Positions 1 through 64,000 of a stretch of 64,000 nucleotides of DNA are shown piece after piece (positions within the stretch are counted from its first letter, which is position 1; each line of letters opens with the position of its first letter). The notes below the pieces were generated by a model. The model was not told the origin of the DNA and made no database searches. It saw nothing but the letters and a program-made list of their open reading frames with translations. Position numbers and translations under genes: made by a program. The stretch is from Polytrichum commune (Eukaryota > Streptophyta > Polytrichopsida > Polytrichales > Polytrichaceae): contig OX485804.1 of the NCBI GenBank assembly GCA_950295325.1, forward strand, positions 4,464,001 to 4,528,000, in the 5' to 3' direction.

Positions 1-1137
1 TATGAAAGATTATTTTAACTTCTGAGCTACGGCTAATGCTCGCATGGCAAGCTCGACCTAATCTCCACTGGACTAAGCTTCAACAGCAATCTCCACAGTA
101 CTCCAAGACGCTTAAGCTCGACGCCGGTGATGCTGCACTTTGAGAGGCAACAAGGAGAGTACACCTGCAGGTAGGCACAAGTATTACACAAACTTACAAA
201 AGCTGACAACAACAACAACAAGAGGCAGGCCAAGGTTTTACCTGCTCCAGCTGCAGGTCCGAAAGCACCGACCTCGCACTCACTATACGAGATGTTTCAC
301 AGAGAAGACTCGGCAGCTCTCTAAGTTAACTCAACTACTTAGAGCTGAGCTACCAACATGCAGCTGCAGATATGCAATGCTGCTGATGATAATAAGGGCA
401 TCCACTGATGATAGGGTGAAAGTATGGAGGATCGAAGTGGATGTTAGTTAAGTAACACTCCAAAGATTCGAATCCAACGGATAAGTCGCATCAAAAACAA
501 CTCGGATGAGGTCACAAACGGCAAGTTCCTACGCAGTCACAACTGATGATGACTGCCAGACTGAACGTGCAAGGTGGCGATCGATGCCTGGATGATGCAA
601 CTGCTAGCCCATTTGTCAAACTGCCGTGCTGTCAGATGATCACGCCGCACATGCTTGCTTGACAAAAACAACAAACGATTGCATAACACAATTGCAAGTG
701 AGTCGTCGCCATAGGCATACAATACAATTTGTTCTGGTGAGATTCCCTTTTTGACCAGATGGAACAATCATCACGACTTACGAAGAAAACGAGTTACCCT
801 CCAGAGATCAGAATGCTCCTTCGTCGCCACTTCCTGCAGAGAAAGGAATTACTGTCAAGTATACCACTAACAATGAGCCTCTACCACAAGCAGCAAATAT
901 CCCATCTAGTTGGAAGTGTTTCCCTAATGACTAATCAGGATTGCAAATCAAGGAGGTGAAACTTCAATTATCTTTTGACCTGAGGAGGGAACAAACACAG
1001 CGATGGAGGTCAGAATTCTTACTGATTTTCCTGCAAATAACTTATGAAATTTGGGGTTTGTGGCAAAATCGTCGGTGGGTCGTGAGTGATTTACGCAGTA
1101 ATATCCTGATCTTGTCCTTTCCCATGTTTAACGGATC
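1..1137. other. No gene recognised
   Basis: The longest open frame here, 140-451 on the plus strand, encodes a threonine- and arginine-rich 103-residue sequence that resembles no family I know and has no exon or promoter context. I see no repeat boundary and treat this stretch as intergenic. Confidence 0.4.
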
Positions 1138-1465
1138 TGTCGTCAATGCCGCAGTATTGTGCAGATAGAAGCGTGGGAGCCGAAGCAGAGAGATCTATGG
1201 TTTCTTAGATCTGTTGAGGTCCATGTACTAGTACTGTACAGGTAATTTTCCATCATGTTCGTGCCGGGTAGACCTAGCACCTGTCATGAGGCGTGGGAGC
1301 CAAAGCAGAGAGAGATCCATGGTGAGCGTAGATACCATATGATGGTGTACCACATGGGTACATATGGTGTTCTAAAATGTTCCTTTCCCTTAGATTTCCT
1401 CCCGTCATCAATGTGGCGGTGATGGTGCGGCGGCGTGGGCGCCGCAGCAGTGAGAGATCCATGTA
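1138..1465. repeat. Diverged tandem array, three copies
   Basis: A block built around GCGTGGGAGCC followed by an AGCAGAGAGATC-like segment occurs near 1171, 1292 and 1432. Each copy is preceded by a variant of a CGTCAATGCCGCAG-like segment. Spacing is about 120 and 140 bp, so the copies have diverged by small indels. No coding function is apparent. Confidence 0.6.
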
Positions 1466-1650
1466 TATTGTAGAAAGTTTAGGAAAGATATACCAAAGGG
1501 TTACATGTAGGATAATGCTACATCATGTCTGAGGCAAGTAGAGCTTCCTCCTTGTATGCTGCTACCGTTGATCTTCTTATGACCGACAACTGAGTGGTTT
1601 AGGAAATGTAGCAAATGGCTACATCTGAGGTCTAAGAATAAGGACCAGGG

Positions 1651-2250
1651 CTACACTAAATTGCCTAATTAGTGTGAATTACCATTTGGAGTTACGCATT
1701 GCTATAACATTTTACCGAGAGTATCATGTTTTACCCAAATAACATACGTACACTAAATATGTTACTTAGGGCCACCAATTCTAATTGTCTTGCTCAATAC
1801 TAATTGTAAACCACGGTGTATTGTCACCAACACTAAATCTTAACCCAACATTATTTGTCATTCCTTGTAAATTTCTGGGGGGTTATAGTTTTATGGCGTT
1901 GCAGTTACTGTCACTTACCAAGTGACTTCTCATTCAAATTTCAACCATCCATGACAATATTTCATCACAAGTTGTTGACAAGAGAAGGTAGGGTTTTAGC
2001 CAATGGATGTACTCATCTATCATCCATGACAGTATGTGTACACTTATTCATAAGAAGTGTCATCTAGAAAGTTACCATAGTGACATAAAGTACCCTATGA
2101 CAATAAATATCATATTTAGTGTAGTAAGTATTCACATCAAAGAATATGGTTTAACTTAGTTGGTAAAAAATAATAATGTTAGCAAAAAGTTATAACAACA
2201 CGTAACTCCGAATGGTAACCCACAGTAATTAGACAAGTTAGTTTAGATGT
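1651..2250. mobile_element. Family A MITE split by a family B element
   Basis: The outer arms are inverted: CTACACTAAA, then a segment containing ACCATTTGGAGTTACGCATT and GCTATAAC on the left, and its reverse complement (GTTATAACAACACGTAACTCC, with changes) near 2190-2243. Without the insert at 1749-2128 the element would be about 220 bp, the size of the other family A copies in this window. Ends starting CTACACTAA recall CACTA elements, but I could not fix a target duplication. Confidence 0.65.
1749..2128. mobile_element. Family B CACTA-like miniature element
   Basis: The ends are TACACTAAATATG on the left and CATATTTAGTGTA on the right, an inverted pair flanked by TA. The interior matches the element at 56850-57222 in the palindrome, including the stretches around CTTGCTCAATACTAATTG and TTTGTCATTCCTTGTAA. 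It lies inside the family A copy at 1651-2250 and is therefore the younger insertion. Confidence 0.65.
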
Positions 2251-3194
2251 GTTGCTCTTTGAGGACCAATCTTACCAAGGTGAAGGGGGTCTAGTATAAA
2301 CAAGTCTCCTAATTGGTTAATGGTTCCTTAAACCTAGTTAGGTTTCATTAGACTAATTTTGGGGTCTTTGATGCTAATTTCAAAGTTGAATTAGTTGAAG
2401 CAAATTATTTTGTGTTATGATGTAGTGGATTAAGTTTTCACTTTAGGTAAGATTAGTGGAGGCCAAGCTCAAAGAGCAAGGCATCTACATTGACATTTAG
2501 GTAGCCTTTGCGAATAGGTTGCCTTTTTACCCATGTAAATTACCTCAGATTCATGTGTTGATGTGTTGACATTTGAACATTGTTTATTTTCTTATAGACA
2601 TATATATTTGTATAAGAGTAAGTGGTGCTTTTGTGTATTGAATTATTGGAAATATTGTGGAGTGTCAAAGCAACTCTCAAAGCAACTCACACTATTTAAC
2701 ACTCACATTTTAACACATCCTTGAATTTACATTACATTATCTAATGTGGACTTACTATATGTGACATTATCAAATGTGAACTTGGATATTTTTTCATTCT
2801 AAGAACATGGTGTGTCATAGTTCTCTTTTACACAAGAATAGCACAAGCATGCATGCACATGAGACACCAATGTTGAGAACTTTCCAACTTTGTACATTAC
2901 AAAAAAAAAATACAACTTAATCATAATATTGTGATTGTTATAAGCTCGAACCACCCAACCACAGGGGAGACACAAGATGATCCTCTCTCCTCCCCCGAGC
3001 TCTCTCTTATTCCTCCAAAGGCACTTCTAGTTTTATCCATCTTTATCCATAGTATCTAAAAGATACTTTTAGAAATATCTAGTCTTGCTAAAGTTAGATC
3101 AAAGCCTTCTTATCTATATACATAGATCATTTCACCATTTAATTTTTCTTATCTTTTGGCTCTATCACAATCCTCTAACTTTAACTATCTGATT
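2251..3194. other. AT-rich intergenic DNA
   Basis: No gene, RNA or clear repeat boundary is visible. A short A-tract lies near 2891 and a C-rich patch near 2955-3005. Confidence 0.4.
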
Positions 3195-3640
3195 CCAACA
3201 ACTCCATATATTCATCCATTCTTCTAATTGGAATTGTCTAATTCCATCTTCATCCAATCATCCATTCTTCTAGTTGCAACTGTCTAATTCCAACTAGATT
3301 CATTCATTTATTGTTCTAGTTGGAACTACATGATTTCAACTAGATTTATTCATTGAGAGTTGTCTAGCTCCAATGAATGACATCCACCTGTTGGGAGATG
3401 TTTAACTCCAATTCATATCTTCTAATTGGAGTTATCTAACTCCAACACAAAGATCTTGCAAAGGGAGGTGTTTAACTCCCAGTTGGAGTAGTCTAACTCC
3501 AATGCGAAGATCTTCAATTGGGAGTTGTCTAACTCTTGTGTACAATTCTTTCATGGGTTGTCTAGCCCTTGTGCACCATCTCTCTTGGGTTGTTTGACCC
3601 AATTCTCTTTGAAGTCTTCTAACTCCAATCACCATATGCT
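3195..3640. repeat. Degenerate minisatellite
   Basis: Motifs of the form AATTGGAGTTGTCTAACTCC, in both orientations and with varied linkers, recur about a dozen times. The minus-strand frame at 3432-3686 yields a repetitive GVRLLQ-like peptide that reflects the DNA repeat; I do not regard it as a gene. Confidence 0.65.
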
Positions 3641-3879
3641 CACATGTTAAGTACAACAAAATACAGTTAGTATTTAATTTTTGCATAATCCAACATAATT
3701 TTTTTTAATCCAGGTATATCATAAGGTGCAAGGAGCTTAAAATTTGTACAAAGCTATAGATTATTTACACACATTGCTTGTTTTTTTTTTTACAGTGTTG
3801 GTATAAATTCACACATGCATAAGCTTCGTAAATCGAAAACAACATTCAATTTAGTAAGACAATTTACTTCACCAAAAAC

Positions 3880-4370
3880 CCTCAATTGAAGTACACCCTT
3901 TATGGTTTTTAGTGTCACATGTGTAATAGTATCACATGCGTAATAGTGTCGCTTACCCTATTTGGAGGCGTATGCTAGGTTGACTTATGATCTTCATCGA
4001 GAGTGTCACCTCATGACACTTGGCGTCAAGTCCACTTATTACTATCTCAACAGGCATATGATAAATAGTGTTATGAGATATATGCCTATGTTACACAATG
4101 GTCTACAAGTTGACTAAAGTGTACACAATTGACAGTTGACATTAGTATGCTCAATGAGATCTCCTCGTGCATATAAAACGCATCCCAATGTGCTATGCTA
4201 AATGTCAAAACGTGAATAAATTTTTGTTTAAAAAAAGGTATATATATATTGTCGAATAATATCATATTGGCAAGTAGCAGACGTGACACTTTGAAACCTC
4301 TAGGCATTTATTTGTGAGCCCTTTGCAAATAGTGCATGTGAAACTAAATACCATAAATGATGTAGTCCAC
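3880..4370 (-). repeat. Dispersed repeat family G, copy 1
   Basis: The reverse complement matches 41800-42235, including ACATAGGCATA, GTAGACCATT-like and ACCAAGTGTCGTGAG-like blocks. The right side ends in CCATAAATGATGTAGT, resembling the CACTACA-type ends of families A and B, so this may be a larger relative of those elements. Confidence 0.5.
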
Positions 4371-4602
4371 CCTAATTTGAGGAGAGGAGAAAATTATCAC
4401 ATACAAATGTACCTCTCATCCATTCAACATCAAAACTTGACCCCTTACAAGTTTGTGATCGATCGATTCCAAATGATTTGAACTTCAGTAATTTGAGATT
4501 TTAAAAAACCAATTCCACTATTAAATCCACTAATCATAATAACATCTGAGATGCATACTATTTTAGGATTCTTTGTCGAATGAGTGAGATGTATATCCAA
4601 AT

Positions 4603-4627
4603 GCTCTCTCTCTCTCTCTCTCTCTCT
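4603..4627. repeat. (CT)n microsatellite
   Basis: An uninterrupted run of about twelve CT dinucleotides. Confidence 0.9.
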
Positions 4628-4698
4628 TCCCTAATTTGATGGCACTATATTTAAGTACTTACATCAAACTTAGAGAAGAAAGAGAAGTGTAGGCTCCA

Positions 4699-5489
4699 GG
4701 CCCACATTGCATCGGCCTCAATCTCTAAACAATGTGTTTTCTGTCTCCCTAACACTAGCGAATCAGTCAAACATAAAATTTGGGATTGCATTCAAGCTAG
4801 ACGAGCATGAAGATGGGCCACCTTCATTATGCATGAACTTTGTGGGGTTAGGACAGGTAACTACAACAGTTTCAACTGGAAACAAGTTTTGTTCAGAGAA
4901 AGGATTCCCAAGAAATACGGCAAGATGATTAAAGTCTGGCACCTTCTTAGAGGCATTATACTCTGGACCATATGGCTTGAACGCAATGACAAAGTGTTCA
5001 ACCACGAACAATCGCACGTATCTAAGGTCAAACAAAGGATCTGGGACGAACTCATCATCTATGCCAAAGCGGCGTGAAAACGGGTTCTCAAGAACATTAA
5101 GATTAGTCACTTTTCGGCGGCGGCCATGCTCCAAGTCTTCGACAAAACTTGGGGAGCTAGGAGTGTTCTTTGTAGCAGACACAATTTGCATATTGAGTGG
5201 AATTGGAAAAGATGTAGTAGATAAGTGGTTTTTCCTTGCTTTGGAGGTTAGACGGAGGTTTGGGGGTTGTCCTTGGTTGGTGGCTTGGGGGGTGGGGGGG
5301 GGGGGGGTCCTTGGCTTGGTGGGCTGTCCTTGGTGGTGGTCGGGTTTTTAGGTTCTCCTTATGTGGCGGTGTCTCGCGCCCGAGGGGTCCCACCTCTCCT
5401 CAATGAGGACGCGTTTTCTTTGGTTCCTAACTTAATTCATCGGCGCCGATCTTCTTGTCTTTCTGACTTTTAAACAAAAAAAATTAAAT
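4699..5489 (+). mobile_element. 5'-truncated L1-type LINE
   Basis: The insertion is bounded by an 11-bp direct repeat, TGTAGGCTCCA, at 4688-4698 and 5490-5500, and ends in an A-rich tail. This is the signature of target-primed reverse transcription with 5' truncation. The coding tail is annotated separately. The 3' UTR contains a G-rich run (5290-5307) and a block around TATGTGGCGGTGTCTCGCGC that recurs in the insertion at 43421-43610, so the two belong to one LINE family or share a tail. Confidence 0.85.
4735..5220 (+). pseudogene. LINE ORF2 C-terminal fragment (zf-RVT region)
   Basis: This is the C-terminal end of a LINE reverse transcriptase polyprotein; in a complete element the protein copies its RNA into DNA. 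In one frame I read a zinc-binding segment (CVFC, then ES-x2-H-x4-C), the typical tail WHLLRGIILWTIWLERND, a KVKQRIWDELI segment and a closing FDKTWGARS-like motif. No RT or endonuclease domain remains because the copy is 5' truncated. Two in-frame TGA codons stand where relatives have tryptophan (after RRA near 4808 and after AKAA near 5075). Both would be TGG to TGA, that is G-to-A changes. It is a dead copy. Confidence 0.85.
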
Positions 5490-5609
5490 TGTAGGCTCCA
5501 ATGCCATTGTTGGAGGAATTGTATATATATCAGTGCCATGAAATCTGCCTATAAATTGCCTACAGTTCCATGTTTTCTGGAATGTGTTTCATGCTCGTCC
5601 TGGTCATTA

Positions 5610-5850
5610 ACTGTGTCCCCTGTAATCCAATCAATGAACAGGGAGAACCGACCATTAGCTACAGATGAACCAGTTATTAGATTTGGGAACTAATAACCGG
5701 TTGAGGGTTATTAGTTCAGGAGAATGACCGATCGTGTTACGAGGAATCTATAGAACATACGTAAAATCTATAAAAGAAAAAGCGAAACATGTCAACATGT
5801 AACCAATTCCACTTGGAAACTCTAGGATCTCGATCGGTTATGCCCCAAAA
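5610..5850 (-). repeat. Dispersed repeat family E
   Basis: The reverse complement carries GGTTATGCCCC-adjacent sequence, CTGGTTCATCTG and CGGTTCTCCC motifs in the same order as 39266-39475. Other copies or fragments are at 34136-34200, 41187-41360 and 50757-50790. It could be a solo LTR or another non-coding element; no termini are certain. Confidence 0.5.
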
Positions 5851-5969
5851 ATCTCCCCAGACACTGAATCCGATCCACTCCTGCTGTAAAGTCTACCGGT
5901 GTTCTTTAGTAGTCTATGTGCTGTGCGGTGATCTTTAAGGTAGGGTAGACGTGCGGCTTCAGTTACTTA

Positions 5970-6870
5970 TCTTACTCGGACACCTATATTTGAGTGGTAT
6001 GAGGTTAGGTGTGAATCCAAGAATGGACACCGTGAAATAAATATATGTGTTTAGAAGAGATTGGACTACATGCTCAAAATATGGTACGGTAACTATTTTA
6101 AGGGCCACTTCACACATGGGTCAAGTGCCGTGACCTTGTAATGGTGAGGGCCCTTGACTCTCATCCAAAGGCCATACCATGGGTGTTGGGAAAGTTGTTT
6201 TATGTAGCCACGGGCCCTCAAGCATAGTGTGAAGTGAGAATGGACCATGTTGTGGGACCATTGCATATTTTGTTGGTGGAAAAAGAGGGGAAGATTTGGT
6301 TTTATATAATATGTCTCAAACTTTATCAATTTAGGAGAATTACTTGGTGGTGTTTGTGTGTCCTAGAATTTGTCTTGAAATCTGCCTTGCGATCTGTCCT
6401 GAAGTTTGTCCTTTTCGAAGATTTTTTTTTAAAAGTAATGGTCTCCTGGAATTTTTGTCAGACTTCTTGGAGGTGGGCTTGATGAAAATTCCAGGAAACC
6501 ATCAAACCTTATCCATAGTCCGCCATGTAGGACTCCATGTAGACTTTTCATCCATAAAGTCTTCTTTGGGCCTTTAGGCCTTCACCTTCATGTGTGAAAT
6601 GAACTTTCGACCAATGAGAGCTCTTAGATTGCAATGGTCACGGGCCTTTAGTCATGTGTGTGAAGTGGCCCTAAGTTCAATAACCAACATAGTTGGGAGG
6701 ACCCGTTATGACCATTTAACAAGCACGAGCATCTTCACTTTGATAATGAAAGAATAAGATAGTCTTATGAATTCTGAAAATTATGAGGACGATGACTAGG
6801 GCCTCAATGAGGATTTGCTATTCAAGTCTTGCTAATTGCGTGTTTCATTTCCTAGGAGAAGTGGGCTAGT
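5970..6870. repeat. Dispersed repeat family D, host of a Harbinger insertion
   Basis: Segments ACACCTATATTTGAGTGGTATG, GACCATTTAA and ATCTTCACTTTG are shared in order with 24980-25310, and part of it with 43240-43400. The family is interrupted here by the element at 6102-6671, and the related copies provide empty-site comparisons. Confidence 0.6.
6102..6671. mobile_element. PIF/Harbinger-like element, family F (570 bp)
   Basis: The TIR starts GGGCCACTTCACACATG and ends CATGTGTGTGAAGTGGCCC. A TAA duplication flanks it at 6099-6101 and 6672-6674. TAA/TTA duplications and G-rich ends are typical of PIF/Harbinger MITEs. There is no transposase; open frames inside are short and unrecognised. Relatives are at 13723-14250, 17469-17969 and, more distantly, 25326-25715. 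Confidence 0.85.
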
Positions 6871-6871
6871 C

Positions 6872-8254
6872 AGAAAAGTAACCATTTCAAACATCTATCT
6901 TATCATACAGTATATGGATGGAACTCTCAAGCAAACTACACCATACCAAAAAATGGACCCCCTAAAGAAAAGAAACCCCAAAAAGCAACCAAAAACAAAA
7001 AAAAACATATACAAAGAGTTACACTAAATTGGTGGAATCATCATATATGAGCGTACATCTCATTCATCCAATAGAAAAGCTTTAAATCAAGAAAAAGATT
7101 GAATGACGTATTTTTAGTTGATTGACCCTTAAAGGACAATGCTGCCCCACGGGCTTGGTGTTATTTTGGGAGAATCTTGTTCAAGACTTCTACTCCATTG
7201 CACCAAATGGGGTTTTTAGAATGCCAAATCGAGCACCTTAGCAAGATCTATACTTCTTTAGAATAGAGCCTATGTAAATTAATTGGTTAATCATGCTTAA
7301 AATGAATTTTAAAAGATATATTGGGTGTGGTATCGGGAAAGCATATGTCCTTTGAGGGTTAAACACCATGATTAGCTTCAAAGACCACAAATTGGTCAAA
7401 GTTATTTGAGATGAATCAACCACAATATGTAAGGAATTGAGTTTTTATGTGGATGGATGAGAGGTACACTCATAAGCAATAATATCCTCTCTGTCACTAA
7501 GTTGTCTACAACCCTAGAAATGTCGCATCTACGAAGCAACAACATAACATTACTCATCAACATATACGTAATTTATAGATTGAATAACTAATTTCAATTG
7601 GAGAAATAGTGTAAGGAGTGGAAAATGAGGAATAAAGTATGGAGTAAGGTGGCAACTAAGCATTTATCCAACACATGTGGAAGCGCTCTGCAAGTTATAT
7701 ATGTTATTTAAAAAAAAATCATTATCAGTACATACATTCACTTTGGACCAACAAGAGGTCCGAGATAAGCCTAGAATATTGGGTGATAGTGGAGAGGTAC
7801 CCATTTCCGAAGGAAGTGGTTGGCGGTTCGTGACCTGTTGTGAAATCTTCTCTCTACTTGATGGGAAAAACTAGGTAGGTAGGTAGGAAGCCAAGAGCCT
7901 ACCCACCACAAAGTAGCCAATAAACCCCACCCTCCACCAAAAGGATTCTTGAGCAGGGTAGGGCCAACAGGCTCAAATTCACGTCGGATTACCTAACGTT
8001 GGTTATTTATTTGGACCAACAAGACTAGATTCTTCCCACACAAAGATTAGTTGATCTACAACCTCCAATTCTATCCATAGGCAACATGATTATGATCTAT
8101 AAACGGCTTCAACATGTGGATGTCTCATTACTATCACAACTTGTCATCTGCTCTCATCTCATGGTTAATAATTATGTAATTCATACATTGATGTACTTCA
8201 TTAAGTTATATATTATAAAATACAACATGAGAACTCATAAATAAACCTTTTACA
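6872..8254. other. No gene recognised
   Basis: Only short frames without family resemblance. A GTAGGTAGGTAGG run at about 7874 is the only notable simple sequence. Confidence 0.4.
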
Positions 8255-8734
8255 TATATCACTATGGTTTACCGTTTGGAGTTACATATTGGTATAATTG
8301 TTATGCTGATGATATCATTTGTTTATACCTAGATTACATAAACATATAATATGCATATCAAGGAACATACTAAAACTTACCTTACAAAAACTAATGCTCT
8401 TCATAAAAAATATATATACATGAACATGTAACTTCAAATGCTCAACCACACAGTAATAGATGTTAAAAGTGGAGTTCTCGAATTTTTGGGAACAGTTGGA
8501 GATGCAAGATAACCCATGATAGAGTATTTGTAACAACTACCAAGGAACTCAACACGAAGGAAAACTTCAAACACAAAGGGAGAAGTGATCCGCTCAAAGA
8601 GATGGATGCTTACTTTGACACTGTCTCCTCCCAATGGAAATCACTTGGTCTTGGTCCCAAGTTAGATAGTTTCAGGATCTACTGCAATGATAGATTCTCA
8701 TTCCGTATTCATAGATTTTACAAACCTTTGCTGC

Positions 8735-8965
8735 AAGAAAACTATATTGTTTATGGTATTTCATGTCGCTTACCGATTCAGAGTTACGTTGTGCTATACT
8801 GTTTTTGCTAACAATGTAAGCTTTTTCCAAGTCACTTATGTTGTATGATGTCCAAATAACCTATTCAATCTTTGTCGGTATAGAAAAAGGGAATCTGCTA
8901 TAAGAAATAGCATTAGGTAATCTCATATAGTAAGTGACACTATACATCAAAACCGTGTAGTGGTA
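8735..8965. mobile_element. Family A MITE copy
   Basis: The left side holds GTCGCTTACCGATTCAGAG and a GTTGTGCTATA-like block. The right side holds the inverted counterpart AGTAAGTGACACTATACATC and ends in CCGTGTAGTGG. The centre has the family's TTGTATGATGTCCAAATAA segment. A half copy (GTTTACCGTTTGGAGTTAC) lies near 8265-8310. Confidence 0.6.
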
Positions 8966-9229
8966 CGACCATGCAATTTTTGTAGGGCCTCTATAGCACA
9001 ATGTATTGGTTATAACAATGTGAATGCACCAACACCAAGGAGGCCCAAAATAATTGAGGGAACTGTAGGATCTAAAATAGGGTCTTCTCATGAGTCCCAC
9101 CAATCTCATTCCCAGATCCGTCTATGCAAAAGCTACTTGGCCCAGTCATTCTAGTATGACAAGCTAGAAAGTCAAAAAAAATTATAGCCCAACACCACCA
9201 AGTTCTTTAGCGTGTATTTCTAAGCCTTA

Positions 9230-9646
9230 GAGCGTCCCCACCAGACAGGGCATAGGGCATGCCAACGCCAAAAATGGGGCATCCCGGGTTCTTAGGTGGC
9301 GGTACCGGCATAAATTGAGCCCCACCAATGTCCGGTCCCCCATAATTTAGAACCGGCCCAGGTATAGTAAAGACCTTCCCCCGCCGTAAATGGTTCATAT
9401 GACGGCCCTCCTCCGGCCCGCCAAGAGATTACTTTAATATCAGATACTCCGATATCCTACTTTATCCCATGTCAGATAATAGGTGTCGTTGTCTTATTGA
9501 TTGCCTCCTAATTATACCGGGGGTATGCCTAGGCTTTGGTGGACTCTGACTCAAGATGAGCTGCCCCGCCCAAGATGGAGGGCTCCCCAAAGGTATAAAA
9601 TATTATATACTCTATTTGGCGTGTACCCGATCTCGTGGGGATGCTC
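9230..9646. mobile_element. Harbinger-like MITE, GAGC family (417 bp), copy 1
   Basis: It starts GAGCGTCCCCACCAGA and ends with an inverted TCGTGGGGATGCTC, flanked by TTA at 9227-9229 and 9647-9649. A near-identical copy (416 bp) lies in reverse orientation at 20384-20799. Ends of the GAGCATCC type with TTA duplications are common among plant PIF/Harbinger MITEs. Confidence 0.85.
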
Positions 9647-9649
9647 TTA

Positions 9650-9995
9650 GAGCATCCTCAGTCGGACGACCCGTTCTCCCGGCAACGGTAACTGCCGGGA
9701 TTAGTGAGCCCGGGGTTCGGGCCAACGGCCTCGCTACCCGTCCCGTTATGGAGCGGGTCCCGTCAAAAGTACTCCCGCTCTCGGCACTTTTTTCGAGTTT
9801 GACGTGAGAATTTGTCCTCCCGCTACTGCTAATTTGAGAACCCTATCTGCTAAACCCGGGATCCACCTGTGTGCCGGGGGCGCTTGCCGGGCGCAGGGCT
9901 GGACCCCCCTCCCGCCTCTTCTGCCCACCCATTCGCAGGGCTCCCTGCAAACGGGGCTGCCGGGAGCGAGTACAGGGAACGGGCTGAGGATGCTC
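9650..9995. mobile_element. Harbinger-like MITE, second GAGC element (346 bp)
   Basis: It starts GAGCATCCTCAGTCGG and ends GCTGAGGATGCTC, with TTA at 9647-9649 and 9996-9998. It abuts the previous element and shares one TTA with it, so one inserted exactly at the target duplication of the other. Its interior is GC-rich and unrelated to the neighbouring element. Confidence 0.8.
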
Positions 9996-9998
9996 TTA

Positions 9999-11080
9999 GC
10001 AAAGTCAAATCTACACCCAAATATCCTCAATTTTGGGATATTATTTCTAAATCATATCAAAACTTGCTTTGAGTTCATTTTTTGAAAGATCATCTTTTAC
10101 ATGTTCCAATCCCTTTTGATTTAGATTGTCATGCAGACATTTAAATGGCTAAACTAGGCATAGTTTTTAATTTATTTAAGAGGGCTTCGTGGTTATCAGT
10201 TCTCCAAGAATCTACCAGACTGCAACAATGTGTTAAATTGCCATTGTCAAGCTAATCTTCTGTATTTTGTGTCCCATGGCCTTGATGGCTCTCTGAATAT
10301 TTTCCATAATAATAATAATGATAATCTATTCTTTGAATGTTTCTCTGAGAGTGTAAGACGTTGCAGGTGTCATCTAAAACAAACATTGACGTTGTAGTGA
10401 AAAGTTTGTCAAAGTAATAAGTTTGTACATGTGTGTGTGCACGTTTACATTAAGCACCCGTCACCCATGTGACTCCATGACACTTCAATTTGTCTAGTGC
10501 GTTGCATAATGTACCATATCCAATAAAATGAACTTACATTTCTAATCTTCTATTTTAATTCTAGTTATTAAGAGAGAAGGGCAATAACCAACACCAAAAG
10601 TGAATTAAGACCAAGAAGATGCACCCACTTGGAAGGGAGGCATAGTTTCTCAATCGTGTCACTACGCCATGTAAATGCAAACCCGAACCTTGCCACCCAT
10701 CATATACCCGACAAGTTGTTAACCTCCCGCTTACTACGGTGCAGATGGTTATTTGAATCAACAAATCAATGTTTGATACAATAGACAACTAACGCACATG
10801 AGCATAACATTACTTAGCTTATGAGTTGTGTTCAATTGTCCTAACTTCATATTTAGTTTGAAGCATTGGGATTCCGACATCCAAAGGCTTTATCCTCAAA
10901 TCTATTGCATGGCCCATGAACACAATTCATCAACTGAGTAATGTTATGAATCACACAACGTCATTGTTTAATCAAGAAAAGTATGTCTCTGTCTCTCTCT
11001 TTCATGGACGATTGGTCATTTTATCGGTTAAGAGCCAACATCATCCTTGAGTTGTAACCAAGTCACACATGTTGAACTCC
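9999..11080. other. No gene recognised
   Basis: AT-rich, with only short unrecognised frames. Confidence 0.4.
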
Positions 11081-11084
11081 ACCC

Positions 11085-11930
11085 TAGGTGATAGAGTAGA
11101 GGCGCCCATAACCGATCACTTAAGACATTTTGCGCCAACTTTGGAGAAGCAAGAGGGGTGCATATTTTTCCCATGTGGGAAGATAAAAATTAGGAGGATT
11201 GTATATTTTTTGGTAATTTTATTCCTTAATTTGGAATTACTGTGAATTTTTGAAGCCAAAAGATGGTTTAAATATATTACCAATGTCTAGAGTCTACCAT
11301 AACCACTCATTTAAACTACTCATTCATGCTCACTTTAGCACTCAAAACGAGGGACATGTGTCATTACACTATTGGGTCTAGCTTAATCGAACTTGAGTCC
11401 CAACCTGATCGAAATTGAGTCTCAGCTTGATCAAAATCGAGTCCCAACCTTATCAGAATCGAGGTACTCTAGACATTGTTGATAGGGTCTTGATCATGAA
11501 CAAGCACCTCTATTATAAATCTAGTCAACACAAGGTCAATTCACTCAGAGGCGCCCACCACCCCCCTCTAATAGGCATCCAAAGTAGAGGCACCCATAAC
11601 CAATCACTTAAGAATTATGCATCAAGTGCAGAGAAGCATAAGGTGGTGCAAAATTTTCTCATGTAGGTAGATAGAAACAAGGAGGATAATATATTTTACA
11701 ATAATTTTATATCTTAAATTGAAATTACTGTGAATATTTGATGCCAAAAGTTGGCCCAAACATATTACCAATATCTAAAGTCTATCATCGCCGCTCATCC
11801 CTCCTCACTTTAGCACTCAAAACCATGACATGTGTCATGGCACTTTTGGTTTTGGCGTAATCAAAATTGAGTCCTAGCTTAATAGAAATTACGGCACCTT
11901 ATAGATTGTCAATAGTGTCATGAACAATAT
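11085..11930. repeat. Diverged tandem duplication
   Basis: About 400 bp from AGTAGAGGCGCCCATAACC (11095) recurs from AGTAGAGGCACCCATAACC (11582), with blocks such as ATTACTGTGAAT and CTTTAGCACTCAAAAC in the same order. Copy 1 also contains four short units of the form TGATCGAAATTGAGTCCCAACC at about 11380-11465. The copies have diverged markedly. Confidence 0.7.
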
Positions 11931-12029
11931 GACTACTATAACATGTTTGAAAGGGATCCTTATGGTGCAAGATGGTCACAATGTACAAGTAGGGAGAGTG
12001 GGAAGCGGTCAATGAGTGCGACCCATGTT

Positions 12030-12047
12030 GGGGGGGGGGGGGGGGGA
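12030..12047. repeat. Poly-G run
   Basis: An uninterrupted G homopolymer of about 18 bases; the length in the assembly may be inaccurate. Confidence 0.85.
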
Positions 12048-12530
12048 ATTCCCGTTACTAAACTATTTTGGCTTCATGTCCATTAAGTGGGGCAAGGTCC
12101 TAAAACAATATCACACAAATTGCATTGCATAACAATCTTGAGCAAGCAAGAGCTGAGTTTCATAGCCCACATAATCGGAGCATAATCACTTCCAACTAAT
12201 TGTAAAATTTGCTCTAGAATGTTAGACTCTTCAATTGTGGTTGAGAATAGAGGTGTATCTCATAAACTAATTGTGGACACATGAGCTATTTAGAACATGC
12301 ACCGAGGCTTAAGATAGAAAGAGAATGTTGCTCTTGTAATAATAAATAAAATAAAAGTAACGCATGTATCTAGGTACCGGCATGATTGTGGGGGTCCACC
12401 TTTGAGTGATGTTAGAGATTAGGTGTTTATCGCATGGAAAATCTTGCAATATACAAACCGTCGCATTCGACCATGTCATTAGTGGTGTACGATGAGACAT
12501 GTTGTATCTTACCCCATGCAATAGAAGTGA

Positions 12531-12768
12531 CACATGAATCTTATGGTGGGACATCGGTGTCCCATAATACACGGGTTAAACCCTAAAGCCCGTGTCGACG
12601 TCCAAAATGGTCAATTGAAGACAATCAAAGCGGCATTGAGATTATCTCAACGTCATGTACACGCTTTGATTTTTGAAGTTGATTTTTATTTTCAATCACT
12701 TACGACCACAATCATTAAGGAGGCTCTGATATATTTGGGACACCGATGTCCCACCATAAGATTCACAT
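12531..12768. mobile_element. Fold-back MITE with internally palindromic ends
   Basis: The left arm at 12533-12564 and right arm at about 12736-12767 are near-perfect inverted repeats of some 32 bp. Each arm includes GGGACATCGGTGTCCC, which is itself a palindrome, so the element can fold both across its length and at each end. No target duplication was identified. Confidence 0.7.
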
Positions 12769-13155
12769 GTCATAGATTTAACGTGAAAAATATTCTATAG
12801 AATATTGTCAGTCCCATAGAACATTGTTATGGATCTCAATAATGTTATGCATCACACGAAATGAAAGAAAATGAAAACAATGGGGCCCTCCGTTTGCATT
12901 TAAGATTGGAGCCACTTTTGATGCATGGGGCACTTGCCAAGGCCGAGCTTGCCAACTATAAAGCCGGACAATTATTTCATGAGTTAAAGTTAGTGACGGA
13001 ATTTGTTGCTCATCTTTTTTAGTCATGGCCATGAAGTCCGATAAGGGAGACGGTCGTGAAGGAATGGGGCCGATTGCAGGCTTTGTCATTCGTATGTGTC
13101 ATGGGGCTGCTGATTGCATGACTTCATTGGCAACCCGAACCTACGGTTATACCTT

Positions 13156-13711
13156 GGGCCCGTTCACACCATGGACCATGAAGTCGGACCATGGAAGATG
13201 GCCTTTTCCCATGACGGTCCGACTTCATGGTCCGATTTTTTAAATTAAAATAAAAAAAATCATTTACAAAGCCTTTTGGCCCCTCACTAGGTGTACACCG
13301 AACGTGGACCAAGAAGAATAATGCCCATGCATCAAAAAGTGAACGTGTTGAATTTTGATATACTTCCAAAAAGGGTAGTTTTGGAAAAGGAAAGAAAATC
13401 CAAATTTGACCATTCTCTTGTTTGTTCTTGTCTTCATCTTCTCTTTCCCCCCAGAAAATTCATTAAAATTTTATTATAGCAATATTTCTCTGCCATGGGC
13501 CCTTGCTTTTTTCTACCATGCCGCCTCTTTTGCCTTTCCCACCGCAAAGCCCGTTGGACCATGTCAGTGGATAATTTAGGCCTCAAAATATGGTCAATCT
13601 AACATTTATTTCTTGGTGTAAACCGAAGTGGTCCCATGGTGAGTTCAACAACCAATCACATATTTTACAGGGCCTTGGGATGACTTCATGGTCCATGTTG
13701 TAAACATCCCC
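13156..13711. mobile_element. Harbinger-like element related to 34651-35679
   Basis: The left end GGGCCCGTTCACACCATGG and right end CCATGTTGTAAACATCCCC correspond to the ends of the larger element at 34651-35679. The interior shares ordered blocks such as TAGGTGTACACCGAACGTGG, GTTGGACCATGTCAGTG and CAACAACCAATCA. The terminal region contains a second inverted pair (GACCATGAAGTCGG). The flanking trinucleotides do not match, so it is an older copy. Confidence 0.65.
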
Positions 13712-13722
13712 ATAAGATCATA

Positions 13723-14250
13723 GGGCCTCTTCACACGACACTAGTTATTCCAATTAATGTGTGTTACTATTTAGAGTTACACAGTGCTAAAACTATTTAG
13801 TGAGAATGTAAATTTTACCAAGAAAATTTATTTATGTTCTATAATGTCCGAACAACTTATTGAGCTTTCGTTAGTAAAAATTGAACTCCTAATCGAGACG
13901 TTATTGCATTGCGTAACTCGGAATAGTAACACGCACCAATTGGGATAATCAATGCAATGTCGGTGGCCATTGACCACCGTTTTTTAAAATGCCTTGTCGG
14001 TTGAGAAATAAGTGGCGGTCCCACTTCATTTTATACACAGTTACCAAAATAAGAGTGATCATGGATGAGAAAGTGACATTGAAGTGGCTTGAAATTCTAC
14101 ATGTCTTTAAATGGATAATGTTTGGTGGACTTCCGGATTTTGAGAGAATCTAATTGGATTGTCTCAACACAAAACAAAGCAACCGTGTCAAAAGAACATT
14201 CTATTTTATAAAATAAGAAATGGCCATTGGTCACGTGTGTAAAATGGCCC
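13723..14250. mobile_element. Family F element with nested family A MITE
   Basis: The left end GGGCCTCTTCACACGAC and right end CACGTGTGTAAAATGGCCC fit family F. A family A copy lies inside at about 13736-13960 (TTACTATTTAGAGTTACAC on the left, its inverted counterpart near 13910). The flanking trinucleotides have decayed. Confidence 0.55.
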
Positions 14251-16328
14251 TCATGTGAAGCCCAAATTTGACACAATATTTCCCTTGCCTAAGGTGTGAA
14301 CACCTAGAGTATTGCATGGACATGGCCAGGCTAGGAGTTTGTGGTGTCTACGTACATTCAACTATTGGGAAGGTGAAAATATAGTCAACTACACTATAAC
14401 TTGAATCGGCTATTTATAGATAATTTGACTTCAACAATGGTACTAGAGATTATCATGAATTAGGTCTAGAGATATTCCGTTGGGAACAAATTTGGCCTCA
14501 ACATGCAAGGAATTTGTTATTTTTGTCAAAAATCCCTTCATCCACAATGGGGGAGTTTACATAGATGGCATACATCCCAAGTATTGTATTGTCAACCTGG
14601 AACCATGTTAGATCACATCTTCATTCAGCTGGGCCTTGCCCCTCCCATGCCTCCTTCACTGCCTGGTCTTCCTACCCGCAACTTCATGGGAACTCTTCCT
14701 CGTTGGGAACCAATGTGACAATACCAAGATTATATGGACAATCATGATCATAGAAACCACTAGGGTGTCAATATTTTCTATGAGTTCTCAAATCCCCCCG
14801 CCCCCCGGTGTCATAAAGCCCTTGCAAGTATGTCTTCACCTTATTTAGAGTCAATAAATCTAACATTTTATTGTTAATAACTTCGATCTTTTGTCATTCT
14901 TACAAAACAAGTTTGACTGAAATTGCTTCATTCTTCTATTGAGTGAAAAAATGAGTTGAAATAAGTAGCTAGAATATCGTAGTGTCCATAGATATGCTCA
15001 TGCCACTTTTGCTCTTACAGTGCAATTGAAAATGATGTAGGCTTTGTCCCCTATATAACTCTATCGGAGACAAGTTTCTCATCACTATTTGAGAATGTAG
15101 TATTAGGAAGCCCAATTTTTTAATTTTTTTTTTCAATTGAATCATCAAGTTGACATTAGCTTCTATCTCACAGTGGCCACTACACTCTACCACTCTAGGA
15201 AATTAGCAGGTTTGAAACCACCATGATGTACCTCTCAATGTCATTAGCATTTGGCTTCCCAGACTTTAAAATCAAGTTCATATCATTTCATTAGGAAGGT
15301 GAAGACATAGTGATTGTTATTTAACATGAAAATTCCTATTTGTAGATATTTTCACTATGAAATTGGCTTCAAAGACCCCCAAAGTAACCTAGTGAGACCT
15401 AATTGGAAACGGATCGGCCCTAAACCTAAAGGGATCTTGTTTGCACTAAAGCACCCTTCATCCACGATGGAATTGTTTATTTAGACACCACAAAACTCTA
15501 TCCAAATAAAGGTGTAAATAAGGCCAAGTATGCAAAAGAATTCAATAATAAACTTTAGGAAACGTCTATTAATTTGAGCAATCAATTCCACACATGATTG
15601 TAAATTTTTCCATCTTTCAAGTAATGTTGTTCACAAGCTAGTCTCAAGCCTTGGAGATAATTTTATTAAACAATACCTTGCTATGAAAAATCTATTGATT
15701 TTCTTCAATCAAAATCTTACACATTGTTTTTGACATGTCACAATACTACAATTAGAAATAAATCTCAAGGATGTATATGGAAGTGATTTGTAACAACCTT
15801 TTCCTTGAAGTGCAAAAGGATCTAAGGAGTGACAGCCCTTCATCTTAGTCCCCCCTTTATAGTAGGGCTTAAGTTGCAATTCTCGAGAGTTGGAGTTGAC
15901 ATTGACAAGCCTTCACTCAAAACTCAAACTATTGAGAGCTTGACCGATCTCCAAGGTTTGAATCGTTCAAGGGAAGTGTAACCCGCACATGCTCAACAAG
16001 AAAGCTATGCAAGGAGGGAGTGATAGCAAACATGACAAGTCAAAGAATGCTTGCAAGCCCATTGGCGTGGGGCTCCCAAAAATGGGAGCCCGAGCTCCCA
16101 ACAATTCTCAAGGTAAGCTACTTCCATGAGGTAGCTTATAAAGAGCTTCTCATAGTCATTCCACATAGAATCCATCAAGATGCTATCTCAACATTGAAAA
16201 TCCGGTAAAGACTCCAAGCTCTCAAGTTGAGAACTCGTGTGTAACATACCTTGGAGTGAACAAGCATGTGTAAGATGCGCCCACCATTGAGAAGGTTCCT
16301 TTCTTCAAGTTGTCAACTCAATCATTCA
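14251..16328. repeat. Intergenic DNA with two family C copies
   Basis: 14355-14590 and 15225-15500 share ordered blocks: GGAAGGTGAA, a GACTTCA or GGCTTCA block, and CCCTTCATCCAC followed by ATGG. A third copy is at 39555-39780. No gene is recognised; the frame at 16020-16208 is short and without family resemblance. Confidence 0.5.
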
Positions 16329-16558
16329 GACCGGTTTTGGTATTGGCGTCACTTATTATTCAGAATTGCACATTGTTATAACTTCTTACTCTAGATTATG
16401 TTTTTTTATCAGCAAAGGTTAAATAGGTTGTATGGACATTATACAACATAAACGACTTTGATGAATAAAATTTTGCATCCTTAACAACGACAACAAAAAG
16501 CTATAGCATTGTGAAGCTTTAAATAGCAAGTGACATTAAATACCATAAACAATGTAGT
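16329..16558. mobile_element. Family A MITE copy
   Basis: The left arm contains GCGTCACTTATTATTCAGA and CATTGTTATAAC; the right arm contains GCTATAGCATTGTGAAGC and AGCAAGTGACATTAAATACC. The centre has the family's GGACATTATACAACATAAA segment. Confidence 0.65.
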
Positions 16559-17273
16559 GTAAAGGGAATAACATAACTAATCTTTTGGTGATAGCTCCCT
16601 TTCCAAAAGGGGGAGGGAAAACAATAGACTAAAATATGGGGCAAAGATATCCGCCCTTTTTAAAATGGAAGCGGTTACATACCATCTACGCCGACAAGTC
16701 CACACAAATTGCAAACCCACATGGGGTCCCAGGGCAACAACCACACAATGTCCCAATTGACATTTTCTTAACACTTCATGTCAGTAAATGGGTCACCAAA
16801 GCCCCGACTCAGATGCCAATTCACTTTTGTATGAACGGTCCGCATATTAAATAATTTTTTATTTTGTAAAAATAGATGACCGTATAGGGGCAATTACAAT
16901 CCCAACATTCCCCACCCTAGGGTACAACACCCTAATGTTGAGCAATGTTAACGGGAACCTCAAGTCGTCCCTATTTTCAAACGACACCTTTGACATTCAA
17001 GGGTTCAAGCTTATGATGTGTCATTAAAGCAATGACTTGACTAGTGCCGGTTGGTTCACACCCAAACTCAAGTGTGGAAAGGATGGAAAGCCACCAAATT
17101 AGATCGCATGTGCTTAACAATGCCTTGGACACAGCCCGAGCGGTTTGAATAAATGTCCAATCAACATATCACGATGTGTTCCACATGGCTCCATGAATCT
17201 TGTATTCGCCACATTTGAACTCTATAACGATCGGTCACCCTATTCCCGTAGAGGGTGCTCTATTTCATCTTTA
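16559..17273. other. No gene recognised
   Basis: Short frames on both strands without resemblance to a family I know. Confidence 0.4.
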
Positions 17274-18000
17274 TTACACTCAACATTGTGTCATTTACTA
17301 TTTGGAGTTATACAATGTTGTATTTATTTTACCATTTACGTATTTATTTGACGGAGTAAAGATGTTGATGTTTTATAATGTCTAGACAATCAATTTGACC
17401 TTTGTTGGCCAAAAAAGAACGAGATATATAATGAAATGGTTATAGCATTCCGTGAGTCCAAATAGTAAGGCCACTTCACACACGAGACTGAGAGCCCGTG
17501 ACTATTACACTTCAAACACTCTCATTGGTGGAAAAGGCGGAGTTGGTCCAAGTTCGCTTCACACTACGCTTGAGAGACCGACGGAGTGTGTGGATGCAAG
17601 ATGGATGCAAAGTTTACATGGATCCCTACATGGCATCAAATGGATTATGTGTTCATGGTCACTTGGACTATTCTCAACAAACCATCTCTTGGAGGTAGGC
17701 CTCACACAAAACTGGGGGACCATGGCACTCCGAACGCTCACAACCGTAGGTTTATTCTATTTTTATCATGTGTGACGACCTACATGAATAGAAATTCATT
17801 GAAATAGCATTTGGTGGAGAGCCTGGTCACATATGACTTCACATTACACTTGAGGGTCTGTGACCACACTACCTGATTTTGGAGGAGTGTTGGGACGGTC
17901 TTTGGACACTTTCTTTTGATTTCTCACAATTACATGCTCACGGCTCTTGGCTCGTGCGTGAAGTGGCCCTAAGTGACACTAAGTATAATATTTAGTGTAG
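17274..18000. mobile_element. Family A MITE interrupted by a family F element
   Basis: The left end is TACACTCAACATTGTGTCAT and the right end AAGTATAATATTTAGTGTAG. Removing 17469-17969 plus one TAA restores a family A right arm (CCAAATAGTAAGTGACACTAA) exactly as found in the intact copy at 18155-18374. Confidence 0.8.
17469..17969. mobile_element. PIF/Harbinger-like element, family F (501 bp)
   Basis: The TIRs are GGCCACTTCACACACGAG and CTCGTGCGTGAAGTGGCCC, with TAA at 17466-17468 and 17970-17972. It inserted into the right arm of a family A MITE, which gives a clear relative age. No transposase is encoded. Confidence 0.88.
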
Positions 18001-18154
18001 TGCCAAAGTGTAGTTTCCATAGGGGATTCAAGAGGGTCTCAACCAATGTAGGATTGACATGTGACAAAATTTGAGGTAAAACCAACTTTATGTTGTTGGA
18101 ATGGAGAACCTTCTACAATATCTTCTATAAACCAACAACTCGTATGTTTGACAC

Positions 18155-18374
18155 CTACACTAGATATTGCATTTTAGGTCACTTACTATTTGGGATATGC
18201 AATGCGATAACTATTTACTGTATATCATTGTTTGCCAACAAAGGTCAAATTGGTTGTTGGGACATTACTAAACATTTCACATCTTTACTTGGTAAATTTT
18301 ATATTAATGGTAAAAAGATAGAGCATTGTGTAACTCCAAGTAGTAAGTGACACTAAACACTATATTTAGTGTAG
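18155..18374. mobile_element. Family A MITE, most intact copy (220 bp)
   Basis: It starts CTACACTAGATATTGC and ends CTATATTTAGTGTAG. The inverted arms extend some 55 bp and include the TCACTTACTATTTGG-like block with its counterpart CCAAGTAGTAAGTGA. It serves as the reference for the family. Confidence 0.75.
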
Positions 18375-20383
18375 TACAACGTTAATTTCCATTGTTGTGG
18401 ATTCATACCATTTGTGATTACACAAAATGCTATAACTTTCTTATGAATAATGTACATTGATATGCGAAATTAGGTTGCCTTTCAAGGACATGCTATCTTT
18501 TCACTCATGCAAATTAGCCTGAGTCCAAACCAAAGCACAAAAAATATTACTTGCTTGTTTTATCTATACATCAATTATAGTTTTTTTAAAAGGAAAATCT
18601 TATAGTTTGTGAATGTGACAAGAAATATCCAAAATAGTGTGGAATGACAATAAGATAGCGTGGGGCAACCTAATTGCACATATTAATGTCGCTTTTTAGC
18701 ATCAAAGTTTTGTTATGTATGAGCTAGGATCACCCTCACCCTTAAATGCGTCCTAGTCCAGTGAAGGATCCCCATCGCACATGTCAATCAGCTTGGCCCA
18801 AGGAGGCGAACCCATCCATGCTACTGAGAAGCTGGTGCATGTAGCACCCTTTCTTTATTAATTCCTTTACCTCAAGTATTAACAAATACTTAGGTTTTTC
18901 ATCACACAAAATCAACTCACACCCAATCCTACAGCCCTACTCTCTAATGTAATGATTACAACTCTTTCCACACTTACATTTATTATCTGCTCAATTAGAA
19001 GTCATGTGAACATTTTGGTTGGATTAACTCCTTAACCAAGCTGCCCCTTACAAGGGTGACCCTAGCTGCCTTGAAATACTAAACATTGTGCCCTGTGGGC
19101 TCTAACTCAACTGTCGACCAGCCTCAATGCGAACCAGAGTTCCCCAGCCCACTTTCGGCCATCCACAGCTTGTGCTTCCTGGTCGCAGACTCCCAGAGGT
19201 GGCAGGGTGCACCACTGCCTCCCCTTCCCTCTTCTTGTTGTCCGCCAGCACTCTATCGGCCTTATGTCCACCTGTGTAGGATCCAGGTAAAGCTCAACAT
19301 GGATTTCCACCCTTGCTTCCTTCGACCTTGCCCTGGACTGGCAGAATTCTTGAGTCAATCTGTGATGGCTCCACTGCCTCAGCTTCACCCAAGCAATCCC
19401 TCCCCTTTTCTTCGCATTTGACAGAGTGCACAATGTCGCCTCCAGATCCCCCCAGAGTTCTACAATTCAACACAGCCAAGTGAGGCTGAGCAAAATCCCA
19501 CCCCTATCCACAATTCTCACCGAATCCCTACCTACTTTTCTCGGTGTGGCTTTCTGATTCAGCTGTCTTGAGTCGCAGCCAGCTCATCTCAGTGTGACTC
19601 TGTGCATCTAATGTCCAGCTCGCCCAGTGATGCCCTTGCCGCAGGGCGATTCCCCTCACTCCTCCAAAGCTGCCGCGCTCCTCCTTCGGTCGAGTGCTGC
19701 CAGAGCAAGAGAGCCAGTGCGGCCTCCGCAACCGTTTTCAGTCCAGGGTCCCGGATTTAGCTAGGGTGAGCAGTGCTCCCCTCCCAATTTGGATAGTAGC
19801 CCATCCCAATCCAGTCAATATCTAAACCAACTCGGCTAAGCCTAAGCTCTTAAGCCTCAAAACAAACCCACTAACCAACTCCTAATGACTTCTCCTAACC
19901 CTTCAACATTAATCAATTAACACCTAACCCTTAAACGAACACTAACCAAACCAATTCCAACCACTACCACCCTGGCTTTCAAGCCTAATGCTTTTAAGGC
20001 TTTTAAACCCCTCGACTAATCCTCTCCGTAAATCCTTTAGCCTACCTTAACTAATCCTAACTGCCCCTTCAACAATAAAACACAACACTCCCAATTAAAC
20101 TCAATTCCAATCCAAACTTGAAGCTTGCACTCTTTTTATGTTTTTCACATCTCTTACTGAGGATTCAAAACTTAACTGCTAATGAATTAAGGGCTAGGAG
20201 TACATGTGGGCATCATATTGGGCTCACATTATGTTAAACTAAAATATAAAATACAACTCCAAATAAGTTAAGTTTCACTTTAAAAACACACTACAAATGG
20301 CTCATGGTTGTTTTTGGTTTTTAGTAAGTCCACTGCCTCAAGCACACCTCCCTCAAATGATGCCCAATTCGCAAAGTCTCTTA
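18375..20383. other. C-rich intergenic stretch, no gene recognised
   Basis: About 18720-20100 is richer in C than its surroundings. Overlapping frames of about 110 residues lie on both strands at 19086-19433; neither shows a domain I know, and opposite-strand overlap of this kind is common in C-rich DNA. A family A half copy lies near 18395-18450. Confidence 0.4.
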
Positions 20384-20799
20384 GAGCATCCCCACCAGAT
20401 CGGGTATATGCCAAATAGAATATATATTATTTTATACCTTTGGGAAACCCTCCATCTTGGGCGGGGCAGCTCATCTTAAGTCAAAGCCCACCAAAACCTA
20501 GGCATACCCCCAGTATAATTAGGAAGCAATCAATAAGATAACGACACCTATTATCTGACATGGGATAAAGTAGGATATCGGAGTATATGATATTAAAGTA
20601 ATCTCTTGGCGGGCCGGAGGAGTTCCGTTATATGAACCATTTATGGCGGGGGAAGGTCTTTACTATACCCGGACCGGTTCTAAATTATGGGGGACCGGAC
20701 ATTGGTGGGGCTCAATTCATGCCGGTACTGCCACCTAAGAACCTGGGATGCCCCATTTTTGGCGTTGCATGCCCCATCCCCGGTTTGGTGGGGACACTC
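20384..20799. mobile_element. Harbinger-like MITE, GAGC family (416 bp), copy 2
   Basis: It starts GAGCATCCCCACCAGATCGG and ends GGTTTGGTGGGGACACTC, with TTA at 20381-20383 and 20800-20802. It is the reverse-oriented twin of 9230-9646, so both moved recently relative to the other elements here. Confidence 0.85.
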
Positions 20800-20984
20800 T
20801 TACAAACAATATTTGGAGTTAGCGCAACTTGAGCTCTTCCAAACTACAATTGAAGACTCAGGAAAGTCAATGTACATAGAAGAAGAAGTACTTGGACTAC
20901 TGTAGCTCTATAGCAACTTGGGCAAAAAAAAAAGTTAATTTTAAAGGTGCCTAAATGTATGGGAAATTGATTTTTCTGAGTGTC

Positions 20985-21010
20985 AATTTTTTTTTTTTTT
21001 TTTTTTTTTT
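20985..21010. repeat. Poly-T run
   Basis: A T homopolymer of about 23-25 bases. It could be a relic of a minus-strand retro-insertion tail, but no flanking duplication is evident. Confidence 0.8.
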
Positions 21011-21384
21011 CAAAGAGTGTCTAAAATCATAATATTGCAAGTGACATTCAATGGAATTCAGCAAAGTAGCATCAAATCGAAGCAAAATTTGTTGTCAAGC
21101 AAAATCCTGATATACAAGTAAAAGACAAACTTGAGGATAAAGAATGTTGGTTAAGGGAAGTGTTTAGGTTAATCGTAGCTACCATGTATGAAATTAGGAA
21201 AACCACCCATTAAATATAAAAATGACTTGGATGAATGTCTAACTTATTTAAAGAAAATGTAATGTGCCCAATTTTAGAATATTATTTCATGAGTTGCCTA
21301 ACTTACTTTCTCACTTTAATTAATTATTATGCAAAAAGGTTCCCAAGTTGCTAATAAGCTACGGTATCCCTTACCAAATTTGTA

Positions 21385-21800
21385 CCTTAAGCTTCATGGC
21401 ACGCCCTCCACACATTAAAAATGACACATGTCTCAAATGCAAAAGGAGATCCTAGCCTATTCTTTCCACTTTCTTCAATTTCTTGATTTCACAATGTATG
21501 CACGTAAAAATGTCACTATATAGCAAGTTCGAGTCTAAATTCAAGATCCCAAACCTCATATAACCCTAGAGATGCTACATATATTGTGTGTGTTTGAGAG
21601 AGAGAGACAAAGCGGTTCATGGGACAAACTTCACCAAAGCTTGTATCCAATGCAAGGCATACCCTCCATGCACATAATAATGTACATGTCTTGAATGCAA
21701 AAAAGATCTTAACCTATTTTTTTCCACTTTCTTTAATTTGATGGTTTTACAATTTATCCATTTCAAGAATTAATTTTAAAAACTTGAAACCAAAATTGAA
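21385..21800. repeat. Diverged direct duplication
   Basis: Blocks around GCCCTCCACACATTAA, ACATGTCTCAAATGCAAAA and TTTCCACTTTCTTCAATTT at 21385-21500 recur in order at 21640-21760. Period is about 255 bp. Confidence 0.65.
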
Positions 21801-21885
21801 ATCATAATCTCTCTCTCTATGTATGTGTATGTATATACATACATACATGTATGTAGGTGTGTATGTAGGTGTGTGTATGTATGGG

Positions 21886-22775
21886 CCGGGGATTCGTGGC
21901 ACTCAAGTAAAGTCATCTGGTAACAAAAATTGGATGAATCCATCAAGAAGCTTGGATGGAGCTTACTTTAGTGAAACACCTATGAGTTGGCACGTAAGAC
22001 CCCCTTGTTCTCTCATAGCTATTATGAACTACTAGTTATTTTGTAAATATCAATTAGTTAGCAAAGGGCCATGATGTGGCTTTGGATGCTCTAAGCCTAA
22101 TTTCTAACCCCTCATGAGTTCTTACCAAGGCCATGATGTGGCTTTGGATGCTCTAAGCCTATTTTCTAACCCCTCGTGAGTTGTCACCAAGGCCATGATG
22201 TGGCTTGGATTCCACGTGGTTATATTGATAAATATTGCAAGTTGTCAATGTGTGCAATATTTGGTAAGTGGTTATGACGTGTCGTCATAGCCATTTTTTA
22301 AATTTCTTTCACAACTCTTTTATTTTGCACAGGTGTAATTGCTTACACATTTGTAAAATTCAAAACTAAGACATATCATTTTATGATAAATTGGTTAACA
22401 ATAAAAATCAGTTCAAAATAATAACTATTGTCATTTCTCTATTATCTAAGTGTATATATGTTGAGAGAAATATAATATAATTTATTTGAAGAGATATAAT
22501 ATACATCATATTATTTTAGAGATAATATCATACGTGATGATGATAAATCATTACAGTACATCGGATAGACTATAGTCAGAACTTAGGATTTTATGAGTAT
22601 ACCCCATCTATAATGTTATCCCACACGTCTAATTTCAATTAAAATAACATTTATTTGCACATTATATTATATTATCTTAAAGATCAAATTTATCTTTATA
22701 TATATCATTTTTTGGGATATATTATATACTTTATCTTCATCATTTCACTTTGGTCGTTTTATGAACATTTACACT
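21886..22775 (+). repeat. Left long TIR of the MULE-like element
   Basis: The match to 37010-37778 in reverse runs through blocks such as AAAATTGGATGAATCCATCA, GGCCATGATGTGGCTTTGG and GAGTATACCCCATCTATAATG. It is longer than its partner partly because a roughly 62-bp unit (22066-22190) is tandemly duplicated here. Confidence 0.8.
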
Positions 22776-23423
22776 CATTTATTATTTTTGTCTTTTATAC
22801 CTTATCTTAATTATATTACAAAAATCATCATCTCAACTCCTTTAGTTATAATAGATGATGCAATACATTTTTGGATTTCTTTAGATACCTTATCTTGTAA
22901 TTTGTATATTTCCCGGGTACGCAACTCCCGTATTATATGGTCCTAATTATAATCACTTATAATGCATTTTAGTCCAATATTGAGTGATACAATTTGTTTT
23001 AATGTAGGAAACCCTTGTAGCCCTTCTAACAAGGAATCCAAAAATGTAATTATATGTAGGAAATGAATATATTTTGAAGCATATAACTGCATTAAAAACC
23101 TAATTATATTAATTTTTAATACATGTACCATAGGTCAAACTACCCAACTTTTTGGACTTTTTTAATAAAATTTTAACATTGTGAATGACTTATAATTTTA
23201 ATGGGAGGCAACTATTCGTGGCTTATAATTCTAATTGGAGGCAAATATTCGTTTGGATTTTTTTAAATTATGTATAGGCAACTTATTGGTCTAACTGTTG
23301 GGATAGAAAACTAATGATTTGTGTTAGGATACAATTGAGGTATGTATTTTTAAGACCATATACATGATATGGTGCCCCGACTACTCAAGGGTATCATGGG
23401 CTATTTCAAAATATCATGGGTTC

Positions 23424-23453
23424 CGGGTTTAGGGTTAGGGCTTAGGGTTTGAG
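23424..23453 (+). repeat. Degenerate TTTAGGG-like tract
   Basis: Four or five imperfect plant-type telomere units (GGGTTTAGGGTTAGGGCTTA and on) lie inside the 1,060-bp element. In plants such short tracts also act as telo-box motifs in promoters, and this one sits just upstream of the ORF at 23471. Confidence 0.55.
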
Positions 23454-23470
23454 GCTTCTATATATTCGCT

Positions 23471-23761
23471 TTGAAGCTTTTGTGTTCGGTTTTGGAGCCT
23501 TTGTGTCATCGCTTTGGAGTGTGCTTGTGCTCATTTGGGAGGGTCATCCTTGGCTTAAACAAACACATGAATTGTGAGATGAAGTGTAGAGGCTCATGTA
23601 GTGGAGGTAGAGATAGGGAGAAAGAATATGTTACACCTGTAATTGTCACAACTCCTTCCAAAAGAGGGAGACCTCAAAAGGACCCTCTATCATTTGTGAA
23701 TACTAATCCGACATCTACATTGAATACCCCTCTTAGACGCTCTACAATGTTAAAAAACTAG
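23471..23761 (+). CDS. Small ORF with AT-hook-like motif
   Basis: A 96-residue frame inside the 1,060-bp TIR element. Its first part is cysteine-rich and of no recognised fold. Residues near the middle carry a basic motif TPSKRGRPQKDP whose RGRP core is the minor-groove-binding part of an AT-hook. The C-terminus is short and polar. It could be the DNA-binding N-terminus of a lost transposase left in a deletion derivative, or a chance frame. The KRGRP motif also occurs at the start of exon 3 of the gene at 30195-31549. There is no hAT dimerisation domain or DDE motif. Confidence 0.35.
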   Translation: MKLLCSVLEPLCHRFGVCLCSFGRVILGLNKHMNCEMKCRGSCSGGRDREKEYVTPVIVTTPSKRGRPQKDPLSFVNTNPTSTLNTPLRRSTMLKN

Positions 23762-23979
23762 GTGTTTCAATTGTTTATATACGTTGGAGTTTTTTTTAAT
23801 TAAACATGCAACCCAACTTTTTTTTCATCTCATTTTATTTAATTTGGTCTTCACCCAATTTTCTGATCATTTTAATTTGATATAATTTGATATAATTTTT
23901 ACAAAAGCCGTCCTCTAAGCCGTTTTTAATACGATGCCCCTTGCGTATAATATGGGAGTTGCATACCCGGGGTATATTT

Positions 23980-26590
23980 ATGATTAATTCTATAAATTGT
24001 GTAACTTATTTTTTAAAATATTTTGCGACCACCACAAATAGATTGATAATAAATGTATTACAAATTGATCCGCAATAATCATATTATGGTAAATTGTATA
24101 TTTTATATTCATTTATTATATATTCCCTATCTTACAACCCATCAAACATATCCAATTAAAATTTACTTAAATAATATAGTACAAGGTTATTTATTTCTAG
24201 AATATAGTTTATCTTGAGCAATTGATAAGCACAAGAATTTGCACTTGTAATCATGAATATTATATTTGTGTGTGCTTCAAACTTTACGAAGAAAGTCGTT
24301 ATAGGCTTGATTTGGATTTGCTAGCAACCTTGAACTGGTCGCGTGTTTTATATCATAGGAGAGGTGGGCTAGTAGAAAAATTAAACAATTGAGACCAATG
24401 TACATTAGTGCCAGTAATGCATCAAGTTGCAATAGGTACCCCACAAACTAATCATCCCAAGAGTATTTTTTTTGTTTATATAAATAACCTTTGTGAAAAT
24501 GAAATGATATTGTTTTTAAAATCCAATAAGCGAAAAGGCTTATGGCACTAGGTGTACATCAAGATGGTGTCAAAAAAACTAATTTCCTAGAGTAATGAAG
24601 TGTAGCGGCATTTGTTAGATCTAATAATGTATCATGAAAGAGACACCATGTTTAATCAATTCAATGGTCTTATTGGAATTGACACTTGAGACAACCTAGT
24701 ATAACATTATGAAATAGGAAAATTAATCTATCTCTAATGGAGTTGTAGAAGGGACACTCCAACACAAAATATGTTTCATTGTCAACTGCATTTGGGAGAC
24801 ATAATTAACATATTCATGTTGTAACCTTAGAGATTGAAATAGAAAACAACATGATCAAGCATTGTTCACATCAATAATTCACATTCACAAAATATCATAA
24901 TTTATGAACGAGATGATTATGATGATGACAACACAAAAAAACCTCTAAAGTATATGTGTCTAATTCCAACATGACAATAATTTGGACACCTATATTTGAG
25001 TGGTATGTGGTTGGGCATGGATAAAAAAATGGACTCCAAAAAGACTTGTCTTTAAAAAGGATCGTGACTATGTGCTTTAATAAATAATGCTATCATTTCT
25101 TGCGTCAATACTCAACAAATTGGTGGGGATGATGACTATATTTGACCATTTAAAGAGAACAATAATCTTCACTTTGAAGTTGAACAAAATATTCATATGA
25201 GCTCCAAAGAATCATGAGAAAATAGACTTCAACATCGATTTAGATTTGCTAACCATCTCGTACCAATTGTGTGTTTCATATCCTAAAATACACATGCTTG
25301 TTGGAAAACCAAGCCATCTACGTTAGGGCCGTTTCACATATGGTCCCAAGTCCCACTCATATTAGCAAACCCCAACACGGAGGCAAACTCCCAACTTGTG
25401 AGCCTTAAGTGATGTTTTAAATATGGTTGAATATCATTGTAGTCAAATCTTGATTATTTCATATAAATATATTAACGGGATTTGGATGGAGAATTGGGTC
25501 TAGTTTTTGGCTTGACACAACTCGCAACACAAGTCCCAAGCCTCACCTTCAAAAACTGTTGCAATGTAGGCATCCATGTCAAAGTTTGGACTTAAGACTT
25601 GGGACCCCAAGTCAAGTGGTAAATATGAGCTTCCATGCTCTCAGCGGTTGAGATTGCATGGATTCATCTCATGTGACTTTGGGACTTAGGACTTGGAACT
25701 TGTCCGAACCGGCCCTTAGATAGAAAATAGTTTTCCAAACAAGTAGGAAAAACAACAATTAAACTTTAAACAACTATATGACATTTAATTATATAATGAT
25801 ATACTAATGTTCAACTTTAAGCATTATATTTTAATTATCATCATTTTGGAACCTTACTAATTTGGGATTTATGTTTTTTTTCCAACGTTTAACATTAATG
25901 TTTTTTATGGTCTAGGGTTTAGGTTTTAAGGTTGATTGTTAGTTTATATAATATAATTTCTTGCAAAGTTAGAATACTATGTCTTTAAAAATTAAGGTCA
26001 ACCTTAAAATTTGAAGGACCTACATGACCATTTTATGAACCACCATATTTGACTAACAATAGATACATGATTTGCGATCATTACATTTCATAAAATAAAA
26101 TTATATTCTAAGGTTATTGATTATGGATTTCCTATCTTATAACTCATTATGTATATCCGATCAAAACTTAGATAAATGATCTAGTAGAAGGTGATATAAC
26201 TTGGCAAGATAGTTTATCTTGTGTTCATTACCATGTATATCTTATATCATATAGAATATATAGAATATATTTGAATTGCTATTAAAATGTTGATATAATT
26301 TTATATTAAGAATTAAGAATTAAAATAATTTACGATGATATTCTATTATTTTAAAGATTTTATTATAGGTTTGTAGAATGATAGACATGGTACGTTTAAG
26401 TCCATATAATTAATATCATATGATGTCATCTCATAATATAACCTATATGCATAGTGCATAGAGATAGGATTTAGGGTTCAAAATAATGAAGATTATGTTT
26501 TTACATTTCAGTTGCCAATCGTTTTTTCATTTATCCAATATGTCCACTATATAAACTTCATTTCAGGGTTTTTAAGGTCTTTTTCTCTTG
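23980..26590. other. AT-rich element interior with inserted repeats
   Basis: No coding sequence is recognised. The stretch contains a family D copy at about 24980-25310 and the element at 25326-25715. A possible splice donor (CCAAG followed by GTATGT) lies at about 26600 and could belong to the 5' end of the MULE gene. Confidence 0.45.
25326..25715. mobile_element. PIF/Harbinger-like element (390 bp)
   Basis: It starts GGGCCGTTTCACATATGG and ends TGTCCGAACCGGCCC, flanked by TTA at 25323-25325 and 25716-25718. Subterminal inverted blocks CCCAAGTCCCA and GGGACTTAGG-like are present. It is a distant relative of family F. Confidence 0.75.
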
Positions 26591-26899
26591 TACCACTTCC
26601 AAGGTATGTTTTCTCTCTATATTTTGCTTTTGAATTGGGATATGATGTCATTGGATAAGGTATATTTATAAATTGTTTTAGTTACATAGATTTTGGATTT
26701 AAAGACTATTTGTATTTTGTTAAAGATAAATTGCATATCAATAATATATTTAATAAATATTCAGTATATATATAAATCATTTATTTATTTGAAATTATAT
26801 TTGTTAAGTTTGAATATAGATAACTTATTAGATAAGGTATTGTACTTTATGAAATCTATGGATAATATGTGTGATTTGTCCAAGATAGGTTATCGTCAA

Positions 26900-29320
26900 G
26901 ATTATGGCTAACTCTATGGTCATCTAATCGCCCTATACGGGAACCTTCAATCACCGTCACTTGCAATGGGCGATATCTACTCGCGGAATGCGACCTTGTA
27001 GGATAGCTCGAATTCCATTAGATCGTTTGGATGAATTTAAAAAATGAGAAAGAATTGGTGATGGAGGCATGGAAATTTCTTGGACTATTCACAAAATTCG
27101 GAAGGTTCCTCTACCATGTGAAGATCCAATGCTCCAAAAGCAACTTCGATTAACATCAAGTCTTGGACACATAACGTAAGATACCTAACTTAGATATGAA
27201 TGTGGATAAGGTATAGTCATTTACTTTTCTTGTCATATTACTATATATTAATAATTTTATGTATTATTTCATATATCATTATTCATATAGCCCTGAAAAC
27301 CATAGAAACAACAAAAATATGAAACAAAATCATAAACGATGATGTCTTGCACGATATTATATCAAGATTTTGGCTAAATCCGCGGACACGGTAGAGATAG
27401 CCTATTTCCATGAAAAACACACTCGAATCGATTAAACACTGGCGCATGGCGTGTAAGATCTGGATTCTTCGGCACGACCTTCCGCACTCGCTACGCGATG
27501 GTCGGATTCCTTGAAAACCTATATTGACAATATGTTGAAGAGTGGCCTTAATGCACGTCAAATTTATGATGAGCATCATCAAGTATTTGCGGATCGATCA
27601 CGGATGGGTTACCCAATGCGCAAAGATGATAGTCTCCTTTTGAAAAACATTCGAAACATTGAGCGTACATTTTTATGAGGTAAATGGAAACGACACACTA
27701 ACGAGGCACAAATGTTGATTCGTTGATTACGGAAAATCAAAATGATATTTTCGTTTTACAAGAATTTAGTTGTGTGGATGGAAAAAATACGGCATTTGTG
27801 TTGGGTTTACAATCACCTGAACAATTCATTGTCATGTTAGAATATGTTGATAAGTCCGCTATATCTATGGATACTACGTTTGGAACTAGTGCGTGTAATT
27901 ATTATTTCTATACACTTATGATAGTTGATGCTTGCCGCAATGGGTTCCCAAGTGCATGAATTATAAAAAACAAGCAATATTCCAAAAATCTCGAGATTAG
28001 ATTTACTATGGATTGCGGGAGGTGATGTATACGGACATAAGATGTAAAGAAACTAAAAATGAATTTATGGAATGAACAAGAACAAATGCAACATTTGTAT
28101 TTGATACAGTTAAAGACTACCGGAGAGCTTGGATTATATCATCGATGGATTTTTGAGGAGCATAACGAATAGCTTACGAATTGGAAAGAGACCTACATAA
28201 CATTGATGTGTTTCAAAATTATTTTGAGGGATGGTATGATAATTATGGTAAACATCAATATTTCACACTGAGATAATTAAGAATGATAAGGTATTGTAAA
28301 TTAAAAGTTTCATAGATATTAATATTGTATAAGATATTCTTAAGATCGTAACGACAATAATGTAATATACAGATATGTGGACAAAATGAGTATGCAGGAT
28401 AAGACACAAATTCATCCATAGAATCTTACCATGGCGCAATGAAGAGATGATTAGGTTTCACCACCAAGGGATTGCAGGTTGGTGGCTCGATTGACTTATC
28501 ACAATTTTGACAACTACAATTCATAATCATTATATACATCGTTTGGCAATGAAGAAAGTGAGATTGATAAAGATTGACATCATGACGCTTAAAGTTCGAG
28601 AAAACGCCAATTTGTCTTACTCCATCGACGAGGAGTGGATTCTTGAACCTACAAATGAATGCAAACATTGGATGTAGCGAAGCGCTATATATCCGGAAAA
28701 TTGATATTTTCTTACCTATTCACATCGTGATTATGCGTATTGTGATTGTGAATACGCTATCCGAGGAATTTTTACAAACATCAAGCGCAATAATATTGAA
28801 AACAACGGATGTGGACCAAAATTATATAATTGAATATTGTGGCACGTACTACGGAACGGCTCATAAAGGATTGGTTGAGATGTTCAAATTGGAGAGAATA
28901 TTTCGTAACGAAGATGGATTAGATGATGATGTCATCATTGATTTGAATGATACATGTTCCGATGTGGCACCTAATCTAGATGATTTGGATATTGGAGTAG
29001 AGTTCTCCTAAAAAGATAACACAATTGGAATGAATGAAGATATTCTTCATGCAAAAATGATCAAAGAGCACGCAAAAGATTACAAAAAATTTGAGAGATT
29101 GATCGAAAGAAACGGAATACGCATGGCGGAGCACGCTACTTCCGAATTTCTTACGTTATTGATTCGGATGTCGGAGTTTTGCCTCGCAGATTATCAAGTT
29201 ACATTTCATCTGGAAACCCAATTTGTGAGATTGCATAGGGGTATGGATAATTCAACTTGTAGAAAACAAGGGTGGTATGAAAAAATGCTCTTAAAAAGAC
29301 CTCGCCAATTGAATACTTAG
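26900..29320 (+). pseudogene. Decayed MULE transposase gene
   Basis: The gene encoded a Mutator-like DDE transposase, which cuts and rejoins element ends. A clear MULE core lies at 27723-27956: FVLGLQSPEQF, then SMDTTFGTSA containing the first catalytic Asp, then YTLMIVDACRNGFPSA before a stop. Upstream (27510-27680) a frame reads DNMLKSGLNARQIYDEH; downstream (about 28412) SSIESYHGAMKR precedes another stop. A CDCEYAIRGIF segment near 28743 resembles a SWIM zinc finger (CxC...) whose second half is lost. Likely introns are 27177-27290 and about 28290-28374, with GT and AG borders. Many stops and frame changes mean it is inactive. The final frames (28643-29011, 29030-29320) are acidic then basic tails. 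Confidence 0.8.
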
Positions 29321-29459
29321 TTAGATTGATTGTCAATATCTCGGTTCATCTAGGATAATTGTGTTTCTTTAGGATGTTTTATAACTTTATATATTATTGT
29401 AGGTGAATATTTTCATCATCATATATAATAATAATATTTTCATATATCATATTCAATTA

Positions 29460-29970
29460 TAAGATCTCTTATCTATATATTTATTTTTGTAAATGCAAAG
29501 TGATAACAATTATAGATAGGATATTAATGTTTTACACTTTAAGGATAATATCAAAAACAATAAAGATAATGTATACTCAGAAAATGACTACTTTCTAACT
29601 ATACCCTATCCATATGTATATCTTTGAAAGTGCAAATGATAACCATTATGGATAAAATATTGTTGTTTTAAACTTTAAATATAATATGAAAGCAAAAATG
29701 ATAGGGTATACTTTAAATATGATTACCCTCTAACTATAATCTATCTTACAACCTAAACAATAAGATATTATATATGATATCCTATCGATATGTTTATCTC
29801 TGAAAGTGGAAATGATAACCATTATGGATAAGGTATCGTTGTTTTACACTTTAAAAATAATATGAAAGAAAAAATGATAGGATATACTCAGAATATTATT
29901 ACCCTCTGACTATAGTCTATCTTACAACCTAAACCATAAGATTATTGTATACGATACCCTATCCATATGT
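29460..29970. repeat. Tandem repeat, period about 176 bp
   Basis: Units begin CCCTATCCATATG at 29604, 29780 (variant) and 29957, with a shorter unit before. Each contains GATAACCATTATGGATAA and a TATACTCAG plus GACTATAGTCTATC block. The last block also occurs in the long TIRs, so the array may have grown from subterminal element sequence. Confidence 0.75.
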
Positions 29971-29978
29971 GTATATTT

Positions 29979-30135
29979 AAATTATATATATATATATATA
30001 TATATATTCAGCAAATACATGTTATATTATTATAACATACATCACAGTCGAATGTATAAGATTATTTTGCACGATATTTTACCCATACACTTATCAAATA
30101 TTTAAACATATAAATAAATATATATATATATATAT
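29979..30135. repeat. (TA)n microsatellite tracts
   Basis: Two AT dinucleotide runs at about 29980-30008 and 30118-30136 separate the two converging genes of the element. Confidence 0.8.
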
Positions 30136-30194
30136 AGGAAAAATATACAAAAAATACTACCATCACTAAATTCGAAATGCTACATCTTCTATTT

Positions 30195-31549
30195 TTATTC
30201 ATCTTCTTCATCATCTTCGTTTACCGAGTCTGCTTCGTCGCTATTCTTGGGACTTGGCGCCCTCCAATCTATGTTATCATCGCTTGCTTGGGATTGTGAA
30301 TCCCGAGCCACTGCCGTTTCTCGCTCGGCTTTGAGGGCACGAATGCTCGAAGAAGATGCGCGAAGACGGGCTCTCAACTTGACATAATGGTCAAGAAAAA
30401 TCTTAAAGTTTTGAAAAAACTCCATATTTTTGTGAACATGCGCTATGGTATTATACTCCATGAGTTTACGAAAAACAAGATTGCGGATATTCACGGATTC
30501 TTCCATTTCGTACCGTTCGCGAATAAATGCGGGTGCAAGAGCAGACATATATGGCAACCTCGACTTGGCTATCCGGTTACAAATTGGTTTACTTCGCTTG
30601 AACGCCGTCCACGTGGCTGGATCAGAAAGAGCATCACCCCACGCCGCAAAGCCGAAATTATTCTTGACCGACCGGCTAAAAAACAATGTAAGAGGGGGTA
30701 ATTCCTCTGGCAAAGAATTTTCGGCTGCGTCGTGAAGCATATTGTCCCATTGTCGTGCGACGGCGATAGCCCACCTCGACTTTGCTTTTGCGTCTTGCCG
30801 TTTCAACCTCGCAACTGGATTGGACAAAATGCGAAGATTGTTCCTTCGATTCTCCTCTACCGTGGTTGTACACGTTCTCGTGGGGCCCGCCATTCACGGT
30901 CTACCTCTTTTACCACCGCCTTCAACATCAATAAAATAATGATAATTTAGTAAATATTTTTTAATTTTTGGTTATTTACGTAATTTCTTTTACACTCCAC
31001 CCAAAGACTATAGAATTTATTGCGGGCGCCTTCTCCTCGGATTGCCCAATGCACATCCATTTGAGCAACCCTGTCGGCAGGGAGCTCACTTTCCTGTAAA
31101 TGCGGCAAACCTTCGGAGGCTTCATCTTCGTCCATTGGGTTGTAATTTGCTTCCTCCTCTTCATTCATTGCATTATTCTCCCCTGTTGCCTCAATAAGAG
31201 TTGATGATAAAGCCAAATTCAACTGAATAGGTGGAACATCTACAAAAGATATAAGAGATAAAATATAAAATATAAAATAAGGTATCGCAATTTTTTTACT
31301 TTCATAGATTACAACAAACAATACACGAGATAGGGTATTACAAAAAAGAATTATACAAAAAACTATCTTTGTCACTCAAAGAGTAGCAAAGATGGTTAAA
31401 TCATTACCTTGCGAATAACGTTGCACCGTTGTTGCAATGGTACAGTCCGAAAGTGCAATGTTCATTATTATTGGGGGAATTGGGTCAGTGTTAAGAGCCA
31501 TTCGAATTTCTGTGGTTACCGGAGATAGAATAATTGGAATAAATGCCAT
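30195..31549 (-). CDS. Unrecognised three-exon gene of the long-TIR element
   Basis: I do not recognise the product. A model with consistent phase is exon 1 31549-31408 (ATG, MAFIPIILSP), intron 31407-31240, exon 2 31239-30994, intron 30993-30920, exon 3 30919-30195; all borders are GT-AG. Exon 1 ends on G and exon 2 starts AT, giving Asp and an open frame. Exon 2 is acidic, then reads VHWAIRGEGARNKFYSLW. Exon 3 begins GGKRGRP, an AT-hook-like motif, then an in-frame TGA, then ATG (30893) opening 232 residues with a K/R-rich start, a possible coiled coil (LRARLRASSSSIRALKAE) and an acidic tail. The TGA could be a mutated CGA. Reading toward the transposase, it holds the position of mudrB in MuDR but shows no similarity I can name. 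Confidence 0.5.
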
Positions 31550-33000
31550 AATTTTGCACAAAAATTCCAAAAAAATAACATATAGTCAATGAATGGATTA
31601 AACTAACCGTTAGTTATAATAGAATTGGTTAAGTTTGAGAAATAACAAGTTGAAGTTTTTTATAAAAACATTTAAAAAAACATTGGAGTTCTTTAGTTGT
31701 TCAACTAGAATACATTTTAAAACCCACCGCAGCCTACTTCAATTCAAAGATTTCAATACTCCATCATCCAATTAGTCCGTTACGACGCCATTCAATACCT
31801 CAAGTATATTATACTCAACAAAACGAACCTTGAATGCCACCAAGCTCATCAGTGTACATTTGAATTGTCAAAACCTAGAGCTCCCTCGTCTTCAAGCACT
31901 TATTGTATGCAATAAGGTAGAAATACCATAACCTGTGAAAATAATTGATACGCCAGTAAAGATGGAAACTCATATCTCACACACAAGAAACCATTAGCCT
32001 AACCATCCAGAACCCCAACTTTATGATATTCAGCTCATAATCATTACAAACCTGTTGTTACCTCATGACGATCAACCTAGAGTTCCCTCGTCTTCCATGT
32101 CCATTTGAAGTAGAACAGTGGCAGACATGCATGTAGAGAAAGTCTCCATTTAAATCTCAGCTATGGAAACTGCAGATTGACACCCAGTGCACGTCTCTAA
32201 TATGCAAATGAAATCCTTTCCCTGTCTAAGTTACACTTACAGTTGTCAACATTCACTGCCTCCATTGATGTTCCAACTGGAGAAACACAACCAAAACTTC
32301 TATCTTCTGCGAACAATGGTGCAAATTGCAACCATAGAAACCAAAATTGGTGCAATAATTTTTCCAATATGGACATAGGTTGTTTTCACGCAATCATGAT
32401 TGAAGTAAGTATCCTGCATCATATGATTGCGACAGCAAAGCTCTGAATGCTTATGAAAAGCTTCAAGATTGAATGTAAGCACCCACTAACTATTTCGTAT
32501 TCTGAGCTGATCTCTCCACTCTAATGACGAACTCCTTGGTGCCATGCACATTTGTTTCTAAAATGAATAGACTTACAGGTGTGCATTATTGGCACCAAAC
32601 AAGGATAAAACGAAGAAATTGACCAACAAGACTTTGAAATGAGAACTCAAAGGTGCACAAAAAGATAACAGGCCAAGAAGGATTAAGCTAATGACCTCTG
32701 CTTCATTGAAGGATGATCAACAACTATAAGATGAATGGCCGGGGAGTTCAAAGACAGTTTATGGACAACACATCTTGAAGGATGAAAATCTCATAGGTGA
32801 AATCCAGTTGAACTATCTGAAGTGGTCTGATCTTCCCTGTGGTCGGTCCATTCTATGGAAAGAAAAAGAAATAAAATAGAAGTTCTTGGGAAATGTAGCT
32901 ATCTGAGAATCTTAGGCCGAAATTAGAGTTGGAAGGCACTTTTAGTAGTACAAAGTCCCATACAAAGTCCACTCCACAAGAAGGAGCAACACTTGAGAAA
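31550..33000. other. No gene recognised
   Basis: Two short direct repeats (CCTAGAGCTCCCTCGTCTTC near 31871 and a variant near 32078) are the only structure seen. Frames are short on both strands. Confidence 0.4.
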
Positions 33001-33605
33001 CCCTTCCAGAGCTGCCGAGGAGAGAGCTCCAGGAAGTGACTACTTCGTCTCGATATCGTCATTACAATCGATTGTCACACGCATTGCCCTTGTAACGCGT
33101 TATTTCTAAATTCTACAGTGAAGGCAACACCAGTATGTGAATCATTCATAAGTAACGTTTGTCTCTACGTGTGCAAATTTCATGCATGGCATTAAGGTAA
33201 AGACGCAAAAACAGAATCCAAAAAGAGCATTCACGCCCTTTGATGAGGATGAGCATCCATTAATCCATCACGGTTACGATAAGGCTTGCACCTGAGCAAC
33301 CCTGCTAGAGCTCCCGAGTAGAGAGCTCCAGGAAGTGACATTTTTTCTTCTCAATATCACCATCACAATAGATTGTCACACGCATTGCCTTGGATCATGT
33401 TATTTCTAAATTCTACAATGAAGGCAACGCCAGTATGTGAATCTCGTAAATAATGTTGTTTCAACCTGTGCAAATTCCATGCATAGATGGCATGAAGGTA
33501 AGAACGCTAAAGACACTAAACCACAATTCAAGAAGAGCGCTCTCGCCCTTTGATGAGGATCACCGATCAATCCATCACAGTCACGACAAAGATTGCACCT
33601 GCTTC
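33001..33605. repeat. Tandem duplication, period about 299 bp
   Basis: AGAGCTGCCGAGGAGAGAGC (33008) and AGAGCTCCCGAGTAGAGAGC (33307) begin two copies. Shared blocks follow in order: ATTGTCACACGCATTGCC, TTATTTCTAAATTCTACA, CGCCCTTTGATGAGGAT. Divergence is moderate. Confidence 0.8.
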
Positions 33606-34135
33606 TTCTCCTTGTGTTGAATCACACCCATGTTGACAAGATGAGGAATCTCAGCAGCAAGCCACGGTCCTAACCCTAAACACAGAGCATGTGCAATTCC
33701 AAACCTAGGGCAATTCTTTGCCCACAGTGGCTTGAAGTGGATCGTTAAGCAGATTTTCCCGCCCCTGTCAAAGGGTTGGGAGTGTTGTTCGATGCACTAT
33801 AATTGTGTCTTCAAAAGCGTTGTGTACTGTGACTGCGAATATAACCGTTTTTTAAATTCTTCTGTCATCTCCTCTAGTTCCAGAGTAAATACTTGGCGAA
33901 GAAATTGGTCCAAACATTCTAAAGAGCTTCATTGTCGACCACTTATCAAAGTCGGAATCTAAGCAGTTGAAGAGCATTACAAGGCACAGATCCAAGCTCC
34001 TTACAATGCCTATGAAGCTAAACATTGTCTCTCAAAGAAACCACCTCACTTTCAAGCAGCAGACGGGCATGCAAGAACAAAGCATGCAAACCTATTGTTA
34101 CCCTAGTACTCGCGACTTTGGATCAGGAAGATTTT

Positions 34136-34200
34136 AGGGCATAGTCAGTCTAGATTCTAGTGTTTCCAAGTCCAACTGGTTATATGTTGACAGCTTCCAT
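34136..34200 (+). repeat. Repeat family E fragment
   Basis: Begins GGGCATAGTCAGTCTAGAT and continues through a CCAACTGGTTATATGTTGACA segment, matching the start of 39266-39475. Confidence 0.5.
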
Positions 34201-34650
34201 TTGAATTCCACACCTATACTCCCAAAGCCTACTACAAGAAGCATCTAGTCTAAGTAAATGCACAACACTTCATTCACAAAAAAATGATTTCACAAAAACA
34301 AGTGCAAGTTGCAAGATTTCAAAAAAAATCATTTACTCCCTAAACTTCAACTTTGCAATTGCTAGGAGACACTAAACAATACCTTGCAAAAATGAATGCA
34401 AGGTGAGTGATTTGAGAGAGAATATGACAAAGGTGAGAGTGTAGGAGAAATAATGAAGAGGGGAGAGAAGAACCTGGGAGGTTGGAGAAGAACCGTTCAC
34501 ACAAAGATGAGAGGGTGGGAGGGCAAAGAGCCTTAAATGGCTCAATAAAATGGCATGCTAATTTCTTTAAAATAACCACACGAGTAGTCATGGACTCATG
34601 GGTTGGCAACCCATGATACACCCACTTGTTCTTAGAAATATCCCGACTAA

Positions 34651-35679
34651 GGGGCGGTTTACACTATGGACCATGAAGTCGTCCCACGTAAGAGGCCTAT
34701 TTTGCGTGGGACGACTTCATGGGACGACTTTCATGGTCCGAGTTACTAAAATATTAGTTTTCATGGTTCATGGGCCCTTCACTAGGTGTAAACCGAATGT
34801 GGACCATGAAGAATGACCATGCACCAAAAAGTGGAGGTGCTGATTTTTTTAATATTAAAAAAAGGGCAGATGTGGCTTGCAAATCTTCTCACAACAATTT
34901 TTTTAAATAAAATAAAACGAGCAATTTAATTTGTACATGTGACATGTATCTTGTGTTGTCACTACACTAAATAGGATATTTAGTGTTTTATTATATTTAA
35001 TGTTGTTACCACCCTACCTTGCTCAACACTAATTTTCAATTCTTTGATGATTAATGTTAGAAGATTTTCCATTGCACTTCTTTTGACTACCCTGATCTAC
35101 AATCACTAAACCACTACAGATTTTTCTTTTTTGTTTTGCAACTGCATTTTGTAAGCATATTGGGGTGTGTAATATACCGTTGGAAAGGTATTTTCAAGAC
35201 CTTTCCAACGGTATATTACAAGCCCCAAAATTCCAAACATTACATTTGGTAGACCAAAAAAACAATCTGCACTTGAATTCTTGAGTTCTAGATGCCCCGC
35301 GTTGTTTGGTGAAACATGTGTGAGCCGGTTTAAGGGGTAGGGCAAGGTAGTGTTGGTATCTCTCATGGGCTATGGTATAATTAAGGTGCTTAAAAGGTAG
35401 ATTCATTAAAAATATATTGGAATGGTATTTCTGTGACATGGGCCTTTGCCTTTTCCTACCAGACCACCTTTCTTGCCTCTCTCAACGCAAAACCCATTGG
35501 ACCATGTCAGTGCATTTATTAGGCCTTAAAAATTATATTTTGGGGACCTCGACCTCCATGGTCCCTCTGCCATTTTTTCCTTAGTGTAAACCGAAGTTAT
35601 CCCGTGAGAACTTCAACAACCAATCAGCTGCCTTGCAGGGCCCTGGTCCAACTTCATGGTCCATAGTGTAAACCGCCCC
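34651..35679. mobile_element. PIF/Harbinger-like element (1,029 bp)
   Basis: The left end GGGGCGGTTTACACTATGG and right end CCATAGTGTAAACCGCCCC form TIRs of about 30 bp. TAA flanks the element at 34648-34650 and 35680-35682. It contains a secondary inverted pair at 34680-34740, a family B fragment near 34960 and a strong hairpin at 35168-35220. There is no transposase. Its right end seeds the tandem array at 35591-36312. Confidence 0.88.
35168..35220. repeat. Perfect 22-bp hairpin
   Basis: TGTAATATACCGTTGGAAAGG plus one further T pairs without mismatch with 35199-35220 across a 9-base loop. It lies inside the Harbinger-like element and could give a small-RNA precursor if transcribed. Confidence 0.85.
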
Positions 35680-36312
35680 TAATAGTGATGGGTTGCCAAC
35701 ACATGGTGCACCTACTTGCTCTACACAAGACACTCATTTTTAGATGAACCAAACTTTGTATTTATTAACACCCTTTAAATTAGGTTGGGATGGTTTTAGA
35801 CACCCTTTAAGTATTTTCGGTCACCTCGAGACCGAAGTTGTCCCGGGAGAACTTCAACAACCAATCAGTTGCCTTGCAGAGCCCTGGTCCAACTTCATGG
35901 TCCATAGTGTAAACCGCCCCTAAGAGTGATGGGTTGCCAACACATGGTGCACCTATTTGCTCTACACTAGACACTCATTTTTAGATGAACTAAACTTTGT
36001 ATTTACTAACACCCTTTACATTAGGTTGGGATGGTTTTAGACACCCTTTAAGTATTTTCGGTCACCTCGAGACCGAAGTTGTCCCGGGAGAACTGCAACA
36101 ACCAATCAGCTGCCTTGCAGAGCCCTGGTCCAACTTCATGGTCCATAGTGTAAACCGCCCCTAATAGTGATGGGTTGCCAACACATGGTGAACCTACTTG
36201 CTCTACACAAGACACTCATTTTTAGATGAACTAAACTTTGTATTTACTAACACCCTTTAAATTAGGTTGGGATGGTTTTAGACACCCTTTAAGTATTTTC
36301 GGTCACCTCGAG
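35591..36312. repeat. Tandem array of three 241-bp units
   Basis: Units start CCGAAGTT at 35591, 35832 and 36073, exactly 241 bp apart. Each unit contains the right-terminal 90 bp of the Harbinger-like element (through GTAAACCGCCCC) plus about 150 bp of flanking DNA ending GGTCACCTCGAGA. The repeat therefore amplified the element-flank junction, including the TAA site. Confidence 0.9.
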
Positions 36313-36526
36313 ACAAGGAGCCGACACCACAAGGGTCATTCTAAAGGGGTTGATCTCATCCAATGATATGAATGAGCTTATATGGATGATTTAACTTGAG
36401 TGCCACGAATCCCCGGCTGGGATTCGTGGCACTCATGTATTTTCATTAGTGAGAGTTCATTCATCTTTGCGGATGAGATGAACCACTTTAGACAGTACCT
36501 CACGTTGTCGGCTCCTTGTCTCAAGG
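36311..36526. mobile_element. Fold-back element carrying back-to-back MULE-like end motifs
   Basis: The outer arms are GAGACAAGGAGCCGAC and GTCGGCTCCTTGTCTC. The centre is GAGTGCCACGAATCCCCGG followed by GGGATTCGTGGCACTC, an inverted pair matching the outermost bases of the long-TIR element at 21886-37778. Arms match imperfectly between these two zones. Confidence 0.7.
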
Positions 36527-37009
36527 GTTTCAAAAATACCAAGTTTTAGTAGTTCTAAACGATCCTAGTCTAATCTAATACTTAAGGCAATAATACAAAG
36601 GGGGTTAGATAAAATAAGAATGCCTCATATAGAAACAAGTGGGTGCATCATGCATTGCCAACCTATAATTACTAGTCCGGTTATTTTTAAGAAATTAATA
36701 TGGGCGGACATTAAATACTCCCTCACGAACTTTCGGGGGTGTCAAATCCGGGCTTGGGCAACCCTCTAAAGAAATTTCTGAACCCAATCGAAAATTGTTG
36801 CCCATCCCGCCCAATTTCGAAAAAAAACATTGCCCTTGCATTCTTGAAGGCCGCTTGATTACAAATCCCATATTGAGTGCACTTCACTTCAAGGTCTAAA
36901 ATCCAATATATATGTGCACTTCCAATTAGTAAATAAGCAATTGATTGGGATTTCATTCCGGTTATAATTTTGTGACTTAAAACTATCTTTGTCATCCTAA
37001 TGATAGATT

Positions 37010-37778
37010 AGTGGAAGTGTTCATAAAATGACCAAAATGAAACAATGAACGTAGAATATAAAACATACAACAAAATAAATTATATAAAAATAAATCTTAT
37101 TTTATAGGTAATATAATATGAGCTATAAATAAATAGTATGTTATTTGGAATTAGACTTGTGGGACAACATTATGGATGGGGTATACTCAAAAATCCACAA
37201 GTTTCTGACTATAGCCTATCTGAATTATTGTAATATTTTATCCTCATCACATATTGTATAATCTTTAAAATCACATGATGTATATTGATTATTTTAAAAT
37301 GAAATTTATAATAATAATAATATTTAATTGATTTTTGAGTTCACCAATCTACCATAAGGTGATATATATTATTTTGACATATTACAAATGTTTGAGCAAT
37401 CAAACCCGTGCAAAAAAATAAATTATGAACAAAAAAAATGTCTATGACAACACGTCATAATTATATGTTGCACACGTTGATATCTTGCGATATTTATCAA
37501 AATAACCATGTGGAATTCAAAGCCACGTCATGGCCTTGGAAACAACTCATGGGAGGTTAGAAAATAGGATTAGAGTATCCAAGGCCACATCATTGCCCCT
37601 TGCCAACTAATTGATATTTACAAAATAGCTAGTAATTCACAATAGCTATAAATGAGAAAATAAGTCTTACATGCCAACTCAGAGGTGTTTCACTAAAGTA
37701 AGCTCCATCCGAGCTTCTTGATGGACTCATCCAATTTTTGTTACCGAATGACTTTACTTGAGTGCCATGAATCCCCGG
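37010..37778 (-). repeat. Right long TIR of the MULE-like element
   Basis: Reverse-complement partner of 21886-22775. Conserved blocks include GACTTTACTTGAGTGCCATG, GTATACTCAAAAATCC and TTCATAAAATGACCAAA. It carries fewer copies of the 62-bp internal unit. Confidence 0.8.
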
Positions 37779-37830
37779 TCCAAGGGGAGGGGGCTTGTGG
37801 TTTATTGATGCCCCCCCTACCTCCCCTTAT

Positions 37831-38188
37831 GCGGTAAGACTACACTAAATAAGTAGATTAGTGTTCGAAACACTAATACTCGACGAAAACGCTAAATGTA
37901 AATTGTCTCTATAGTGTTAGAACACTAAATGTCAACTCTAACACTATTTGTACCAAGTAGTAACTTTAAATATTTACATGAGCACATTTAGTGTTAGATG
38001 ATATTTTGTAAATCTTGGAATGAAGAATTGAAGGAAGAAGAATATGAGAACCTCGTAAAAGGTATAATTTGTTCAAACCCTATTCAAACACTAATTGTAA
38101 TATCAGTTGAAAATTAGTGTTTTAGGCAACTATTGCATCTAACACTAATCTTCATCTAACACTAATCTACCTATTTAGTGCAGTGCCG
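37831..38188. mobile_element. CACTA-like miniature element, family B relative
   Basis: The left end CTACACTAAATAAGTAGATT and right end AATCTACCTATTTAGTGCAG form a TIR of about 26 bp. The sequence AACACTAA recurs inside in both orientations. No certain target duplication. It lies just outside the long-TIR element. Confidence 0.65.
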
Positions 38189-38788
38189 TGATTTTCTAAC
38201 GTGCGGGCCTTCTACCCACCTATTCTCTATTCTACGTTTTATCCTCAAGGAATCTAATCTTCGAGTGCTCAAAAGCCCGTACGAATGAAGCTCCCTTGAC
38301 CAACTTTAGATCGCCCAATCATCCTTGACGTTCATGAACCAACAAGTGTTCCATCTCCATTCGACCGCTCGTGGTTATCGAAAAAAAAGGTGGAGCACAA
38401 GCTCCCTTCCATACACAAGAGTGAGTATGTAATTTCTGCGCAATCGGCACCTATTGTAAATTTTTGTACCATGTGAAAATGAAACAGAAGTTGAACAAAA
38501 GTTGTCAAAATTATAATGTCCACCACGAATTATGATGCAAGGAGGAGATACGTACATAAATTTTTATTTTTATTTTAAAAAGAATCCTTGTTCAAGGACA
38601 TGCAAGGAGGTCATTTAGTACCATCATTCTGGTAGTTGCTACTCATAATTACATGATACTCAAAATGTACTTATTTTCATCAAGTCAGACATCTCCTAAC
38701 ACTAAGAAATTGAAGAGAGCTTGCATTGAGAATTTATGGCACATTTGACACTTTGGGCTCCCGAAATCCTAGATCTTCTTGTGGCACT
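38189..38788. other. No gene recognised
   Basis: Frames of about 60 residues on the minus strand have no family resemblance. Confidence 0.4.
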
Positions 38789-38903
38789 AATTTCATAAGT
38801 GCAAAGAGATTAGTTCTTTAACTTCACGAATTTCATAAGTGCAAAGAGATTAGTGCTTTAACTTCTCGAATTTCATAAGTGCAAAGAGATTTAGTGTTTT
38901 AAT
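38789..38903. repeat. Tandem repeat, 40-bp unit, three copies
   Basis: AATTTCATAAGTGCAAAGAG starts at 38789, 38829 and 38869; the period is exactly 40 bp, with one or two changes per unit. Confidence 0.92.
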
Positions 38904-39060
38904 AAAAAAAAAAAACAATGTATATATTTTATTTTATGTTAAGAAATCATTGTTTAAGGACATTCAAGACGGTCCTTCATTGCCCTGGTTGTGGTACTTG
39001 CTATTCATAGGTACATAGAACTAAAAATAATTATTTTTCACTAAGTAAAATAAAAGCTGT

Positions 39061-39144
39061 TGGGGTGAGAGAGGCTCGAACTCTCGACCTCAGGATTTCT
39101 CTTAGCTATGAGACCTACGCGCTAGCCAACTGCGCCACCACCCC
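39061..39144 (-). tRNA. tRNA-Met (CAU), elongator, with intron
   Basis: On the minus strand the gene reads GGGGTGGTGGCGCAGTTGG at the 5' end and TTCGAGCCTCTCTCACCCC at the 3' end, which pair as a 7-bp acceptor stem. D stem GCGC/GCGC and T stem GAGAG/CUCUC are intact. The anticodon loop reads CTCATA followed by about 10-11 extra bases, then TCCTGAGGTC. An intron right after the anticodon is characteristic of plant elongator tRNA-Met. Span is 84 nt, about 74 nt after splicing. It is the one unbroken RNA gene in the window. Confidence 0.95.
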
Positions 39145-39265
39145 AGGCATGCTCTCATGGAATCATAGAACTATCATCATCCACGTGTAAAGTAGGACAC
39201 GTAATAAGCACTTTTCTTTTACTGAAATTGTAGAGGAAAGAGCATAGTGCAGGGGAGGTATTTTG
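39145..39265. other. tRNA 5' flank
   Basis: Upstream of the tRNA gene on its strand. No distinctive element is visible. Confidence 0.3.
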
Positions 39266-39475
39266 GGCATAGTCGGTCAAGATGCTAGTGATTCTAAATC
39301 CAACCGGTTACATGTTCACATCTTCTTTCGGTTTTGCTTTCATTCATTTGAGGTATATTCTTCTATAGATTCCTCTAAAATGATTGGTAATTCTCCTGAA
39401 GTCTCCAACTTCAACCGGTTATTTCTCAAACTCAACTGGTTCATCTGCAACAAACCACCGGTTCTCCCCGAGTAG
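39266..39475 (+). repeat. Repeat family E, longest copy
   Basis: Starts GGGCATAGTCGGTCAAGATG, runs through CAACCGGTTACATGTT and ends with CAACTGGTTCATCTGC and CGGTTCTCCCCGAG. GGTT-type motifs recur. Copy 41187-41360 matches its first two thirds. Confidence 0.55.
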
Positions 39476-39554
39476 TGAAAGAGAATACATAGTAATTTGT
39501 AGATGAGGAATCTACTTGGGCTAGGGTTTCATAGAGTCCATGTAAAACCATCCA

Positions 39555-39780
39555 TTAGCGTAGGTGAAATGGCAATGCATTATTATAACCTATGAATGAC
39601 TTTTTTAAGGTAATTTGGCTTCAAAAATAGCAGCAAAGACTCCATATTAGTGAGGTGAAGTCTCGTTGGAATGAATCGGCCCTCAATCTTATAGGGGATT
39701 TGTTTTTATTAGGGCTCCTTCATTCACGATGGATGAGTTTACACAAACGCCATGAATTTCAAGCCTACAATATATAGCTT
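39555..39780. repeat. Repeat family C, copy 3
   Basis: Shares AATCGGCCCT, TTCATTCACGATGG and GAGTTTACACAAACGCCAT-like blocks, in order, with 14355-14590 and 15225-15500. Confidence 0.5.
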
Positions 39781-41186
39781 AATAATACGTGCGTTGTTTG
39801 AGTTGATAGGGCAGTAGGCATACTGCAAACAACTTGCCATTATAGCCTACCCATGTACATTGAATCAAAAACAAATTTAAAGTAAAATGCTAAAAATGGG
39901 AAGATGTATGCCTATGTATTTAGGCCATGTATCACACATCTTTACTACCTCAAACAAAATAGGCCATCCAAGTCTAAGGGTGTCAAAATTTGTCACATTG
40001 ATCACAATGTACTGCGTGCTATACTTCCCTTCTCCAAAAGTATAAGGAAAGCAACCTATTACCATCATGTACCAACGGCATGAATTTGAAGTCCCCAAAT
40101 CATAAAATGTTTGATTGTGGTGATACATATATAGTGGGTTTCAGGTTCTGTGTCAATTTTCAGTTTCGCCTACCTTAGTAAACGATTAGGATGAGATTTA
40201 GACTTCAATTTCTTCCTTCTTTCTAGGTTCTTCCTAGTGTTATCCACCTCACCTTTTGTTTATTGGGATCATAAATAATCACAATCATGGTGTGGGTCTA
40301 CCTAATTGCACATATCAATGTAGATGCAAAATGGGTCCACACATAACATGCAAAAATGCCAAGGCTGGCACCATGCGGTTTTTTTCAATTGGGTTTTTTA
40401 TAGATTAATTTTTTTTTAAAAACCCCCAATCATATGGAGTCCAACGAAATATGGTTTTATTCAGTTTTCTTGAAGATAAGTTGAGATTATAGGACAGAGG
40501 ACCTAATGCCTACTAATGGTGGTGCCGAGTGTTGGGTGTTGGAATAAAACCATGGTTTTATTCGCAGAAATCGGGTTTTTTACATTGAAACCAAAAACCC
40601 AATGCATCGGTTGGAAAAAGTTGGATTTTTCCCACCTTTAGTAAATGATGATGAATAGGCCCGATCCGGAGGCACACATGTAAATTCACATGATTGGACG
40701 GGCAATTTGAGAGAAACATGCAATGGTTGTTAGAAGGATTGACCCACCACACAGATTGCAGTGGCGAGTGTCAGATAACTTTAGCAGCATTTCAATTTGA
40801 TTTTTGTATGTGGTGAGGCGCCACAATCCTTGACACTTTGAAAGGGTAGCTTAAAAGCTTATTAGTACGTACGGTCACAACATGACAGCTCCTGAAAAGT
40901 GGGTGGGTTCACAAAAGTCTGCTTATAATCTCCCTCTCTTCCAATCCACGAGTGCCCTGGTGTAAGCCTTTTGACTCGGATCCACTCTACTCCACTCAGA
41001 CCGACTTGCATTCAAACCAACCTATGCTTAGTCATGTATGGGCCTCCGATTGTGAATGCTTCAACATGGCTGGCAGTAGGAAAGAATATCCGGAGATACC
41101 GGAAATAATAAATGTTGTTGAAGTCATGGGATCGCAATGAGGTGGAGATTTGGGTGGAGGAATGTAGGCAGTGGCCAGGAAGAGAT
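39781..41186. other. No gene recognised
   Basis: AT-rich with A and T tracts; the longest minus-strand frames (39877-40128, 40558-40752) resemble nothing I know. Confidence 0.4.
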
Positions 41187-41360
41187 TGGGGCATAATCGG
41201 TCGAGATTGTAGTGTTCTCAAGATCGACCGCTTACCTGTTGAAATCTTTCGGTTTATTCTTCACTACGTTGGGGTATGATATTATGTTCCATAGATTCCT
41301 CTAAAGTGATGGGTTACTCTCCTGGAGTCTTGACCTTCAACCGGTAATTTCTACACCATT
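41187..41360 (+). repeat. Repeat family E copy
   Basis: Begins GGGGCATAATCGGTCGAGAT and continues through TATGTTCCATAGATTCCTCT and TTCAACCGGTAATTTCT. Confidence 0.5.
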
Positions 41361-41422
41361 CATGGCATTTAGTGTCAGGTACACTAAGGTAGGGGTGCCA
41401 ATTTCCGTGCGGGTCCTAAAGT

Positions 41423-41496
41423 AGACCCCTAGGGTCGGAAGCACCTATCTAGGTGCTTTTACCTGGGTTTCCAAAAGCACCTATCAAGGTGCTTTT
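41423..41496. repeat. Cluster of three short palindromes
   Basis: GACCCCTAGGGTC (41423-41435), AAGCACCTATCTAGGTGCTT (41439-41458) and an AAAAGCACCT/AGGTGCTTTT palindrome (41473-41496) lie within 75 bp. The second and third share the same arm sequence. Confidence 0.8.
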
Positions 41497-41799
41497 ACCA
41501 TTCACAGCGCTGCCAACATTTCATTGGCTGCCAGCGGTTGGTTTTAGAAATCCAGCCTGTGGATATACCACGTACCCTATGTGCGAGTGTTGGTCACTCT
41601 ATAAGGTTTCCTTTAAAAATTTGTAGGAAATCATAGACATGCTGGAAAATTTTGATTTTTTCATAGTTGCTCTTGCACCAGCTTTGCGGAGCGCTCAAAA
41701 TTTATAAAAAAATAGTTTCAGCATCCCAACTAGGTACATTTGAAATTTGGACGGAAATTGGCACCGCTACCTTATTAGCGAAGGGCTTAAACCAGATGC

Positions 41800-42235
41800 C
41801 TACATGTCTCAAAGTGTCATGTCCGCTAATTGCGAATGTAAAATTTGTTTTAAGTGAACACATTTACATAATGATGTTTAATGTAGCAATTGTGATGCTT
41901 GAGATGATAGTTTTGCGTCTTAGTATGCCCGGAGGAGATATTACTGAGCATACTAATGCCAAGTGTGCACATCTTAACATCTTTAAGCATATGAATATCA
42001 AGTGTCATTTGAGTACACTTTAGTCAACTTGTAGACCATTTGTATAACATAGGCATACACCATTCACAACAATACACCACACTCATATTAAGATATTAGT
42101 AAGTGCACTTGAACACCAAGTGTCGTGAGATAAATGTAATGGCGAAGTTGTTGATTTTTAGTGTAAGTACCATATGCCTCAAACTAGGGTAAGTTGCACA
42201 TTCAACACAAAATACCATATATGGTGTACTGCTAT
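41800..42235 (+). repeat. Dispersed repeat family G, copy 2
   Basis: Inverted counterpart of 3880-4370. It ends in CCATATATGGTGTACT. A 118-residue frame at 41667-42023 overlaps it and has no family resemblance. Confidence 0.5.
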
Positions 42236-43402
42236 GGGCCACAAAAAATTTATAGTGCGAATGCTATGAACCAAATGAACTTGTTTCCGTACGAGATTGA
42301 TGAGGGTGGTTATTTTATTTTGAGCTACTTTTGTCCTATAACTAATATTCAATGAGTAGTTGGTAAGAAGTCTTCGTGAAGACTAGGGGAACGCCAACTA
42401 TCTTGGACTCACATTAATTCCACCTTGAACTAGCACGACCCACATTAATTTTCCACCCACCCACTAATAGGAATATCTAGTGTAGCTTCAAAGGTCCCAA
42501 ATTTGTATAATGCATTTGGCACCATTGGGCAACTTGTTTCTATACTGGTACACATTTCCATACAGTTGTACAAGGCCGTGCTTCTAACATGAATTTGTTT
42601 AATAGTACAACATATGAACTAAAACCCACACAAAAAGAGAGGTTTTGGGCTCGTAAAAACCACATGAGTGGGTAAAGCTAGCCTTGCACACGGCAAACTG
42701 GCATTTAGCAAATACACATACCCTTCTTTTTTATCCTAGAATTCTCTAAAGATCCTATTGTTTGGGGTAAAAAAAAGATCTCAAAAAAAATTACGCAACT
42801 TTCAAAATAGGCTTCAAAACACGACGAGCTATGGACAATATAATCGCATTAGACTAGTGAACGTCTGGAGGTGTATTTAAGGTAGCTCAACCCAACAACA
42901 ACTCCAAATCCTATGACCACCTGAATGCATGACACCTTGGTTTAGAAGGTGAATCTGACTTCGAGCTACCTTATACCTCAATGACATGCTTCTGAATTGT
43001 GATAACTATCGAACCTATAATAGTGTCTATATTTTGAGCACATGGGTCAATCTCATTATAACATAGTGTCTTTTTGGTGTCCGGTGGGTATAGACAAGAA
43101 GAGTGACCACATAAGGCCCACATACCTTCATTGGAATATTCTATTATTTATTGAATATTTGTTAGCTCTATGAGGTTTTTCATCTAACTACCTCCCCACC
43201 CCTCCGACTTTAGTCCATTAATTGACCTCAATCAATGCTTGTATTGTTCATGTTACAAATTCAACCATGTGCTCAGAATGTAGACACCATTTTAGGTTCA
43301 ATAATTACCGCAGTTGAGAAGGCCTATATCAACTTAAAGTGAAAGTGGATCCTCACTTTGTCTACTTTCAAGTTTTGCATCTCAGCTCCAATTCTGAAAC
43401 GT
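42236..43402. other. No gene recognised; family D fragment at 43240-43400
   Basis: The family D fragment gives an empty-site comparison for the insertion at 6102-6671: it reads TTTTAGGTTCAATAA where the occupied copy has TTTTAA, the element, then TAAGTTCAATAA. Confidence 0.5.
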
Positions 43403-43420
43403 GATACATGAGTGCTAACC

Positions 43421-43610
43421 CACCGAACCCACCGAACCCACCTTGGTGGTGGTCGATTGTTTATTTCTTTTTATGTGGCGGCGTCTTGCGCCCGAGGGGC
43501 CCCGGCCCCCCTCGGTGAGGTCGCGTTTTTCTTGGTTTTATTCATCTTGGCGTTGGCTGTGTTGGCAATCTGTCTCAAAAAGAAAGAGAAAAAAAGAAAA
43601 AGAAAAAAAG
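43421..43610 (+). mobile_element. 190-bp retro-insertion, LINE 3' tail
   Basis: A perfect 18-bp duplication, GATACATGAGTGCTAACC, flanks it at 43403-43420 and 43611-43628. The insert ends in an A-rich tail (AAAAAGAAAGAG and on). Its body matches the 3' UTR of the LINE at 4699-5489 (TATGTGGCGGCGTCTTGCGC and a following CCCGAGGGG block). It is a severely 5'-truncated copy, or a SINE sharing that tail. Confidence 0.93.
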
Positions 43611-43628
43611 GATACATGAGTGCTAACC

Positions 43629-46176
43629 AGATGAGGCAATTCCCAAGCTGATCCATCAGCTATAAAAGTATGTGGAGTTGGATGAACCCATAATAGGGCC
43701 ACATACCTGTAGACAACTGCCACCAGATTTTACTGGTACAAGATATCCACACCTGATCGTGGTTTAGAACTGAAATATCGATTTTCAAATTAGAACGAGA
43801 CCTAGAAATATCATTTTCACAACCCATACTGTTCTTTTGGTCCACCTGCAACCAAATATTTACCATTACAGAGTTCACCTCTCGGCAAAGAATAAACTAA
43901 CAATCTGCATGTGATTGGAAGCAGGGCAGCTCAAGATACATGTATCCATCCAGTTGGAACTTCATTCATGGACATATTTTAAGGAAGAATCGGTAAATCC
44001 TAAATGCATTGTGTTGGTGCCACTCAATTTTTATTCACATCAAAATTGCAGATAGAAGTGCATCACATTCCCTTCATAACATGTGATTTTCTACACTGCT
44101 GACTAACTCTGGTGTGGAAGGCTGCAGCAACATGTTCGTAGGCCCATGTTGTTTGGGTGTAACTAATTGGACCTTGAACCTTGAAACCTTGATTGTCCGA
44201 TGGACCAGCCTCACGAAAACTGCCACTACCTCCATTCAACAGCTTTGCCACACTTGTAACAGAGTAGTCTGAGATCCCGAATCGTATGATGTTTGAAAAT
44301 GGTACAAGGTCTATCATTTCAGACTCAGCCTCTGATTGAACCCTAAATTTTAACCCTAAACCCTACACCCTAATTTTCCGGGTATGTGGACGAATTCGGG
44401 TCCAAAACTTTTCCAGGTTAACTTTTTCCAGTTTGTTCAATGAGTTTTCCAAGAGGACTGATTCTTTGTTGCATCAAAACGAACGGCAGAAAGATTCCAG
44501 CTACAAAGTCATGAATCAACAGATAACGAGCTCAACAACATACTGATTTGCAAAACTATCACCTAAGACTTCGAAATATTCACTCAAGCCAAAACCCTAA
44601 ATTATAAACGTCCGACGTGTGGATTGCTTATGGTCCAAAACTTCCAGGTCAACAATTCCAGTTCGTCTATTGAGTTGTTCATTAGTGCTGATTACTTCTG
44701 TGTTTAGAAATTTAAATGAATGACAAAAAGATTCCAACTACATAGTTATGAATCAACACATGACGTCTGTCTTTTCTGGGCAGTTTGATTTCAATGCAAG
44801 GTTCGGCCAGACCTTTTGATCACCAACCCAGACAGCAGTTAGACTTTTAATCCGGTGAGCTCGAATTCCACAAAATTTGTCAAGAGCACCGATGACAACG
44901 CCCTCCAACAATCACAGGTACCAATGCAAGTCCATGGTGCAGTGGCGAAGGTCGACTATCACCAGCTAACCCGGTCCATGGTATGTCACAGGCATGCCAC
45001 CAAAATCACGATACTTTGAGAATGTAACTAGACATGACTTTTCGTTGGAAGCTAGTTGTTTAGCATACAACACCGTCCATGTTCGGTAAGCTTCCGGTGC
45101 ACGCTTGGAGGTAGTGTGGAGATATAGAACAATCGGTAACTATATCGACTCAATATGCATCAAACTCATTTTGGCATCTATGAGGTGCTTGGATGAGTTT
45201 AGCCCTCCACGAACCAAAATAGGAGGGGCTGCTTCCACGTTCACAAGAATTTTGAATGTGAATCATAAGCTAACAAAAATTGATGATGGGTTTGTGTGAA
45301 TCCAAATGGCAATTCACACTATGTGAATCAAACACATTCTAACACACTAGGGTCATGCCACATACATTGGTAACAAGGGGTCACATGAACTCAACACTAT
45401 TAACCATGTGAACATCAACCCAATTGCCTTAACCTTCAATTGTCCACCACTTTTCATACTATTAAAGTCGGATATGCCAACGGATGATGTCCGAACTAGT
45501 TGGTGTGATCAGCCCCTCAGTTGTCTCCTTGCACATCCGCCCGGATTGGTCCCTTCCATGATGACTAGCTTTCCCGAGTTGCAAGCAAGTTGTTCGGCTA
45601 GTGTATGTTTCCCCCCCAAATGCTTGGTTTAATTTTGAAAGGGAAACTGCTCTTGTAGCTTATGTGGGTAGTGGAATACTAACCAACACTTAAAGTATAT
45701 TTGACCAAACCACTTGTCCAAAAAAGAAAGAAAGAGAAGTGCATTTGTGGGGGCAAAAACATCAAACAACCACAACAAAAACAACAATACAACAACCACG
45801 ACTTCAATGTTTGTATTCCATGTTCGCCAACCACGAAATATGTGTAGTTCTGCAATCTTATGTATGTAACATTGGCGGTTGAAATCGTGCAACATTCATG
45901 CATAAGTCCAAATACACTTAGATCCTAGTTACACTATGTTCTCTGTTCATGTACTATATCCCACATAACAGTCATGTATGTTTCAACTTCACAAGTGGGC
46001 AACATCGACATAGGGTCAAATGCCCAAAAACACAATATTCATTAAAATGAGAGTCTTCCAGTGAATTGAGAGTACATAAAGCAAACTATTTATCCAAGAA
46101 TGAAATGAAAACCACTGGAAAGTTGTAGAGTACAAGTTAAAAAATACCATTTGATTTTCCGCCGTAAATTCCACCG
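43629..46176. other. No gene recognised
   Basis: Contains a short CCCTAAA-type tract at 44338-44375. Minus-strand frames at 44063-44317 and 45629-45895 resemble no known family. Confidence 0.4.
44338..44375 (-). repeat. Degenerate CCCTAAA tract
   Basis: ACCCTAAATTTTAACCCTAA and CCCTACACCCTAA: four imperfect units of the plant telomere type on the minus strand. It is too short and imperfect to be a true interstitial telomere; a telo-box or chance are alternatives. Confidence 0.45.
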
Positions 46177-46178
46177 TA

Positions 46179-46369
46179 GTTTCCATTAAAATGAGAGTAT
46201 GTTAAGCTGGGAAATCGACTCAATTAGGTCGACTCAACCTAAATTGACAACATATTGTCCTCATTTAGGTCAACTCAAGCTAAATTGACAACATAATGTC
46301 CTCATTTAGGTCGACTCAACCTAAATGAGTCGATATCCCAACTTAACATACTCTCATTTTAATGGAAAC
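46179..46369. mobile_element. Stowaway-like MITE (191 bp)
   Basis: The left end GTTTCCATTAAAATGAGAG and right end CTCTCATTTTAATGGAAAC form TIRs of about 45 bp that continue through GTATGTTAAG and ATCGACTCA. TA flanks it at 46177-46178 and 46370-46371, as in Tc1/mariner-type MITEs, although these ends are not the canonical Stowaway CTCCCTCCGT. An internal unit around GTCCTCATTTAGGTC is repeated twice. A partial copy lies near 46042. Confidence 0.85.
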
Positions 46370-47480
46370 TACACGTCTGAAGTATAATCTGGTATTTATC
46401 AACCTATCATGACTTTTCGGTGTCCAAATGGCCAAGATTATTTTGAGAGGATCCCACTCTCTCAAAATATTGAATATCGTGTTCAAAATGGAATATGTTC
46501 CGTGCAACCTTCTCAGTTGAACTTTGTAACTTGGATAATCAAAATACTGACTTTGCATTATTTACCATGGGCACGTGCAATTAGCTGCTAATAATGGTCT
46601 ACAAGTTCATTAAAGTATAGACTTCAAAATATTTAAGGTCATGATATCTACGTCTAAAACCATAATAAACTATTAACTTTTAAGTAGTATTTTTAATGAT
46701 AAGTTATTGAAGATCTCATCTTGATATTTTATATTTGAGTACCTAACACAACAACCAAGGGTACCATGAAAAAAAATCCAATTTAAACAGTATTTTGCTA
46801 CTACTTTTAGGTGTTTGACTAAATAATATATGGTATTGTGTATCCGAGCACTTTTTTCGTATGCTTGGTCCCATTTCTTAGGAATGACCAAAGTCATACC
46901 AACATTGGAAGACATCTTGGTAATTGAAGCCAATAGCTATGACGAATGAGTGTTCGCTTCCACCCACAGCTTCCAAAAATTATGATATTCAATTATTTTG
47001 GGAGTTTAGTGTATTATCATGGTGTTCCCCGACGAGACTAGCATGGCAATACTAATAACCCCGGTATAATTTTATTTTTCTTCACATCTTTACTTCATTG
47101 CAGTAGGAATGACTTCGTTAAAATGAAATATTTGTTCTACATACCCTAGCAATTATGAACCTTTTCATAAATCAAGTTTAACGGGGCATATGCAATAAAA
47201 TATCAAGCGTCTGCCTCTTTCCTAAAATAATGGACAACCATCTCTAAGAACAATTCTTGCTCATTTTGCCCATTTCATTTAGAAACAATTTGTACTAGAA
47301 AATCATTGTGGATAGTATTATTGAAGTGACAAAAATGGGGATAGAGTATCCTATATCCAAGGTGTGTGACCCATGTTTCATGAATATACTCACATAAGCT
47401 TGCTTACGAAATAACTCCAAGTAACTTTTTACCAAGTTTAACATGCTTTCATGATATTTATTGAAATCATGTAATAAATT
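46370..47480. other. No gene recognised
   Basis: AT-rich stretch up to the outer edge of the palindrome. Confidence 0.4.
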
Positions 47481-47839
47481 CTTATGCATCGAGCAGAGTT
47501 TACCACGCTCGTACAGGTGTAGTCTGAAGGGTCTTCATCTCAATCTTTTATCCATCTCACCAAATATGACATCAAGATTTTGGTGGTATGTTTGAAAGCT
47601 TGACATGTAGATTGTAAATTTTAAAAAATTCTGATATTTCATTCGGATGCGAAACGATTGGAAGGGCCGGAGAGGGAGCGTCACATTATTGCAAGATCAG
47701 GAACAGGGCCATTGGGATAAGCGGGTTGCGTCGCAGAATATACGACAGAATCCTAAATTGTACTAAGTTGGACATCAGTTCAATTTCTTTCTTTATTGTT
47801 TTAAAAAATGAATACTCACCTTTCGTCCTCCGTATGAGT

Positions 47840-48260
47840 AATGTTAATATATGGAGGTTCAGTGCCTTCTTGTAAGATTGATCCTCCTTCGTATCAATTT
47901 TCGAAGTGTTAAATTAGTGATGCACATCCCAGCACTACATGTCGATAAATGGCATCGGAAGTCATACTTAAATGTGCAGAGTAATAAAATATTCGCACTC
48001 CTCTTGTCAGCAACTCGTGCTGAAATATTGTCATGGATGATTGAAATTTTGGTGAAAATATATTTGGTAAGTGATAGTAATTGCAACATGGTAAATCTAT
48101 AATCGTAAATCTATAATCGCCCCCAAAAATGATAAGGAATGGTGAATAATAAGGGTTAACATTTTAGTGGTAGTGACACTATACCATGGTTTACGACTAG
48201 TATTGATGAGAATACTAATTGTACCTACATTATGATGGTCTGAACCTACATGCCTGAAAA
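47840..48260. mobile_element. Family B-related element fragment, left arm
   Basis: Ordered blocks match 1790-2000 on the opposite strand (a CCATGACAATATTTC segment, a GTTGCTGACAAGAG-like segment, AACCATGG). No clear termini. The mirror copy is at about 61975-62395. Confidence 0.5.
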
Positions 48261-48725
48261 AACCTCAATTATGCACAAGTATATTTGTCTGACAAAGAAG
48301 TCTAGTATGCCATGTTTCATTCAACGGATTCATTCGAACAAATCTCTCATCGACTAGTGAAGCCTGCATATGCAAATGAAATTACATCCGACGGACATTG
48401 ATGAGAATACCGTCGTGGACATACTTCTTTAACCGTATTGGCATCATATGATATTTCTTAAAACATACAGTCTGAAGAACTAAGATTATATACATCGTAT
48501 TTATTTGTTTGAAAAAGGAACTCTGGTATGGTGCGTAATTCCATCTGTCGGAGCATTTGAACAACTGGCTAAGCTAGCGAGGCCTGCACATGCAAATGCA
48601 TTACATTTCACAAACATCAACACTCATTCACAAGAATATTACAGCGGAATTGTCGATGTTTCCTTAACCTCACACATGACACACACCTCAAACTGAACAT
48701 AGAGTCTGAAGAACTACGATTTTGC
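48255..48725. repeat. Tandem duplication in the expansin 3' flank, left arm
   Basis: Mirror of 61510-61980: two units of about 236 bp containing AGTCTGAAGAACTA and a GCATTTGCATGTGCAGG-like block. Confidence 0.75.
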
Positions 48726-48906
48726 ACAACAGTCTAAAGAACTACAATCCCCTACGGTAAAGCACAATAATTGTCTGCGTCACGCCTTCTGTTTCCTACA
48801 GGTGGCACAACCCGACCCCAAATTCCAGGCTGACAAGGAACTGTACAGACTTTGCATCGAAGACTGCCTATGAACATCTAACTAATCTATGGAAGCCCAA
48901 ATGGAC

Positions 48907-49719
48907 CTAGTATTCAAACTGCACATTGGAGACATATTCCTTCCCCGGCGTGAAGGAGTCGGGGATAGTTTCTGTGGCCACGACGGCATGTTTATGCAAC
49001 CTGGCCGTGACCATGATATCGAAAGGGCCCTTCAAGGGGCGGCCACTGGGGGGAGTGGCGACGTAGTTGACACCCCAGTCATGTCGCATGGTGATGAAGC
49101 CGCTGGCGCCTTTCTCCCGGATGGCCACGCTCTCGATGTCGCCGGATCCTGCCGTATAGCGCACCGAGAGCGCGAGCCAGAAAGGACTGGAGCCGGCGTC
49201 TACCCGGAAGGCGATCGTCTGGTTTGCGAACATGCAGGGGACGCGCTTGTACTTAATGTTGTACAGACCGATGTTGCGAAGCTCGGCGTCTTTGCCCGGG
49301 AGCGCCATGCTGCTGATGGCGTCGCCGCTGAGGTCGAACGCGGGCTCCCCCGTGCTACAGTAGGTGCCACCGGGGCACTCGTCGGTGATGACGATCCGAA
49401 TGGGGTTGGGCATGCAGGAGGAGTAGGTGCACACCATATCGTAGCATTGGCCACACCCCTTGCCTTTTGCGAAGATAGGTGAGCTTCCCGCTGCAATCGC
49501 ACTGCCGTAGGGAGAGCCGGTGAGCTTCGTAAATCCGCATGCACCCCCGCTCGAGCCTTCCCCGTGCGGATCCCCGTACCAAGTCGCGTGCCCGGGTCTC
49601 CATCCCTCGTCGTACCCGAACTGTGACAAGTTCCCGCACAACGCTCCTCTCGGGATACCAAACGCAGCATAGCTCACCACCACCATCACCACTAAGAGCT
49701 CCCTGCGAAACGCAGGCAT
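48907..49719 (-). CDS. Beta-expansin, left-arm copy
   Basis: The product is identical in all 270 residues to the copy at 60516-61328, described there in full. It is a secreted wall-loosening protein with an N-terminal signal, a double-psi beta-barrel domain (TWYGDP, CGQCYDMVC, ITDEC, FDLSG) and a C-terminal grass-pollen-allergen-type domain. The ATG at 49719 is preceded in frame only by a TTG at 49770, so I start at 49719. Transcription runs outward, away from the palindrome centre, and its 5' flank is identical to that of its twin. No intron interrupts it. Confidence 0.95.
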   Translation of the reverse strand: MPAFRRELLVVMVVVSYAAFGIPRGALCGNLSQFGYDEGWRPGHATWYGDPHGEGSSGGACGFTKLTGSPYGSAIAAGSSPIFAKGKGCGQCYDMVCTYSSCMPNPIRIVITDECPGGTYCSTGEPAFDLSGDAISSMALPGKDAELRNIGLYNIKYKRVPCMFANQTIAFRVDAGSSPFWLALSVRYTAGSGDIESVAIREKGASGFITMRHDWGVNYVATPPSGRPLKGPFDIMVTARLHKHAVVATETIPDSFTPGKEYVSNVQFEY

Positions 49720-49830
49720 CTTGAATCCGTTCGCTGAATGCTGTATGATTCTGCAAGTGGCTGCCCACAAGATAGATCGAGACAGTTAATCGCGCCGCTC
49801 TGTGACACAAGCAGCTTCTCACATTTTCCC

Positions 49831-49838
49831 TCTATATC
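49831..49838 (-). promoter_or_regulatory. Possible TATA element of the left expansin
   Basis: GATATAGA about 112 bp upstream of the ATG, mirrored in the other arm. It is a weak match and the only candidate close to the gene. Confidence 0.2.
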
Positions 49839-50756
49839 ACAGATTTGACAAGTTACGAGGCTATATTCACACAGGTGCCACCCTATTCAGAAGCAAATAT
49901 AACTCACATGCACTCTACTCAAGCCCTAGATAATTAAAACACTAACCCAGGCGCTGCTGCCATAGGACAACTAAAAATAATTAGTGTAGCTTGCAACCTT
50001 CATGAAATTGAGCTGGCACTTGTGTGTAGTCATCTTACCAAAGGAGTAATTCAAGAGTTGTGCACACACCTACGAGAAGTATCGCCACAAACTGTCTCAA
50101 AATGTGAACCCAGAACCCCTCTCAAACTCCAAGAATTGAGCTATGAAGCCGAATCTGCAGACGTTTCTACCATACACTTCCCTTCCCTCACGGGGTTCCA
50201 GAAAATTGACAAATCCCAATCTTGTCTTCAATGTCTTTGTTTGTCAACTTCTTCCAAACCCAAAGTTGTGTGGAGCCTTGTCGTTGCGACTGCACAACAT
50301 CTGTACTCCGAGAGGATCAGCGTATGCACGCCCGTTCAATAAGTTTCTGCTAGGTCCTCAAAGTTGGGTCAACATCCATGCTCAATCAATTTGTCACCCA
50401 CATCTGTGTCGAAATTTCAAGGGAAAACTCTAGCTACGCTCACAGTGAAGAAACAGAAATTTGATGCAGAAATGAACTCCCAAAGTTTGCAGATCGCTGC
50501 TCCGAACACTGCCGCAGACAGGCTCATAGAATTTTCAGACACCACGAGCGCAACAGAAGAGAGCCCAGATTTAGAGAGTTCATGAGTTTGCATACAGCGT
50601 GCCGGCGGTGCCTCTAGACGCCTTCCCAAAACGGGTCAGCCACGCCCCTGCCACTTGTCAGGCAGAAGGCCAAAATTCCCCGACATGTAAAGAACCATTC
50701 CCCCACCCGCCCGCCCGACCAATACAGAAACATTCCTCTCCTCACAGGGAAGTTTG
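49839..50756. other. Expansin upstream region, left arm
   Basis: About 0.9 kb without a transposon signature and somewhat richer in GC than its surroundings. It is identical in the two arms as far as I compared and probably includes promoter and 5' UTR. Frames here are short and unrecognised. Confidence 0.45.
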
Positions 50757-50790
50757 TGGGCATAGTCGGCCAAGATCCTAGTGATTCAGT
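50757..50790 (+). repeat. Repeat family E start fragment
   Basis: GGGCATAGTCGGCCAAGATC and a following CTAGTGATTCAG match the first 30 bp of 39266-39475. Mirrored near 59446-59478. Confidence 0.45.
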
Positions 50791-51099
50791 CTACTACTAC
50801 TAGGAGTGTAAAATCTATCCAATCTTGCAAACATGATGCCAACACACACACCCACAAAATGATGTCAAGCACTTGTGTGGGCGTATAACAAGGGATGCTT
50901 CACTTTCATCATATTGGCCATGACCTCATATGTGAACCACAAGATCTTGATAAGTCCTAAAAAGAACCACAAACACACACATAGAGATACATCTCATCAA
51001 ACCCACCCCCAAAACATTCAACATTAAATTTTCCAAGGCATGGAAATCCGCCCCCAAAAACACAAATCCCCCCCCCCAATAACACAACGCTTCCTCTAC

Positions 51100-52577
51100 C
51101 TCCCACTTACAACTACATACACGCCCTCAAATACCACCCACAACAATGCATATATATGGATGGATCATTTATTCCGCCTTCCAAAAACCCTGAGGGTCAA
51201 ATTGAGTGCAACGCTATGGGCTCAGGAGTATATAGCCCCAACAACAACACCAAGATCGCAGAAAGGCTACCAGGCTACCAAAACATCCTAAGAGTTGAAC
51301 TGAACGCAATACTCATAGCTATTAAAACTATACAAAATACCCAAGGAGAAACACATATATTCACAGATAGACTCAACAGCATGTACCTAATCAACAACCA
51401 CATACAACACCCAACTTCTCAACACCACCACCCAGACAAACTACTCATAGCAGCCATCATACACCAAATATAGTGGACCCGACATATGATCCACATACAC
51501 AAAGTACGAGCACACACAGGCATTAGTGGAAACGAAAAGGCAGACATACTAGCCAATGAGGGGACACTTAAAGATAAACCAAACACTACGCCACGCATTC
51601 ACATAGCCCACTCCACCCCCTTTTGGCTAGCTAGCTACCCCATAGCCACACATGATGGTGCCATTCGTAACCTCCACACATTCATAGCAAAAGAACACGA
51701 AAATCGCGAAACTGCACTAGCCAAAAGTAAATTCCCGTGTGTAGACAAATGGCTAAACAACGACCAAATCAACCAAAAGCTTTCTAACCACTTCTGGAAA
51801 GACGACAAAATACATGACACACAAGTTACCCAAACTCTAAAATTCAGATATGCCCAATACATGGGTAACCATAGAAAAAAAATATTTTGGCCCCTTAAGT
51901 ATCAAAACCCCAATTGTACACTATGTTGCACCAACGACAAAGACACATGGCCCCACCTACTATCGACATGCGAACACCCATACCTAAAAGGATTACGAAT
52001 TGCTAGACATAACAAAGCAGTCCACCTCATCACCCAGACCCTACAAGCCAATAAAAACACCTGATTCTTCACCTTGACCAACGCAGGCAGAATAACCAAC
52101 CAACCCCCAGACCCAACAGTCCCAGAATGGCTTCTCAAATGTACATGCACACAAAGTACATGCCAATGCCAAGCGAAATTAAGACCAGACATAATGTGCA
52201 TCATTGGAGCCCCCAACCAAATGCAAGTACCCATACTACCCTCCTCTAGCTACACTGTCCAATTCATAGAATTCACATACTGCCATGATTGATTCCCGGA
52301 ACAAGCTCGCACCCACAAACACACCAAATATGACCCACTAATCACTACATTACAAAACAATGGCTGGCAGACCAACCCCCTCGTCACCATCACAACTGGA
52401 GTAAGGGGAGCTATACACAAAAACTCCATAGAACAACTAATCAAACTCAAAGTCCCGAAAGCTTACACCAAAGCCCTCATGAAGAACATACACCAAAATG
52501 CCATCAAATACCTTACTTACCTGGTCCTAAACAAAAGAAAACTTGACAACAAACAAACCCATGTCCCCCCACCATAA
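51100..52577 (+). pseudogene. LINE ORF2 fragment: RNase H, CCHC and possible RLE domain, left arm
   Basis: One frame (codons at positions divisible by 3) runs to a TAA at 52575 with three internal stops. A type I RNase H domain is complete in key residues: Asp of YMDGSF (51159), Glu of VELNAIL (51297), Asp of IFTDRL (51366), then RAHTGISGNEKAD ending in the last Asp (51543). A CTLC-x9-H-x4-C knuckle lies near 51915. Further on, RPDIMC (52182) and IEFTYC (52269), then KYDPLITTLQNNGW and TTGVRG segments, recall PD-(D/E)xK restriction-like endonucleases. The stops (TAG 51471, TGA 52062, TGA 52290) all fit C-to-T change from CAG or CGA. The reverse transcriptase is missing, so the copy is 5' truncated. 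Confidence 0.8.
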
Positions 52578-53013
52578 GGTGGGAGACCACCTCCCCCCCC
52601 CCCCCCCCCCTATATACCACAACAGAGCCCACCTCCCAACGGAGGCATAACACCCTATACTGCATTACGCGACACCGTGATTAGTACAGGGTCAACGGGC
52701 TCAAATTCACACCAGTATAAATACACATGCGTTATCTTTTCTTTTCTTTCTGAACCTCGAACAAGTTTACAAAGCAAGGACTAGGACAAGTGTTATTGCC
52801 GTGCTACTACCTCATGTCTCAAGTGGCCTCTTATGATTTCATGTTTGTGGTTGTACACCTCATATCCTTATCCATACCCATGGCAATGAACCCACACCAA
52901 TGAACTTTGACTACCTCTAGAATAGGCATAAGTACTTCATATCTAGAAATTTAAGCACACACACATTGATGGTCCTCTCCATTCCGTTATCCATATTTTT
53001 TAAAAATAAAAAT
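52578..53013. other. LINE 3' UTR region and C-run, left arm
   Basis: Contains a CACCTC-C18 run at 52593-52610 and a 64-bp segment (about 52842-52905) that is also present at 54595-54658, 56183-56247 and 57338-57402. Confidence 0.6.
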
Positions 53014-53386
53014 TACTACATTGAATATTGTATATAGTGTCATGTGGTAATTTATGTCACTCTGGTAACTTCTCTATTGACACTTCTTATGTGTAAGTTT
53101 ACAATTATTGTCACCCTAACTTACTTAGTTCATCCACTTCTGGTACATTATGCAACCTAACAATTTTGTAATGAAATGTAGTCGTGAATGTTTGAAATTG
53201 GGATGAAAAGACATTTAGAATTGACAATCATTGCAAAATTGCAATTTTACCTTTCCCAAAAAGATTACAAGGAATGACAAATAATGTTAGGTTATCATTA
53301 GTGTTGCTGACACTGCACCGATGGTTTACAATTAGTATTGAGCAAGACAAATAGATTTGGTGACACCAAATATAATAGTTAGTGTA
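53014..53386. mobile_element. Family B CACTA-like element, left arm
   Basis: Mirror of 56850-57222, with ends CTACATTGAATATTG and, reversed, CTACACTAACTATTA. Confidence 0.65.
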
Positions 53387-53545
53387 GTTGCCCTGACTTA
53401 CTTTATGACTGTTGAATTTTCTCAAATTTTGTTGAAATATAGAGGATATTCTTATTAGATCTTCATAATGGAGCTAGTTTCCACATACAAGTGGTTGACT
53501 ATAAAATATGTTGATGATAGTGGGTTGAATTGCCTCAACATCAAA

Positions 53546-53948
53546 GGGTGGTATGATTGTTCCAAGTTGTTGGAATGCACCTGGTGACAATAAAGGGTTA
53601 ATAAAAGTGAAAGAAAAATGTGAGTTCCCCCATGCACTCTTTGTACATTCTCAGTGAATGTGACCAAATTCATTAGGATAAACTAGGAGAAGCATTTGAC
53701 TTCATCCATATGAGGTTTATAAAGAAAAATAAATTATGAGATGTTTTAAGGTGTGCTTGAGGAATATAAATGATTTCATTCCTCTTGTAGTGTGGCTTCA
53801 TCAATTAGCCATGTAATTTGAGCCTTTGAACTTTTGGATTTTGTAAGGTGAGATGGATGTCACTCCCAAACAAGGGACACGAATATTTATAATTTGGCTT
53901 GAGAACATGCATTATATTCCTTTGTTGGTTGTTCGGTGGGCTCTACAC
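53546..53948 (+). repeat. Contig-end overlap, first copy
   Basis: The 403 bp before the gap recur at 54149-54551 directly after it; I found no mismatch on comparing them. The right arm contains this sequence only once. Confidence 0.92.
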
Positions 53949-54148
53949 NNNNNNNNNNNNNNNNNNNNNNNNNNNNNNNNNNNNNNNNNNNNNNNNNNNN
54001 NNNNNNNNNNNNNNNNNNNNNNNNNNNNNNNNNNNNNNNNNNNNNNNNNNNNNNNNNNNNNNNNNNNNNNNNNNNNNNNNNNNNNNNNNNNNNNNNNNNN
54101 NNNNNNNNNNNNNNNNNNNNNNNNNNNNNNNNNNNNNNNNNNNNNNNN
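53949..54148. other. Assembly gap, 200 N
   Basis: Exactly 200 unknown bases, the usual placeholder for a gap of unknown size. The flanks overlap, so probably no sequence is missing. Confidence 0.98.
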
Positions 54149-54551
54149 GGGTGGTATGATTGTTCCAAGTTGTTGGAATGCACCTGGTGACAATAAAGGG
54201 TTAATAAAAGTGAAAGAAAAATGTGAGTTCCCCCATGCACTCTTTGTACATTCTCAGTGAATGTGACCAAATTCATTAGGATAAACTAGGAGAAGCATTT
54301 GACTTCATCCATATGAGGTTTATAAAGAAAAATAAATTATGAGATGTTTTAAGGTGTGCTTGAGGAATATAAATGATTTCATTCCTCTTGTAGTGTGGCT
54401 TCATCAATTAGCCATGTAATTTGAGCCTTTGAACTTTTGGATTTTGTAAGGTGAGATGGATGTCACTCCCAAACAAGGGACACGAATATTTATAATTTGG
54501 CTTGAGAACATGCATTATATTCCTTTGTTGGTTGTTCGGTGGGCTCTACAC
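54149..54551 (+). repeat. Contig-end overlap, second copy
   Basis: Same 403 bp as 53546-53948, offset 603 bp. Confidence 0.92.
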
Positions 54552-54667
54552 CAATTGTGGTACTCATTTAGTGCACATCACACTACCCATTTCATGTTTG
54601 TGGTTGTACACCTCATATCCTTATCCATACCCATGGCAATGAACCCACACCAAGGTAAAGGATAATC

Positions 54668-55240
54668 CCATACCCATAACACACCTATGAAAGCTTTTAA
54701 TACTGTACCTAAAACACAACTTAACCATCCAAATGTCTCCAATGCAAAGTGGAGGCGGATTTGGGTGAAAAGTGGGGAGGTTGTGGGAAAGTGTGGGGTT
54801 GGTTTTGAGCAAAAGTGGGATTGGGATTTGAGCAAGCATTGGAACATAGCTAGGGGTGGCTCACTTATATGTATAAATAAAGATCCCATCTGCAAAAGTT
54901 ATGCGAGCTCAATTTTCTTATTGGGTGAAAAGTGGGTTTTAGTGTGGAGGCGGTTTTGGGAGAAAACAAGGTTGGATTTTGATGAGAAAAAGAGCATTTT
55001 CAGCAAGTGCTAGGACGGTTTTGTGAGCCGTTTGCAATGGACTTAGTGGGAGTTTAGGGATATATTTAGGAAGCTAGGGATAAGTGACTTTAAAATTTGT
55101 TGTACATTCATATGATGTGCAATTTCTTTTATGTGTGTTTTTACCATGTCTAAGCCAATCATGCATATCACTAATACAAATGGACTTCAAAATTAAGCTA
55201 AATCACTTAGAGTGTTGGTCTAAGTACTAAATCACATTGT
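54668..55240. other. Palindrome spacer, first part
   Basis: Unique DNA between the arms. A block with GGTGAAAAGTGGG and GTGGAGGCGG-type pieces is present twice (near 54720-54800 and 54920-54970). No gene recognised. Confidence 0.5.
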
Positions 55241-56170
55241 TCGGGAAGCAACTACCAACTACAGATATCGGCATCTCCGAATATGCTTTGCACCATTCCT
55301 TACGCCGCCATGGGAATGGGTATGGGCATGAGCACGGGCATGGGCGTGGGCGTGGGCGTGGGCATGGGTATGAGTATGGGTATGGGTATGAGTATGGGTA
55401 TGGGTATGAGTATGGGTATGGGTATGGACATTGCCAAGTGTATAGATATGCATATGAAGTGTACAAAATCTAGCCCAAACATCGTGGGTTGAAGACACTA
55501 TTTAGGATACAATAAGGTGAATGGACCTAAAATGGACATTATTATTTTTAGCTTTGCACCCACTTCTCTTAAGCTACTAAACAAGCAATTTGCACGAGAT
55601 GATGATTACTACAACCAACTATCAGGATTGACATCTCCAGGTCATATGCTTTGCACCATCCTTTACCAATGGTATAGGTGTGGGTATGAGCATTGTTTAA
55701 GGTATGGATATGGCTATGAAGTGGACAACCTCTAGCATCCAAATATTGCGGGTACAATGTTATAAGGTAAGTTGGCCCAAATGGGTGTGTTTAACTCTGC
55801 ATAACATATTGAACAATTGATTAGTATGAGATGGTGACTTATACAACCAAATAGAGATCGGCATCTCCCATATCACTTTTGACCCAAGCACATGGACGAC
55901 CACGGGTATGGGTATGGGTACGGGTATCGGTACCTGTATGAGTTGTCTTTGTGTATGGTCATGTTACGATAAGGGTCTTAAGTGAACAACCTCTTGTATC
56001 CAAATAATGTGTGTTCAAGTACTATTTAGAATAAAATAAAGTAAGTAGGCTTAAAAACCTACACTTAAGCTATGAACCCGGAGCTTCTCCTAGGGTATTA
56101 CATATGCGTTTAGTATAAGGTGATGAGTAGTACACCCAATTATTGAGATTGGTATCTTTGGATATGCCCG
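55241..56170. repeat. Diverged tandem array in the palindrome spacer
   Basis: Four units of about 240-360 bp begin near 55250, 55605, 55840 and 56140. Each has a GG-CATCTCC-like block, a TTTGCACCATCCTTTACC-like block, a GGTATG-rich segment and AACCTCT-AGCATCCAAATA. The right palindrome arm begins inside the fourth unit. Confidence 0.7.
55305..55432. repeat. Hexanucleotide minisatellite (GGGTAT/GGGCAT/GGGCGT)
   Basis: About twenty units of GGNNAT and GGGCGT type within the first spacer monomer. Open frames of MG or HTHT repeats in every phase are products of this repeat, not genes. Confidence 0.95.
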
Positions 56171-56182
56171 CCATCATCCTTT

Positions 56183-57402
56183 ACCTTGGTGTGGGTTCAT
56201 TGCCATGGGTATGGATAAGGATATGAGGTGTACAACCACAAACATGAAATGGGTAGTGTGATGTGCACTAAATGAGTACCACAATTGGTGTAGAGCCCAC
56301 CGAACAACCAACAAAGGAATATAATGCATGTTCTCAAGCCAAATTATAAATATTCGTGTCCCTTGTTTGGGAGTGACATCCATCTCACCTTACAAAATCC
56401 AAAAGTTCAAAGGCTCAAATTACATGGCTAATTGATGAAGCCACACTACAAGAGGAATGAAATCATTTATATTCCTCAAGCACACCTTAAAACATCTCAT
56501 AATTTATTTTTCTTTATAAACCTCATATGGATGAAGTCAAATGCTTCTCCTAGTTTATCCTAATGAATTTGGTCGCATTCACTGAGAATGTACAAAGAGT
56601 GCATGGGGGAACTCACATTTTTCTTTCACTTTTATTAACCCTTTATTGTCACCAGGTGCATTCCAACAACTTGGAACAATCATACCACCCTTTGATGTTG
56701 AGGCAATTCAACCCACTATCATCAACATATTTTATAGTCAACCACTTGTATGTGGAAACTAGCTCCATTATGAAGATCTAATAAGAATATCCTCTATATT
56801 TCAACAAAATTTGAGAAAATTCAACAGTCATAAAGTAAGTCAGGGCAACTACACTAACTATTATATTTGGTGTCACCAAATCTATTTGTCTTGCTCAATA
56901 CTAATTGTAAACCATCGGTGCAGTGTCAGCAACACTAATGATAACCTAACATTATTTGTCATTCCTTGTAATCTTTTTGGGAAAGGTAAAATTGCAATTT
57001 TGCAATGATTGTCAATTCTAAATGTCTTTTCATCCCAATTTCAAACATTCACGACTACATTTCATTACAAAATTGTTAGGTTGCATAATGTACCAGAAGT
57101 GGATGAACTAAGTAAGTTAGGGTGACAATAATTGTAAACTTACACATAAGAAGTGTCAATAGAGAAGTTACCAGAGTGACATAAATTACCACATGACACT
57201 ATATACAATATTCAATGTAGTAATTTTTATTTTTAAAAAATATGGATAACGGAATGGAGAGGACCATCAATGTGTGTGTGCTTAAATTTCTAGATATGAA
57301 GTACTTATGCCTATTCTAGAGGTAGTCAAAGTTCATTGGTGTGGGTTCATTGCCATGGGTATGGATAAGGATATGAGGTGTACAACCACAAACATGAAAT
57401 CA
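56183..57402. repeat. 64-bp direct repeat flanking a 1.09-kb block
   Basis: A segment starting TGGTGTGGGTTCATTGCCAT and ending CAACCACAAACATGAAAT lies at 56183-56247 and again at 57338-57402. The first copy is embedded in the spacer satellite and the second adjoins the LINE 3' region. The block between contains the family B element. Confidence 0.8.
56850..57222. mobile_element. Family B CACTA-like element, right arm
   Basis: The left end CTACACTAACTATTATATTT and the right end, read in reverse, CTACATTGAATATTGTATAT form imperfect TIRs of about 27 bp. The interior matches 1749-2128. Confidence 0.7.
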
Positions 57403-57657
57403 TAAGAGGCCACTTGAGACATGAGGTAGTAGCACGGCAATAACACTTGTCCTAGTCCTTGCTTTGTAAACTTGTTCGAGGTTCAGAAAGAAAAGAAAAG
57501 ATAACGCATGTGTATTTATACTGGTGTGAATTTGAGCCCGTTGACCCTGTACTAATCACGGTGTCGCGTAATGCAGTATAGGGTGTTATGCCTCCGTTGG
57601 GAGGTGGGCTCTGTTGTGGTATATAGGGGGGGGGGGGGGGGGAGGTGGTCTCCCACC

Positions 57658-59135
57658 TTATGGTGGGGGGACATGGGTTTGTTTGTTGTCAAGTTTTCTT
57701 TTGTTTAGGACCAGGTAAGTAAGGTATTTGATGGCATTTTGGTGTATGTTCTTCATGAGGGCTTTGGTGTAAGCTTTCGGGACTTTGAGTTTGATTAGTT
57801 GTTCTATGGAGTTTTTGTGTATAGCTCCCCTTACTCCAGTTGTGATGGTGACGAGGGGGTTGGTCTGCCAGCCATTGTTTTGTAATGTAGTGATTAGTGG
57901 GTCATATTTGGTGTGTTTGTGGGTGCGAGCTTGTTCCGGGAATCAATCATGGCAGTATGTGAATTCTATGAATTGGACAGTGTAGCTAGAGGAGGGTAGT
58001 ATGGGTACTTGCATTTGGTTGGGGGCTCCAATGATGCACATTATGTCTGGTCTTAATTTCGCTTGGCATTGGCATGTACTTTGTGTGCATGTACATTTGA
58101 GAAGCCATTCTGGGACTATTGGGTCTGGGGGTTGGTTGGTTATTCTGCCTGCGTTGGTCAAGGTGAAGAATCAGGTGTTTTTATTGGCTTGTAGGGTCTG
58201 GGTGATGAGGTGGACTGCTTTGTTATGTCTAGCAATTCGTAATCCTTTTAGGTATGGGTGTTCGCATGTCGATAGTAGGTGGGGCCATGTGTCTTTGTCG
58301 TTGGTGCAACATAGTGTACAATTGGGGTTTTGATACTTAAGGGGCCAAAATATTTTTTTTCTATGGTTACCCATGTATTGGGCATATCTGAATTTTAGAG
58401 TTTGGGTAACTTGTGTGTCATGTATTTTGTCGTCTTTCCAGAAGTGGTTAGAAAGCTTTTGGTTGATTTGGTCGTTGTTTAGCCATTTGTCTACACACGG
58501 GAATTTACTTTTGGCTAGTGCAGTTTCGCGATTTTCGTGTTCTTTTGCTATGAATGTGTGGAGGTTACGAATGGCACCATCATGTGTGGCTATGGGGTAG
58601 CTAGCTAGCCAAAAGGGGGTGGAGTGGGCTATGTGAATGCGTGGCGTAGTGTTTGGTTTATCTTTAAGTGTCCCCTCATTGGCTAGTATGTCTGCCTTTT
58701 CGTTTCCACTAATGCCTGTGTGTGCTCGTACTTTGTGTATGTGGATCATATGTCGGGTCCACTATATTTGGTGTATGATGGCTGCTATGAGTAGTTTGTC
58801 TGGGTGGTGGTGTTGAGAAGTTGGGTGTTGTATGTGGTTGTTGATTAGGTACATGCTGTTGAGTCTATCTGTGAATATATGTGTTTCTCCTTGGGTATTT
58901 TGTATAGTTTTAATAGCTATGAGTATTGCGTTCAGTTCAACTCTTAGGATGTTTTGGTAGCCTGGTAGCCTTTCTGCGATCTTGGTGTTGTTGTTGGGGC
59001 TATATACTCCTGAGCCCATAGCGTTGCACTCAATTTGACCCTCAGGGTTTTTGGAAGGCGGAATAAATGATCCATCCATATATATGCATTGTTGTGGGTG
59101 GTATTTGAGGGCGTGTATGTAGTTGTAAGTGGGAG
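57658..59135 (-). pseudogene. LINE ORF2 fragment, right arm
   Basis: Mirror of 51100-52577, with the same RNase H, CCHC and possible restriction-like domains and the same three in-frame stops. One residue differs (Val-Pro-Glu context, PPDP followed by Ile here against Thr in the left arm, near 58112). Shared stops show that the decay preceded the arm duplication or was homogenised afterward. Confidence 0.8.
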
Positions 59136-59478
59136 GTAGAGGAAGCGTTGTGTTATTGGGGGGGGGGATTTGTGTTTTTGGGGGCGGATTTCCATGCCTT
59201 GGAAAATTTAATGTTGAATGTTTTGGGGGTGGGTTTGATGAGATGTATCTCTATGTGTGTGTTTGTGGTTCTTTTTAGGACTTATCAAGATCTTGTGGTT
59301 CACATATGAGGTCATGGCCAATATGATGAAAGTGAAGCATCCCTTGTTATACGCCCACACAAGTGCTTGACATCATTTTGTGGGTGTGTGTGTTGGCATC
59401 ATGTTTGCAAGATTGGATAGATTTTACACTCCTAGTAGTAGTAGACTGAATCACTAGGATCTTGGCCGACTATGCCCA

Positions 59479-60396
59479 CAAACTTCCCTGTGAGGAGAGG
59501 AATGTTTCTGTATTGGTCGGGCGGGCGGGTGGGGGAATGGTTCTTTACATGTCGGGGAATTTTGGCCTTCTGCCTGACAAGTGGCAGGGGCGTGGCTGAC
59601 CCGTTTTGGGAAGGCGTCTAGAGGCACCGCCGGCACGCTGTATGCAAACTCATGAACTCTCTAAATCTGGGCTCTCTTCTGTTGCGCTCGTGGTGTCTGA
59701 AAATTCTATGAGCCTGTCTGCGGCAGTGTTCGGAGCAGCGATCTGCAAACTTTGGGAGTTCATTTCTGCATCAAATTTCTGTTTCTTCACTGTGAGCGTA
59801 GCTAGAGTTTTCCCTTGAAATTTCGACACAGATGTGGGTGACAAATTGATTGAGCATGGATGTTGACCCAACTTTGAGGACCTAGCAGAAACTTATTGAA
59901 CGGGCGTGCATACGCTGATCCTCTCGGAGTACAGATGTTGTGCAGTCGCAACGACAAGGCTCCACACAACTTTGGGTTTGGAAGAAGTTGACAAACAAAG
60001 ACATTGAAGACAAGATTGGGATTTGTCAATTTTCTGGAACCCCGTGAGGGAAGGGAAGTGTATGGTAGAAACGTCTGCAGATTCGGCTTCATAGCTCAAT
60101 TCTTGGAGTTTGAGAGGGGTTCTGGGTTCACATTTTGAGACAGTTTGTGGCGATACTTCTCGTAGGTGTGTGCACAACTCTTGAATTACTCCTTTGGTAA
60201 GATGACTACACACAAGTGCCAGCTCAATTTCATGAAGGTTGCAAGCTACACTAATTATTTTTAGTTGTCCTATGGCAGCAGCGCCTGGGTTAGTGTTTTA
60301 ATTATCTAGGGCTTGAGTAGAGTGCATGTGAGTTATATTTGCTTCTGAATAGGGTGGCACCTGTGTGAATATAGCCTCGTAACTTGTCAAATCTGT
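59479..60396. other. Expansin upstream region, right arm
   Basis: Mirror of 49839-50756. No transposon signature is visible; probably promoter and 5' UTR. Confidence 0.45.
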
Positions 60397-60404
60397 GATA
60401 TAGA
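60397..60404 (+). promoter_or_regulatory. Possible TATA element of the right expansin
   Basis: GATATAGA about 112 bp before the ATG; a weak candidate. Confidence 0.2.
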
Positions 60405-60515
60405 GGGAAAATGTGAGAAGCTGCTTGTGTCACAGAGCGGCGCGATTAACTGTCTCGATCTATCTTGTGGGCAGCCACTTGCAGAATCATACAGCATTCA
60501 GCGAACGGATTCAAG

Positions 60516-61328
60516 ATGCCTGCGTTTCGCAGGGAGCTCTTAGTGGTGATGGTGGTGGTGAGCTATGCTGCGTTTGGTATCCCGAGAGGAGCGTTGTGCG
60601 GGAACTTGTCACAGTTCGGGTACGACGAGGGATGGAGACCCGGGCACGCGACTTGGTACGGGGATCCGCACGGGGAAGGCTCGAGCGGGGGTGCATGCGG
60701 ATTTACGAAGCTCACCGGCTCTCCCTACGGCAGTGCGATTGCAGCGGGAAGCTCACCTATCTTCGCAAAAGGCAAGGGGTGTGGCCAATGCTACGATATG
60801 GTGTGCACCTACTCCTCCTGCATGCCCAACCCCATTCGGATCGTCATCACCGACGAGTGCCCCGGTGGCACCTACTGTAGCACGGGGGAGCCCGCGTTCG
60901 ACCTCAGCGGCGACGCCATCAGCAGCATGGCGCTCCCGGGCAAAGACGCCGAGCTTCGCAACATCGGTCTGTACAACATTAAGTACAAGCGCGTCCCCTG
61001 CATGTTCGCAAACCAGACGATCGCCTTCCGGGTAGACGCCGGCTCCAGTCCTTTCTGGCTCGCGCTCTCGGTGCGCTATACGGCAGGATCCGGCGACATC
61101 GAGAGCGTGGCCATCCGGGAGAAAGGCGCCAGCGGCTTCATCACCATGCGACATGACTGGGGTGTCAACTACGTCGCCACTCCCCCCAGTGGCCGCCCCT
61201 TGAAGGGCCCTTTCGATATCATGGTCACGGCCAGGTTGCATAAACATGCCGTCGTGGCCACAGAAACTATCCCCGACTCCTTCACGCCGGGGAAGGAATA
61301 TGTCTCCAATGTGCAGTTTGAATACTAG
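60516..61328 (+). CDS. Beta-expansin, right-arm copy
   Basis: Expansins are secreted and loosen plant cell walls without hydrolysing them. The 270-residue ORF has a signal peptide (about residues 1-28, hydrophobic VVMVVVSYAAF), then domain 1, a six-stranded double-psi beta-barrel related to GH45, with ATWYGDP (45-51), GGACGF (58-63), CGQCYDMVC (89-97), ITDEC (111-115) and FDLSG (128-132); Asp113 and Asp129 are the family's conserved acids. Domain 2 (from about 165, with FWLALSVRY) is the CBM63 type. The GACGF, ITDECPGG-x-YC and FDLSG patterns favour EXPB over EXPA. The usual His of the HFD motif is Ala127 here. No intron is present. I start at the ATG at 60516, which has a following signal peptide; the frame is also open upstream to a TTG at 60465. 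Its inverted twin is at 48907-49719. Confidence 0.96.
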   Translation: MPAFRRELLVVMVVVSYAAFGIPRGALCGNLSQFGYDEGWRPGHATWYGDPHGEGSSGGACGFTKLTGSPYGSAIAAGSSPIFAKGKGCGQCYDMVCTYSSCMPNPIRIVITDECPGGTYCSTGEPAFDLSGDAISSMALPGKDAELRNIGLYNIKYKRVPCMFANQTIAFRVDAGSSPFWLALSVRYTAGSGDIESVAIREKGASGFITMRHDWGVNYVATPPSGRPLKGPFDIMVTARLHKHAVVATETIPDSFTPGKEYVSNVQFEY

Positions 61329-61509
61329 GTCCATTTGGGCTTCCATAGATTAGTTAGATGTTCATAGGCAGTCTTCGATGCAAAGTCTGTACAGTTCCTT
61401 GTCAGCCTGGAATTTGGGGTCGGGTTGTGCCACCTGTAGGAAACAGAAGGCGTGACGCAGACAATTATTGTGCTTTACCGTAGGGGATTGTAGTTCTTTA
61501 GACTGTTGT

Positions 61510-61980
61510 GCAAAATCGTAGTTCTTCAGACTCTATGTTCAGTTTGAGGTGTGTGTCATGTGTGAGGTTAAGGAAACATCGACAATTCCGCTGTAATATT
61601 CTTGTGAATGAGTGTTGATGTTTGTGAAATGTAATGCATTTGCATGTGCAGGCCTCGCTAGCTTAGCCAGTTGTTCAAATGCTCCGACAGATGGAATTAC
61701 GCACCATACCAGAGTTCCTTTTTCAAACAAATAAATACGATGTATATAATCTTAGTTCTTCAGACTGTATGTTTTAAGAAATATCATATGATGCCAATAC
61801 GGTTAAAGAAGTATGTCCACGACGGTATTCTCATCAATGTCCGTCGGATGTAATTTCATTTGCATATGCAGGCTTCACTAGTCGATGAGAGATTTGTTCG
61901 AATGAATCCGTTGAATGAAACATGGCATACTAGACTTCTTTGTCAGACAAATATACTTGTGCATAATTGAGGTTTTTTCA
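61510..61980. repeat. Tandem duplication downstream of the expansin, right arm
   Basis: Two units of about 236 bp: TAGTTCTTCAGACTCTATG (61520) and TTAGTTCTTCAGACTGTATG (61751) begin matching runs that include TGTAATGCATTTGCATGTGC and TGTAATTTCATTTGCATATG. Divergence is considerable, so the duplication is older than the palindrome. Confidence 0.75.
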
Positions 61981-62395
61981 GGCATGTAGGTTCAGACCAT
62001 CATAATGTAGGTACAATTAGTATTCTCATCAATACTAGTCGTAAACCATGGTATAGTGTCACTACCACTAAAATGTTAACCCTTATTATTCACCATTCCT
62101 TATCATTTTTGGGGGCGATTATAGATTTACGATTATAGATTTACCATGTTGCAATTACTATCACTTACCAAATATATTTTCACCAAAATTTCAATCATCC
62201 ATGACAATATTTCAGCACGAGTTGCTGACAAGAGGAGTGCGAATATTTTATTACTCTGCACATTTAAGTATGACTTCCGATGCCATTTATCGACATGTAG
62301 TGCTGGGATGTGCATCACTAATTTAACACTTCGAAAATTGATACGAAGGAGGATCAATCTTACAAGAAGGCACTGAACCTCCATATATTAACATT
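61975..62395. mobile_element. Family B-related element fragment, right arm
   Basis: Mirror of 47840-48260; shares TTCACCATTCCTTATCATTT-like and CATCCATGACAATATTTC blocks with the element at 1749-2128. Confidence 0.5.
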
Positions 62396-62754
62396 ACTCA
62401 TACGGAGGACGAAAGGTGAGTATTCATTTTTTAAAACAATAAAGAAAGAAATTGAACTGATGTCCAACTTAGTACAATTTAGGATTCTGTCGTATATTCT
62501 GCGACGCAACCCGCTTATCCCAATGGCCCTGTTCCTGATCTTGCAATAATGTGACGCTCCCTCTCCGGCCCTTCCAATCGTTTCGCATCCGAATGAAATA
62601 TCAGAATTTTTTAAAATTTACAATCTACATGTCAAGCTTTCAAACATACCACCAAAATCTTGATGTCATATTTGGTGAGATGGATAAAAGATTGAGACGA
62701 AGACCCTTCAGATTACACCTGTACGAGCGTGATAAACTCTGCTCGGTGCACAAG

Positions 62755-64000
62755 GATTGAAGTTACCCTGCATGGATACGAGACACAAAAAGAGTTTAGG
62801 GTTGAGAACAGCATCGAGATGATTGCAACGATGCTCACAGAAGATGTACTCTCCGTTTAAATGGCAACCAAGTTGTGGTAGTCGTCAGACTTGCGAAGCT
62901 GTCAATTTCAAACGAAGAGTCGGGAAACTAGGAAAACTCCTTGTTTCCTGAAATCATGTATATGGCACAGCTATGACTCGAATCCCTTCCATCAATGTTT
63001 TCACACCCTTGGAAGGCGCTCTTAAGGGCCGTGCAAGAATATCAAGAGAAAAATAAAACAATTAAGGAAATATTGTCGTTACAAAAAATGTCCAAACTGT
63101 GGAAAGGATCAGTGCTAAAGTGGCGTCACCGCAGGAGATAAGGATTTGCAACCAAGTAAGCATACAGACGAGTGAAATCAGAAAAAGGAATTTTCATGTA
63201 AGGAGAAATCTAGGCTGCACATGAAACTTGAAATGGCAGTCCTCGCCTTTATATTCGACCTACGACACACATGACCAGCATGAATGCCGACACACAGTCT
63301 AACAAAATATAGAGGAGCTTGCGCGGGCGGCGAGCCATAACTTCGGCACGCGCCCGGGTTTCTCGTCCTGTCCCTGGTTCCTGACTTAAAAGATCTACAT
63401 GCTCACTTGGACACCCTTAGATGTACCCCTGCTCAAACCTTTTACTGTTACCATCATTTCCTTTTATGATCCTACATCAACCCCGAAACCCCAGTATTTA
63501 AATCATTAACCTCAACACAAAATAAAGAAGCGAACAAGAAAATGAGAAGATCACATATTTTCACCTTACATTCAAGGAGACTACTTTCGCTGCATATGTC
63601 CACATGTTACCAAATGTGAACTGCATTGATTCAGAGCAAGATTATGCGTACGACCATATGCAATGAACCACGATTTACAAAGTTATCCCCACTTCCCTCT
63701 AATCTGGAAGTAACAAAGCCACTTCACACAAAGCCCAGCAGTTCTCAATACCCAAACAAGTTTTAAACGGAAGGGAAGATAAACCGCGAAACTGTCAAAG
63801 ATTTGGGTCGAGATACTCGCACTCGAGCACCACCACGCCAAGTCTCCAGCAAGCGTCGATAGACATACTCACAGATCAAGCGATGCGCAACGAAATCACT
63901 ACAGACTCGACCTACATACAAAGAAGCCACTTAGCTTTGTACTAAGCTGGTGTTTTGTAACACGGATACGAGTGAACGAAAACCTCCGCTTCATATAAGC
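62755..64000. other. Right flank of the palindrome, no gene recognised
   Basis: Unrelated to the DNA left of 47481. A GC-rich patch (GCGCGGGCGGCGAGCC) lies near 63321. No frame of note. Confidence 0.4.

Follow-up and report, generated by a model that had tools for sequence, protein, structure and literature searches.

A palindrome with twin beta-expansin genes in Polytrichum commune: probable recent gene conversion between the arms of an old inverted duplication

Two inverted arms that are nearly identical may be recent copies, old copies that have been made alike again, or a product of assembly. This question is raised by a palindrome in a 64,000-nucleotide stretch of Polytrichum commune contig OX485804.1 (4,464,001 to 4,528,000), which is referred to here as the window and numbered from its first letter. 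Palindromes with conversion between their arms are already known from sex chromosomes. The layout of the locus was as follows:

45263..47482, + strand: left flank, 84-88% to an older relative, P1, at C2:4444359-4446392 (the repeat inserted here excepted)
47477..54666, + strand: left palindrome arm, from self-BLAST and alignment (~6,587 bp without the gap and the 403-bp duplicate)
48907..49719, - strand: beta-expansin in the left arm, 270 aa, intronless, intact
54667..56172, unstranded: spacer, 1,506 bp
54681-55227: part of the spacer that matches a genome-wide repeat of ~550 bp
55232-56172: part of the spacer common to an older downstream relative, P3
56173..62758, - strand: right palindrome arm, from self-BLAST and alignment (6,586 bp)
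60516..61328, + strand: identical copy of the beta-expansin in the right arm, 270 aa, intronless
62759..64000, unstranded: right flank, unlike the left flank

Self-BLAST revealed an inverted match of 99.86% over 6,472 columns between 47477-53948 and 62758-56288, which continued between 54149-54666 and 56690-56173 (99.6%, 518 columns). Inverted arms of >99%, a spacer of 1,506 bp and an expansin in each arm are what would be expected of a gene-converting palindrome, and the near-identical inverted arms of ~6.6 kb with a 1.5-kb spacer reported in the first-pass annotation were confirmed. Alignment placed the end of arm similarity at 47477/62758, with a right flank that did not mirror the left; the homology of the left flank to P1 stopped at 47482, i.e. 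at the arm edge. No tandem array was found at the arm edges and no Rfam match reached the gathering score between 44 and 64 kb, and an origin from an RNA element or a tandem array was rejected on these grounds. Of the six long ORFs at 1-47400, four were scanned and none of these gave a Pfam match.

The left arm is interrupted by an assembly gap:

53546..53948, unstranded: end of the left contig, 403 bp, repeated exactly at 54149-54551, with the left-arm base T at 53661
53949..54148, unstranded: assembly gap of 200 N inside the left arm
54149..54551, unstranded: start of the right contig, 403 bp, duplicate of 53546-53948, with T at 54264

Because the 403 bp before the gap recur exactly after it as a direct duplication (self-BLAST), the surroundings of the gap look like two overlapping contigs. 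Both contigs carry the left-arm base at 53661, where the right arm has a different one. The locus illustrates how a contig break can be hidden in a palindrome of a chromosome-scale assembly.

The arms differed by nine substitutions, all of which were transitions, and by one poly-C length (18 versus 17 at 52593). Six of the substitutions (47480, 47484, 47489, 47503, 47522 and 47537) fell in the outer 58 bp, a divergence of 10%, whereas the remaining ~6.5 kb (about 6,526 bp) held three, at 52117, 53661 and 54664 (0.05%). The edges concerned were:

47477..47537, unstranded: outer edge of the left arm, with six transitions relative to the right arm in 47480-47537
62698..62758, unstranded: outer edge of the right arm, matching left edge 47477-47537

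If the differences were evenly spread, the probability of at least six of ten falling within 58 bp would be ~1e-10 (binomial; a test picked post hoc). The change from 10% to almost no divergence was a single step at 47537/47538, not a gradient. The inner end showed no taper in the alignment, its single difference being 54664, 3 bp from the edge. The first-pass annotation had counted five outer differences, all transitions, which was correct from its start at 47481; the sixth (47480) lay 1 bp outside. Its taper at the arm ends held for the outer end and not for the inner one. Overall, its inverted arms and twin ORFs stood, but it had overlooked the 200-N gap in the left arm, the interior differences and the restriction of the taper to the outer edge.

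Older relatives of the palindrome sequence, with a divergence of roughly 3-14%, were found within about 130 kb. P1 carries the left-flank sequence and then part of the arm, and differed from the palindrome at 200 of 1,607 flank sites (12.4%) and 61 of 819 arm sites (7.4%). The alignment of P3 (C2:4529527-4530644) crossed the junction between right arm and spacer (56172/56173) and extended into the arm; its spacer part was changed at 46 of 848 aligned sites, gaps aside (5.4%), and two arm stretches at 14 of 169. The arm sequence in P3, ~240 bp in pieces of 151 and 90 bp, corresponds to 52751-52901, which includes a 65-bp repeat, and 50849-50938, and is joined to the spacer in arm order. As P1 and P3 share old junctions, inverted arm sequence was probably present at either side well before the arms reached their present likeness.

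A further relative, P2 (C2:4556374-4575960), did not extend over the spacer's right half. An older mirror palindrome made up of P3 and P2 was rejected: despite their right order and orientation they lie 25.8 kb apart, that interval yielded no long LTR-like direct repeat, and P2 stops short of continuing through the spacer. That they form one mirror copy of the whole palindrome is a guess.

The relatives also bear on two blocks within the arms:

50939..52750, + strand: LINE-like insertion in the left arm, with a 6-bp TGAACC target duplication
57486..59296, - strand: LINE-like insertion in the right arm (coordinates derived via the arm alignment)
56251..57335, unstranded: right-arm block of ~1.09 kb, bounded by identical 65-bp direct repeats (56186-56250 and 57336-57400)
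52901..54588, unstranded: ~1.09-kb block in the left arm, between 65-bp repeats (52836-52900 and 54589-54653) and broken up by the 200-N gap and the 403-bp duplicate

The insertion appears LINE-like from its genome-wide repetition and a weak RNase H match below the Pfam cut-off. It occupies the same site in both arms, between two copies of TGAACC; the matching site in P3 has a single TGAACC and no insertion, and the insertion therefore postdates the P3 split. The ~1.09-kb block is present in P2 and absent from P3, where it could have been deleted between the 65-bp direct repeats.

From these comparisons, the palindrome is probably an old inverted duplication that was recently homogenised by arm-to-arm gene conversion, with the outer edge spared. 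The duplication would have arisen long ago among older duplicates that are clustered locally, and the arms would then have diverged to roughly 10%. A recent long-tract gene conversion, or an equivalent homology-templated repair, would have let one arm overwrite the other over nearly the whole 6.6 kb, in a tract that took in the beta-expansin gene as well as the 1.8-kb LINE-like insertion, while the outermost ~58 bp, adjoining the end of homology, escaped. The edge divergence of 6/58 is of the same order as the old P1 and P3 splits. We infer one or a few conversion events; a single one would suffice for the likeness of the arms. The direction may have been left to right, which the data suggest weakly. 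The excess of arm over spacer divergence in P3 (Fisher p 0.06 and 0.10 with chosen spacer stretches at 4.0-4.4%) was rejected as proof of direction, as it was not significant and was smaller with the whole spacer part. If conversion did take place, the unconverted relatives around the palindrome would serve as a built-in clock. They record the state before homogenisation (the left order, the right junction and the LINE-like pre-insertion site), and conversion can therefore be tested against recent duplication at this locus.

Several observations count against conversion. The full ancestral right arm is unseen, P3 holding only ~240 bp of it. In P1, ~4 kb of other sequence separates the flank from the arm, and P1 is nearer to the palindrome in the arm than in the flank; the inner end also has no taper. 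A recent one-step inverted duplication, before which there was no full older right arm, is nevertheless somewhat unlikely. Its outer breakpoint would lie in a diverged inverted homology of ~60-80 bp and its inner one in the 65-bp homology by the spacer. The abrupt step at 47537/47538, the short diverged homology at the outer edge, the position of the inner edge within the 65-bp repeat and the little right-arm sequence in P3 would all suit it. However, P3 links the spacer to two separate arm stretches and, as these are in arm order, more than a short edge homology once adjoined the spacer. The arm-to-arm conversion proposed in the first-pass annotation draws more support from the older relatives than from the taper that the annotation used; by itself, the taper is also compatible with a recent duplication whose breakpoint lay in a short older inverted homology.

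An assembly error would be either a fold-back or a tandem join, at the 200-N gap, between two haplotypes of an inverted segment; judging from the contigs and the relatives, it is an unlikely source of the palindrome. The contig break inside the left arm and the near identity of the arms would fit such an error, but the right contig alone contains the spacer between 518-bp inverted copies that differ at two sites, the left-arm base lies in the 403-bp overlap of both contigs, and the older relatives repeat both the left-flank/arm order and the right junction. A fold-back, against which the annotation had argued from the taper, was rejected in the form with mirrored flanks: the flanks are unrelated, and a genome search with the right flank matched only itself and 69 bp of the arm edge. 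It is highly improbable that the inverted pair is retained as a source of dsRNA that silences expansins, which would be compatible with either origin. This has a plant precedent in the soybean I locus, a 27-kb inverted chalcone synthase cluster that mediates siRNA down-regulation (PMC3804491). Both loci are inverted repeats of a plant gene family; the expansins of the present one both face outward from the centre, so that read-through of the spacer from their own promoters would not be expected.

Among the matches listed, the plant precedent for arm-to-arm conversion is a willow sex chromosome. The Salix purpurea W palindromes have, as here, inverted arms of >99%, a short spacer and genes in the arms, and conversion was inferred, the arms being older than their identity suggests (PMC7023750). 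The willow arms, however, share 20-kb stretches, compared with 6.6-kb arms here, lie in the sex-determining region, and were tested for conversion against a second species (PMC7023750), whereas the present evidence comes from paralogs only. The human Y palindrome P6 likewise has near-identical arms, with inferred conversion tracts of up to 9 kb; that study drew on 378 Y chromosomes of known relationship (PMC3723533), against one genome here. Long inverted repeats of homologous gene pairs in C. elegans resemble the palindrome: their arms reach kilobase length (at F44E5.4, 2,207 bp with 99.7% identity), the spacers are short, the paralogous genes are inverted, and structure is better conserved than sequence (PMC1803023). 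For that nematode, three species were compared, and the authors lean towards structural selection besides conversion (PMC1803023).

No beta-expansin palindrome occurred among the matches listed, which does not prove its absence from print. The gene is an EXPB: it contains DPBB_1, Expansin_C and EXPB1_D1 above the Pfam cut-offs, i.e. a DPBB and an expansin C-terminal domain, is closest to EXPB, and has beta-expansin 1a (2hcz, E 8e-47) as its best solved structure. Beta-expansins are cell-wall-loosening proteins. The twin intronless expansins of the first-pass annotation were upheld, as two identical 270-aa ORFs without introns. Its claim that the palindrome keeps them identical was borne out as to identity, for which one recent overwrite accounts as well as continuing maintenance would. 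Tentatively, persistent conversion between the arms may keep the pair identical, possibly outside any sex-linked region, and may benefit the expansin genes; such ongoing upkeep would be read from one state of one genome. In the expansin family, dN was 0.20-0.35 in all five pairs and dS 1.6-2.8, near saturation, in three of the five, the other two being not computable (simple method); this fits purifying selection across the family and is uninformative on the two palindrome copies.

Matches to relatives on C3 and C7 and to two on C1 were split into about four pieces, the breaks lying near codons 58, 95 and 202, whereas the palindrome expansin is one ORF from which all the introns of its relatives are gone, as would be expected of a retrogene (judged by match pieces and not by transcripts). 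A poly-A tract, a further mark of retrogenes, was not seen by eye in the ~500 bp 3′ of the gene. As one or two of the breaks are missing from two relatives on C1, a stepwise loss of the introns is possible.

Comparison of the window, C2:4464001-4528000, with itself detected one large inverted repeat. In this alignment 47477-53948 paired with 62758-56288 (6,472 columns, 8 mismatches and 1 gap) and 54149-54666 paired with 56690-56173 (518 columns, 2 mismatches). Separated by a spacer of 1,506 bp (54667-56172), the arms are about 6,587 bp (left) and 6,586 bp (right) once an assembly gap and overlap are removed. The gap is a run of 200 Ns within the left arm (53949-54148), the only such run across 158 kb joined from adjacent stretches, and the 403 bp preceding it recur exactly after it. 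The most natural reading is a 403-bp overlap between two contigs. As T stands both at 53661 of the left contig and at the corresponding position 54264 of the right contig, against C in the right arm, the right contig begins with left-arm sequence and therefore alone spans both sides of the spacer.

The left and right flanks were dissimilar when their sequences were compared. A search of the genome (408 Mb, 64 contigs) with 62690-64000 returned only two matches from 2 of 2 scored candidates, namely the query itself and 69 bp of the left arm's edge (very common words were skipped). With the left flank and outer arm as query, the best 40 of 3,557 candidates comprised the query itself, the older relative P1 (below) and the right arm, together with numerous copies of a ~455-bp repeat and a single short match (80%) on contig C1. 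We regard the palindrome as very probably real.

The arms differed by nine substitutions, all transitions, and by one length difference in a poly-C run (18 versus 17) at 52593. Six of the substitutions fell in 47480-47537; none was present in the next 4.58 kb, after which differences occurred at 52117, the poly-C run, 53661 and 54664. Substitutions thus affect 6 of 58 sites in the outer edge against 3 of about 6,526 in the rest of the arm, where divergence is about 0.05%. The inner arm edge was sharp. The chance that all nine would be transitions is 0.026, assuming that two thirds of changes are transitions, and we give the pattern little weight as evidence. The change at 53661 was probably in the left arm, because the older relative P2 carries C there, like the right arm.

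Three sets of older relatives, P1 to P3, were found on contig C2 within about 130 kb, outside the window. They form a local cluster of duplicates of palindrome pieces and left flank, in both orientations and about 3-14% diverged (C2:4444359-4451459, 4529527-4530644 and 4556374-4575960):

P1, flank part: C2:4444359-4446392, direct, upstream; its match to the left flank ends at 47482
P1, arm part: C2:4450605-4451459, direct, upstream; matches arm 48231-49054, which takes in roughly the final 50 codons of the beta-expansin
P3: C2:4529527-4530644, downstream; matches, in order, arm 50849-50938, arm 52751-52901 (the final 65 bp of which are identical to the inner end of the arm) and the spacer's right part as far back as 55232
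P2: C2:4556374-4575960, inverted, farther downstream than P3; matches pieces of arm 49960-54593, followed by the spacer's left part

The two parts of P1 lie about 4 kb apart, with different sequence between them (3.9 kb to the first short tandem copy). The P1 flank (45263-47482 in the window) was more diverged than its arm part, at 12.4% (200/1,607 substitutions per site) against 7.4% (61/819); candidate readings are that the arm is under constraint or that its ancestry differs. The ~455-bp repeat (46029-46484), which has internal repeats and a high copy number, is inserted in the left flank and absent from P1; among the scored copies, full-length and large partial ones were 81-97% identical.

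P3 crosses the junction between right arm and spacer, so inverted arm sequence already adjoined this part of the spacer before the P3 lineage separated. In P1 the left flank is followed by arm, so the order of the left arm is also old. P2, with pieces showing 5-13% substitutions per site, is weaker evidence than P3 or P1, as 272 bp of different sequence take the place of 69 bp of the arm and the match does not extend into the right-hand spacer. At the site where P3 has a single TGAACC, the arm has a 1.8-kb repeat flanked by two copies of TGAACC, so this insertion took place after P3 had split off. It occupies the same site in both arms (50939-52750 and 57486-59296), which indicates that it was copied from arm to arm. 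The repeat occurs genome-wide at 76-89% identity (best 40 of 2,633 candidates) and may be called LINE-like from a weak RNase H match below the Pfam cut-off.

The simplest account of these sequences would be an old palindrome that was recently homogenised, and we think it likely that gene conversion made the arms alike. With only about 240 bp of arm preserved in P3, a less likely alternative is a recent duplication whose anchor was an incomplete older right arm. The arm part of P3 was more diverged (14/169 substitutions, 8.3%) than its spacer part (46/848, 5.4%, its short repeats contributing 95 gap columns; 12/271, 4.4%, in two stretches without short repeats). This would be expected if the left arm overwrote the right, with the contrast not significant in tests on the two stretches (p 0.10; p 0.06 with the inner 77 bp, 2/77 substitutions, added).

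Pairing is possible between inverted arms of the same chromatid or of sister chromatids, and long stretches are copied when a break in one arm is repaired from its partner. For arm-to-arm conversion, a single 6.5-kb tract or a small number of tracts would suffice for the observed differences, and a tract would end near the limit of homology, sparing the 58-bp edge. In the one genome analysed, the palindrome would work in the manner of those on the human Y and on the W chromosome of willow. For human Y palindrome P6, one study gives inferred conversion tracts with a mean minimum of 2,068 bp, up to 9,023 bp, and describes arm inversions as rare (PMC3723533).

Each arm carries an intact beta-expansin gene of 270 aa (GC 60.5%; third-position GC 76%), the copies being identical and both facing outward. 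The Pfam domains Expansin_C, DPBB_1 and EXPB1_D1 all scored above cut-off, and the nearest solved structure to the expansin was beta-expansin 1a (2hcz). Relatives on contigs C1, C3 and C7 matched piecewise, the match being broken near codons 58, 95 and 202; one or two of these breaks were missing in two C1 relatives, and all of them in the palindrome copy. This family of intron-bearing beta-expansins marks the genome as probably that of a plant. Retroposition and stepwise intron loss would both fit its intronless state. A beta-expansin cluster at C1:1098001-1128000 has members that, judged from match pieces, apparently carry all three, only two or a single one of the usual introns, and it appears to reflect graded intron loss.

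In each arm a ~1.09-kb block is enclosed by identical direct repeats of 65 bp (52836-52900 and 54589-54653 on the left; 56186-56250 and 57336-57400 on the right); P3 has one diverged copy of the repeat and no such block. Self-comparison also revealed a ~242-bp unit present three times head to tail at 35590-36314, its copies being about 96-97% identical, and a 424-bp inverted repeat (9229-9652 and 20378-20800; 92.7%) with copies 11 kb apart.
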